From Mytilus galloprovincialis (lineage: Eukaryota; Mollusca; Bivalvia; Mytilida; Mytilidae), in assembly GCF_965363235.1 (NCBI RefSeq), contig NC_134840.1, positions 84,850,916-84,914,915 on the forward strand: a stretch of 64,000 nt of DNA. The letters are read 5' to 3'. The position numbers and the translations under genes are program-made. The number at the start of each line of letters is the position of its first letter. Within the stretch, counting starts at the first letter, position 1. Below are positions 1 through 64,000 of the stretch, in pieces. The notes beneath the pieces are model-generated. The model was not told the origin of the DNA and searched no databases. It saw nothing but the letters and a program-made list of their open reading frames with translations.

Positions 1-430
1 CTTTTGTGTAATCGTTAATGATTGGAGTGACTTGTGTTACTATTAGCGTTGTTAATATCTCGATACGATTTTTACCTCATACTAGTCATGCTAATAAGAA
101 ATTGATTCTTATGTTTAATGGAAGCTGGTCTTCTATATGTTTGTAGATGATGAATAAAACTGTTATAATTATATCATTATGTTGTTCTAATTATAATATT
201 CTGCTGTCATTTTGTAAGGTAATACACTTACTGAATACACATAGATTTGCTGTGTGAAAAGAATGTGTTTTGTGAGCCATTGTTTGCCTTTTACTATTGC
301 AAACATTGTAGAAATGTTCAAAGCTCTTCAAAAGAATGTTTTGAAAATAACGGATATGGGTGAAGGCTTTTGTTTAAATTGGGCGACATCATCAATTGTA
401 CTGATGCATTGTTCAATCAATTTAAGTCCA
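1..430. other. No gene recognised
   Basis: I see AT-rich sequence with no supported coding region. The short open frame at 254-502 runs into an interspersed repeat and has no recognisable domain, so it is not called as a gene. Confidence 0.6.
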
Positions 431-692
431 AAGTCAGGAGACGGTAAATTAGTGGTTGTCGCTATGCTACAGTTTTATTTTTGGTACATTTTTTTTACAT
501 AAATTAGGCTGTTAGTTTTCTTGTTAGAATTGTTTCACCTTTGTAATTTCGGGGTCTTTTATAGCTGAATGCAGTATGGGCTGTGCTCATAGTTGAAGGT
601 CATACATAGACCTATAGTTGTTCAGTTCTGTGTTATTTGGTCTCTAATGAAGAGTTGTCTAATTGGCAATCATACCACATCTTCTTATTTAT
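431..692 (+). repeat. Interspersed repeat, family A (copy 1)
   Basis: This segment matches 57025-57304 over most of its length. Shared landmarks are the string ACATAAATTAGGCTGTTAG, a 'ttttatagctga' block, a 'gacctatagttgtt' block and the end 'ggcaatcataccacatctt'. The reverse complement of that end begins the repeats at about 34310 and 47801, so all are one dispersed family with a fixed terminus. It looks like a SINE or short non-autonomous element. I could not identify a tRNA-type promoter. Confidence 0.75.
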
Positions 693-913
693 GTCAACAG
701 GAAACACTGATTTGTATGCTGAAATATTGATACCAATACATGTTTAAGACAATGTCATTTCCATGGTGTATATTCTGCTCTACCCTTCAATCATAATCAG
801 TCAAAAGTGTTTGGTATTGTATCTAGTGGCATGGGAATCCTTTGGCCTTTTTCATAACTTTATATTCCTAGCACAGTGTGCATGATTTTTGGGACAAGGT
901 TTATTTAAATAGG

Positions 914-1622
914 GATCACTGACAAAAGAGAAGCGAAAGATACCAGAGGGACAGTCAAACTCATAGATGGAAAATAAACTGACAACGCCATGGCTCGAAA
1001 TGAAAAAGACAAATAATAGAACACATGACACAACATAGAAAACTAAAGACTAAGTAACACTAACCCCAACAAAACTGGGGGTGATCTTAGGTGCTCCAAA
1101 AAGGGTAAGCAAATCCTGCTCCACATGTGGCACCTTTCGTGTTGCTAATCCTATTAAAAACCGGGTAAATAGTCTAATTGGTAGTCAAAAGGGAAAAGTG
1201 AAAAGGGAAGGTGATTGTAAGGAACATGTCTGATATCTGAGTCAAGCATCTCGTGATGGCTTCCCAAAAATTTACGAAGAGATGATTTTAACTACACCAT
1301 TTGGAACTCTTGGTCAACAACTTCATTGTGAGTAGCAACACTCTGTCAAGGAATTATAATAGGAAATACAAGCACTGTAATATCGTATCGATTGGGAGAT
1401 ATATACTCCGGTTGTAGTCGCTGCTGGAATGTTGCTAAATGGAAAGTTAACAAATGGGAAGCTGAAATCATCTCTTTTGCCGTAAAGTTTTGTTTTTAAC
1501 CAACCCTCATTGTCAATTTTTAGATGTAAGTCAAGATTTGAGGCCGACAAACTGTATCTATTGTACCCTTTATTTTTAGTTCGGTTGATTAGGTATTTTA
1601 TATGCAGATACATTAGAGTCAC
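914..1622 (-). mobile_element. Penelope-like retroelement, 3' coding fragment
   Basis: The minus strand between 1622 and 1323 reads a reverse transcriptase C-terminal segment. Its features are an LDLHLKIDNEGWLKTKLY block, a KRDDFSFPFVNFPF block, an SNIPAA motif and a GVYISQSIRY block. This pattern recurs at 34434-34670 and about 43990-44250 here, and I recognise it from invertebrate Penelope-like proteins of the type with IYWIPKLHK and YIDD motifs. Downstream on the minus strand (1300-914) is tail sequence that also occurs at 7640-8110. The copy lacks most of the reverse transcriptase, so it is a remnant. Assignment to Penelope-like rather than another reverse transcriptase lineage is from memory of the family. 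Confidence 0.65.
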
Positions 1623-1825
1623 AACATATCAACTTCATTTAGATAGTTGATTTGGTCACTCTCCTTTCATTTGGTATATAGACCCGTAGTGTTGAGTATA
1701 CATGTATTTCATTATTTCATATCTATATATAATTTTACTACTTAGATATTGTTATCATTTCAGTATAAGGCAAGTAAATTGACTTGAACCATAGCCTCAG
1801 ATGGTTTTTTTTTTTTTATTAAAAA

Positions 1826-3440
1826 ACACTGCAAACTGCTCAGGGTCTAAATTGACCAGTTTTTGTGCTCGACCAGTAAAATCGAGTAAGCATTTTACTC
1901 GACTAGTCTCGAAATTGTCTCGACTGTACTTAACTGTACTTAAGTGTATTCGACTAGGTCTCGACTTTACTTAATTAGTCGGATTCAGTACTTGACAAAG
2001 ACTCGACCTGTCTCGACCAGTCTCAACCTGTCTCGACTAGTCTTGACCTTCAAATTTAGTTTTAACTGGTGTAAATCAGCCCATCTAACTAAATTAAATA
2101 TTGATCTTACAAACTTGAAGCTTATTTGGAAGTTTGATTTAGGATTTGCAATTTGGACAAAATAGATAGTACACTTTAATTTTTTTAATAACTTTTTCAA
2201 ATCAACTTGGATTTTCATCAAACTATGCAGCTATCTTAGATATATATATTAAGCTTACTGAATCCCAGGTCTTTTTGTTTTTGGTGTATTACTGTAAAAT
2301 TTAAGAATTACATTAATCTTGGGCAAAAAAGCTAGGATTTGCAATTCGGACAAAATAGAGGTCATTTTGTTTCTCATAAACATGTTTAACCCCGCCGCAT
2401 TTTTGCGCCTGTCCCAAGTCAGGAGCCTCTGGCCTTTATTAGTCTTGTATTTTTTTAATTTTAGTTTCTTGTGTACAATTCGGACATTAGTATGGCGTTC
2501 ATTATCACTGAACTAGTATATATTTGTTTAGGGGCCAGCCGAAGGACGCCTTCGGGTGCGGGAATGTCTCGCTACATTGAAGACCTGTTAGTGACCTTCT
2601 GCTGTTGTTTTTTCTATGGTCGGATTGTTGTCTCTTTGACACATTCCCCATTTCCATTCTCAATTTTATCTCTATTTTGTCCGAATTGCAAATCCTAGCT
2701 TTTTTTACCAAGATTATTTTAATTCTTAAATTTTACAGCAAAACAACAAAAAACAAAATGACCTGGGATTCAGTAAGCTTAATATATATCTAAGATAGCT
2801 GCTTAGCTTGATGAAAATCAAAGTTGATTTGAAAAAAAAGTTATTAAGAAAATTAAAGTGTACTATCTCTATTTTGTCCAAATTGCAAATCCTAGCTTTT
2901 TTTAACCAAGATTAATTTAATTCTTAAATTTTACAGCAACACAACAAAAAAAAAATGACCTGGGATTCAGTAAGCGTAATAAATATCTAGGATAGCTGGA
3001 TAGTGTGATGAAAATCCAAGTTGATTTGAAAAAGTTATTAACAAAATTAAAGATGCCTATCTGAATTCATATAACCATTTTTATTTTTCCTATTGTAAAA
3101 TTAAATTCTTTCTTTTCACAGCAATAAATCAAACTACCAAATAAGCTTGGATTTTGTGAGATCAATATTTAATTTCAGTTAGATGGCATGATTTACACCA
3201 GTCAAAACTAAATTTAAAGGTCAAGACTATTCGAGACATGTCGAGACTGGTCGAGACTGGTCAAGTCTTGGTCAAGTCCTGAATCAGACTAATTAAGCAA
3301 AGTCGAGACTTAGTCGAGTACACTTGAGTACATTTAAGTACAGTCGAAACAATGTCGAGACTAGTCGAGTAAAAGGTGTGCTCGCATTTACTGGTCGAGC
3401 ACAAAAACTGGTCAATTCAGACTCTGAGCAGTTTGTAGTG
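1826..3440. mobile_element. Foldback element with about 270-bp inverted arms
   Basis: The left arm (1826 to about 2096) and right arm (about 3172-3440) are inverted copies. Both carry CACT(G/A)CAAACTGCTCAG at the outer end, then 'gaccagtttttgtgctcgaccagt', then a block dense in GTCGAG/CTCGAC motifs. Inverted similarity continues inward through sub-blocks marked by 'ggatttgcaattcggacaaa'. One sub-block of about 195 bp is duplicated on the right side (about 2675-2870 and 2872-3060). A different repeat occupies the centre (2381-2676). No transposase is visible. Transcribed RNA would fold into a long hairpin. Confidence 0.8.
2381..2676 (+). repeat. Interspersed repeat, family B, nested in foldback
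   Basis: This block reappears inverted at 46684-46985. Shared strings include 'cctgtcccaagtcaggagcctctgg', an 'actagtatatat' stretch and an 'acattccccatttc' end. It sits between the foldback arms, so it was either the element's centre or inserted there. The 'cccaagtcaggagcct' start is shared with family A at 57030, which hints that the two families exchange modules. Confidence 0.7.
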
Positions 3441-4005
3441 AAAGGCCCATTCCATTTTTTTGTAATTTGATTACTTTCTTTTTGAGCTACAATTTCAATG
3501 AAAATCTGTTTTTGTTACAACATAGGACTATACAAATAAATAATTGATGGCCAAATTTAAGATCTGTAAAAAAGTGGTTAAAATTTGAGTTTGAGTAAAA
3601 ATCACAAACAAGAAACCGTTCTGTTCAAGGATTACAGTTGAAATTGATAAAAGGTAGAGTATGCTATTCTAACTTGATTCCCAGTGTCAAATTTGCGATA
3701 AAACGAAACTTTTGTTTTAAAAGGCCAATTTTTTACGAAATCCTCTTATACACAGATTACAAAATTGATAAATCTTTTACAATACGTCGCTCCAAATTTA
3801 TTCCCCATTTAAATTTGAAGTAAAAGTTTGGCGGAAAAAACATGTTTTTACACAAAGGTTTATAGGAAAATGAATTTAGATTATTATATGCTATTCAGAA
3901 CAGCTCCCCTACGTAATATATTTTATATATTTTTTGAATTGGTGCTATAAATAAATCATAGTCTAGTAAGATGTGTTGAAACTTAATATTGCGACGGTAT
4001 ATTTT
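3441..4005. other. No gene recognised
   Basis: Unique-looking AT-rich sequence between the foldback element and the first TRIM-like pseudogene. It presumably includes the ancestral 5' flank of that gene. Confidence 0.5.
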
Positions 4006-4235
4006 TTAAAATGGCACTGCAAGTCATGTGATCTAAATCTTTGTGATGAATGCAATACAAAAATTCATACAAAGAGTGAAAATTATCTGTACATAAGGTG
4101 GTACTTTTACAACATGGAGAGAATACTAGTATTGGAGATTTGGAAAATGTAAGAAAAGTGGACTTGGAGGAAATTTCATGTTCGAAACATATGGATAAAA
4201 CATGTGTATCGTTTTGTCTAAATTGTGATAAACTT
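4006..4235 (+). pseudogene. Extra partial B-box segment of TRIM-like copy 1
   Basis: A partial duplicate of the double B-box coding segment stands directly upstream of another N-terminus. It reads from the KWHCKSCDLNLCDECN region through ISCSKHMDKTC to FCLNCDK and then runs into the next start codon at 4240. It has no start codon of its own and stops before the coiled coil. The two segments are close in sequence, so this is a recent partial tandem duplication or an unequal crossover scar. Confidence 0.8.
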
Positions 4236-4239
4236 AAAA

Positions 4240-5951
4240 ATGGCGTGCAAATCTGGAAACTGTCACTTTTGTGAAAAGTCGACTGAGGTAAAATGGCACT
4301 GCCAGTCATGTGATCTAAATCTGTGTGGTGTGTGCAATACAAAAATTCATACAAAGAGTGAAAAATTATCTAAACACTAAACACAAGGTGGCACTTTTAC
4401 AACATGGAGAGAACTAGTATTGAAGATTTGGAAAATGTAAGAAAAGTGGACTTACAGGAGATTTCATGTTCGAAACATATGGATAAAACATGTGTATCAT
4501 ATTGTCTAAATTGCAATAAATCGTTGTGCTCGTCTTGCTTAATCAGACCATTTTAGTATGAGAAACTAAACATAGTGTACGAAGAGAAAAATCTTTTACT
4601 CAAAGATTTAAAAAAAAGAATTGATGAATGTTACCCATTTTTCGAAAAGAAAGCAACCACATTTAAAACAATGGATGATCGTGAGGTCACAAAACACAAC
4701 GAAATAAAAGAGAAAATTTTAAAAAATAAAAGTGAAGCAAAATATGCAATAACAAAGGCGGCATTGAATCTTGTAGAAATTATGGAAGGTATATGGGACC
4801 CAGAAAATAACCCAGTAGTATTAAAACGCAATCGACTTTCTCTAATAGAACAAGAAATGTTGACAAGAAAAATATGCTTGATGAAGTGTTAGAAACACAG
4901 GATCCAGTTTCAGCTTTCTCAACTGTAGAGAAAATCAGCAGTAATATACCAGAGAAATCAGCCTTAGAAATAAAACCCCCAGAACTGATTCTCCTTGGGC
5001 CAACAGAGATTTCCCTGAAAGAAGTCTTAGGATCCGTAATAAGAATACCCAAATTAATACCAATTCAGACATTTGAAGTTGATTTTCCCAAACTAAATAG
5101 ACTAGTGTCTCTTAATGATGATATTTGTGTTATGTTTCACCGCCAATATCGCAAATTCAAGTATTTCACAATATCAGATTCGAAGTTTATTACAACAAAT
5201 GACATATTAGATACGAGTAGTAAAGATCACCATTTTGCCAATATTTTAGATATAACAAACTTTAATGGAGAAATCTTAATGTCAGATGACAAGTTTGGAA
5301 TTAGACGCCTTAAAAAAATGGCGAATTTAAAATATTTTCTCTTTCAATAACAAAAGATAAACTTGACTTTTATGGCATTCATGCATTTAACAGTGACCAA
5401 GTTGTCGTAGGTTTTACTAATAACATAGGATCATCTGCTGAAATTCTTCAATTCGATAAGAGTTTCATGCTTCTCCCAGGCACGTTTGGCTTTGGCAGCG
5501 GGTTTGGCGGCTCTCAAAGAATAAGGAAGATGAAGCGAATTGAAGGCAACAGTAAGACATTATTTTCTCTACCGAAAAAAATATCTAGAAACGTCAACAG
5601 TCATTTTTGTGTGATCGACCAACCATTGAATTCGAAACAGAAAGAGTTGTAGTGATCGGGGAATGGGGACAACGCAAATGGACATACAGTGGTCATTCGA
5701 CCATTAATTCAAAAACTGATTTTTCTCCAAATGACACTGTAACAACACCGTCAGGTCTAGTTCTTGTGGCTGAGAAAAGCAAAAATGCTATTCATGTATT
5801 ATCAAAGGATGGTCAATTCATATGTAATTGTATTTCGGACACTGAAATTACAGAGCCTATACATATATGTTTTGACAAAAAGGGACATTTAATGATCGGT
5901 TGTTCATATTTTGGAAAAACCAAGTTGTATGTCGTTAATTTTGTGGAATGA
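4240..5951 (+). pseudogene. TRIM-like (B-box/NHL-like) pseudogene, copy 1
   Basis: The order matches the intact copies: start MACKSGNCHFC, B-box 1, B-box 2, coiled coil from about 4560 (KKRIDECYPFFEKK), and propeller from about 5030 (VLGSVIRIPK) to the last blade ending near 5951. At least five lesions are visible. They are a 7-bp duplication giving TAA at 4378-4380, CAG to TAG at 4554-4556, a base loss near 4868, and frame changes near 5330 and 5625. In the coiled coil it is closest to copy 7 (shared WDPENNPVV, IEQE, ETQDP, EISLKEVLGSVIRIPKL) although 35 kb away. An AATAAA lies about 25 bp after the old stop. Confidence 0.88.
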
Positions 5952-7316
5952 GGTCATCATTATTTTATGATTAATAAAAGTGTCTATTTTATATTGAATT
6001 GCGCAGAAAACCTAATTCATTTAATTCTGCAATATTTTGTTATTATTTGATCAGATGTATTTTTTTTTTGTCTGATTTGGTAAACACGGACAATACTAAT
6101 ACTTCAAAAAAAACAAAATGTGAAAGGCATATTAAATACTGATAAAAATCGCAATACGCTATCATCTTTGATTTTTTTTCTGTTAAATTTATACTATACT
6201 AACATAGACTGGAATCATAAAACACGGGTATCATTCAGTATGTCGAGCAAAATTATCGTAAAAAGAATACCTTTGATACCTATTGTAATCTTATCTACGA
6301 GACATATGCGAGGTCAATTACTTATCTAATTCAATGAAATAACTGTTTGTCAAAATGGTTCATTATTATGATTAGTATATGAGTAAAAAAATCAAGGTTT
6401 AAAACTACAAAAGGCAGATTTCTCATCGAAATTTCAATGACATTAAACATGTAAACAAAAAAGATATGTTTGTATACAGAGAATGACTCATCAGCTTTTC
6501 TTTTTTTTAAATGGCTTTCAGTTTTAATGATTCAGATGGTTCTTAAAGTTTCTTTGTGTTAGCATAATCAGAAATTTAGCAAAAGAATGAAATATTTACT
6601 AAAAAAATATTTTTCGGATCGTGAAAGACCGTGAATCGCTCTTTGAAGATCGTGAAAGGATCATGAAAGTTAAGAAGCTACGAAAATGTTCAAAACATTA
6701 TCTAATTTAACGATAATGTATAATTTCTAATTGGTTTAGCTTGCATGACTCATTCTTATTCGTTTTGTTGGTGATTATGGCTATATTTGTTCAATGTCTT
6801 TGGATCTGATACTTGGCTGTTGCTATTCATCCCGCAAAACATTCAGTCATTATCCCCATTTCAGTGATTGGTTTTCACTTAGACCCCTGCTACTGCTGCA
6901 GCTAACATTACACACAGTACATGGTGTTTTTTTTACATGCGCATTACAATTACAAGACAAATTAACTAGCACTATTTGTTCGGCTAGCTGGACAAATAAT
7001 CACTCCGAATTTTGAAATATTCATATCTTTCTAAAGACAAAAACAAATCATTGATCGACAGATAGGGTGAATTATGGAATTTATTTTATTCATTTTGAAG
7101 ATGAACGTATATATAATATGAACTCAAAAGTATTCTTAAGATAGTCTCATATACTGTTTATTCACATTGTAGACTTGTTATTGTTTTACCTTTTTTTAGT
7201 CGCATAATCACAGTTATAACAATTTCAGTATTTGAATTATAAAAATAATGTATTGTCATGATATTTTTTTATTGTATTATTGAAACTTTTATAAAGTAAT
7301 TTAATTTTTTTTTACC
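5952..7316. other. No gene recognised
   Basis: AT-rich sequence after the pseudogene's polyadenylation signal. I see no coding region with family features. The short open frames at 6120-6329 and 6794-7015 show no recognisable domain. Confidence 0.55.
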
Positions 7317-7480
7317 TATATGGTCCAAATACTCATATGGTACGGCCCGTTTATAACCAAACAAGTATTATACTCATATTGTCCGACCATACGCGTACGG
7401 TCGGACCATATGAGTATACGCATATGGTCATGACCCTACTCGTATGGTCCAAATACTCATATGGTCCGGGACATATCCAC
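7317..7480. repeat. Solo arm of a CGTACGGTCC-type self-complementary element
   Basis: The segment consists of short alternating blocks such as GGTCCAAATACTCATATGG and CCATACGCGTACGGTCGGAC, many self-complementary. The same blocks form both ends of the element at 48140-48893. The right end (GGTCCGGGACATATCC) corresponds to GGTCTGGAACATAACC at 48893. Only one end is present here, so it is a solo or internally deleted copy. Confidence 0.75.
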
Positions 7481-7639
7481 GTATGTCTCGTAACAGCTTA
7501 TGTATTCACTGTAGTTTAAATTCTCAAAACTTTTTTTTATGCCTATAGTCATAATAAAACTTGCACGCAAAAACATTTATATGAAATTGTTTACAATATA
7601 AAGAATACATGTGAAAGCACGAATCTTTAAAGTAACGAA

Positions 7640-8110
7640 CATAATGAATACGAGAGGCAACATACCAAAGAACAATCAAAACGGATGAAAAATGTTATGG
7701 CAAACAACGAAAAATTACCAAAAAGATTTGCAACAGTTTACAAAACACAACATAAAAAAATAAATACTAAGCAACACGAACCCGAACAATAAACTGGGGG
7801 TTAGAACAGGTGATGTTCCGGGAAAGTAAATTCTGCTCAACTTGTGTCACCCATCGTGTTGCTCATGTAGAAACAAAACAGGTGATAAGTCGAATTTTGT
7901 TGTTACATTGGTCGAAGCAAGGACGGGGTTGTGGTTTTAACAATTGGAACATACCTGGGTTTTTTTCTGTTTAAGAGTTATTCAATAACCAATATGTTAT
8001 GGTATCTGTTACATTTTCGAATGGATGAAAAATCCACCACTTGGAAATCTTGATTTAAAAACTTCATTTTAAGCAGCAACCTTTTATTAAGAAAAGACAT
8101 TGTATCATGT
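7640..8110 (-). mobile_element. Penelope-like element tail fragment
   Basis: This stretch parallels 980-1330. Both have a 'gaacacgacacaacata' type start, an 'aaactgggggt' block, a 'tctgctcaacttgtgtcacc' block, 'atcgtgttgct', and later 'ccacttggaaatcttga' with 'aacttcattttaagcagcaac'. In the first copy these flank the minus-strand reverse transcriptase remnant, so this is probably the 3' part of the same element family without coding sequence. Confidence 0.55.
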
Positions 8111-8750
8111 GTTTGAAAAGGAAATGTTAGGTAATGGGACATCAACCTAACGCCAAAAGCATAAAAAAATCCTAAACAGAGATTTCCAACAATATTCTGG
8201 AGTCATACAGTATATATAGAGTTCTTAGTTGTCCCAAGTTCATAAAAAGATGGTTAACAAAACAGAAACAACAACAGAACTATTCAAAACGTCAACGCAC
8301 CACACATAAGAAGAGAATACGGTTAGAAATGACATCAGAGAACAACCGACGAGGTTTGTTAACTTCTTTACCATGCCGAGTTGGATGACAGTTCAAATTC
8401 TTAAAACATGGGCTGGTGAGCAATCAACATATGTTTTGATCTTACCGTTAGTGTATGGAGTAACTGATGTTACTATTAGAGTTGTTAATGAGATTTTCAC
8501 TACAATTTCTTACGAATGTACATGATGCGTACTATCTTAGGCTGTGTTCACACCAAACGCCATATACAGTAAACAGGCTTACAATTAATTAATGTAATGT
8601 ACACTGGTTTCACATTAAATTGTTCACATCTATACACCTTGTTTAATTACCTGTACATAAGATTTGTTCACACTTTTAAACTATATGTCATTTAAATGTT
8701 CATTACGTAAAACTGAATGCAAATTTTTCGGACAACTTTTCTAGCAGTCA

Positions 8751-9186
8751 GGGAAGGACCATTTGACTTTAAAAAAAAAGGGGGGGCATGGATTTTTTTC
8801 CTTGACAATATTATGACCCCCAATTTGATAAAAAAAAAAAAAAAGTATTCTGGTCATACAGATGGAAAAAAAATATTCTGAATCCAGAGTTTCCCCAATC
8901 ATTTAAAAAGTATTAAGTATGAAAAAAAAATGATTGCTAGCATCGAAAAATTGAATAAAATTAACTCATCATAGATACCAGGACTAAATTTTGTATATAC
9001 GCCAGACGCGCGTTTCGTCTACAAAAGACTCATCAGTGACGCTCGAATCCAAAAAGGTTAAAAGGCCAAATAAAGTACGAAGTTGAAGAGCATTGAGGAC
9101 CAAAATAACGTTCGAGCGAAAAACATTCTGACTCGATCAGAAAAAAATATAACCACCCCCTTTTTTGAACTTAAGTGGTTGCTCTT
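8751..9186. mobile_element. Short inverted-repeat element nested in Harbinger-like copy
   Basis: The left end (GGGAAGGACCATTTGACTTT then A-run and G-run) is inverted at the right end (C-run, T-run, then AACTTAAGTGGTTGCTC). The same 'agcaaccatttgacctt' end occurs near 63860-63890. It holds a hammerhead-bearing segment at about 8957-9115, so at least three elements are nested here. Confidence 0.6.
8999..9042 (-). ncRNA. Hammerhead ribozyme motif, class 1, intact core
   Basis: Read on the minus strand: stem I 5' strand GCGUCA, core CUGAUGA, stem II GUCU/AGAC with loop UUUGU, core GAAA, self-complementary stem III ACGCGCGU, cleavage triplet GUC, stem I 3' strand UGGCGU. All catalytic-core bases expected of a hammerhead are present. 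Stem III is very short and palindromic, as in ribozymes known from Penelope-like elements and animal retrozymes, which are thought to act as dimers. Surrounding repeat: about 8957-9115. Confidence 0.88.
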
Positions 9187-9942
9187 TTATGAAAGCAATT
9201 TTGATGCTTTGCAGTAGTTTAAAGATACTAAAGATGCTTGATTACGCATTAGAAAACGTAGACTTCAACAGCGTGCTTACAGACGAATAAAAAGGATTTA
9301 GATATTAAGGATCACTAATTTCTATCTTTTCTGTTTGGTTGGAATGGTATATTTTCTTTAAGGAGTATTTAGCAATGGGAGGGGGTATTGTTTTTTGGAT
9401 TTCTAAAGTAAATTTCAAATGGATCTGAGATACTAGACAAACCATACAATTTACCTTTTTTTACACATTTTTACTAATGCATTTATGAGTGAATCGTTGT
9501 TTAAGTAAAGACTAGTGGCAAATATTTCCGTTTACTTCCAGTCGATTTGGGAAGACCTTGTCAAATGAATTATGTGTTCGGCAATGGAGATTCTTTTGGT
9601 CTTGATAAGGAGCAAATAGAGCTACCTAAAGTTTTTTCTATAACAAATTAATATATTTCAGTCAAAGTTTAGACAAATATTACCGCAAAGAACTTTTAGA
9701 AATATCAATTTTATTCAAAAATCGTTTCTCCCTTAAATATACATGGTAAAATTAATGTTCTATATGCCTAGTTTTATGTACATTTTAACTTACACAACGA
9801 CTTCATTGACTATCGACTGCATGTAGACTAAACATGATTTAAACTTCATGTAAACATCGAGATTTGTCAATGGGAACGTAATTGTATTTACGTGTGAGTT
9901 ACACAAACACAACACCGAGTTTAGGTCAATCTGAACACGGCC

Positions 9943-10250
9943 TTAGAGAAATCGATGCAAGTTTTGTAACAAACATTGTTTAAGAAATTAAGGTATAGCC
10001 AGTATTACAAAATATAACACTTGATAAAGCATTCTGTCTAAATTCTTTGCATTGAGATCATGTCATATTACTGCATATATGCATTCTGTATGAACTTTAG
10101 ATTTGAAAACCCTTCACTACATAAGAGATGTAAAAAAAGTAGGTTTGGATATTTTCAATATTCTAGTTAACAAGTGTCATCACAAGGTAATATTGAAGCA
10201 TAACGTTCACTTGAAAGGAGATTGAATCATTATCATCCAAATTGTATCGA
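9943..10250. other. No gene recognised
   Basis: Short AT-rich interval between the Harbinger-like element and the hammerhead repeat cluster. Nothing recognisable is seen. Confidence 0.5.
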
Positions 10251-10310
10251 CCATTTTTCATCTGCCAGGTAACTAAAAAGTTATCAAAGGTACCACGATT
10301 ATAATTTAAT

Positions 10311-10354
10311 ACGCCAGACGCGCGTTTCGTCTACACAAGACTCATCAGTGACGC
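10311..10354 (-). ncRNA. Hammerhead ribozyme motif, class 1, intact core
   Basis: On the minus strand the same 44-nt layout appears: GCGUCA, CUGAUGA, stem II GUCU-UGUGU-AGAC, GAAA, ACGCGCGU, GUC, UGGCGU. It differs from the 8999 copy only in the stem II loop. About 60 bp of the element's downstream sequence follows (to about 10250, including GTGGTACCTTTGATAACT). The rest of the element body is missing, so this is a truncated copy lying just left of, and opposite to, the retrozyme at 10399. Confidence 0.88.
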
Positions 10355-10440
10355 TCAATGACCACCTATATTAAGTTATTGCTGTCTGTTTTATATACAT
10401 CTTTTATATAAGCTTTGGATTTCAAATATTTTGGCCACGA

Positions 10441-10484
10441 GCATCACTGAAGAGACATGTATTGTCGAAATGCGCATCTGGTGC
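10441..10484 (+). ncRNA. Hammerhead ribozyme motif, class 2 (first of pair)
   Basis: Layout: stem I GCAUCA, core CUGAAGA (position 7, the A replacing U, is the variable core base), stem II GACA-UGUAU-UGUC, GAAA, palindromic stem III AUGCGCAU, cleavage triplet AUC, stem I 3' strand UGGUGC. Relative to class 1, stems I and III carry compensating changes (GCG to GCA with CGU to UGC; ACGCGCGU to AUGCGCAU). Confidence 0.87.
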
Positions 10485-10576
10485 AAGAAAATTGGTACCG
10501 TTAATTTTATTACTACAACTGGGTCGATGCCTCTGCTGGTGGACTATTAGCCCCTGAGGGTATCACCACCCCAGTA

Positions 10577-10596
10577 GCCAGTACTTCGGTACTGGC
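10577..10596 (+). ncRNA. UUCG-capped hairpin in retrozyme unit
   Basis: GCCAGTAC-TTCG-GTACTGGC forms a perfect 8-bp stem closed by a C(UUCG)G tetraloop, one of the most stable RNA loops. The related repeat at 21725-22005 has a diverged counterpart near its end (minus strand, CACTTCGGTG). The hairpin lies between the two hammerheads, so it would be part of the 350-nt RNA. Confidence 0.75.
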
Positions 10597-10790
10597 ATGA
10601 AAATACGGATTTTTTGTGTTATTAAAATTTACTGTTACAAAATGATAGAAATTATTATAAACTAAGAAATGTATCTCCCTCATGCAAAGCTCTGATTCCT
10701 TTCACGGATTTGGCTATACTTTTTGGAACTTTTGGATTATAGCTCTAAATCTTTTATATAAGCTTTGGATTTCAAATATTTTGGCCACGA

Positions 10791-10834
10791 GCATCACTGA
10801 AGAGACATGTATTGTCGAAATGCGCATCTGGTGC
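10791..10834 (+). ncRNA. Hammerhead ribozyme motif, class 2 (second of pair)
   Basis: Base-for-base identical to the motif at 10441-10484 and in the same orientation. Cleavage is expected after 10828. The surrounding 114 bp is also identical, which sets the period of the element at 350 bp. Confidence 0.87.
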
Positions 10835-10862
10835 AAGAAAATTGGTACCGTTAATTTTATTA

Positions 10863-12074
10863 AAACAAATTTACAACGATGAAACATAGTTTAGCATGTA
10901 ACAACTTTGGATATCCATATAAATAGCTTCTTCTACAAAATTTTTACATTTTAAACGAATATTTTAAATAAAAACTCATCAATGAAGTGCCCAGTTACGA
11001 TAAATGATCCAATCAAATTATGTAAACACTATATCTGTATTTGCAAAATAAAAAGTGAGACACAGCCGTTGATTTTCTTGTGAGACGGACATTAAAAAAG
11101 GTAAAATTGAATAATTTAGGAAATTGTGGATACGAAAGTAAGACTATGACGACAGCAGTTGCAAAATATACACATTACGTTTTGAAATACTTTTTCTTCT
11201 TCATTATATTCCAAATGCTTATTTTAGGAGTTTTTGGAGGAGGTGCATGGGGATAAGGTGCATATATAATTGATCATATTCAAGAAAGGAAAAGTTCTTT
11301 TGTATATATGTTTGTTGACACGAAAATGTGATACGAAATCAGTAATAATAATTATAACGGCAATAATCCTTATCACACACATCTCTCCTTATGCTAAATG
11401 AAACGTCAACTCCGCTCGATCAGTTGAAAACACATGGGTAATATATCGAAGGACAATGGGACGGATTGTGAATATGCCAAATTAAACATATCCGTCGTCA
11501 TCTGTAAATGTGATTTTTTTTTATTAGAACAGCATAAATAATTCACAGAATGAAATATATTTTGTTGATAATACTTTATGATCTTTATGGATTCGTAAAA
11601 AATGAAAAAATAATCATGCTAAAAGAACTTTGTTTAGTACATGCTCTGGTTCAACAATTTTCAGAAGATTATAAATTTTCAGAACCTCGTGTTAAGAAAT
11701 TTAAGTGTAGAATGGTGATAAGGGAAATGTATTTAGTTTTCTTTCGTAACAACGACACTATTCAAATTCGCTGTTATCGTCCTTGCTTGTAGTGCTTTAC
11801 TCAGATGGTTACGTGACATTCTACCAAATCAATACAGAAAACAGGTCAATTCAGATAAAACAGATAAAAGTTTAATCAATAGACGTACTGCACTTCCTTT
11901 GGACGTTGGTGGATAGTTGTCTCATTGGCAATACTACCGAATCTCCTTGTTTTTATATATTGATATCATACAAACCTAATTAAGCTCCTGAATTATTTGT
12001 ATTTGGATTCTTAAAGAACATCTAAAAATCCTACTTAGTTGCGATTTAAAACAAAATGGGATGAAATTTGAAAT
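10863..12074. other. Upstream region of TRIM-like copy 2
   Basis: No gene is supported; the 80-codon open frame at 11550-11792 has no recognisable features. About 240 bp before the start codon of copy 2, 11831-11870 (AAATCAATACAGAAAACAGG then 'attcagataa') resembles 31309-31350 upstream of copy 5. This suggests a shared 5' flank, possibly 5' UTR or promoter. Confidence 0.5.
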
Positions 12075-13778
12075 ATGGCGAGTAAATATGCAAACTGTCA
12101 GTTTTGTGAAGAATCAGATAGCGTAAAATGGTATTGTCATTCATGTGATATAAACCTGTGTGATGCATGCAACACAAAAATCCATACAAAACTTGAAGAA
12201 TTATCTGAGCACAAGGTTGTACTTTCAGAACAGGGAGAAATTAATGAAGTTTCGGAAAACATTACTAAAGTGGACTTGAAAAAGATTGGATGTTCAAAAC
12301 ATATGGATCAGAAATGTGTAACATACTGTCTAAATTGCGATAAATCATTGTGTTCCTCTTGTTTAATCCAACCATTTCAGTATGAGCAACTAAACAAAGT
12401 ATACGAAGAAAAATATTTTCTACTGAAAGATTTAAAAAGTAAAATTGACGAGTGCTATCCTTTCTTTGAAGAAAAAGCAGATGACTTTAGAAAAATGGAT
12501 GATGGCGAGGTCGCTAAACATAACGAAATAAAAGAGAAAATTTATAATAGGAAAAATGAAGTGAAAGATTTCGTATCACAGGAAGCTTTAAAGCTTGAAG
12601 AATTTCTGAAAGAGATATGGGACACAGAAAATAATCCAGTTATAACAGAACGCAAAAGGCTTTGTCAAATAGAGCAAGAACTAAGAGCTCGAAAAAACAT
12701 TATTGACGAAGTGATAGAAAAACAAAAGCCGGATTCCGTTTTCTCTATTGTAGAAAACATCAGCAGAGATATACCAGAAGAATCAACTTTAGATATACAG
12801 CCTCCAGATTTTATTTATATTGAGGGCAAAGAGAGATTCACGACAGAAGTCTTGGGATCAGTTATAAAAATACCGGAAGTAGTTTTGGTTCAGACATTTG
12901 AAGTAAAATCTTTCAACATAAGCGGACTAGTGTCTCTTAATGATGACATATGTGTTATGCATAGTACCTCTGCTAACAAATTTAAGTATTTCACCATATC
13001 CGGTTCAAAGTTTGTTACTGTTAAAGACATAACAGATAATAAATTCGGTTTTTACAAAGAAGTAGATACGACCAACTATAAAGGAGAAATTGTGCTGTCA
13101 AATATGACACTTATAAAGGATAGTGGCAAATTAGAAAACCTATCATTGTCGTTTACAAGCGATAAACTGAACTTTCATGGCATCCATTCTGATAACTATT
13201 ATACATTTACCGTAGGCTTTACGCATGAAATACTCAGCAAAGATAGACGTAAAACGGAATCTGCTGGAATCCTTGAATTAGAAATCAATCATCGTAACGA
13301 AATATGCAAGAAGAGACGAATTGAATGGAATAGTAGTGAATTTAAAACATTAATTACACTCCCGGAAAAGATCACTACAAGCATCAATGGTTATATTTAT
13401 GTAATAGACCGTCTGAATTCAAAAAGGAGAAGAGTTGTAGCGATAGAGAAATGGGGGCAACCAAAGTGGAAATACAACGGTCATTCAAGCATAAATTCAG
13501 GAAATGATTTTTCTCCAAATGACATTATCACAACACCTTCTGGTCTGGTTCTGGTAGCTGAGAAAAACACAAATGCCATTCATGTCCTATCAAAGAATGG
13601 ACAATTCATTTGTAATTGTATTTCGGGAAGTGGAATTACTGAACCAGGTAGCCTTTGCTTTAACAAAAACGGACAGTTAATGATCGGTTCAAGTACAAAA
13701 GGACAATTAAATGCCGGTTATTCCATTTTTGGAGATTCGGGAGATTCAAGTTTGCATATTGTAAAATTTATTGAATGA
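12075..13778 (+). CDS. TRIM-like B-box/coiled-coil/NHL-like protein, copy 2 (intact)
   Basis: Intronless frame of 567 aa. B-box 1 ligands are C8, C11, C21, C24, C29, C32, H37 and H46. The second zinc module is C73, H76, C85, C88, C93, C96 but lacks the last two histidines of a standard B-box 2. No RING precedes them. A coiled coil spans roughly residues 105-235. The C-terminal third resembles NHL-type propeller blades (PNDIITTPSGLVLVAEK, HVLSKNGQFICN, CFNKNGQLMIGS). The start has A at -3 and G at +4, and all copies begin MAS or similar. AATAAA lies at 13807-13812. Bivalve TRIM-NHL-type families are expanded and often discussed in innate immunity; the role of this protein is unknown. Without a RING, ubiquitin ligase activity cannot be assumed; scaffolding or partnering with a RING protein is possible. 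It has about 11 extra residues before the C-terminus compared with its sisters. Confidence 0.9.
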   Translation: MASKYANCQFCEESDSVKWYCHSCDINLCDACNTKIHTKLEELSEHKVVLSEQGEINEVSENITKVDLKKIGCSKHMDQKCVTYCLNCDKSLCSSCLIQPFQYEQLNKVYEEKYFLLKDLKSKIDECYPFFEEKADDFRKMDDGEVAKHNEIKEKIYNRKNEVKDFVSQEALKLEEFLKEIWDTENNPVITERKRLCQIEQELRARKNIIDEVIEKQKPDSVFSIVENISRDIPEESTLDIQPPDFIYIEGKERFTTEVLGSVIKIPEVVLVQTFEVKSFNISGLVSLNDDICVMHSTSANKFKYFTISGSKFVTVKDITDNKFGFYKEVDTTNYKGEIVLSNMTLIKDSGKLENLSLSFTSDKLNFHGIHSDNYYTFTVGFTHEILSKDRRKTESAGILELEINHRNEICKKRRIEWNSSEFKTLITLPEKITTSINGYIYVIDRLNSKRRRVVAIEKWGQPKWKYNGHSSINSGNDFSPNDIITTPSGLVLVAEKNTNAIHVLSKNGQFICNCISGSGITEPGSLCFNKNGQLMIGSSTKGQLNAGYSIFGDSGDSSLHIVKFIE

Positions 13779-13988
13779 CCCTTTAACAAGGAACAACTCA
13801 TGTGTCAATAAATTAAAGTTATGTTTTTTATTTAATTTAGAAAAATATCATGGAAAAGGCATCTATTGTTGTTTCTGCATTTATTCTTACCTTTTTTTTT
13901 CTCACCCGGAACGATGTTAAGTTTGTCATTTTCCATGTTTCCGGTAGTTTTGTTATTTTGCTGTTTCCCCCTGACTTTTTTCTACTAG

Positions 13989-14252
13989 TTATACCCCCGC
14001 TTTGAAAAAAGGACGGTATACTGTTTTACCTCTGTCTGTCCGTCCGTCCGTCAGTCAGTCCGTCCCATGAATATTTTTCGTCACATTTTTCTCAGGAACT
14101 ACAATACAAGGATTTCTGAAATTTGGTTTCAGGATTTATATAAGTCAGCTATACCGTGTGATCGTTTTCAGATTCATCACTAGACAACTTCCTGTTTACC
14201 GAACACTTGCATATTTTTACACTATTTATATTATCCACTTGCGGCGGGGGTA
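13989..14252. mobile_element. Short inverted-repeat element (TACCCCCGC ends)
   Basis: The left end TATACCCCCGC and right end GCGGGGGTA form a short terminal inverted repeat around about 250 bp that contain a CCGT/CAGT tandem (14036-14065). The flanking TA on the left may be a target duplication, but I cannot confirm it. No coding sequence. Confidence 0.6.
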
Positions 14253-16284
14253 GCAGTAGCTCGCAGTTTCACTTGTTCTTTATTCGACATAGACCAAAAT
14301 ATAAATATCATAGAGAGTTTACGAACAAACAAAAATTTGAAAAGCTTTACATAAAGATATAAGCATGTCTTAAAAATGTCGCACTCCATTGTTTCTGTTG
14401 TTTCGTTGTTTTTCTCTTATAGTTGATGTGTTTCCCTCGGTTTTAATCCAATCGATTTATGACCTTCGAACAGCGGTATACTACTGTTACCTTTATTTAA
14501 CAACTCATATGATATGACAAATCCAAATTCTATTCAAATATTGGATAAAATCCTATGATATGAAATTAAAAGCATTTTACGTACATTATTCCCAACCATG
14601 GAGCAGTCTTATTACAGGTTATGCTAAACCGGAGTAGTAGATTACTATGTTTTTTAGGCGTTTTTTTTTCTTTTCTACCTATTGCAGTTCATTAAAAATT
14701 TTGCTAACCGCTTTCTGATATATCAGATCAAACACTCTTCAACTGGTCAGAAATTTCAACATTGTAGGTTCTTAATCCTATTCAAATGACAACATTTTCC
14801 ATTTTATTTGTTTTTCGTTAAATTTGACGACGAATAAAAAAACAAACCATGTCAATATAAATAAAACGGATAAAAGGTTTAGCCTATAGGAGTGTCGATA
14901 CCATACAACCTAAGTTATGTACTGGTTTCAATTGATTAGAGGTTGATCCTACAGGCGGGACTCTCTAGTTTGGTGTTATTCCATGAACTCTGGAATATTG
15001 ATGAAAATTTTCTATTCTTGACTTGGCCAGCTATATTAGCATTAATGATGTTTTCAATGCTTTCTGCATGTCATTCTGACACAAAAACTATTTGACCGAT
15101 CTGTCATCAGTTTATCATCCAATTTGTTTACAATTACCTACTTTCTCTTCAAAGACAAAAATCACCAGTTGAACCCTTTTCGAAATGTTAAACCAGTACG
15201 ATATTGAAACACATTTCAATTCAATAAAACTTCTAAAGGAATTGAGAATTTATTTCAGAAACCCACAGCAAGTTTATTTTAACAATTTTAAAGAGATCTT
15301 TCCAGGGTAAAGAAAACACAAACTCAATGCAAATATTACAGTACTACTATACATACCACTGTTACTAGTATAGTTTTTGAGCTTTCAAATCACGAATTAA
15401 GTTGAGATGTGTTATCAGTGTTACACATTCAACTTACACAGTACAACGATGAAATTCCCACAACCGCTCGATCATTCATCGGTGTCCTTCTTACTTTTCA
15501 TGCTAGCACACAACGTTATTTCGGGTTTTGACAGCAAGACAAATTAATCGACGGTTCGAGGTGTATTTGGGCGTCTTCGTCGTACATAAAATAAAGATGA
15601 CAATGAAGATTTAACGACAGTGAATTACACGAGGGTGCCCTGATAGTTTGAGCAATTCACTCATCTAAATAACTGATTTTCATTTATTTACCTTTTATGA
15701 TTTAGATTATGAATCTAGAATCATTATCGACATACTCAGCACCTGAATGAAGGTTTAACATTGCGAATAATTATTCCAATCAATCATGAACCCAAGGATT
15801 GACTGGGGTAAATAAATAGGGGTGGTTAATTCTGCCTAAATACCAAAGGTGAAATATAGTTTCATTGTGAAACCAAGTGATATGAAACATAGTAGAACCT
15901 CTGTCAATCCATTATGAATAATTAAAACTCTTTAAAGTTAAGCTTTTGCGTCAAAAGTCGAAAAAAAAACGCAGCAGGCTTAACAAAGATATTTTTAAAC
16001 GCGATATATTTGTAGAATGACAACTGACAAAATACGAAATGTTACTTTACTGTTATCAGTTAATCTTAATTGTATAAATATCAAATCAATAGAGAAAACA
16101 GGCAGACATAAGAAATAAAAAAAGGCCAATTCAGTATTTAGATACATTTAAAAGTTTATTCACGAACTGAATTAAATTTTCTATTAAAATTATTCAAAGC
16201 ACTGCTAACAACCAAATGTAAACACAATGGGATGAATAATAACAATAGTAAATAACTAATATTTAAATCGTATAAGTTCATTAA
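14253..16284. other. No gene; one dispersed repeat piece
   Basis: No coding region recognised. The piece at 14395-14492 ('atagttgatgtgtttccctc' through 'agcggtatactactgtt') recurs at 46573-46681, so it belongs to a dispersed family. The rest is AT-rich sequence in which I see nothing. Confidence 0.55.
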
Positions 16285-16620
16285 GAAAATACAAAAAAAA
16301 CGATAAAAACAACGGTAATCAATCGCATAATATATAAATGAAAGAGACCCGGAGTGTCGACAAGGAAAGTGTCCCCTGCTAAACATGCACCCACATGCCA
16401 ATCTTCACCCAGTCAAATTATTACAAACTGGAATTGGACACAAATGTCGAATTATTAAGTAGATTAACAGGTTATAAAATGTGGTTTAAACACTAAACAT
16501 GATTTTTTGGTAATAACAAAATTACTAAACCTGAATAAGTGAAATCCTTAAAATTTTATAAAACTACACACTCGACTATATACACCTGTAAAACGACTAG
16601 AAAAAGTTATAGGACAAACT
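16285..16620. repeat. Dispersed repeat, family C (copy 1)
   Basis: Matches two parts of 20850-22220: the block 'gagacccggagtgtcgacaa' with 'catgcacccacatgc', and the block 'cgactatatacacc' with 'aaaacgact'. Here the two blocks are adjacent, while in the second copy they are separated by more than 1 kb of other repeats, so this copy shows the uninterrupted state. Confidence 0.75.
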
Positions 16621-17172
16621 TGATTGTTATATTCAAACTGTCGAAAATACAACTTATGAATCCAACATGGTGGTGTGATAATGCCCCTTTTATCATAAAT
16701 TGTTGAATATATCGCAAACATTTAAGTTTGCCTCCCATTAACCATATATTACTACAGAAATCATAGATAAAAAAGTTACCTATCAAAAAGAATAAGTTGA
16801 AATCTAAATACTTCTCTCCATGAAAGTTCTAAAACAATTAAACTTTTTTTTTAGTTTAATTTCAGTATATGGCAATAGAACAGGTGTTTCTTACTTGGAT
16901 TTACATGCAATCTATGAAATTCATACTTTTATTGTTATCAATTAACGTTATATGTATCATGTGAATCACATGATTATATGGACTTCGTTCAAGTCAGTAA
17001 ATGAGGTGATAAATAAGATAAACTTATAGGATAAAATTTCAAAGGACTGTGACTGTATTAAATGTAAAATTTATCTCATCAACTGCAGATGAAATGTTTT
17101 TTTTCTGAATCGCTAACTTTGGTACTGCTTTAAAAAGCAACAAATGTGAAGTAATGTGATAAATATGTGAAA
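16621..17172. other. Upstream region of TRIM-like copy 3
   Basis: AT-rich, no gene recognised. It precedes the start of pseudogene copy 3 and may hold its old 5' flank. Confidence 0.45.
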
Positions 17173-17422
17173 ATGGCTAGTATACATGTAAAATATCAAT
17201 TTTGCGAAGGTATAATTGGTGTAAAATGGCACTGTAAGTCATGTGATCTTAATCTTTGTGATATGTGCAATACAAAAATTCATACGAGGAGCAAAAAATT
17301 ATCTGAACATGAGGTCGAACTTTTACAACATGGAGAGAATACTAGTTTTGAAAATATTGAAAATTTAAGAAAAGTGGACTGCCAGGAGATTTCATGTTCG
17401 AAACATATGGATGAAACATGTG

Positions 17423-17874
17423 GCCCGAGAACACAGTTAATTCGTAGTGCATTTCTTTCAGACAATAAATTCAAATTAAAAAAAATCGCACCTGCTCTTT
17501 CTCAAAAAGATTTTCACAGTGTAGTGTACTACCAGTGACACAAATTATATCAAAATTATAGCAACTTCTACCAGCTCTAACTCAAAATATTGACAATTCT
17601 GTGTTAAGGGGGTGTAAAATTCAGTTTGACAGCTTCAGAAGTGATAAAATTTGACCTTTTCATACTGGACCAAATCACTACTTAACATAAAGATTCAGCA
17701 CCCAAATTTTTCTAACATGTAATTTCATCCCCCTACTTAATATTTCATGCATTTAATATCAAGAAATAAATTGGGAAAGTGTATCAAATAAAACATGCAA
17801 GTTATACACTGTTTACACTAGGGACTATATTCGTAGACAACGAAAACCAAAGGACGATAACTGTGTACTTGGAC
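17423..17874. mobile_element. Inverted-repeat DNA element, 452 bp, in copy 3
   Basis: The ends GCCCGAGAACACAG and (inverted) GTCCAAGTACACAG match at 11 of 14 positions. The element is flanked by CATGTG on both sides (17417-17422, 17875-17880); the uninterrupted sister genes have a single CATGTG at this place. A second copy lies at 58716-59127 in the Rab gene. No transposase is present. The 6-bp duplication does not by itself identify a superfamily. Confidence 0.82.
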
Positions 17875-17928
17875 CATGTGTATCTTACTGTCTAAATTGC
17901 GATAAATTGTTGTGTTCGTCTTGCTTAA

Positions 17929-18511
17929 GGTAGATCATAAGTAAATGTTTTTTGAGACAGAATTTTCTTATAATTTGCCAAAATGAAGATTTTACTATGC
18001 TTTTTTTCAAAAATATAATAAAAAGTATGGGTCACCGTGCTATTTTTCCAGCTATGAGTCGTTGAAAATTGCTTAAATTTGGTTAGTTTGTTCATGGAAA
18101 AACACATAAGAGTGCATAAAAAAAGTTCTATGAGATAGAATTTTGAAATAAATTGTGAGAAGATAGGTTTCGTAATATGCTTTAAGAAAATAAAAAGAAA
18201 ACATGGTGTCACCGAACTTGTTTTCTTGCCACAAGTAAAAATAGAAAATGTCCCTATTAGCCTAGTATAAATTTTGTACTAAAAGAGTGATCTCCCCTTA
18301 AATGGCTCATTTGCAAAAAAAATACTTTAAAAACCAAAAAGGTTGATATTTGTTAAAATATTTTGGATAGTACAATAAATTAACAAGTTTTCTTTATATA
18401 AATAAACAGTCTAACAAATCTGTTTCCAAATTTGCTGATTTGGGCAAATAACTAAACCGATTTTGTACTGTATTTGTACAATCCAAGATGGCGGTATACC
18501 ATCAATCTACC
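17929..18511. mobile_element. TTAA-flanked DNA element, 583 bp, in copy 3
   Basis: It begins GGTAGATCAT and ends (inverted) GGTAGATTGATGGTATACC. TTAA stands on both sides (17925-17928 and 18512-18515), where sister genes have one TTAA (CTTGCTTAATCAGACC). TTAA duplication is characteristic of Kolobok- and piggyBac-type transposons. Internally it has two imperfect repeats around 'aaaagtatgggtcaccg'-like text, also seen near 24265. No coding sequence is intact. Confidence 0.85.
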
Positions 18512-19887
18512 TTAATCAGACCATTTCAGTATGAGGAACTTAATAATGTATATGAAGACAAATGCCTCTTACTCAAAGATTTAAAGAGAAAAATTGATGC
18601 ATGTTATCCATTCTTTGAGGAAAAAGCAGCGAAATTTAGAAAAATGATGAGGAGATCACAAAACATAACGAGATAAAAGAGAAAATTTCGAATAGGAAAA
18701 ATGAATTTAAAGATGCGGTAACTACGGAGGCATTAAATCTTGAAGAAGGTATGAAAGATCTATGGGATCCGGAAAATAATCCAGTTATAACTGAACGAAA
18801 AAGGCTTTGTCAAATAGAACAAGAATTAAGAGCTCGAAAAAATATAATTGACGAAGTGATAGAAAAGCAAAAGCCGAATTCCGTTTTCTCAACTGTAGAA
18901 AACATTAGCAAAGACATACCAGAGAAGTTGTCTTTGGAAATATAGCCCCCTGAATTAATTTACATTCAGCCAAAAGAGAGTTGTATGAGAAAAGTCTTGG
19001 GATCAGTACTTAAAATACCCAAAGTAACTGTTATTCAGACATTTCAGGTAGATTTTCCCGAGATAAGTGGACTAGTTTCTCTGAATGATGACATTCTCGT
19101 TATGTTTAACAGTACTTCCCGCACATTTGTCTTCTTCACAATAGCAGGTAATAAGTTTGTACTAACAAATAAAATACAAGATGTAGCTAAACCACACTAT
19201 ACTCGTTTTGCGAAGATTTTCGATATAACAAACTGTAACGGAGAAATTTTACTGTCAGATGACTCATTTCAAATGAGAAGGCTGAAAAGGGATGGAAAAT
19301 TTGAACAATTATCATTGTCAACACACAAAGACATTGAATTTTGTGGTATTCATGCTACAAATGTTAATGAAATTATCATAGGTTTTAAAAGAAACTATGG
19401 ATCTTCTACTGGGATTCTTCTAGTTGACGATGTCCATTCTGTTGACGAAACTAACAAGATCCGGAAGATTGAATGCGGAGGATGCAGTAAAAATTCTTTA
19501 TTTACTATGCCGAAAAAAATAACTAAACACGTTTGTGGTAATATATGTGTGATAGACCAATTGGATTCAACCCATGGGCGAATTGTAGTGATTGGGAAAT
19601 GGGGGCAACCAAAATGGACATATAGCGGTCATCCAAGCATTAATGTCGAAAAAGACTTTTTCCCCAATGACATTGTCACAACATCGTCAAGTCTGATTTT
19701 GGTAGCGGAAAAAAGTACAAATGCAATTCATGTTCTTTCTAAGGATGGGCAATTTATATGTAATTGTATTTCAGACACTGAAATAACTGAACCTGTAAGC
19801 ATATGTTTTAACAAAAAGGGACAAATAATGATCGGTTGTTCAGACTCTGGAAAAACTAAGCTTCATATTATGGAATTAATTGAATGA

Positions 19888-20849
19888 CACCATAGTAATG
19901 AACAGCTCACAGTTCGTTTTTTTTTATGTTTTAAATAGATTCAAAATGTGTTTGTTGGGAAATATGTTTTTCAGTATGTGTCTTGCATGTTTGTTTTTAA
20001 TTGATAACCATTAATTCCACACATAGTAGGACATAGTAGTTTTGTATCATAGAGACTTATTACATGGTTTGTACTTATCCTGCAGGAGTACCTAAGATTA
20101 CCCCCGGTTTTCGGTAGGGTTTGTGTTTTTAAGTCTTTTAATTTCTAAGTCGTTTTTGAAAATTGGTGTGTCTTATGAACGTTTTCCAGGTTTCTTTTTC
20201 ATGGTATTGTAAACTTTCCCCAATTAAAGAGTTTGCATCGCCCCTTTCGGAATCGCCTCTCTCATAATTTCTACATTGTGAAAAAAGTTGATAGAAATGA
20301 AAATTTAATCTTTTTGCAAAGAAGAATACAATTCCTTTTATGTTTTCATTATGTGTAACCAGATTGAAAATAGTTACAATATAAATGTGCTTAAACTGAA
20401 AACTTAGATCAGGCATTTAAAAATGCAATCGAAATACATAAAATCATTGGTTAAACGATAACTTTTTTCTTCTTCTGGTAACGATAGTATGGAAGTAATT
20501 AGTCATATGAGGTGGAATTTTACCGCAAATAGTTGTTCCTTATTAGCACACCTTGCCGAAAGCACCAAGTCTTATTTACTGTCTATGAAAATTTTCGACT
20601 ATCATATTGGTGAGTTTTATCCATGCGGTATACATGGTATAAGCTTTAAAGTTATGACCACACCGAACAAATCCAAACAACATGTCTGAAAATAGAACAA
20701 AGAGGTAAAAGACACGTTTATAACATTTAACTTGGCATATATAGCAAAAATTTGACACCAAAGTAGATTTTTTTTAGATCTACGAACTGTGAAATGTAAT
20801 CAAAATGGGATGATTAAAAACAGATGATTTTTGTCCATAAGTCAATTAA
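19888..20849. other. No gene recognised
   Basis: 3' flank of pseudogene copy 3 and AT-rich sequence. The minus-strand open frame at 20138-20416 has no recognisable domain. Confidence 0.5.
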
Positions 20850-21724
20850 GAAAATGAAAATCAGGGTAAAAACAACGTTAGTCAATCGCATAATATACAA
20901 ATGAGAGAGACCCGGAGTGTCGACAAGGAAAGTGTCTCCTGCTGTGCATGCACCCACATGCAAATATTCACTCAGTCAAATTATTGCAAACAGGAACTGA
21001 CTGGACACAGCCGGCGAATAAATAACTAAGAAAGTGGGTTATCTATAAAGGCAACCGTTGTATACCGCTTTTCGAAATTCATAAATTGGTTGTGAAAAAA
21101 AACCTGAGTTACAAACCAAAACCGAGGAAAACACATAAAATATAAGAGGAGAACTACGACACAGCAGAAACACAACACTAAAATGCAACAACACACACAC
21201 AGAAACGAACTATAACATAACAATGGTCATTTTCCTGAATTGGTATAGGACATATAAGAAAAATGTTCGGTTAAACCTGGTTTTGTGGCTAGCTAAACCT
21301 CGCACTTTTATGGCAATGTTAAATATAACACTAAAATGACACCATCAATGACAGGAATACAGTACAAATAAATGCAAGAACACTAAGGATAGAGAATTAC
21401 GCAAATAAACAATACAATATAGTACATTTCCACAGCAAATCATTAGAAACACTGAAGTGAACAAACAAACCGACAAAGCCACTCACACAGAAAAAAAACT
21501 ATACGATAACAATTGCCATTTTTTTTCTGACTTGGTACAGGACATATTTTTGAAAAAATGGTGGGTTGAACGTGGTTTTGTGGTAAGCCAAACCTCCCCT
21601 ATTTTACGGCAATATTAAATGTAACATTAAAATGACAAAATTACATGGCAGGACTAAAATGCAAATAAGTGGGAGAACATACAGGTCAGAGAAACACACA
21701 AATAATAGCTATTAAAAGGTAACA

Positions 21725-22005
21725 GGCTTATAGTTTAATACGCCAGACGCGCGCTTCGTCCACACAAGACCCGTTAGTGACGCTCAGATCAAAAAGTTCG
21801 AAAGCTAAAACAGGTATAAGGTTGAAGAGTATTGAGGACCAAAAGTTCAAAAAAGTTGTTCCAAATACGGCAAAAGTGTCTGTCTGGGATAAGAAAATCC
21901 TTAGTATTTAGAATAATTCATACTTTTGCAAACAGTAAATTTATCAGAATGACTGTATAATAGATATACATGTTAACACCGAAGTGGTGATCGACTAACT
22001 ACAGA
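21725..22005 (-). mobile_element. Decayed class-1 hammerhead element, near-complete body
   Basis: On the minus strand the order is a head with a TTCG hairpin (about 22000-21975), a middle with 'ggattttcttatcccag', then 'ttggtcctcaatactcttcaacctt', then the hammerhead region. The tail ends at about 21725. It shows the order of parts in the class-1 family. Only one hammerhead is present, so it is a monomer copy. Confidence 0.65.
21740..21783 (-). ncRNA. Hammerhead motif, class 1, decayed core
   Basis: Stem I strands (GCGUCA and UGGCGU) and stem II persist, but the core reads CUAACGG instead of CUGAUGA, and GAAG instead of GAAA. Catalysis is not expected. It shows what a neutral copy looks like beside the intact ones. 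Confidence 0.8.
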
Positions 22006-22220
22006 ATAAAAATGAATACGTAAAACAACCTAAACCAGCACATAAAAAGGGGGCAAAGCCGAGTTCAAATGTGATTTAAACACAAAAAAGTTTTTTTTGT
22101 TATAACAAAAATATTGAATCTTAAGAAACTAAAAAAGTGAAATCCTTAACATTTGATAAAATCATGCGCTCGACTATATACACCAATAAAACGACTGAAA
22201 AAAGTAATAGCACACGTTTT

Positions 22221-22366
22221 AATTTCTAAACGAATTTTTGCATGAGTCCTTTTCTCAATGTTTTATACAAAATTTGTATATACTGCTTCTTTTGAAGTGT
22301 CCATTTTTTCATTGTATGAAGACAAGTTCAGGTGCATCTAATAACATAAAGGTTTCAAATTTTGAT
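22221..22366. other. No gene recognised
   Basis: AT-rich link between the family C block and the next hammerhead repeat. Nothing else recognised. Confidence 0.5.
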
Positions 22367-22410
22367 GCACCAGATGCACATTTCGACAAGTAGTGTCTCT
22401 TCAGTGTTGC
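22367..22410 (-). ncRNA. Hammerhead motif, class 2, weakened stem I
   Basis: Minus strand: GCAACA, CUGAAGA, stem II GACA-CUACU-UGUC, GAAA, AUGUGCAU, C, UGGUGC. The catalytic core is intact, but stem I has one mismatch (A opposite G) and stem III has changed its centre. Sequence to about 22520 matches the upstream part of the retrozyme at 10680-10790, so this is a single-hammerhead fragment of that family. Confidence 0.8.
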
Positions 22411-22520
22411 TCGAAGCCAAAATGTTTGTTAAACCAAAACTTAAGAGGTGACAAAACTATGGATCTTAAGTATTTTCGGATCCGGATTCTGATTAGAGCT
22501 TTGCATGACGGAGTTTATTC

Positions 22521-23099
22521 CTCTTTTTTTTATTATTTTGATTTCAAAAAGTTAAAAAATCTCACTGCAAATTTAAAAACGAAATTCGTAAATGCATATA
22601 GATATATATAGTTAGAAGTAGCATACTATAAGCTACATTATATATATAATTTTGATTAAACTGCCTTAAATGAGAATACAATAAACTGTCCTCGAGATTT
22701 AAACTTTGGAATGGGGACAAAAATAACAACCCCACAAACTGATCTACAATCAGAAAATGATATGTAAGTGATATTTTTAAACACAGTGAATTTATTGAAT
22801 GATGACTAGATTTATAATTTTTCTTTTCTTTTACAACAATGGGAATATCTTATTTCAACGTTATAATCTAAATACTTACATGCTCACATGAACTTCTATT
22901 GAGCCAGTGAAGAAAAACAAGTATATTTAATGTCACATAAAAGTTTTATATTATTTAAACTGGATAAAAAAATGACTTTTTTCACACACTAGCTAACAAC
23001 TAGACTGAACTTGCATAACTTAGGTATTTTCAGTTTATTTGCACGTTAATGCAGCTCGATAACACACTTGAAGAAAATGGAATGAATATTTGAAAAGGA
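22521..23099. other. 5' flank of TRIM-like copy 4
   Basis: No gene. The stretch 22765-22930 resembles 38945-39105 upstream of copy 7 (shared GTGATATTTTTAAAC, ACAATATCTTAYTTCAAC-like block and 'catgctcac' block), which supports duplication of genes together with their upstream DNA. Confidence 0.6.
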
Positions 23100-23676
23100 C
23101 TATCAATCAAGCCAACTGTCAATTTTGCGACAAATTGACAGATATTAAATGGAAATCATGTGATTTAAATCTTTGTGATATATGCAATACAAAAATTCAT
23201 ACTAAAAGTGAAAAATTATCTAAACATAAGGCCACACCAATTTGATTAATAGTTCTTTGGATTTCCCCGCTCCTGTTTTTGAGAAATCAAGTTTTCAACA
23301 AACAAAAAAACTACCGCTTCCGTATTTTTTTTTTGGTCCGCATGCCGCTCCGAAATTAGTTTTGTCTTGAAATGTTTTTTTTCTCATTGACGCTTTGTTT
23401 TTGCATATAATATAATCTGGGTTCAAACGCATGTGTGATCAATTAATAAAAAGTGAAAGGAAATATAAAAATCATAATGTCCAACCATGCATCAGTTGTT
23501 GTAGTTTCGGCTCAATGCCGAGGACGGGCAATTATTGAATAAACGGCTGCCATCCGTTGTTTGTCATCATATACATTTGAAGACATATTTTATGAAGACA
23601 AAATGGTAAAGTCTGTCAATACTTCGTGTGATGATATCAACACATACAAATTCAACAACAGCCGTCGGCATCACCT

Positions 23677-23787
23677 ATATAGTCCGAGATTACTCAGATG
23701 TCCAACGGCTGTTTTGCCAGACAAGCTAGGGCTGGGGATTGTCTGGCAAAACAGCCGTTGGACATTAGAGTAATTTCGGACTACACA
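23677..23787. repeat. Near-perfect palindromic element
   Basis: Two 27-bp arms (23698-23724 and 23740-23766; outer text ATGTCCAACGGCTG, inner GCCAGACAA) are exact inverted copies around a 15-bp loop. Outside them an imperfect inverted extension continues (AGTCCGAGATTACTC against AGTCCGAAATTACTC) and ends at TA on each side, as expected for a Tc1/mariner-type fold-back miniature element. It has no coding capacity. The exact arms point to young age or selection on the hairpin. Confidence 0.8.
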
Positions 23788-23982
23788 TATCATGTTGGCA
23801 CTTACATGGATATTTCTTTGTTGGGAGTAAAATTGTGAATTTTGAAATAGATAGAAGTATACCCTCCGATCCAAACAATAATTTAAATAAATTACCAACA
23901 GGTCCCCAAAGGCCCATTAAAGCAAATGCGTTTGCAGTGTTAATGAAAAAACAATAGAACTTCCTATAAAATCTAAACTTAA

Positions 23983-24372
23983 GGATGTTCGCTACTCTGT
24001 TTAAAAATAACAAGCTTTTTAAAAGACTGTTATAAATTGAAAGTATATAAATAAAGAAACTTAATAAGCAGAAAAAAGTGGAGGGTCCGTGTGCTTGTTT
24101 TCAAGATATAAGCTGTTGAAAATTTGGCGGGAAATAATTCTCTCTAGATTTTTCTTTTACTTAACATTGACACCTTTTTTGTTTAAAAAACTATGAAAAA
24201 ATAACAAGGATTTCATAAGATTTTCAAATATGGCTTTTTAAATGATATGTAATAAAAATATGAAAAGAAAAGTATGGGTTAGTGGGCAATTTTTTTTAAT
24301 GGTAATACATGGATAAAACCAGAGGATTCCGAAAATCTGGCAAAATTTCAAAAAGTAGAGGAGCAAACATCC
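23983..24372. mobile_element. TTAA-flanked miniature element nested in Harbinger-like copy
   Basis: The ends GGATGTTCGCTACTC and (inverted) GGATGTTTGCTCCTC match at 13 of 15 positions, with TTAA on each side (23979-23982 and 24373-24376). It shares internal text ('aaaagtatgggt') with the TTAA element at 17929-18511, so the two may be related non-autonomous families. Confidence 0.82.
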
Positions 24373-27022
24373 TTAAATCATGTGAACAGGGCAAGGAGAA
24401 ATTGATCGGCCCAGAGAAACTGTTGTGTGCCCTTATTGACTTGGCTACTACTATAGAGTGTGGATGGTCTTCAGAATCAGGGACAATTGTGCAAAAAAAA
24501 ATAAAAAATGCTTTGTGGTATATAGACCACATCCACCAAAGACTGCAATTTACTGTGAAATATGTCAAAATCCTACTATCAAAATAAAATCTATTCGATA
24601 TCAAAAATTTATTCATTCCCAGAGTGTATCTTACACTTCACAGTAGAAATTAGTTTTGATGAGAACACATATCCTTCTGTTCGAAGCACAGATCATAATA
24701 TAACAATAAGGAGATGTAGTAAATTGCCAATAAGACAACTATCCACCAAAATTCAAAAGAAGTAGATGTAAGCAATTATAGGCAACCAAACATTCTTAAA
24801 CCATGAGAAAATCCCATGTTTTGTTTAGGACCTTTCCAGAATAAATTGTATGGGGGGAGGAAGGCACCTGTATTAAAATTTGATGGGTGGTGGTTATTTA
24901 AGAAAGATTGCTTGAACATTTAAATGAAATATCCAATTTAAAATGTATGCATGGTGGGGTCAAATAAAAAGTGCCTTCCTCCACCCTACATTCATGACAT
25001 TTATTTTTGGAACATCCCTTGGTGGAATTTAATTAAACCTCAAACATTGTCAAAAAAGGCTTCTCACTAAAAAGTTACAAACTGAAAGTATCAATTTAAT
25101 AATTGTCATGTGTTTTGCATGCTCTTTACATTTGTGAAGGTCATTTGTATTGCCATTTCTAAGTCACATTTAAGAGGGTTTTTTTTTCAAATATTTGCAT
25201 GCTACAAGGTGAGAGAGTCTACAGTTGTTTGCTTAGAGTCAGAATAATGTATTCAAATGGGATAACAGGCCTTATTCATCAAAACATCAGTGCTTTTCCT
25301 TCTTATTCTGTTTGATAAACATACTAGCATGTATCACTTTAAAACAAAAAGATATCGATCGCTCCTCTTGCAGGCCACTCGCCTGTCTAAAACTCATTTT
25401 CAATAATTTTTTAAAAACTAAAAAAAAAAAATTCGTTCGCTCGCCCCATTTTTTCTAGAGCAAATGTCCGAAGAACTATTTATCAAATTGGTGTGGCCTA
25501 ATGTTGTACTTTTACAAAACGTAGAAAATATTGAAGAATTGGAGAATCAATGACAATTCGATTTGACGGGGATATCATGTACGAAACATATGGATCATAA
25601 GTTTGAAAGTTACTGTCTAAATTGCAATAAACCTTTATGCTCATCTTTTATAATCCGACCATTTCAGTATGAAGAATTAAAAAAAAAAGTACGAGTAGAA
25701 ATCCATTATACTCAAAGATTTAAAACGTGAAATTGACGAATGTCATTCATTTTTTTTAAAAGAAAGCAGCCGAATTCCAAAAAATGGATGATTGTGAGGT
25801 TACAAAACACAATGATATAAAAGAGAAAATTTGCAATAGGAAAAACGAAATAAAAGATGCAGTAACAAAGGAATTGTTGAACCTCATATGCGTTATGGAA
25901 GGTATATGTGATACGAAAAACAATCCATTACTTACAGAACTCGAAAGACTTTCACAGATAGAGCAAGAGTTAAAGTCGAGAAAGAATACACTTGACGAAG
26001 TATTAGAAACAAAAGAACTAGCTTCAGTTTTCTCAACAGTAGAAAAGATTAAGAGAGACATTCCAGAGAAAGCATATTTAAAAATTCAGCCACCAGAACT
26101 CGTTTACATTGAACCAAAGAAGAAAATTATGAAAGAAGTCTTTGGGTCAGTAATAAGGTTACCTAAAATATCTTTAGTTCACTCATTTAACGTGTTTTTC
26201 CTCGAGATAAGTGGACTACTGTTCCTTACTGATGATATTTGTGTTATGTATAGTGATAACTCTGGCCTGTTTAAGTATTTCACAATATCAGGTTCTAAGT
26301 TCGTAACTACAAAAGACATACAAGATGAGAGTAGAAAATGTTATAGAAATTTTCAAAAGATTACAGATATAACAAACTATAATGGAGAAATATTATTGCC
26401 AGATATGAGGCTCCTCCAAAGTACTGGCACATTTAAAACATTATCAGTCCTGTTTATACGTGATGAGCTAAAGTACACTTGTATTCATTCTTCTAATCGC
26501 AATGAAATTATCGTCGGTTTTACTAATTATGGAGGATCTGCTGGAATTGTTGAACTATGTAATATTGGTTGCAGTTACGAAATAGATAAGACAATGAGAC
26601 GAGTTGAATGCGATATCGAAAGTTACAAAGCTTTATTTCAGCTACCAGAAAAGATTGCTACAATTGGCAATTGGTTTATTTGTGTAATTGCCCGTCTGAA
26701 GTCAGGAAAATCAAGAGTTGTAGTAATTGGAAAATGGGGGGAACCAAAATGGACATACTCTGGTCACCCAAGTATTAATTCAGTAACTGAGTTTTCTCCG
26801 AATGACATCACTACAACTTCGTCAGGCCTGGTTCTTGTGGCAGAGAAAGGCACAAATGCAAATCATGTCCTATCAGAGGAAGGGCAATTCATCTGTAATC
26901 TTATTTCAGGCAGTGTGATAACTAATCCAGTTAGTATATGTTCTGACAAAAAGGGACAGTTAATGATAGGGTGTGCAGAGCCTAAGAAAACCAAGTTGCA
27001 TATAGTCAAATTAATGGTGTGA

Positions 27023-27889
27023 GATCTTACTGAAATTCACTCATCAAACTGTTTGTGTGTGATTAGTGTTATAATGAAATAAAACTGTAGTTTTTAATGA
27101 ATTACCTTATCATTTTATGCTATTCTTTTGCAATGAATATATGACAATAAAGTGGTCATCAAAACGGTTATAGATGCTATTCAAAATTCTAAACCCGGGG
27201 AAAACTGGATTTGAAAGAGATTTTCTATATAATACATATGGATAAGAAAGGTTCTGCAAATTGTCTGAATTGTAATAGTTTTTTTTCCGGCTAGAAACCA
27301 CTTTGTTATTGGGAACTAATAGGCGTTGTTTGTTTATTGTTTTGTATTGTTCTGTTGCAGGATTAGGGGGAGGTTGGCGCCCACCAAAACGTTTAACGCT
27401 GCCACATTCTGTATTTATGTACCTGTCTGAATTTTAGGAGCCTGTAAATCAGTTTTTGTCGTTAGATGCTATGTTTTTTCGGTCATTATTTTGTTCATAA
27501 AGTTGGCTGTTTGTTTTATTAATAGGAAAGTTGAAAATATAACGTAGTTAAAGAAATTGGTTTTAAACTGGAAGATATGGCGTAAAAACGCAGTAACAAA
27601 GTGGATCATATATGGTAAATAGAAATATTCAACGTTTTCTCATTCTCCAGAAGAACGCTACGGATTATAAGTTAAAAAAATACTCTTTGGTAAATACTTA
27701 TAATGATAAAAAAAATAATAGATACCATACGGTGTTATTATTTCCCACTTAAAAAAATCAAGCGATGAGATTAGCAGGCTATTGGTGTTTTCTGTAAAAA
27801 GACACAAATCTTCCATTAAGCAGGGTGATTCAGGGCAAGAAAATACTAAATATCGTTTGATATGCAGCATAGATTAGCAAATTCGTTTT
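27023..27889. other. No gene; repeat scraps
   Basis: 3' flank of pseudogene copy 4, followed by a worn piece of family A-type repeat at about 27417-27520 ('aggagcctgtaa', 'ttggctgtttg'). No coding region supported. Confidence 0.5.
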
Positions 27890-30300
27890 GAAGTCCCTAG
27901 GGGTTGTTGTTGCTGCTGCTACTGCTCCTGTATATCATATTGCTAAATATACTGATGGTACTTGTCTACCGTATACATAATGGTGGAATTTTTGACATCC
28001 AAAAACAATTATAGCCAAAGTTTCTTTCTCGATTTGAGCATATCTTTGTTGAGTTGGAGTAAGTGCTCTCGATCCATAAGCAATAGGCTTGTCATTTTGG
28101 AGTAACACAGCACCTAAGCCTTTTGAACTAGCATCAACGTTCAATGTTAGTGGCTGTTTTGGATCATAGTAGGATAGAATAGGCGCATAAGTGGCCATGT
28201 CTTTAAGTTTATTAAAACTAGTGTCTTGTTCTTTTTCCCAACACCACTCATTCTTTTCTTCTAAAAGTACTCTCAATGGAGCACTGACATCTGACATAGT
28301 TGACAGAAATTTACTGAGATATGTAAAAAAAACAAGAAATGTTTGCAATTCTTTCTTGTTTTCTTGTTTTCTGGCTTTTTCATCTTCTGGACTGCACGCA
28401 CCTTTTCAGTGTCTGGTTTCAAGCCATCTTTACTGATAATGTGTCCAACATAGTCAACTTCATTTTTTTGGAACTGACATTTTGAATAACTTTGTTTTAA
28501 ATTGCATTGTCTTGCTCGATCTAAAACTTTTTTCAGTCTCTCATCATGTTCTTGGATTGTTGATCCCCATATCAGTATATCATCAACAATAACTTCTGCT
28601 CCTTCAATGTTTTTCATTATTTCTGTCATAACTCGTTGGAACATTTCCGGAATTGACTTAATTCCAAAGGGACCTCTTAAGAAGCGATATCTCCCAAACG
28701 GTGTGTTAAAACATGTCAGTTTGCTGCTATCTTCATCTAGTTTGAGATGCCAAAATCCTGACGTTGCATCAATTTGACTAAATACTTTAGCATTCGGGGT
28801 ATTAGCTACTACTTCTTCTACAGTTTTCATAGGGTAGTGTTCCCTACTAATCGCTTTATTTAAGTCCTTCGGATCAATGCATATTCTTACATCTCCATTT
28901 GACTTCACTACAGTTACCATACTGTTGACCCATGCAGTCGGTTCTTTCTGTCTAACGATTACTCCTAGTTTCATCATTCGGTCTAGTTCAATTTTGATTC
29001 TACCTTTCAGTGAAACTGGCACCTTCCTTGGTGGGTGTACTACAGGGTTACTACTATCGTCTACATGTATTTTATGTATTCCAGGTAATCATCCAAGTCC
29101 AGTAAATAAATCTGAATATTTGGCTTCTAAGGAATACACTCTTTTGATTAAGCCTACTTCTGAGCATGTCACAGCTCCAAATACTGATTGTGATTTTGTA
29201 TTCGCAACATAAAATTCTACTTCATATTTCTGGTTTTTTAATGTAACTGGTAAAGTTATTTTGCCATCACATTCTATGTTGTGTCCTGAGAATGATTTCA
29301 ATCTAGAATCTGGTTTGCTTAATACATTATTTGTCTTCATGCGTCTAACATATGTACGATTCAGCTAGAACATTACACCGTGCACCGGTGTCAAGTTGAA
29401 AATTAATACTGACATTTTCAACTGTGATATCTTCACACCATGTGTCACTCTCAGTTTTTTCATTGTAGAGTGCACCAACAAATAATGTATCTGAGTGACT
29501 TGAGTCATAGTAATTAGAACATTCTTCTCGGTCTATCTCGTGTACCTTTTTTTCTTTTCTGGTTTTGCACATTTTAGCAAAATGATCTTTCTTATCACAC
29601 TTTTTGCATTGTTTACCTTTGGCTGTGGAAATACGTGTATTTTGATTTATCTTGTTTATATCTAGGTTTAGCACCTTGTTCATATTTGTGCAGATAACTG
29701 TTTATTTGAGGTTTTTTTCGTATATTTTCATTCTGTTTATACTGTTCACCAATCTTCATTGTTTTTAATTTTCTTGAGAAAGCTCATAAGTTCTTGCTAT
29801 ATCTAAGGCTTTTTCTAATGTAAGATCTGATCCTTCATTAATTAATTTTTCTCTAACTTTAGATGATTTTGTTCCAAAAACAATCCTGTCTCTGACCATT
29901 ATATCGGGGTTTGCATACTGACAATCTTTTACCAAAACTTTTAGATCTGTTACAAATTCTTCGCAAGTTTCATTTGTTTTTTGTAGTTTACATTGGAATT
30001 TATAGCTTGAGAAAACTTGGTTGGATTTGGGTTTAACATATAAAGCTTCAAAGTTTTCATAATATTTTTCAAGTTTTTTCTGGTCTTCTGCCGTCATATC
30101 CCAAGTACTGTAAACATTCTAGCCCTTTTCGCCAACCCATATCATAAGATAAGCGCATTTCTCGTCTCCCTGTTTCTTTTTTAACGGCCCTTGGAACATA
30201 AATTCGCAATGCGTTTTAAATGCTTTCCAGGTGCCTGGGAGGTCCCCACTGTCCCAGTTCATACAGAGTGTTCTACCGTTTATACCGTCTGCCATTTCAC
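27890..30300 (-). mobile_element. Ty3/Gypsy-type LTR retrotransposon fossil
   Basis: On the minus strand, from right to left, parts of a retroelement polyprotein can be recognised. They are a gag-like region (about 30.3-29.7 kb), a CCHC-type zinc knuckle and a protease region with an LDTGA motif (about 29.7-29.3 kb), a reverse transcriptase of Ty3/Gypsy type with a VDDI catalytic box (about 29.0-28.3 kb), and the start of the RNase H region (about 28.3-27.9 kb). Integrase and long terminal repeats are not seen. The element is broken, with several interruptions (about four or more) and truncated at least at its 3' end. The still readable domains suggest moderate age. It lies opposite to the TRIM-like genes. 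Confidence 0.9.
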
Positions 30301-31476
30301 CTCGATGCGTTCATTTGACACAAATCTAAGTGTTTATACTAATGACTAGATTTTTCGACTTCTTCTAGGTCTTTATTTCATGATTTTAGTGGACTGACAT
30401 CTGACACCATATCATATAACTCAGTGCAGCACGGTAGATATGTTTAATGACTTCACATAAGAGAGTACAACATACAGATCCATCTGATAACCCAATACAA
30501 TGTAAGACCAATTACATGAAAACATCTACTTAATTTCAAATTTGATAGATATTGGTGATATTTGTCGAAATTAGATAATGAATCAAACAATAACCATTAT
30601 TAATCAAATACAATAAGAATTGCATGGATTGTGTATAAAAAAAATAATTAAATCACAAAAATACTGAACTCAAGGAAAATTCGAAAGGCGAAGTCCCTAA
30701 TTACATGGTTTAAACTATTGATCTTCGTAATAACATAACAAAAATAAAATCGGAATGTGAGTATATTTAGCTCATCTGGCCCAGAGGGTCAAGTGATGAG
30801 AAAAGCTCACTTGGTCGTCTGTCGTCCGTCGTCGTGTGTTAACTTTTACAAAAAAAGTTTTATGTTTTATTTTGAAACCTGTTTTAAATACAGAAATAGC
30901 ACAAATATTCAGAGTGTTGAGCTCTATCAGTTGTATCTTTCATCAAAACTGTCAGACGACTGCTTATAGGACTTATTTCACATAAAGGACAGATTTTATC
31001 ATTTTTTTCCCCATTTTTGCCTATTATCTTGAAAACTATAATAGATAGAGAGAAACTTTAAACTACAAAAATGATTACTAAGACACTTATTATACCATTT
31101 ATTCGGAGCAAGTGGCAAAAGAACAACACCACACCAAACATAAAATCACTGAATGAACTATATGTGTTAAGTTTAATCACAGTTCACATTTAGCATGGTT
31201 ATAAGTTAAATTTATCTTATTTCATTTGATCAAAATGACAATATCTTACTTCAATTTAAACAACTTTATCTACAATGTTTGACGCAAGTGCATTAAATGG
31301 GATTTTATCAAATCAATAAAGAACACAGGGAGATTTAGATAAGACATACACAATATATTAAACGTATAGATACCAGACAGAAGTGTTTATGAACTAGCTC
31401 GTGAATAGAATGTTTCTCTAAAATATTACTCTAACATAAAAGCAAAAAAAGAAAATAAATAACGAACCTCTGAAAA
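30301..31476. other. 5' flank of TRIM-like copy 5 with repeat scraps
   Basis: No gene. A 'aaatcacaaaaatactgaactca' repeat piece lies at 30650-30715 (also near 33885, 35615, 36895 and, inverted, 43490-43555). A piece at 30766-30870 ('agctcatctggccc', 'gtcgtccgtcgtcg') is shared with the right end of 41151-42110. Near 31232-31350 is sequence resembling the upstream regions of copies 2, 4 and 7. Confidence 0.6.
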
Positions 31477-33231
31477 ATGGCTAGCAAATATGTTAACTGT
31501 CAATTTTGTGAAGGATCTGCGGATGTGAATTGGCATTGCCAGTCGTGTGATCTATATCTTTGTGATGAGTGCAATAAAAACATTCATACTAAAATTGAAA
31601 AAAAAATGGAACACAAGGTCGAGCTGCTCAAAGATGGAGAAAGCATTAATGAATTAGAAAATCTACGAAAAGTGAACTTGAAGGAGATTGCATGTTCGAA
31701 ACACATGGATCAGAAATGTGTAACATATTGTCTTAATTGCGACAAATCCCTTTGTGCCTCTTGTTTAATCCGACCATTTCAGTATGAGAAACTTAACAAA
31801 GTGTACGAAGACAAATATCTTCTATTGACAGATTTAAAAAGTAAAATTGACGATTGTTATCCATTCTTCGAGGAGAAAGCGGCAGATTTTCGGAAAAGGG
31901 ACGATGATGAGGTCGATAAACACAACAAAGTTACTGAGGAAATTTTCAATAGGAAAAATGAAGTAAAGGATGCAGTTACAAAGGAAGCGTCAGCACTAGT
32001 AGAAGTTATGAAAAGTATATGGGATACGGACAGTAATCCAGTTAAATCAGAACGTGAACGGCTTTGTCAAGTGGAACAAGATTTAAAGGCCCGAAAAAAT
32101 TTACTTGATAAAGTGACACTAACTCAAGAGCCTGCTTTAGTTTTCTCCTCTGCCGAAAACATCAATAGGGATATACCAGAGAAATCCTTCTTGGAAGAAA
32201 AACCACCAGAACTGTTTTATATCAAACCAATTGAGAAACCAATAGATGATATGAAAAATGTATTGGGATCAATAATCCGAAAACCTAAAATAAATTTGCT
32301 TAAGGTGTTTAAAGTGGATTTTCCAGAGATCAATGGATTAGTGTCTCTTAATGAGGACATATGTGTTATGTTTAACAAAGATAATCGCAGATTCAAGTAT
32401 TTCACAATATCTGACTTTAAGTTTATAACCGTTAAAAATGATATAAAAGATGTAAGTACAAAAGAAAGATATGGTTCCGTGAAGATCTTTGATATAACAA
32501 ACTATAAAGAAGAAATTTTAGTGTCAGATGACACATTTCAACTAAGACGTCTTAAAAATGATGGAACATTTCAGAAAGTAGCACCGTCCATTACAATAGA
32601 TCAACTGAGCTTTTATGGCATTCATGCTGTAAATGACAAAGACATTTTTGTTGGTTTTACCAATCGACAAGGATATTCCTCTGGATTTCTTGAACTTATC
32701 AATTTTTGCGATTCGGAGATGAGACGTGTTGAATGTGGTAGAAGCAGTAACAAAAGGTTATTTGGCCTTCCAAAAAAGATAACTACAGACATCAACGGAG
32801 ATATTTATGTGATTGATCAGTTAGATTGTTCTCAAAGAGTTGTATCGGTTGGAACATGGGGACAATTAAAATGGATTTACAATGGCCATCAAAGCCTTAA
32901 TCCAGTATCAACAGCAGAAAAAGAAGAAGTACAAGTAGAAGAAGATGCAATGAGTGAATTTACATTTGGTTTAACAGCACAAGGACATAAAGAAGGCGAC
33001 TTTGTTCCCAATGACATTGTGACAACACCTTCAGGCCTGGTTCTTGTGTCTGAGAAAACCACAAACGCAATACATGTTCTTTCTAAGAATGGACAATTTA
33101 TCTGTAATTGTTTATCAGATAGTGTAATAATTGGGCCTACTAGTTTATGTTTTAACAAAAAGGGACAGTTAATGATTGGTTGTTCAGATTCTAGAAAAAC
33201 AAAGTTGCATGTTGTGGAATTCATTGAATGA
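31477..33231 (+). CDS. TRIM-like B-box/coiled-coil/NHL-like protein, copy 5 (intact)
   Basis: Intronless 584-aa frame with the family layout. B-box 1 begins CQFCEGSADVNWHCQSC. The second zinc module CSKHMDQKC...CLNCDKSLCASC lacks the last histidine pair. The coiled coil is at about residues 105-235 and the propeller at 250-584. It is the longest copy because of an insertion of about 26 residues near nt 32905-32998 (acidic, EKEEVQVEEDAMSE) between two propeller strands, before the conserved FVPNDIVTTPSG blade. The start MASKYVN has A at -3 and G at +4; AATAAA is at 33278-33283. There is no signal peptide or membrane segment, so a cytosolic or nuclear place is likely. Function is unknown; see the family comment at copy 2. 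It lies between pseudogene copies 4 and 6 and may be one of three still active members. Confidence 0.9.
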   Translation: MASKYVNCQFCEGSADVNWHCQSCDLYLCDECNKNIHTKIEKKMEHKVELLKDGESINELENLRKVNLKEIACSKHMDQKCVTYCLNCDKSLCASCLIRPFQYEKLNKVYEDKYLLLTDLKSKIDDCYPFFEEKAADFRKRDDDEVDKHNKVTEEIFNRKNEVKDAVTKEASALVEVMKSIWDTDSNPVKSERERLCQVEQDLKARKNLLDKVTLTQEPALVFSSAENINRDIPEKSFLEEKPPELFYIKPIEKPIDDMKNVLGSIIRKPKINLLKVFKVDFPEINGLVSLNEDICVMFNKDNRRFKYFTISDFKFITVKNDIKDVSTKERYGSVKIFDITNYKEEILVSDDTFQLRRLKNDGTFQKVAPSITIDQLSFYGIHAVNDKDIFVGFTNRQGYSSGFLELINFCDSEMRRVECGRSSNKRLFGLPKKITTDINGDIYVIDQLDCSQRVVSVGTWGQLKWIYNGHQSLNPVSTAEKEEVQVEEDAMSEFTFGLTAQGHKEGDFVPNDIVTTPSGLVLVSEKTTNAIHVLSKNGQFICNCLSDSVIIGPTSLCFNKKGQLMIGCSDSRKTKLHVVEFIE

Positions 33232-34309
33232 GACTAGTAAAAAAAAAATTAACAACTTATCACAGTGAGCAATTCCAAATAAATAAATGTTTATTTTCAC
33301 CACCGACACTGTTTAAAATTAAACTGATATAGCTTATCCAATTATGACGTCAATCACACAGTCCTTATCTTTTGTTATAATTTGTTACCAAGAGAACATA
33401 GATCGTTATATAAGAATATTATTTGATGTAGATACAAAATGGTTTTGTCACAAAGCCTCAATATTGGTTAGATTTAAATATGTAAAACTTTGACAAGATA
33501 GCAATACGGAAAATAAATATGAAAATATATTGAAACATGAAAAGAGCAAGACATAAAGGGCAAAAAGAACAACCTTTATAAATTCACAAAAATATTGTAC
33601 TTCTATTTAACAGACAACACTAGCTAGAATATATTCATCATAGATAAGAAATTATATTATAGTTGAAGATGCAATACAAGTGCTCTAAAAATGTAAAAAA
33701 TATTTGTTTTCTATTAAATTAAACATTTCAACCCGCTGCATCTGTTTCCATCTGTCAGGCATCTGTTGTGCAGTGTTTGTCGTTCGTTATATATTTTAGA
33801 CCGTTGATTTTCTTGTTTGTATTGTTTTACACTAGTCATTTTGGAGCCTTTACAGCTTGCTGTTCTATTTAAGCCAGAAGTAAAATCTCAAAAATACCGA
33901 ACACAAAGGAAAATTCAAAACGCATAATCTCCAATCAAATATTTCATTTAAATAGCAAGTTGTTTTGTTGATTCTCATGTATATGTAACGTGGTTGTCTT
34001 TTTGTCTTCAAATTCTTAGTTTGAACATCCTTTGCTATCTTCCGTTTCTATCTATGCTTTTTCAAGGAAAACACTAGTGTAATATATTTTCTTTGAAGTA
34101 ACAAAGGCATGTTCGATTAATGCACCATGTTAACCGATGTTCAAATCTTGTATATCCATTTAGAACAAAATAAGAAAGATAAATAAGAAAAGAAATCGAG
34201 GAAAACGAAAATGGAATTTTTAAGAAATACTGACAGATGTTCAACACAATAATTTGCGTTGTCATGAAGACGGGCTGTACATACTGTGCAATCTGTTGAA
34301 ATAAGAAGA
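33232..34309. other. No gene; repeat scraps
   Basis: AT-rich 3' flank of copy 5. A worn family A-type piece lies at about 33775-33865, and another dispersed piece ('aaaataccgaacaca') at 33882-33945. Nothing else recognised. Confidence 0.5.
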
Positions 34310-34392
34310 TATGATATGTATGCCAATGAGACAACTCTCCATCTAAATCACAATGTGTTAAAAGTGAACAAATATAGGTCAAAATACGGCTT
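34310..34392 (+). repeat. Interspersed repeat, family A terminus
   Basis: 'gatatgatatgtatgccaa' followed by GAGACAACTCTCCATC corresponds to the start of the repeat at 47801-47935, and to the reverse complement of the ends of 431-692 and 57025-57304. It is a truncated copy. Confidence 0.65.
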
Positions 34393-34433
34393 TTAATACG
34401 GAGCCTTGAGTTCAGTATTTTTGTGATTTCACC

Positions 34434-35040
34434 TTATGCAGTTGAAGTTGGTATATTGCTACTTAAGTGGGGGGAATTTATGGTTTCAAAATTAAAATCG
34501 TCTCGTTTGTCGTAGATTCTGGTACTGAGATGACTGTGTAAGTCAAATTCGATGTATAAGTCTAAAAATGAGGCGGAGGAAGACGTGTCTATTGTTTGTT
34601 TAATTTCTGGTTCTGGGTGAAACCGTAGATCGGGTTTTTTTTTCGTGTCAGCTTTTCTTCGCGATTTCATGACAAAATGGGCATGTTAATTTTTTGCTGA
34701 ATGGGGAAAATACACGTGATGGAATCCAATAAAAAAGTATGGATTATTTAATGACTGTGCATCATCAATATATTTGAATGTAAAATTAAAAGATCTCGCT
34801 TCTTTGATTTTCTTGTATTTGACAAGTGTCTGAAGGAACTGCGATTCATATGAACATAAGAAGGAACTGTGCCCATATGAATGCCGACAATATGTTGAAA
34901 AAGTCTATCCCATAATTCAACAAAATAGTTTGTCAATAATAAAGAAACAACAGCATACTGACAATTTGTTCCTTTGTGTAACATGTTTTTTTCTTTTTGT
35001 TCGCTATTTACAAAATACGTCGTATGATATCTCAAAATAA
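34434..35040 (-). mobile_element. Penelope-like reverse transcriptase fragment
   Basis: The minus strand from 35035 reads LWDRLFQHIVGIHMGT, a YVHMN-like stretch, and KYKKSKKRDLLIL-like text. After a gap, 34670-34434 reads SASFLDLYIEFDL, IYDKRDDFNF and SSNIPTSTA. These are consecutive blocks of the same reverse transcriptase family as at 1323-1622, covering the GxPMGT region and the region after the catalytic box. The catalytic YIDD box is not intact here. Remnant only. Confidence 0.68.
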
Positions 35041-36144
35041 TTAATCTATAGCGTATGCTACCGTATAAAGTTGAAAGTATTTTAGATAATTTCTTTGAGA
35101 CGATGTCTCAATTTCACATGGAACATTGTAGTATACAGGGTTGAAAGTTTAAGAGTTTTAAACTAATTGAAAATAAAATGGAATTAAGCTGATCCAGAAG
35201 TTTTTCCAGTTGTTTAGAATCCAAATATGGTTAATACCAATACGCGAACAGTCATGTCATGTTGAATTATGTTTAAATCCCCAGTAACAACATGGTCAGA
35301 TGGGTTGTAAATATAAGGCGAGTTGGATCAGTCACATGTCAGGTTTTTTTATGTATTGTTCTTCATCAAGGTCCTGCAATGCTTGTTTATAGCTGAATAC
35401 TTTTGATGTAATGGTTCTGGTGTAATTGTAGGATACAATATAGGAACAGACTGATTTTGAAGATAAAGTGGAATTTTAAATGTTCCCTCTTTGAGATTTA
35501 GAACGTCAGTGATGGTGATTGCATTAATTCTTCTATTGGAAAACAGAACAGGAAGAAATTTCCTGTTTTTCTCATGTAAAGGTTGTGATCTTACTGGTTT
35601 AAATAGACGGAAAAAGTAAAATCAGAAAAATACTGACCTCAGAAGAAAATTCAAAACTGAAAGTCCCTGATCGAATGGCAAATTCAAACGAAAAAAAATA
35701 TCAAACGAATGGACAACAACTGTCATATTTCTGACTTGGTACAGGCATTTTCAAATGTAGAAAATGGTAAAAAGCTACATCACAAATTATACTGACAAGT
35801 CTGCATATTGGAGAAAATGTATTTATGCATGTTTTAATTTTGTCTATCAATCATTTTAGAAAATTATCTGGCAGGGAAAAAAAGAACAGTTCTAATGTAA
35901 TGTAACCCTAGCGGATAATGAAGATATGAAAGAAGGTTGCCAAGGCTCCTAGATGGTGATCTAGATTTCGCAGACTTTGGTGTTTTTTTTATATTATACC
36001 GAACGGTAATGTTTTTGCCCATGACTACCTTGGTGCCGTAAGGTAGTATTAAATAAGACAATTAGTTTTACATTACTTAACTGGTACATTTGATAACTAT
36101 TAACATAACTGCACCTACATCTTTGATTTTATTATTGCAACCAT
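35041..36144. other. No gene recognised
   Basis: AT-rich sequence. It may include more worn parts of the adjacent Penelope-like copy. A dispersed repeat piece ('aaaatcagaaaaatactgac') lies at 35615-35760. Confidence 0.45.
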
Positions 36145-37170
36145 ATGGCATTGAAGTACATAGCTAAAGGGACAAACTTGACAGACGTCTTGGAATCCGT
36201 TATAATAAAATCCAAAGTACTGGTAATTCAGACATCCAAGATGAACTTTCTCGACATAAGTGGATTAGCGTCTTTTAATGAAGACATCTCCGTTATGTTT
36301 AACAGCCATTCTTTAATCTTCAAGTATTCCACATTATCAGGTTCTAACTTTATAACTACAAGTGACTTTAAAATAGATGTAAGCAAGAAATATAATATAC
36401 CAGTTTTGCGGGAAATTTAGATATGACAAACTATACTAGAGATATTTTATTGTTAGATGACAAATTTCAAATGAGAATTCTCAAAGATAATGGAACATTT
36501 AAAATGTATCATTTACACCCACAAATGAAAACTTATATGGTATTCATGCATATTACAGATAATAGTGAAATTGTCACTGGTTTTACTTATGATTGTAGAC
36601 ATGTCGCTTAATTGTTAACTTAAAATAAAAACCAATCATTGTCAGTACGATTATCACTAATCCGAGATAAGACAGATTGAATGTCGTAGCAACGGTACAA
36701 AATCTCTTTTTTCCATTTAAAAAAAGATCAAACATCAATAGATATTTTTGTGTGATAGAGCATCCAAGGAATTCATAAATGCAAAGACTTGGTTAAGATT
36801 GGTAAATGGGGACAGCATGAGTGGATATACAGCTATGATACAACAGTTTTCTCCCTATGACATTGTACCTTTGATTGTATACGTTTTTAGAGAATAAAAG
36901 TAAAATCATAAAAGTACTGAACTTAGAGGAAAATCAATTATTGTACTGTATTGTCGCAACATTTTTGGGTTTATTTCTTGCGTCTTCGATTGGTTGTCAT
37001 TCACGTCCAATCCAAGGATGTGCAATCCATCTGAAATTGTATTGCAGACACTGACATAACTGTGCCAATTAGTATATGTTTTTACAAAAGAGACAGTTAT
37101 TAATTGGTTAATCAGATTATGGAAATTAAACTGAATCTCCTGAAATTTATAGAATATTATTATAGCAAGG
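36145..37170 (+). pseudogene. TRIM-like pseudogene, copy 6 (propeller relic)
   Basis: Only the C-terminal half is present. LTDVLESVIIKSKVLVIQTSK matches the propeller start VLGSVIRIPK..QTFEV of the sisters, followed by DISGLASFNEDISVMFNS and a second frame at 36423-36611 (DILLLDDKFQMRILKDNGTF). Beyond this, worn blades can be traced to about 37170 (ISICFYKR-like). The B-boxes and coiled coil are absent. An unrelated dispersed repeat piece sits at 36893-36940. This is the most decayed member of the array. Confidence 0.82.
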
Positions 37171-39224
37171 AATTGTTCATGTTGCGCAAATGTAGTATGT
37201 AAATTGATTCAAACAGTGTGGTATCTTGAATTACTACATATCCGTCTTCTCGAGTCAACACCAAATAACTTTCAAATTATAAAAATCAAATGTAAGTGTC
37301 GTTGGCTTAATGTCTAATTGACGTTTAACACAGAATAGAGTATACAATCATGACCCAGTTAAACTCTTGTGTGCTGTCTCATCATAATGCAATAGTTTGC
37401 CTTCCTCTAGAAACATGACATTTTTAATGTTATTTTAGGGGTTTTACTTTAAAAAAAAAAAAAAAAAAAAAAAGGCTTTTCTGACAATCAAACCTATTGT
37501 ATCATTCTTATATCATAAACAGAAATGGCATGAATCGGACCAAAATTGTTTTAATTTGTCTTGCTATATGACGCTGAGAAACTAATAGTTGTATAAAGCT
37601 TGTTTCAGAAATGCATAAATGTCAACTCTATTTGACCTTAATTATTCTTAACCGTTAAAATATATAACGTCAGAGTACTTAAATTGCACCTATTCAAAAG
37701 ATTCGCTGCGAAAACTTACAAGTGTTCTTTGAGACTTAATGATATGTTTTATCATGATTGGACATTACACACGTCTTCAACAATGGTAAATATATTTAAA
37801 TATACGCTAAATGGTCCCAATATATATCAACAAATGAAGCATTCATAGAAAAAAGTAAAATCTACGAAAACGTCATCTTTAAAAACTTAGCAAATTAAAT
37901 TTTTACAAACATCTATTCTTTAAAAAACTTGAAAGAAAGCATGGACTAATGTCAAATTGTTCTACATATTTGAAGAAATAAAACAAAAACATCTGTTACT
38001 AGCTTTGCATGGATGCAATTTGGACACTCCTCGTTACAGAATTATGGGTCTTTGGAGATCAGTTCAAACCTACTTTTCTATGATTCAGTATGGATTCAAA
38101 ATAAAATTGGTGGAACTATAAATTAGATCTACACATCTACAAAATAAACACAGAATAGAAACTTTTTCTGGTCATAAATAAACGTGGGTGAAAAAACTGT
38201 CGAAATAGGTGCAATTTGGTTAGTGTCACTTCGTTTGAAGTTCTCTCGGGGTTTTTTAAGCATGAATTGTAAATGCTAAACATTTAGATCTGAACTTCTA
38301 TAAATTACCGTTGCCCCTAATATAATATATTTGTCATATATAAATTAAATGTACTTGCTGTGGATTCGTTTATTTCAATGAAATAGCACCCTCGTTTGCA
38401 AACATGTATTTTTTGTTTTGGTTTATAGATGTTGAAACGGAACAACAGGTAAACAGTTACATGTACCTATTGGAAGGTGCCAAGCATTTTTTTTGTGTTG
38501 CTTTATGTGAACATTGAAATATAAAAAGTTATGTTAACAAACGATTTTTTCTTTACAAATACCGTCCCGATCTGGTTGTGTAGATTTAAAATAAAAAGCT
38601 GATATTTGCAAATTTCCATAACTCATTTAATTAATAACAAATGCATTGTTTGTTTTTCCTGTAAACAACATTTCATTGTTTTCTCAGTTTATTAACATAT
38701 GAGGGCTTGACATCAAGGTTAATGACCTAATATTTTTAATGTTGTTTAATAGCACAAAATAAGGTACACTTTATCCAATTAATAAAATAAAACTGGCTTT
38801 AGTTTGAAGGCAACATAACCACTGATATATTTTAACATCTGCCAAGCAATAACAGATGATAAGCACTCCTTAAATAGTGACTGTCTGTGCAACGGGAAAG
38901 ATTTACAATCGAGTATTTCAATTTGCAATCTATTGAGAATATGTCAGTGATATTTTTAAACGCAGTGCATATCGGTCGACCAGAGAATTTAAATTCTTTT
39001 GTTTTATAACAATTACAATATCTGATTTGACTGTAAAATTAGTTAAATACGTGCATGCTTACTTTGACTTGTATAGAGTCATTGGAGTAAAACAGTAGAT
39101 TTGCCACTAATTTAAATTATAGACAATGAGAGAGAATTTATTTCACAAACTTTTTAAAGTTCTGCACATTTGAATTTTTTATCTTAGTACTTCTATCTGA
39201 TGAACACTGGATAAACATTTAAGA
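37171..39224. other. No gene; 5' flank of TRIM-like copy 7
   Basis: AT-rich. It has a 23-base A-run at about 37451-37473. The stretch 38945-39105 matches the upstream flank of copy 4. No other structure recognised. Confidence 0.55.
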
Positions 39225-40916
39225 ATGGCAAGTCAATATGCAAACTGTCAATTTTGCGAAGAATCAGCTGGAGTAAAATGGTTTTGCCAGTCATGTGATT
39301 TAAATCTTTGCGATGTATGCAATACAAAAATTCACACAAAAATTCATACAAAAATTGAAAAATTGTCTGAGCACAAGGTTATTCCTTTTAAACATGGAGG
39401 TAATATTGACGATTCGGAAAATGAAAGAAAAGTGGACTTGAAGGAGATTGCATGTTCTAATCATATTAGTGAGAAATGTATAACATACTGTCTAAATTGC
39501 GATAAATCTTTATGCTCGTCATGTGTAGTAAGACAATTTCAGTATGTGGAACTTAATAAATTATATGAAGATAAACATCTTTCACTCAAAGACTTAAAAA
39601 GTAAAATTGACGAATGTTACCCATTCTTTGAAGAGAAAGCAACCCTATTCAGAAAAATGGATGATTGTGAGGTCATAAAACACAACGAAATAAAAGAGAA
39701 AATTTGTAATAGGAAAAATGAGGCAAAAGATGTAATAACAAAGGAGGCATCGAATCTTGTAGAAGTTATGGAAGGTATATGGGACCCAGAAAATAACCCA
39801 GTAGTATCAGAACGCAAAAGACTTTCTCTGATAGAACAAGAATTATTGACAAGAAAAAATATGCTTGACGAAGTGTTAGAAACACAGGATCCTGCTTCAG
39901 TTTTCTTAACTGTAGAAAAAATCAGCTGTGAAATGCCACAGAAATCAGCATTAGAAATAAAACCTCAAGAACTGATTCTTCTTGAGCCAACAGAGATTTC
40001 TCTGAAAGAAGTATTGGGATCCGTAATAAGAATACCCAAATTAATACTAATTCGGACATTTGAGGTTGATTTTCCCGAAATAAATGGACTAGTGTCGCTA
40101 AATGATGACATATGTGTTATTTACAACAGTAATTCTCGAAGATTTGTGTTTTTTACAATATCGGGCTTAAAGTTTGTCATTACAAATGATATAATAGACG
40201 TAAGTTTAGAAAGTACATATTCCGCTTATGCTAAGATTTTAGATATAACAAATTATCATGGAGACATCTTACTAACAGATGACAAATTTCAACTTAGGCA
40301 GCTTAAAAAAAATGGACAATTTGAAAACCTGTCATCGTCAATAACGAACGATTATCTCCAGTTTAACGGTATTCATGCAACTGACAATGACGAAATTATT
40401 TTGGGTTTTACTAATAACTCAAGGTCTTCTGCTGGAATTATAGAACTAACTCATATGAAACTCAACATGAGTTACACGCAAGACACAAGCATTATGAGAC
40501 GCGTTGAGGGCAGTAGTAAAGCATTATTTACTCTTCCAAAAAAGATCACTAAAAACATTAATGATTATATGTGTGTGATAGACCAGCCCATGGATTCAGA
40601 CAATGGAAGAGTTGTAGTCATCGGGAAATTTGGAGAGCCTAAATGGATATACCGTGGCCATCCAGACATAAACTCAGAAAATGCATTTTCTCCGAACGAT
40701 ATTCTCACAACATCTTCGGGTCTTGTTCTTGTGGCTGAGAGAAAAACAAATGCAATTCATGTCCTTTCGAAGGATGGGCAATTCATCTGTAATTGTATTG
40801 CAGACAGTGAAATAACTGAACCAGTCAGTATATGTTTGAATAAAAAAGGACAATTAATGATCGGTTGCATGGATTCTGAAAAAACTAAGTTGCAAATAGC
40901 CAATTTCATTGAATGA
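39225..40916 (+). CDS. TRIM-like B-box/coiled-coil/NHL-like protein, copy 7 (intact)
   Basis: Intronless 563-aa frame. B-box 1 (CQFCEESAGVKWFCQSC, CDVCNTKIH) contains a small in-frame duplication giving IHTKIHTKIHTKIEK, which lengthens the spacing to the last histidine. The second zinc module is CSNHISEKC...CLNCDKSLCSSC and lacks the final histidines, as in copies 2 and 5. Coiled coil and propeller follow; the last blade is CLNKKGQLMIGC. Closest relative in the window is pseudogene copy 1 (shared WDPENNPVVSERKR-like text, ETQDPAS, EISLKEVLGSVIRIPKL). Start context is favourable (A at -3, G at +4); AATAAA is at 40958-40963. No signal peptide or membrane helix. Role unknown; immune or developmental TRIM-like function is possible only by family analogy. 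Confidence 0.9.
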   Translation: MASQYANCQFCEESAGVKWFCQSCDLNLCDVCNTKIHTKIHTKIEKLSEHKVIPFKHGGNIDDSENERKVDLKEIACSNHISEKCITYCLNCDKSLCSSCVVRQFQYVELNKLYEDKHLSLKDLKSKIDECYPFFEEKATLFRKMDDCEVIKHNEIKEKICNRKNEAKDVITKEASNLVEVMEGIWDPENNPVVSERKRLSLIEQELLTRKNMLDEVLETQDPASVFLTVEKISCEMPQKSALEIKPQELILLEPTEISLKEVLGSVIRIPKLILIRTFEVDFPEINGLVSLNDDICVIYNSNSRRFVFFTISGLKFVITNDIIDVSLESTYSAYAKILDITNYHGDILLTDDKFQLRQLKKNGQFENLSSSITNDYLQFNGIHATDNDEIILGFTNNSRSSAGIIELTHMKLNMSYTQDTSIMRRVEGSSKALFTLPKKITKNINDYMCVIDQPMDSDNGRVVVIGKFGEPKWIYRGHPDINSENAFSPNDILTTSSGLVLVAERKTNAIHVLSKDGQFICNCIADSEITEPVSICLNKKGQLMIGCMDSEKTKLQIANFIE

Positions 40917-41150
40917 GACTTTAACAGTTCATTATGCACTTGTTTAATTGTGAATGAAATAAAACTTTGAATTATAAAAGAATTTCAGTCATATACATCT
41001 ACGAATAAGTTAGTGTTTGACTAATTATAAAATTACAAAGATCTGGTGTAAAAGGCATAATAAACGATGATGAAAATTGCAAATGCGTAAAACGAAACTT
41101 AAGCACTCTTTTTGCAATTTAAAGATCTTATACAAAATCAAAACAAACTA

Positions 41151-42110
41151 GAGGGTCCAATGACCCTGTGTCGCTCACCTTAGATTTTTTTTGATGCATG
41201 AAATAACAATAATACTTTTTGTTAAAGGAAACTTTGTGAACCTAAATCTAATCTTTCTTGTGATTTAACTTAAATATACTTTCAACTAGTTTATTTTTTT
41301 CATTTTTGAGGTCAAAAACACACTTTTTAAGTATTGTGTTGTTCTCTCATGGACATACATAGAATTCGAAATTGACATTCAAACTTCAGAATCTGTTGAA
41401 CAAGAAACCAAAATACTTACATTATTGCTGTTTACATTTTATCTCTATCTATATTAATATTTGAGATACTTACAATTTTCTAAACTTGGCCCTTTAGATA
41501 CAGAGGAAAATATTTTGTAAAATTTACAAAAATTTACCAATTTAGGGAAAATTGTTGAAAATTGACTATAATGGGCAATAACCCCTTTAAGGGGTCAACT
41601 GACCATTTTGGTCATGTTGACTTATTTTTAGATCTTATTTTGCTGAACATTATTGCTGTTTACAGTTTATCTCTATCTATAATAATATTCAAGATAATAA
41701 CCAAAAACGGCAACATTTCCTTAAAATTACCAATTCAGGGGCAGCAACCCAACAACCAGTTGTCTGATTCATCTGAAAATTTCAGGGCAGAAAGATCTTG
41801 ACCTGATGAACACTTTTACTCTGTGTCAGATTTGCTCTAAATGTTTTTGTTTTTTAGTTATAAGCCAAAAACTGCATTTTACCCCTATGTTCTATTTTTA
41901 GCCATGGCGGCCATCTTGATTGGTTGGCCAGGTCACGCCACACATTTTTTAAACTAGATACCTCAATGATGATTGTGGCCAAGTTTGGTTTGATTTAGCT
42001 TAGTAGTTTCAGAGGAGAAGATTTTTGTAAAAGTTAACGACGACGGACGACGACGATGTACGCCAAGTGATGAGAAAAGCTCACTTGGCCATTTGGGCCA
42101 GGTGAGCTAA
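41151..42110 (+). repeat. Dispersed element ending in a 13-bp-stem hairpin
   Basis: The left edge is 'gagggtccaatgaccctgtgtcgctcacc'. The right edge is AGCTCACTTGGCC-ATTTG-GGCCAGGTGAGCT (42078-42108), followed by 'aaaaag'. Internally two similar blocks ('attgctgtttacattttatctctatct' at about 41425 and 41650) form a tandem. The right end is shared with 30766-30870. A hairpin close to the 3' edge with CTAA after it is reminiscent of a Helitron end, but no 5' TC start is established. The open frame 41562-41801 is internal repeat sequence. Confidence 0.6.
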
Positions 42111-43985
42111 AAAGAGAATAAGAACTATTAAGATAAACTTATATCTGAATTTCCATTAACATTAAGCACCGAAGAACGATCAACATTTTTACTACTTTGA
42201 CGTGTTTTCTGCATACATTTGTCATCCCTTTGGTAATAATTCCTTTCGACTTATTTCTTAATTCATATGATACAGATAAAGTTCTAACGAGAGGATTTTT
42301 TTTTAAAAAGATAGCATAATCCTTCAATTTCAAGTTTCGTAACGTAGTACGTTTTCACACTAAGATATTCAGAAATTTTGTTGACGATGATGAATTCGTC
42401 TATTTCTTTGAACTTGAAATAAAGGTTACTACCAATATAGTTAAGTTTGCTTATCAAACTATTCAGAATTAGTGTCGCTTGAATATAAAACTTTACTACA
42501 AATGAGAAGAAATCAGCTGTCTAATTGTGAACTTCCCATTTCTATGTAGCAACATTCCTGCAGCGCCTGCATATGGAATTTATCTTTACAATAGCAAATA
42601 TTCCAGAGTTTGTGTTTTCTATCATGGTTTTTTGGTTAAAGGTTGCTACTAACAAAAGACAAATAAAATATTGTGCCAAGGATAAGTCAAATGCATCCCT
42701 TAAAAAAATTATGGTGCTATCGTGGGTAAACCGTTATGGAATATCACTCACAGATGATCGCGAAAGAGTTCCCTTTACTGTAGCATTTGAAAGACTTTTG
42801 ATAGTCTCTACGATTTTCCCGGTCTCTCATTTAACTATGGGTACTGCTTTTAGTGCTTTAATGTTGTTATATCTACCTGACCTTACTTACAATATGTTGT
42901 TACTTTGTTAAACACATTTCTGTAACATTAGTTTCAATTGAAATTGCACTACTGCCTTCGATCAATTTATTTTGTATTTTCCATACATTAAGATACTAAT
43001 ATTCCAAGGAAACATTGTATTCTTGTCTTTTATTTTTGCTAATTTTCTGTGTCTATATTCTTTGTTGGGTTTCTTTGATACACATGACGTGACACTGTAC
43101 TTTTAAATCCTGTCATTATGTTATTGTGCTATTGTAAATTTTGTATTCTTGTCTTTCATTTTTGACAATATGCATTTTTGTGCTCCTTTGTTACATATTT
43201 GTTTGTTCTAATATTGATTATGATTATTAAATAATGTTTACTGATGTACCCCTATTTAGGAAACTTATTTTTTTGTACCCCTATTTAAGAATATTTTTTT
43301 TTCTTCCTTTTATGACTGTTTTGTTACCACATCGTTGTCAATGAACTGGATTTTAATGCGACTGTCCTACAAGTGTGAGGTTAAGCTACCTTTAAAAAAA
43401 GGTTTAATCGACTATGTTCTACATAAGGCAACGCCTGTACAAAGTCAGGAATAGAATATGACAGTTGTTTTCCATTCCTTTGATGTGTTTGAGATTTTGA
43501 TTTTGCCATATGATAAGGGACTTTCCGTTTTTTTTGTGATTTTACTTTTTTCAAGGTCAGTTCAAAACATGATTATCTAAACGAAAAATGTAACGTTCTA
43601 CAAGGAATGAGATAAACCGGCACAAAAAGAGCATGTGAAATTTATCTAAATGTATAGATGTTAAAAACTAACAATTGAAAAGCAAAAAAAACTATTTTGA
43701 TCCCAAACAAAACACTTGATGAAAGTCAACAAGACATCTAGATATGTTAACAAAACCCATGAGCGTCAATCTACACGAGAAAACAATATTTTTCAAATAT
43801 ATTATGAAGCATAACACATGACAGTGGAAGATTAAATTATAACACAGACAATAAAACAACACAATCATGGCAAATCCTGCACAATCAAGTACGAAATGAA
43901 TAAAAGGAGATGAGAAAAAACTATGGGGAATAGGATACAATCAGTAAAATTACATATAAGACAGTAGGTTTTTTTTTTTATGAAA
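42111..43985. other. No supported gene
   Basis: AT-rich. A 112-codon open frame at 42573-42911 shows hydrophobic stretches but no recognisable domain. A dispersed repeat piece, inverted, lies at about 43440-43556 ('ttgatgtgtttgagattttg', 'gggactttccg'). Confidence 0.45.
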
Positions 43986-43989
43986 GTAT

Positions 43990-44250
43990 CACACACCTGG
44001 AAAGTGTGAAAATGTACGAGCGTAATGTAATAACTGAGATATGTGATGCCATACAATGGATAGGAGAAGAGGGTATTTTACTGTTGAGAAATGGGAAGTT
44101 ATCAATGGGAAAATTAAAATCATCACTATTGTCATAAATACTAGTGTGAAGTGCACCTGTGTCAATTTCGAGAAGTATATCGTCTCATTTTGGTATTATC
44201 CTCAATTTCAAGCTTGCTTGGATTTTGGAGATGTAAGGAGGCATTAAAAT
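43990..44250 (-). mobile_element. Penelope-like reverse transcriptase scrap
   Basis: On the minus strand the text LHTSIYDNSDDFNFPIDNF then SKIPSSPIHC corresponds to the KLYDKRDDFNFPxVNFPF..SNIPAAP block of the family at 1323-1622. Flanking matches are too worn to place. Confidence 0.6.
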
Positions 44251-44630
44251 GCGGGTTAGTGAGTGGTACAATATCATCACTATAACTGATAATTTTAAAA
44301 ATCTTTGCTAAATGTTTCTTTTCTTTTCGTCTATTGGAAGGTTCTGTATGAATTGGTTAGGGAGGAAAAATGAACCAGATTGTAAATACTACAGTAAATG
44401 GAAGATATACCTGTTCATCTATGAAACAGAGAATGATTAAACAAATCTTTATCATGGAAAGTCTGATATGAATGTCATGCTCATGAATGTTATACTCTTA
44501 ACTGTCTACTGAAGGATTTAAACAAATACTTGATGTCGGATTTGTATCCAAAAGATGAATGCTAACTTCATAAGCGAGAAATAACTTTGTGCTTTATTTG
44601 GCTTTTTTTAAAAAACTTTTTTGGATTCCA

Positions 44631-44674
44631 GCGTCACTGATGAGTCTTTTGTAGACGAAACACGCGTCTGGCGT
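44631..44674 (+). ncRNA. Hammerhead ribozyme motif, class 1, one stem III change
   Basis: GCGUCA, CUGAUGA, GUCU-UUUGU-AGAC, GAAA, ACACGCGU, C, UGGCGU, with predicted cleavage after 44668. The core is intact; stem III has one change that breaks its self-complementarity. The surrounding 44619-44712 matches the inverted copy at 8957-9066 for about 100 bp. Confidence 0.85.
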
Positions 44675-44715
44675 ATATACAAAATTTAGTCCTGGTATCT
44701 ATGATGAGTTTTTTT

Positions 44716-46560
44716 TTATAAAAGACAAAACTGAAATTTAAAGTCGATCATTCTTGAATAAATCACTGTCTCATTAAGCTTAAAATTTTTGCTCAGAGTT
44801 TTTTTTTGAATGAATGAAATGAATAAAAAGAGAGAAAAAGAAACAGATCATGAATTCTCTATTGCTGTGACAGAACTGTAGCAGAACTAGATAATTGCTG
44901 AATCAGGCATTTACAACACATACATTTCTTAATCTTTAAATGTTGAAAATTTCCAAATTATAAAAACAAACAGATATCATTTATAAGATAATTTATTCAT
45001 AAATTGATACTTAATCATGTAGCAAACAAAAGCTATTCTGTTCAAAACACACAGAAATAATGATAACAAATATTGAAAAAATGTAAAAAATACAAAGTGA
45101 CTAAAAACAAATTCATATCAATTTCATTCCAAAACAAATGAAATCATTAAAAACATCATGATTCGCAATTGACTTTGATTTTAAAATAAATGCTACATCA
45201 AACACCCTGTTAAATAAATTAAACTCCCTTCCACCATTAAATGCAATAGCAATACAAACATTAGTACCATGAACAATGAACTACTGTCATTAAAAAAAAA
45301 AGAGTTTGATTTCAATAAAGTCTGCAGGATTAAATCATTCAAAACAAAATTTTCATCACTCTGGTGATTTTTTTTATAGCTTTTACTTAATGTTTAGATG
45401 ATATATGTAATAGAATAGAAACCATGGTATGCGTCAAAGAGCAGAGACAGCCAAAGGTCACCAATGGGTCTTAAATGCAACATACTTTTGCATTGGATTC
45501 ATCAAATTCCAAAATGGAAAATTGTTTTACAATACAACATTTTGCAATATATGAAAATTGTCCACTGGCTTTCAAAGCAAATTAGCAGATTTTTCCCTAA
45601 ATATTTTAAATACAAATACTTTAAATAAACAAATTATTAATAATAAAACTTATTTTTTAAATTTGCAGTACTTGATTGATTAAGTAAAAACTGACACTGT
45701 TAATAAAATATTTCTGACATAAATGGAATGATGCTATATCAGATGGTTTTTGTAATAGTAAGAAATAAATATAAAACTGATTTTTCTATAAATTGTTTAT
45801 AATAATACAACAAAACATTAAAATATTAGAAGGCAGTCATGTTGTTTTTATAAAGTGTATCATATTGGTCCCACTGACTAGATAACCAGAGAAAATGCTG
45901 ATTCTCTATAAATTTGATTTTAAAAATGCAAGTCTTTGACTAAAATTATTATAAAACAAATAATAACTGTAAAAAGGCAAATAAGACATATTCTTGGAAT
46001 ATTTCAATAAAAACTTAACAATAATCTGACAATTGTTATCATTAAATTAGAAACTTGCGTAAAGTTTAATATAATAAAAAAACATAAATTGCAAATACAC
46101 AAGGCAAGCAGCTAGCCATCACTACAGAACCATGAATTAACTCTCTATAATTCTTTTTGATACTTTTTTCAATAGTGTTTTATTACTTACTTATCCTCTT
46201 CTTACCCAGTGGGAATCAGGCCACATAAAAGAGGGTATTCTGATTTCATTTGTTTTGGTCTCTGATACTGTGTGTATGTTGTACAAAATTGATTATATGG
46301 TGCATGAAAATATGTCCATTACAAATTGGTTCTTACATCATATTTACCACAAAAACAAATAACTGAGATTCATAATACAGGACTGAAAAGAACATGTGGA
46401 AAATTAAGATCTAGATAATTCAACTTTAAGTTGCCATATAAACAGGAGGTTTGGCTAGCCATAAACAGGTTCAACCCATTTTTTTCTTAAAATGTCCTGT
46501 ACCAAATCCAAAATATGACTGGTGTTATAAATAGTCTGTTTCTATGTATGTTGGCGTTTA
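44716..46560. other. No gene recognised
   Basis: Very AT-rich sequence without recognisable repeats except short A/T runs. It could be non-coding transcribed sequence, but nothing shows it. Confidence 0.5.
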
Positions 46561-46572
46561 TTTTTATTGCAG

Positions 46573-46985
46573 TTCAGTGTTTTCTTCTTATAGTTGATGT
46601 GTTTCCCTCAGCTTCGGTTTGTGACCCAGATTTGTTTTCCCATATTGATTTATGCCTATAGAACAGCAGAATACTACTGTTAAAATTGAGAATAGAAATG
46701 GGGAATGTGTCAAAGAGACAACTACCTGGCCATAGAACAGACAACAGCAGAAGGTCACCAACACGTCTTCAATGCAGTGAGAAATTCCCGAAACCCAGAG
46801 GCATCCTTCAGCTGGTCCCTAAACAAATATATATACTAGTTCAGTGATAATGAACACCATACTAAACTCCAAATTGTACACAAAAAACTTAAATTAAAAA
46901 TAATACAAGACTAACAAAGGCCAGAGGCTCCTGACTTTGGACAGGTGCAAAAATGCACCAGTGTTAAATATGTTTTTGTTGCCTT
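46573..46985 (-). repeat. Dispersed repeats (14.4-kb type piece and family B copy)
   Basis: 46573-46681 matches 14395-14492 ('atagttgatgtgtttccctc', 'tactactgtt'). 46684-46985 is the inverted partner of 2381-2676 in the foldback element (GGGGAATGTGTCAAAGAGAC here). The two pieces abut. Confidence 0.7.
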
Positions 46986-47800
46986 TTAGTATAGTTGTAA
47001 TTTTTAGTTACAATCCATGGTTCTGCAGCAATCATGTATACATGTAATAGGCACTTTATAATGTATAAAATAAATATGTATGTATATTTTACAATATGAA
47101 TGTATATTTAACAATATGATTATATAAATAACTAATAAATATAATATAAAATATAAACAAGAAAAAATATTTGCAAATATATATATCACTATTGTGTGCA
47201 AAAGTGTTTACATTTAACTAGCATATGTATAATATATAAGGCATATTAATCAACTATTACTCACCAAATAATAGGCAGCTTTAAACAGGCCATGTACCAA
47301 TATAATATATCTCTTAGAATATTTCCAAGAAAACTGATAGACTGTCAGGATAACTCATGATTATTGATTCAAATAATTTGCTGGACAGTACTATTTATAG
47401 ATTTCCTAATAATTACACACCAGTTTTCAAGGAATACTCATTTTAATCCAATTGATGTCAATTATCATTTTTTATTAGATTTTTCATTGGCCAAGAACTT
47501 ACTAAAGTGACATCTACTCAAAACAAAATCATTTCCCTTCTTAGAACCTAAATTTCTTAAAATTCAATAAACATCATGATATATATTTATAATATATATA
47601 TATTTATATATACATGTATAACTATCTACCTTAAAGATAACCACTCTTTTGGTAAGATATCAACACAACTTGGAATGTGATAAAAGCAAAAACAAAAGCT
47701 GTTGATGTTTAAAAAAAAAGCTTAAAATGCAATTAAATGTTGCTCCTTTAAAAAAAACATAAAGTGTACCCTATGAAAACCACTTATAAATAGATATAGG
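46986..47800. other. No gene recognised
   Basis: AT-rich with several TATA-type simple stretches (for example 47576-47620). Nothing else seen. Confidence 0.5.
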
Positions 47801-47935
47801 AAGATGTGGTATGAGTGCCAATGAGACAACTCTCCATCCAAATAACAATTTATATAAGTAAACCTTTATAGGTCTTCAACACAGAGCCTTGGCTCACCGA
47901 ACAGCAAGTTATAAAGGGCCCCGAAAATTACTAGT
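47801..47935 (+). repeat. Interspersed repeat, family A (other orientation)
   Basis: It starts GGAAGATGTGGTATGAGTGC, followed by GAGACAACTCTCCATCC. This is the reverse complement of the ends of 431-692 and 57025-57304, and continues with 'tataggtcttcaacacagagcc'. Its different 3' part suggests subfamilies. Confidence 0.7.
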
Positions 47936-48139
47936 GTAAAACCATTCAAACGGGAAAACCAATAGTCTTATCTATATAAAAAAAGTCCATTCAAGATATA
48001 ATTTCACTTACAATTTAACAATGAGTATTTTGACATCTGTCCTTAGATGAGATTTCAGAGTGCCTTTCCCCAGATCCCCTTTATATTTTTTATGGAACAG
48101 TCATCAGTAGTCTCTTAAATAACACCCGTGGTTTAATAG

Positions 48140-48893
48140 GATGTAACTGTTCCAGACCATATGAGTATTTGGACCGTACGCGTACGGTCCGGACCGTATA
48201 CGTATACTCGTACGGTCCGACCATACGCGTACGGTCGGACCGTATGAGTATACGCGTACGGTCCAGCTGATGTTTTGGGATCTTATGGGTTAAATTTAAA
48301 CAAACATTTAACAAAATCTTTATTTTTAGTTATACAAATTGTTATTATTACATGTATATGGATAAAATGATTAAGCGAACAATTGAAATTAAATGTGTGT
48401 TTATTTGTATATCCGTGAATCCTATTTTGGTACTCAAGGTGACACTGACTTCCACAAAGAACGTCATATTTTTTTTATAGTAACATAATTTGTTCATGCA
48501 CGTTCCTAAATATTCTAAAACGATTGTCCTCCCACTCTAAGTTTACTTCCGATAACTTCAATTCCAATGAGCATACTTGGCTTCAATTTATGAATTACTG
48601 ACATGCTAAATACAGGAGATTAACAGATTAAATAAACGTGATTTTTTTAAATAGTTATAATATATTTTTTTTTTATTTCAATTACTATTGTAATTTTTAC
48701 ATTAATTTGAGATATAAGTTATGTTGATCTGTTATATACATTTGTATCTGATAAACGTGACCAACTTCTTAATATTAGTCAGACCGTACGCGTACGGTCC
48801 GACCGTATGCGTATTTTGAAAATGTACGCATACGGTCCAGACCGTACGCGTACGGTCCAAATACTCATACGGTCTGGAACATAACCATTAAAC
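48140..48893. mobile_element. Element with self-complementary CGTACGGTCC-type arms
   Basis: The left arm (48143-48262) and right arm (48780-48893) are inverted. From outside inward both read GTTCCAGACC(A/G)TATGAG, TATTTGGACCGTACGCG, then TACGGTC(C/T)GGACCGTAT. Each arm is also made of short palindromes (CGTACGCGTACG, GGTCCGGACC), so each can fold on itself as well as with the other. The central 500 bp has no coding sequence. A solo arm occurs at 7317-7480. No target duplication could be fixed. Confidence 0.78.
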
Positions 48894-49606
48894 AACTGTT
48901 TTAATTTGGTTTCTGCTTGAAATATTAAACATCTGTTATTGCCATTTCTATATAGTCAAAATTGCAAAAATATAAATGCTTATTTAATTATTCATTTTCA
49001 GCAATGACAAAGGAATTATTTAAGGATAATTATTTAAGGATATATACATTCAGAAAACACAAGTTTGTATGCAAGGGTAACAAATGAAAACATTGTAGAT
49101 AACTTTTGTTAAATCTTAAGGTAGCACAATACAAAGATTTTTCATCCCAAATCAGACATCTTTAAACTGATGTTATTCCACTCATCCTTCTTTAAATTTT
49201 ATAAATGAGGTACCAAAAGAAATCAGAATGATTAATCTTTAAAATTGTGATAGTTTCATTATGACATAATTATTACATAATTAATTGTTATGTAATTAGT
49301 TGCTATATTGTGATGTCCATACTGGAATGAATTTAGCTTCTTTGTTATTCATAGCATCCCAAATTTTTTTATAGATTCTTGCACAACACAGTTTGAACTC
49401 CAAAACTATGTCTCAGATTTTTCCTATTGTATTTCATTCTCTCATAAATCTTCAATGAAGTTTGCAACATCAATTCATAAGAGATCACTAAATTCAATTA
49501 GTAAAATACCGCTGGATTAACAACAATGCTTTAGTGAGCTGCAAGTTTATTATGCCGACTAGTTTCACCGATTAGATCGGCGGCTTCAGGACAAATTTTA
49601 TATATA

Positions 49607-50897
49607 CACATGGAAAAAAGTATTGCAACACCAAATTGAAATTGAAATTAAAAAAACACTTTTTACTTTTTTGTGATATAATTTGGTAAAATAGAACTAG
49701 TTAAACATTATTTAAGTATCACCTGAGTTTAATCAATAAATATCGACTCGATAAGTTTTTATCTGCACGTGCAGCTACTGTACCTGTAAACAGCAAAACA
49801 GATGTTTTTATCCTCATTGTTTTCAACACTTTAAATAACCAAGTTTTTAAAGTTATATGATTGACACCTTGTAATGGGTCCTTGACAACTCTTAACTGCA
49901 GCAAGATGGCAGATTATCAGCATAAGAGAAGTAGGGATGTCGCTGTAACAACTGCACGAATTGTTGGTCATCACCATTCCACTATAAGTCGTTTTGAGAA
50001 TAAAAATCAGGCAATAGACGCTGTTAAAGACCTTCCGATATAATGAAGACCCCCTATACCATTTGCTAGGGAAAATCAAGCATAATGAAGGTTGGTCAGA
50101 AGGAAACCCATTGCATACAAGACAATCCTAAAACGAGAGTGGTGGCCATACAGGAGCCTTTTATCAAGAACTGTTCGAGATTGACTCATCGCTACTGGTT
50201 ATCGTGCGATAAGACCATTTCGGAGACCTTTGCTAACGAACAGACACACAGTTTTCCGTATCCAATGTAGTGCCGAGCTTGCCAAACTTGGAAACTAGCA
50301 TCGTGGAGGAAGATCCAATGTTCAAATGGAATTCGGTTGATCTTCCTTGGCCCGATCGTAGCCCGGATTTGAACCATATCGAGCATATTTGGGACACTAT
50401 TGGGCGGAAAGTGCGCGAAAGGACACCCAAGTTCAAACACATCATGAAATAAACAATGCCCTTCATCAGAAATGGTTACTGCTACCTTAGCAACAAATTA
50501 GTCGATGTAAGGCAGGATTCAGAAGACGTTTAGATGCAGTTATTCGTTTGAATGGAGGCTGCTCACAAAGTACTAATTCTTTGGCGTATAACGATCAACC
50601 ATGATGTGAACAGTCATCTGAAGATTCTTTTTGAAATGTCTGACATTGTAAAGTTCGACTACAGTAAAAGTTGTAAAATGCATTTTTTTGTACAAAAAAC
50701 AATTCATTTTGTTATTAAAATTGTGGTTATATAATCTTTTTTTTTTTCAAACATTTTTTGTTCGTTTCAATGCCAATGTTATCATAAACTATGTTTCAAT
50801 AATATTATACACATATTTTATTATATTTCATCCAAAAAAAGAGGCTAATTTTTCAAGTTTTAAAAAATCAAGGTGTTGCAATACTTTTTTCCATGTG
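49607..50897 (+). mobile_element. Tc1/mariner-type transposon, dead, 1291 bp
   Basis: The inverted ends CACATGGAAAAAAGTATTGC extend to at least 26 bp (through AACACC) at both sides, flanked by TA (49605-49606, 50898-50899). Transposase traces: an N-terminal helix-turn-helix piece from the ATG at 49906 (MADYQHKRSRDVAVTTARIV) ending in TAA near 50041, and the C-terminal piece at about 50270-50452 with WPDRSPDLNHIEHIWD, the region holding the last acidic residue of the DDE/D triad. Stops and frame changes separate them. The near-identical ends suggest recent mobilisation in trans or young age. Confidence 0.9.
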
Positions 50898-51096
50898 TAT
50901 AATTTACAATGACTGAAGTACAAAATAATGGTATCAAAATTATTACGTCATAAAGTATTTACTCCATTGTCTTTGTTGTTCCTGGTTACCAATGTATGAA
51001 TGAATGAAATGAATAGATTACAAATGTATGTACATAAAGGTAGTAAATTAATGAAATAAAATGAAATAAAAAGTTAAATATTATTGTCAATTGTTT

Positions 51097-51493
51097 TTAA
51101 ATACTGTAAATGTTGTGAATTTCCTTGACTGTTAACTGTTTGTTAAATTCCTCCTCACACGGATTTCTCTGGTTAGTACGTGCTTCATATGTTGTGTAAC
51201 TGTCCATAATTACTGGTGTGTCTATTTCCTCGACTACGTAACCGTAACTGTTGGTGTGAAATTTGGGTGGTCCTGTGGTTTTGATATAGATCACATCGTC
51301 ATCCGAATCTTCCGATTCACTTATGTGTAGGTCTTCACTGAGGATGTCAACTGTAATTTCTTCTTGAAGTTTGGCCGGAGTTGGATATATATATTTTGAT
51401 GGCCCTGCTACTATCTTGAATTTAGGTGTTAATTCCATTTTTGTTCGAGCTTCAACTGGTGGTGTCCACTTGACAATTGGCGTAGCTGCTAAT
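51097..51493 (-). CDS. Hypothetical acidic protein segment inside TTAA element
   Basis: An open frame of 113 codons runs from the ATG at 51438 to a stop at 51097. Upstream it stays open without ATG to 51493, where 'aattag|CAGC' could be a splice acceptor. It contains an acidic patch (SEDLHISESEDSDDDVIY) and proline-rich stretches (KWTPPVEARTK; GPSKYIYPTPAKL). I do not recognise a family. It lies within the transposon, so it may be a transposon-encoded protein or a captured exon. It could also be chance, but composition is more protein-like than in other open frames nearby. Confidence 0.35.
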
Positions 51494-51846
51494 TACATAA
51501 CAAATTCAATTAGGTATAAAATTTGTTCTATTGATGTTTTTGGAAATCTGAGACCAAGTTTTGGAGGTCAAGCTGTGTTGTACAACAATCTATAAAATAT
51601 TTTGGGATGCTATGAAGAACAAAGACGCTAAATTCATTCAAGTGTGGACATCACAATATAGCAACTAATTACATAACAATTCATTATGTAATAATTATGT
51701 CATAATGAAATTATCACAATTTGAAAGAGTAATCTTTCTTCTTTCTTTGGTACCTCATTTATAAAATATAAAGAAGGATGAATTGAATTACATCAGTTTA
51801 AAGTTGTCTGATTGGGAGTGAAAAAAAATCTTTGTATTGTGCTACT

Positions 51847-52394
51847 TTAATGCAATAGAATATAAAATAGGAAAACTTTTATAGTATGGATAAACAGAAG
51901 TGTTTTAAATTAAGTTGATTTTTTTAATCTAAATCTATATATTTAGAATACTTTGGAATTTGCGTAGGCACTTATCAAAATGCACAAAAATTATATTTTA
52001 TGACATGACATCTCTAATTAAAATGTATAACTTTCTCAAATCTTGTATGGACAGAATTTAACTATTAAGGTATTTATCTAAAAACTATATATCATTGCCA
52101 TTAAATTGTAACTAGCTGTACATATAAAATTAATATAAAGAGGCAAATCATTCATCAGCTCACGAAACAAAATTACGAAATATGAAAGTAAAAAAGAGTC
52201 AATGTGAAAAAAAAACAGACTGTTTGTTAAAAAAACCCAACAAACACACAAAATACCCCAAAAAAGAAAAACAACACCAGGTTAAACAGTCATGAATGTT
52301 TCTAATACTGAAATTATTGATTATAGATACATGTAAGTAAGAATAATAGCATTCAAGTGTTTTATATTATCAAGATAAAACACTTTTTTCAAAA
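51847..52394. other. No gene recognised
   Basis: AT-rich interval between two repeat elements. Nothing seen. Confidence 0.5.
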
Positions 52395-53165
52395 GACAAG
52401 AGTGCAAACGCTGAAATGTCTCGCCTTCTTTAATAATCATTGATATTATGTTGATAGTCCTTAATATAAAGCTTTATTACAACTGTCACATAAACTCAAC
52501 ATTAACCAAGAAAACTAAACGTTGATCAATGAACCATGAAAATGAGGTCAAGGTCAGAGGAACCATGCCAGGCATATATATCATAAAATATTTCTATATA
52601 TACCAAATATAGTTGACGTATTAGAAAAATAGACCAAAACTCAAAAACTTAACTTTGACCACTGAACCATGAAAATGAGATCAAGGTAAGATGACACCTG
52701 TCAGCTAGACATGTACACCTTACAGTCCTTCCATACACAGAATGTACTAGACCAATTGCTTATAGTATCCGAGATATGGACTTGACCACCAAAACTTAAC
52801 CTTGTTCACTGATCCATGAAATGAGATTGAGGTCAGGTGAAAACTGTCCGACGGGCATGAGGACCTTGCAAGGTACACACATACCAAACATAGTCATCCT
52901 ATTACTTATAATAAGAGAGAATTTAACATTACAAAAAAATCTTAACTTTTTTTTCAAGTAGTCACTGAACCATGAAAATGAGGTCAAGGACATTGGACAT
53001 GTGACTAACCGAAAGTTCGTAACATAAGGCATCTATAAACAAAGTATGAAGCATCCAGGTCTTCCACCTTCTAAAATATAAGAAGTTATCTAACGCCGCT
53101 GCCGCCGTGGGATCACTATCCCTATGTTGAGCTTTTCGCAACTCAAGTTGCAGGCTCAACAAAAA
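52395..53165. repeat. Dispersed element with four internal 'tgaaccatgaaaatgag' units
   Basis: The left edge is 'aagagtgcaaacgctgaaatgtctc'. The right edge is 'cgccgctgccgccgtgggat' to 'ttgcaggctcaac'. The phrase CTGAACCATGAAAATGAG or a close variant occurs at about 52530, 52665, 52808 and 52968, roughly 140-150 bp apart, showing internal amplification. The inverted right edge resembles the start of the repeat at 56321 in the Rab gene. No coding capacity. Confidence 0.72.
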
Positions 53166-54527
53166 ATGATCATATAATATGCATCCACTTCATTTTGGAT
53201 AACATCAAAAAAGAATTGTATGAAAAATGAAATGCTGTTAGCGGTACATTCTTTAAACCTGCTAAAGCAGACTAAAAAGTATAGTACACAAAATACAATA
53301 ATAACCTGTTGTTTTCTTTTGGTCAAACAATTATTTACCTAAATAAAAATTAGCAGAAGACCTAAGTATTTCTTGTTTTTTAAAATTCCAATAGGGAACA
53401 TACTTTATATTAAGTATTTCTATTAATCATGTTTTTGCTACTACCATAATAGAAGTTATTTTACAAGCTTTGAATTTTAATGTATTGTGCAATGGGAAGC
53501 ATTAAATAAAACAATCAACTATTTTTTATCACAATTTCATATTCCCTGTATCCTTATAACACTGGCCATATCATGGTACTTGCCATTTACAAACAAATGA
53601 AAAAAGTCTCAGAAGTTGGACCTTTTTAAACTCCATAAATATTTAACAGATGGTCTGCTAAAACTTGTATGTACATTATTGTAATCATTTCATTACCATA
53701 TGATTTTGATTTCAATGGAGATCTATACAGTAAATTTGTTTTCCTCATTTTATGTAAGTATTTTATACATATGTTATCTATTTTTCTCTATAGCCACATA
53801 ACTATTTAGTTTCTAGATGTACTTGCATTTCATGTACTTATTTTTTCCTTCAATATTAAGAAAAGAAAAGAAATTTGGAGAATTATTTTCATATTTGTAA
53901 TTCCAACATAAAATAATGTGGTTCTAACTTTCAACTTAACCATTAAAGTTTTTGAGCATTTTTACCATAATTCAAATGAATTAAACCTAAACTTCTTGTT
54001 TAACCTAACTGAAACAGTGAAAAACTCTATCCCTTGACCAAACTTTGTTTGTCTTTTTGAGTGTTTTTTCACTTGAGTATTTTATAAAAATCTTTAAAAA
54101 AAAAGGTATTCCAAAAAAGGAGCATAAACAAAGCATTCTGAATTCTAGCTTCTTTGTTCTGTATGGAACAGATACAAAGCAGTGCTTGATTGACAAAAAG
54201 AGACAATAAAAGATGCACAGACAAGTCACATCAACATGAAGTAACACACATATTTGGTTTTAGGAGATTGATTGTTAGTAGCAGAATCAATATATGGATT
54301 TCAATGAATTTGTATAATCTCTAACTTTTAAATTTGATTATTAATTCATCCTAAAAACTTAACAGTAGAACAAAACCTAAACAAAACACAACTTGTAATA
54401 AAAAACAAGTGATTGGAATAACATAGAAACAATTTTTGTTATGATTTTGTTTCAAACATACTTTAAGTAAAGCAGTTACATCAATATCTTCTGTCAGACA
54501 CCTTCTACATTGATCCAATATTATTTT
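53166..54527. other. 3' flank of the Rab gene
   Basis: AT-rich; probably includes the 3' untranslated region of the Rab gene on the minus strand. No other gene supported. Confidence 0.5.
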
Positions 54528-57500
54528 TCAGCAGCACCTCTTACGTCCACCATCAGATAGAAGCTGTGATGAATCAGAATGACTATCAAAGTGAGAAGAA
54601 TCTTCATCTAAACTTATACTGGATCTAGATTCAGCTGCTTGCTGTTCTTGTGATTCTATGATGTCTGTACACATATCTAGAAATGCCTGTAAAACAATAT
54701 GGATATATATTTTGTCAGAGTTTTTTTATATCAATGCAACAGCAACCTAACAACACAAAAGTCTCATAAAAATAATTTACAGATCAGCATATAGTCGCTA
54801 ATAATAGACAAATGTATCTAAATTATGCTAAGCTCTTAATTGTATGAAGGTTCTTTGTTACAGAAGTTGTATATAAAGTTAGTAATAAATTCCAAAGAAT
54901 GTCATAAAGACCAAAAACTACAAAAAGGACAATCATTAAATTTAACCATAGGTAACCATTTATGAAGTTCTTGACTGTTTTTTAAATGTGTATTCCGAAA
55001 TTAACATTATAATTGATGGAATCTTAATTAACCACAAATTCATGGATAATAAAATAAATAAAAATAAACTATTTTGAGTTTTATTAGATATACTGAAAAC
55101 TAGTGTATAAAAAAACAAATTTCAAAATATATAGGACCAAAACATATTTCGCTTTATGTTGCTAGTCTAATGGACCTGAAAAATATTCAATTAATTTAAA
55201 TAACTAGAAGATCTATGGAAAGTAAGATTTTTTAAATGACACATAATTTGGTAAGGTCTTAGTGATGAAAGGGTTTTGCTTGTGGTAATATTTTTCTCTT
55301 ATTTTCATTCAAATGTATTGCATTTGACCGACAAATATTGGTTTTTTTAAATTGGACTTAGTTAGTAAATTGGGTTTTGCTTATCATTGAAATCTATCAG
55401 TGATCTATAGTTGTTATTTTCTGTACCATTTGGTCTCTTACAGAGAGTTGTCGCATTGACAATCATACCACATCTTCTTGTTTCTTTATATTATCTGTAT
55501 TACATTCTTACCTTCTCTAGATTGCTACTACTTTTAGCACTTGTTTCGCTAAACATTATCCCATGTTCTTTGGCAAACTAAAAAAAAAGAATAAAAGTTA
55601 TATTTTCTGTAATTATAATTCATTTGACAATAATAAATATCACATTTATTCACATCAACATTGAAAATAAGGTATTTGTTCCATATTAAAAATAATTTTA
55701 TTGTACTTCCTGTGCTTATATTGCCCATTTCTACTGCCTAGTTCTCTTCTATCACAACTTCATGGTGTTAGAGCAGAACTTATCACCAACATCATGATGC
55801 TAGAAAATGTGATAGCAGTATTTTATATCATTACAGATAATTAAAACATATCTAAGGGAGACAAAAAATTATCAAAACTATAAACTGATTATTGGTTTTT
55901 TTAGTATAGATATTGTAAACTATTAGCATCTTGACACAATGTGAAGATTTTCATCTAATTTGTTGCACTTCTCAATACCAAGATTTACTTGTGATTGCTG
56001 ATGATATTGACCTATATAAGAGAGTTTCTAGAATTTTTTAAAACACAACGGGTAAATCAAAATGCACTTTTAAAAAGTTTGCAATACATAACTGGTTTAC
56101 TGGCGTCATATACATTTTTCTCTTACATCCTGGTCTTGTTAATGACCTTGTGGTAAAATATGAAAAGATTGCTTAGTGCTTGGTAATGTTAAAAGAGCGT
56201 GTAGCAGGAATATCAAGACATAATTTTGTAGAAAGACATAATTTTGTAGAGATTAACTCTGTTTTTGTTAGATGCATTTCTCTTTGTACCCATCTGATGA
56301 GTTAAACCTTTTTAAATTGTTTTTTATTGAGCCTTCAACTTTAGTCAAAAAAGCCAGACATAGCAATCCTACATTCCGTCATCGGTGTTGTCGTCGTTGT
56401 CAGCGTCCACAAATATTCACTCTGTGGTTAAAGTTTTTGAAATTTTAATAACTTTCTTAAACTATCCTGGATTTCTACCAAACTTGGACAGAAGCTTGTT
56501 TATGATCACAAGATAGTATCTAGAAGTAAATTTTGTAAAAGAAAATCCTTTTTTTCAGTGTTTTACTTATAAATGGACTTAATAGTTTTTCTGCCTGGAA
56601 ACATTACATTTACTCTGTGGTTAAAGTTATTTTAAAAATTTTTAAAGTTATTAAAATCTTAATAACTTTCTTTTAAAACTATCCTGGATTTGTACAAAAC
56701 TGGGGCAGAAGCTTGTTTATGATCAAAAGCTAGTATCTAGAAGGAAATTTTGTTAAAATTTTGTACCTGTTTTTCCATATTTTACTTATTTTACTTATAA
56801 ACGGACTTAGTTTTTCTACCAGTTAACATTACATACAGTCTGCAGTTTAAGTTTTTACTACATTTATTAGATTCAAAATATGGTCCTGGATTTTTACTAA
56901 ACTTGGACAGATTAGCTTCTTACATATAAAAAGATAGTATAGAGAGAAATAATTTTACTAATTTAACCCCCCCCCCCCCCCCCCCCCACACACACACACA
57001 TTACATATTTACGTACGAATGTGCCTGTCCCAAAGTCAGGAGCCTGTAAGTCCGTGGTTGTCATTTGTTGATATGTTACATACTTGTTTTTTGTTCATTC
57101 TTTGTACATAAATTAGGCTGTTAGTTTTCTCGTTTGAATTGTTTTACATTTGTCATATCGAGGCCTTTTATAGCTGACTATGTGGTATGGGCTTTGCTCA
57201 TTGTTAAAGGCCATATGGTGACCTATAGTTGTTTTAAATTTCTGTGTCATTTGATCCCTTGTAGAGAGTTGTCTTATTGGCAATCATACCACATCTTCTT
57301 TTTTATAATTACCTGAGTAGCTTCTTAGGTTGTGACTTATCTTCTGTCCTCTCAATCACATTTATATAGAGAGTAACTTACCTGACTAGCTTCTTTGGTT
57401 GTGACTTGTCTCCTGTCCTCCCTATCACATTTATATAGAGAGTAACTTACCTGACTAGCTTCTTTGGTTGTGGCTTGTCTTCTGTCCTCTCTATCACATT

Positions 57501-60500
57501 TATATAGAGCGTAACTTACCTGACTAGCTTCTTTGGTTGTGACTTGTCTCCTGTCCTCCCTATCACATTTATATAGAGCGTAACTTACCTGACTAGCTTC
57601 TTTGGTTGTGACTTGTCTCCTGTCCTCTCTATCACATTAATATAGAGAGTAACTTACCTGACTAGCTTCTTTGGTTGTGACTTGTCTCCTGTCCTCCCTA
57701 TCACATTAATATAGAGAGTAACTTACCTGACTAGCTTCTTTGGTTGTGACTTGTCTCCTGTCCTCCCTATCACATTTATATAGAGAGTAACTTACCTGAC
57801 TAGCTTCTTTGGTTGTGACTTGTCTTCTGTCCTCTCTATCACATTAATATAGAGAGTAACTTACCTGACTAGCTTCTTTGGTTGTGACTTGTCTCCTGTC
57901 CTCCCTATCACATTTATATAGAGAGTAACTTACCTGACTAGCTTCTTTGGTTGTGACTTGTCTCCTGTCCTCCCTATCACATTTATATAGAGAGTAACTT
58001 ACCTGACTAGCTTCTTTGGTTGTGACTTGTCTCCTGTCCTCTCTATCACATTTATTTCCAAGTAACATCACACTAACGTCTTCTTTACAAAACTGTGGAA
58101 AAAAGTTTACTTTGACAAAAAGGACAATGATATTAAGAATAAAACCTTTTTAAAGATTTATAATTTATGAAAAACCTAAACTTCAAACATTAATATAATG
58201 TAACTGTAACTGTAATAATTTTCTTGAATGCAAAATCTGAAAAAAAACTTTATACTTGGCTTTTTTTATTATTTTCATTTATTTCATATTTGGTCCATAT
58301 AAAAAAGTGAGCTATGAGAAACATACATTTAATTTATGTACAAATACCTGTTCTACATGGGCTAGCCACTTTGGTATAGCTTCAAATGAGGATCTACTAG
58401 ACATGTCGTAAACTAGTAAAACGCCCTGAAATTAATGAAAATATCCAATGAAACAACTGCAGATCAACTCACTTAATATTTCATACATGTAAAAAGTGGT
58501 CAATTCCTAATCTCTTGTTTCCAATACGCATATCTCTATTAAATCACAAGAGTTAAGGCAATGGAACAATAGTCAAAACTCCAACAAAGTAAAAAGCTTT
58601 AGAGGACATTCTTGATCATCATTTGTGTGTTTGTTGTGCATAAATTATGTCATTACAGAGAGCCAAAGAACAAGTATCTTAATTGAGATTATTTCTATAT
58701 TGCTGCCAATATAAGGTCCGAGAACACAATTATTTCGTAGTGCATTTCTTTTAGAACATAAATGAAAATAAAAAAAATCCCACCTGTGCTTTCTCAAAGA
58801 AACTTTTACAGTGTGTTGTACTACTTTTAGGACAAATTATATCAAAATTATAGAAAACTTCATCGGCGTCTTGAAATCTTTTGACAGCTTCCGAAGTGCT
58901 AATTTTCAACCTTTTTCAGCTGGACCAAATCACTACTTTCCTTTAAAATTCTGGACCCAAATTTTTTTACAGTGTAATTTCACCCCCCTACTTGCAATTT
59001 GAGGCATTAAACATGGAGAAATAAATTTGGAAGGGGTATAAAAATTAATGGCAAGTAACCCACTGTCAACACTAGGGACTATATTTGTGAACAACGAAAA
59101 TCAAGGGACCATAAGTGTGTTCACTTACAAATGTTTTCTTTGTAGAAAGAATTTAACAATGTACATAGAGAAAAACAAAGATACAAGATCAGTTCAAATG
59201 AAACTGTAGGTGAGGTCAAAAAGTCAATGTACCGGCTAAGCAAGACTTTTTTCTGCAATGAAAATGATATGAATCTAGAAAATTGTTGCGCATGTGCATG
59301 ATTACAAAATACAAATGTATAGACAGTGAAGAATGACATATTATTAAAAATATTACCAAAAAGGAAATATACATTTTAAAAATTAATAAGAATTGAGAAA
59401 TCTGTGTCCTGCATGACATGTACATATGTTTTTAACTCATCTTTAATCAAGCTTTCTATGTAAGAATTACCTGTGCACGTCGGTAGAACTGTTTTGTAAT
59501 GGATTCAAATCTTTCTTGTCCAGCAGTATCCCTGTAAAAAACATAGGTCAATGCATGTCATTGTCATAGTCATGTTGCTCATAATGATGAATTGATGGTA
59601 GATTTGTAGGTTTTACCCTTTTTGTCTCGGAAATTTTTTAGAAGGTGTGTATAAAAGGACAGGTTTCTTAAAATCAAAGCAAATATTCAGTTGTCTTTAT
59701 TTTGATTGATTGGTGTTTAATGTTACTTTCAACACTATCATGCTATTTAGCTGTGGTCAGTTTGTATTGGTTGAGAAAGCCTGAGTGCTCGGAGAAAACC
59801 ATCAACCTTGAGTAGGAAAACTCTCAATCCTAGTCAATTAAGATTGGAGTTGAGTGCAACTGCTCCAATTGTCTTTGTTTTGATGCTAGCTTCGAAAATT
59901 CTTAGTTCATAATTGAAGAAGCAACTGCCAAAATGAAAAGCAGTAAAAGTCCTGATTTGTCAATATACTGGTTACTTTTCATACAGAGCTGATTATTTTT
60001 TCATATGTAATATTTTGTTATATGAATTGAGGTTTAAATTGGCATAACATATTTGATGAAAGAAGAAAGACAACTCCAATTTTGCTAATAGTATAAGTTA
60101 TATATTCAGTTTAAAAGTAAAAAGTGTATACTGTAATGTGGATTATGTGTTTTCTTTACTATTGAAATAGAATTTTGTCTCCTTTACATCAATCTCAGAT
60201 TGCTTCTTTTTCAGTTTAAAGTATAAGTACTAGCCTAAGCTACTTACCAGATTTGAACTTTTACTACTCTATCATTAATCTGTAATGTTTTCATCTTGAA
60301 GTCAATACCTTTAAGTAAAAAATAAGGAATCACACAGATTAAAAGAGTTCTTTGAAATATATTTTTATATCACAAAAATTGGTGTCTTCCAATTCCCTTA
60401 CTCTTGTGTACATGTACATTTAAGATAAATAAACTCATTGTACTAAAAGTCACTCAAGGTTACAAGTACATCCCATCAAAATTTGCTTACATGTATTAAC

Positions 60501-63234
60501 TTGCATAAATTTTCATTGCTTATGGAAACAATTTTCAGAAACTGTCATTTGGTCACAGGTGTAGAGTTGGTTCATTGACAATCATACCACATTTTCATAT
60601 TTTTTATAAGTATAAGCATATGGTACTATCTTGGTACAGACTGTCAGCATTTGATCAACATTTAGCAGAAAACTTCAACCAAACACTATCTACATACATG
60701 TAGGGTTTGATTCTCACTGTTCATTCGAAAAAAAAATTAGCAAAGTACACTTTACATAAACATGTTTTTGATCTAGTTTGTCAGTTTCTCACTGAGGAAC
60801 AATTAGTTTAATGTCTGGTAACAAGTTTTTTTCACAAATGAATCTGACTGCCATGAATTTATCTTTATGTCGGTAGCTTATTTCTGTTTTATTGAAGTAT
60901 ACCCCTTTTATTTATATACATTACATGTATAGTTTGTCTCTAGTGCTGTGTGTATATAATGTCCCCATGCTTGAGGTGTACATGTATGTTTCTATATTTT
61001 GTAATGTTTTGGCATTTGAAACCTCCCACTGTGCTCCTCTTTGTTACTATCACATCGACACACAAACCCCAAATCTTCTATAATTTATATAGTAAGCCTT
61101 TTAGGCTTTACTCTGTCTCACTGGTCTACTTGAAATCTGACCTTGACAAAGATGCAATATTAAATTTGAAGGTCAATGTTTAATATGTTGAATGAATCAG
61201 TCTCTTCAATATCATAAACTACATATTCAAATACACAGAAATCTAGCAGAGAAACTTCACATGTTTAACAATTAGAAAAATAAAATAGAACCCTAATGTA
61301 CCCAAAAAAAAGAAATAAATCATGCAAATTTACATAAAAAATTGAACCAGACAAAAAATAAATAAGTATTGCCAATACATTATAACAACATTATCTCAAA
61401 CAGGTCATAACTGGTATCTAAATTACCTCAGGGTAAATATCAAATGTTCTACGACTGACCAGATACAAGATAGTGTCTAAAATACATGTATACTAGTCAT
61501 GATCTAACACATTTCTTTACATGAATTAGCAATGAAATTGTATTATAAAGGAGATGACACTTATATGGGTTGGATAAGATCCTGTAAATTTGTACAAATT
61601 TTTTTTTATATAAAAGACAATTTAAAGTTTAGAAATTGTTAGCTGTATCAAAGTGTTTATTTCATCATATTACACACAAAACAATGTTAACATTGAAACA
61701 TGCACATTATAAAAATGGTAAACTGTAAAAGAAGATACAGTATGTACATGTACACAATGATGTAACATGTATGATTATTTAAAAAAAATATGCTTGACTT
61801 TATTAATTTTCTTAATTAAATTTTGTGCAATTAAATTATTCATATATTTCAAAAGTGGGGGAGGGCAATTTTGCAGTTGGAATTACATGTAACTGATTTG
61901 TTTGGAATGTACATGTACATGTACCCTGTAACTGGCATAGGAGAATATTTTTTTCCACTATAGATGGTTATGTAACATTTTCACTATTACACAAGAATTG
62001 TTTACATATTACTTCAAAAGTTGAATGCAATATTACCATATACAGTTTTAATAAGGTGGGAATCAGCATTGGTGGATCCAGGGGGGTTCCGGGGGTTGGA
62101 ACCCCCCCTTTTTTTGGACGTTCAATGCATTTGAATGGGGACATATAGCTGGAACCCCCACTTGGTCCTGGGTTGGGAACCCCCCCTTTTTAAAATGGTT
62201 GGATCCGCCACTGATCGGCTAGCCCAAGTTATGTTTAAATGTAATTTTTGTTATAAATAATGTTACAGACACTAAATCATGCATGGTAGTTCCATGTATG
62301 ATACAATATAGTGAATTTCAATCACAATTTTCAAGTTTAAGGCATATTTGATGCAAACTGTCATGAGGAGGTCTCATTGTGGGGGGTTAGGGGTTCTGAT
62401 CCCGGATCCCGCTTATTGTTTTGTCAGATTCCAGTATTTCACTTACACAACATATGTATGTACGTAAGCAATTCTCATTTTTTTCTAATTTCCCATGTCC
62501 CACTAGAATTCATTTCCCATTTTCACAGCACAATAATTTGACTTTCATGATCACGTGTTTCACATACAAAAAATTGGCAATTCCGTTTCACGCTTAGACC
62601 CCAATGAGACCCACTCATGACTGTAGCCAAGAAAGGGGCATTAGAAGCTTTATCAAAAAGGCCTTATTCTACATTGTATTATTCCTATAATTTCTGCTTA
62701 TAATCTAGCAACAAATAAGTTTAGGTGGCAATTAGAATGTAATGTTCTGCCATGTGACTTCCATCAATACTTGATATTGAAATTGAAGACAATTATTGAA
62801 TATTGCAAAGTCCAGTAATTCTGTATTACAAAGTTTCTAAGTTACAAATGTTTGTTTTTTTTAGATTCAGGATTTCAGAAAAATTATTCATCTTCTGGAA
62901 AAGTCATTTAACCTGAATACAAATGAAATTTTAAATAATTTTGATAAAATCCATTAATCTATATTTTGTTTTGGGATATTATGTCCCAAACTTATTATTA
63001 TTACACATTTGCCTTTGGACCCAGTCATGCCAGTAGTCCAAACCTGACGAAGGATACATTTATTATGTATAATATACATGTACTGCAAAATGCACGTGTG
63101 TAAAACTTACCAATTGTTGATATATGAGCACTGATGAAATCTTGGTTAATGTATTTACATAGTAAACAAGTTTTTCCAACCCCAGTTTCCCCAACAAGCA
63201 ATAATCTCAATAACAAGTCATATCTTTTTGACAT
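54528..63234 (-). CDS. Rab-family small GTPase, Rab15/Rab8-like, seven exons
   Basis: Exons: 63111-63234, 60248-60308, 59471-59531, 58348-58425, 58003-58092, 55512-55577 and 54528-54686. All introns are GT-AG. The product is 212 aa. Nucleotide-binding motifs: GETGVGKT (15-22), switch I with STIG (T40), DTAGQE (63-68), NKCD (121-124), ETSAK (149-153). The protein ends RKRCC, a double-cysteine geranylgeranylation signal, after a serine/acidic tail (DEDSSHFDSHSDSSQ). ITKQFYRRAQG closely matches vertebrate Rab15, while the overall pattern fits the Rab8/10/13/15 group. It would act as a membrane-traffic switch on a vesicle compartment. The start (MSKRYDLL) is the first in-frame ATG. Intron 5 carries the exon-derived minisatellite described separately. 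Introns 1 and 3 contain inverted-repeat elements. Confidence 0.93.
56321..57000. repeat. Dispersed element plus poly-C/CA microsatellite (Rab intron 5)
   Basis: 56321-56968 starts 'attgagccttcaacttta' and resembles the inverted right edge of 52395-53165. It has two internal copies of a block with 'actttcttaaactatcctgg' (about 56450 and 56668). A run of about 19 C followed by about seven CA units lies at 56969-57000. Confidence 0.7.
57025..57304 (+). repeat. Interspersed repeat, family A (copy 2)
   Basis: Longest copy of the family in the window; partner of 431-692. It begins 'cctgtcccaaagtcaggagc' and ends 'caatcataccacatcttctt', and directly abuts the degenerate end of the minisatellite at 57311. 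Confidence 0.75.
57311..58053 (-). repeat. 69-bp minisatellite built from Rab exon 5 end and its splice donor
   Basis: About 11 units, counting the real exon end at 58003-58053, repeat every 69 bp (landmarks at 57384, 57453, 57522 and so on to 58005). On the minus strand each unit is 51 bp of exon 5 (KCDREDRRQVTTKEASQ) plus 18 bp of intron starting GTAAGTTACTC. Nine intronic units keep a perfect CAG|GTAAGT donor; the farthest (57311) has GTAATT. 69 bp is 23 codons, so read-through from exon 5 stays in frame and adds VSYSLY plus another exon piece per unit. The third junction inward (about 57842), and those near 57635 and 57704, carry TAA. Units are nearly identical, so the array is young. No acceptor-like site usable with a normal intron length lies inside a unit. 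Confidence 0.93.
58716..59127. mobile_element. Inverted-repeat element in Rab intron 3
   Basis: Second copy of the 452-bp element found in TRIM-like copy 3. It has left end GTCCGAGAACACA, the internal landmark 'gtagtgcatttctttt', and later 'actagggactatat' and 'aacgaaaa'. The right end is near 59127. It is more diverged at its ends and I could not fix a target duplication. Confidence 0.75.
62072..62217. mobile_element. Miniature inverted-repeat element (GTGGCGGATCC-type ends)
   Basis: Left CATTGGTGGATCCAGG and right (inverted) CAGTGGCGGATCCAACC form the terminal repeat. Inside, 'ggttggaacccccc' and 'gttgggaaccccccc' blocks are also arranged as an inverted and direct mixture. The element lies in Rab intron 1. 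Elements with CAGTGGCGGATC ends are widespread in marine animals; superfamily not determined here. Confidence 0.7.
62360..62621. mobile_element. Miniature inverted-repeat element, 262 bp
   Basis: GTCATGAGGAGGTCTCATTG at the left is inverted as GTCATGAGTGGGTCTCATTG at the right, followed by G-runs on both sides. No coding sequence. Lies in Rab intron 1. Target duplication not determined. Confidence 0.75.
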
Positions 63235-64000
63235 AGTTTTGCTTGCCGGTGTTGATTGTCTACCAACTTTGACCTTTTGGTTCCGTATTAAACATGCATG
63301 CACTTTTCTAACTCTTGTAGCCTTTGTCCATAAAACTGCTGATTAGCGATTTTGAATTAGGTTGGCCTTAATGATTAAAAGATACGACCCATTGAATCAC
63401 TGATGCATTGACATTTCAACGTGCTGATGTCACTTTCACTTTGAGGGGAAGTAAACAAAGAAAAGATAACTCGATTTAGAAACAAGAGGCTTATTGTCTG
63501 ATGTAGCAGGCTATGCAAATCATAAATACATTGAATATTTTCTTATGTCAATGTAGTTTCAGTCTTCTATATATATTCTTTTATTTATTTTAAGAATAAT
63601 TGAAGTAATTTCTTGCAGATTAAATGATAATGATTTTAAAATAATGATTTTTAAACTCTTCAAGAAAAGTATTTTTATACTGAGTTCTTTTTCCCCAGCA
63701 GTTTCATGAAATAAAATAAAATAAAAAGATATCCCCCTCTCCTTTGATATAGTCCGAATGGTGTTTTTTTTCGCTTGAAATATACAAATTAAATTTTTAA
63801 TAGGCGATTTCACTAATCCATTATTCAATCCTGCCACAACTCCATCAAAAGTAAGGCGGGCCCCTTTTTTTAAGGTCAAATGGTTGCTCCCTCACGTGGC
63901 GGTATTCAAATTTCTCCTTTTTGCAGTTTTTTCTAGTTTCACCTACTGTACGTATATTTATAATCCAATGAAAAGTTTCTATTCAATGTTTATGTTGTAG
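63235..64000. other. 5' flank of the Rab gene; repeat scrap
   Basis: Probably contains the Rab promoter and 5' untranslated region on the minus strand, but no motif can be fixed. About 63840-63890 holds an 'agcaaccatttgacctt' end of the element type at 8751-9186. The open frame 63559-63879 starts in that repeat and is not called. Confidence 0.5.

Follow-up and report, generated by a model that had tools for sequence, protein, structure and literature searches.

When several equally strong 5′ splice sites compete for one acceptor, which of them is used? Splicing rules disagree on which equal donor wins, the one nearest across the exon or the one nearest across the intron. The 64-kb window analyzed here, that is, the whole stretch of DNA under study, contains a Rab gene, otherwise normal, in which ten donors with identical nine-base sequences follow each other in fixed 69-nt steps, share a single acceptor and give an in-frame readout. 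We regard this array as a natural test of splice-site choice and not as a proven switch. Length alleles, if they exist, would constitute a dose series, and the locus bears on whether exon-boundary minisatellites matter outside human CBS.

On the minus strand, we infer a model of seven coding exons running from 63234 down to 54528 (Table 1), which represents an apparently complete Rab GTPase gene. Its coding sequence (639 nt) is intact across all seven exons and encodes a product of 212 aa with the C terminus GGRKRCC followed by a stop codon; all six introns have a GT donor and an AG acceptor. The product matched the Ras family in Pfam (PF00071, E = 1e-60) and the small_GTP model TIGR00231 (E = 4.7e-32). 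Among the best 60 of 190 distinct sequences matched, the closest relatives with solved structures were Rab10 (3.3e-60) and, next, Rab8A. The NKCD motif occupies residues 121–124. Rab proteins are prenylated at C-terminal cysteines, and the product carries such cysteines (RCC). Judged from sequence matches, the gene is a Rab GTPase with a Ras-family G domain and Rab relatives, and it may belong to the Rab8/10/15 group. The surrounding 64-kb DNA is AT-rich.

Exon 5, when ended by its first donor, measures 90 nt with codon 138 as its last, and lies between introns of 255 nt (intron 4) and 2,425 nt (intron 5). Its donor, CAG|GTAAGT, agrees with the consensus at 9/9 positions, which is unique among the exons of this gene, the other five donors scoring 7 or 8. 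The acceptor of exon 6 is preceded by 16 pyrimidines in 17 positions and would serve every donor of the array.

Tandem Repeats Finder detected a single array at 57309–58055 with a period of 69, 10.8 copies, 96% matches, 0% indels and a score of 1368. Read on the minus strand, the unit joins 51 nt from the end of exon 5 (AAATGT...AGTCAG) to 18 nt of intron 5 (GTAAGT...TATAT). From 58053 downward, the units succeed each other in exact 69-bp steps. The initial annotation had described a minisatellite of about ten copies, built from the end of a Rab exon and the first 18 intron bases and providing nine perfect CAG|GTAAGT donors beyond the one at 58003/58002. Both descriptions were borne out. The array comprises ten complete units followed by an eleventh that is diverged and truncated. 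All ten occurrences of CAGGTAAGT in the window fall inside the array, 69 bp apart, as compared to a mean of 0.42 and a maximum of 2 in 100 shuffled windows. Only the eleventh donor is imperfect (CAG|GTAATT). With a unit of minisatellite size that holds an exon end together with its donor, the array resembles a variable-number tandem repeat (VNTR) spanning an exon–donor boundary, of the type of the 31-bp repeat in CBS. The window contains nine further stretches that match the interspersed repeat adjoining the intron-side end of the array; this repeat may point to a Mytilus-like mussel as the source, which is probably an animal in any case.

Table 1. Positions of the Rab exons, the repeat units and neighboring features in the window.
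Feature	Position	Strand	Remarks
Rab exon 1 (coding part)	63111..63234	-	MSKRYDLLLRLLLVGETGVGKT...; P-loop
Rab exon 2	60248..60308	-	
Rab exon 3	59471..59531	-	DTAGQERF
Rab exon 4	58348..58425	-	
Rab exon 5, up to donor 1	58003..58092	-	FCKEDVSVMLLGNKCDREDRRQVTTKEASQ; phase-0 intron next
Rab exon 6	55512..55577	-	FAKEHGIMFSETSAK...
Rab exon 7	54528..54686	-	ends ...GGRKRCC stop
Unit 1	57985..58053	-	last 51 nt of exon 5 and first 18 nt of intron 5; donor 1 at 58003/58002
Units 2 and 3	57847..57984	-	identical, open in frame; donors 57934/57933 and 57865/57864
Units 4–10	57364..57846	-	perfect donor in each
In-frame TAA in units 4, 6 and 7	57846-57844, 57708-57706, 57639-57637	-	
Unit 11	57309..57363	-	diverged, truncated; in-frame TGA, TAA, TAA; donor CAG|GTAATT
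Interspersed repeat adjoining the intron-side end of the array	57018..57312	-	limits approximate; first bases possibly unit 11

Units 1–10 vary at five columns, with a mean difference of 2.8%. When these columns are taken in pairs, all four base combinations occur in four of the ten pairs, which indicates probable shuffling of variants between units. At 5–7 of 55 positions, unit 11 departs from the others, as expected for an old edge unit outside the turnover zone, and the overall pattern suggests a minisatellite that is growing in the usual manner. This young minisatellite probably originated when a 69-bp segment straddling the 3′ end of exon 5 and its donor was duplicated in tandem, and would then have been expanded and reshuffled by unequal exchange. 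Near its two ends, the unit carries an 8-bp inverted repeat, formed by ATAGAGAG in the exon and CTCTCTAT in the intron. This was matched in 38 of 20,000 shuffles, but in 71 of 9,005 stretches of 69 bp from elsewhere in the window, and a role in forming the duplication is a speculation. The array is known from one sequence only, and its copy number could be wrong or the whole array an assembly error. We consider this very improbable since distinct variants are mixed in a mosaic along the array and its edge unit is diverged, even though units 2, 3, 5 and 10 are identical.

Predicted RNA folds of two stretches were no stronger than those of shuffled sequences (z = -0.97 and -0.74). Searches for Rfam families at gathering scores and for tRNA and tmRNA genes returned none in the window. 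The 35-base core of the unit had no exact match in viral contigs, a result that says little for a eukaryotic gene.

To what products would the individual donors lead? In a splicing simulation, donors 1, 2 and 3 gave proteins of 212, 235 and 258 aa, respectively, all with the normal C terminus. The proposal that the second and third donors add 23 and 46 residues in frame therefore agrees with the unit length of 23 codons, the phase-0 intron and the simulated products. Farther donors had been predicted to run into a TAA, and simulated donors 4–11 indeed all terminated after residue 190, where unit 4 starts with a TAA. For these eight of 11 donors, the stop is located 114–597 nt ahead of the last exon junction, and NMD is expected under the usual rule for stops that far upstream. 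Any donor after the first would stretch exon 5 to 159–780 nt as compared to 90 nt. The insert had been placed beside the GTP-binding loop; in sequence, it lies close to the G4 loop but outside it, following codon 138 and thus 14 residues past NKCD. The insertion point after Q138 falls within an ungapped alignment to Rab10, and the added residues would presumably split helix α4 of Rab. The Pfam Ras match of the 235-aa form falls into two parts, of which the better one ends at residue 140; this form keeps a high whole-protein Ras score (2e-61 versus 1e-60).

Published rules bear on the choice among these donors. According to the available part of Carranza et al. 2022 (PMC9225289), intron definition and exon definition are separated at about 250 nt, near-equal donors with a long downstream intron favor the upstream donor, the short/long intron class does likewise and smaller exons are preferred. 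In the same part of that article, five minigenes, each with 365-nt introns and a pair of identical CAG/guaagu donors, showed exclusive upstream use, and the Rab array donors carry the same CAG/guaagu sequence. Donor 1 would be the expected choice in Rab exon 5 because flanking introns of these lengths (255 and 2,425 nt) point to exon definition and because the identical-donor minigenes were spliced upstream only. Our preferred reading, held at a probability of roughly 0.68, is that of a young minisatellite in which donor 1 dominates and the array is largely a passenger. All ten perfect donors could bind U1 in the pre-mRNA. Exon definition would then join the exon-5 acceptor to the nearest donor, which is donor 1, so that nearly all mRNA would be normal and the nine extra donors would be lost when intron 5 is spliced out. 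If donor 2 or 3 were occasionally used, a Rab with 23 or 46 additional residues would result, and use of donors 4–11 would lead to a premature stop and probable NMD. The passenger reading is supported by the in-frame stops in units 4, 6, 7 and 11, from which we infer that long inserts are not maintained. Several observations count against it: the proximity rule derives from human genes and transfected cells, thus from another organism and from two donors instead of ten; intron 4, at 255 nt, sits at the 250-nt border; before strength matching, the downstream donor holds the majority in all four architecture classes (PMC9225289, available part), at about 60% of all events; SR proteins are able to shift the choice downstream, as described for DOK7 in the accessible portion of PMC5585400; units 2 and 3 are both open in frame and do not differ from each other; and the CBS VNTR as the closest precedent is reported to lower activity, so such arrays need not be silent.

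The initial annotation had also raised a length-variable splice switch. Its anatomy and frame arithmetic stand, but the switch itself is possible yet unsupported, and the published rule predicts donor 1. According to this idea, donors 1, 2 and 3 would all be used to produce 212-, 235- and 258-aa isoforms, in proportions set by the number and order of the repeats. The 23-codon unit, the phase-0 intron, the open units 2 and 3, the restored C terminus and the identity of the donors fit such a scenario. However, identical donors in the exon-defined minigenes were used upstream only (PMC9225289, available part), one unit length in three is divisible by three by chance, the insert after residue 138 lies inside the ungapped Rab10 match and breaks the Ras-family match in the 235-aa form, and no selection was detected on the donor columns. 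By the best available rule, a switch appears unlikely.

Alternatively, downstream donors might often be chosen, such that most mRNA would carry the unit-4 TAA and be degraded, and repeat number would tune Rab output. Such a damaging or down-tuning allele gains from the eight of 11 donors that lead to a stop 114–597 nt before the last exon junction, and from human CBS, where more repeats of the 31-bp VNTR are reported to lower enzyme activity (PMC5188458, the available part of which cites Lievers 2001 and terms the sequence non-coding). Moreover, before strength matching, about 60% of all human events favor the downstream donor (PMC9225289, available part). Yet equal donors under exon definition favor donor 1, short exons are preferred (PMC9225289, available part) and the Rab coding sequence is intact. 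We therefore rate a down-tuning allele as improbable.

If the extra donors were functional, selection might have left traces in the units. Conservation of donor columns beyond chance was not found, with none of the five variable columns of units 1–10 falling into the nine donor columns (P = 0.49). In-frame stops were more common than expected, resulting from four of nine distinct changes as compared to 13 of the 207 possible changes of unit 1 (P = 0.0015); this test was post hoc, counted each distinct change once and rests on four changes, and is thus a hint only. The nine changes comprise the five columns in units 1–10 and four private to unit 11, for which columns from 56 onward were left out as the start of the interspersed repeat. 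Stops arise from the change at unit column 1, present in units 4, 6 and 7, and from three changes in unit 11 alone. On the consensus background, the expectation was 12 of 207 (P = 0.0011), and a simulation with the observed base changes gave 0.00075. The unit-11 change at column 10 creates no stop on the consensus background and does so only beside an A at column 12. Selection against long inserts could explain the excess, but so could chance. A further reading is a length-variable splice-error buffer, in which identical donors would compete, donor 1 would produce the normal protein, donors 2 and 3 would leak variants carrying the segment behind the G4 motif in one or two additional copies, the stops in units 4, 6, 7 and 11 would direct all longer products to NMD, selection would cap the insert at two units and repeat number would tune output. 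We view this combination as decidedly unlikely.

The sequence CAG|GTAAGT is complementary to U1, and the array had been suggested to act as a U1-binding array. As sequence this stands, with ten sites that each match the U1 consensus at 9/9 positions; an effect is only putative. Nine perfect intronic sites might shield the four AATAAA motifs of intron 5, all of them downstream of the array, from premature polyadenylation, or might speed splicing of this intron. Premature intronic polyadenylation after loss of U1 function has been described (PMC10404622, available part). However, five AATAAA motifs are present in intron 1 of this gene, which contains no CAGGTAAGT, AATAAA is frequent in AT-rich DNA and the donor columns are not conserved, leaving such a function with only a slender chance of being real.

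The array could also be imagined as a ratchet, in which the donor of one unit is spliced to the CAG of the next, the donor is rebuilt each time and the mRNA is always normal. Ratchet points consist of a YAG directly before GTAAGT and a pyrimidine tract before the AG. In each of the ten units, CAG immediately precedes GTAAGT, corresponding to ten YAG|GTAAGT sites, but only six of 17 positions before the CAG are pyrimidines, as compared to 10–16 of 17 at the six real acceptors of the gene. Recursive removal thus appears extremely improbable. Recursive splicing and intron gain were both rejected, as the units lack a pyrimidine tract.

Several known systems share features with the Rab array. One is intron gain by tandem duplication under the AGGT model, in which a duplicated segment likewise contains AG|GT (PMC4974935, available part). 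The Rab units differ in having no plausible 3′ splice site (6/17 pyrimidines), and no new intron is therefore expected. VNTR6-1 in TERT is also an intronic minisatellite affecting splicing, but it is proposed to act by G-quadruplexes and lies about 3.5 kb from the affected exon, and the available part of the report mentions no donor copies (PMC11830802). The minigenes of Carranza et al. 2022 share with Rab exon 5 the identical CAG/guaagu donors, a single acceptor and flanking introns of >250 nt (PMC9225289, available part); they were designed with two donors and 365-nt introns and studied in transfected cells, whereas the Rab array is natural, has ten perfect donors and belongs to another organism.

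Two variants of human CBS come closer. In 844ins68, a 68-bp duplication of an intron/exon junction, normal mRNA is still made (PMC2630376, available part). Like the Rab array, it is a tandem junction duplication that creates competing splice sites, and we counted its normal mRNA despite the duplicated junction in favor of the passenger reading. It differs in having one extra copy, at intron 7/exon 8, of which the distal copy is used, as opposed to ten 5′ splice sites in Rab. Descriptions of the site type conflict: the available text of PMC2630376 refers to a donor, while the title of Romano 2002 cited therein names a 3′ splice site. The 31-bp VNTR, c.1444_1467+7(16_21), is placed at exon 13–intron 13 (PMC1395315) and consists of 24 exon and seven intron bases in 16–21 copies with single-base variants (PMC2630376, available part). 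As in Rab, an exon end with its donor forms a tandem unit that is present in many copies differing by single bases. Unlike the Rab unit of 51 + 18 nt, which is in frame, the 31-bp unit is not divisible by three, and it varies in people. Among the titles and abstract beginnings listed from the open-licence literature, we found no case of an exon–donor minisatellite besides human CBS. The type is thus already known from human CBS, and the Rab case adds to it an in-frame, ten-fold design.

Within the 69-bp unit of the minisatellite, which joins the end of Rab exon 5 to the start of intron 5, we found an 8-bp inverted repeat made up of exonic ATAGAGAG (58046-58039, minus strand) and intronic CTCTCTAT (57994-57987, minus strand), with both arms located close to the unit ends.

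The window also carries an interspersed repeat with the recurrent end AAGAAGATGTGGTATGATTGCCAAT. One copy adjoins the array, and another starts ~30 bases past Rab exon 6.

Other features detected in the window, with supporting searches
Feature	Position	Strand	Evidence
Reverse transcriptase domain	28276-29088	-	Pfam RVT_1, 1.1e-23
Interspersed repeat	57018-57312, 428-692, 55371-55483 and 7 further places		
Palindrome-like tandem repeats around GTACGCGTACGGTCC	48172-48858		Tandem Repeats Finder
Two tandem copies of a 197-bp unit, 91% matches	2667-3052		Tandem Repeats Finder
Long single-frame ORF with B-box zinc finger	31474-33228	+	Pfam zf-B_box
Long single-frame ORF with B-box zinc finger	12072-13775	+	Pfam zf-B_box
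Long single-frame ORF with B-box zinc finger	39204-40913	+	Pfam zf-B_box

Further retrotransposon-like reading frames were recognized by eye near the RVT_1 domain (~27.9-30.3 kb); a Pfam search of the 29768-30118 piece returned no family match. Visual inspection likewise placed pieces akin to the B-box ORFs near 4-6 kb, 17-20 kb, 25.8-27 kb (no Pfam family match for the piece searched, 25760-27019) and 36 kb. These ORFs and related pieces suggest a tandem TRIM-like family in the window.
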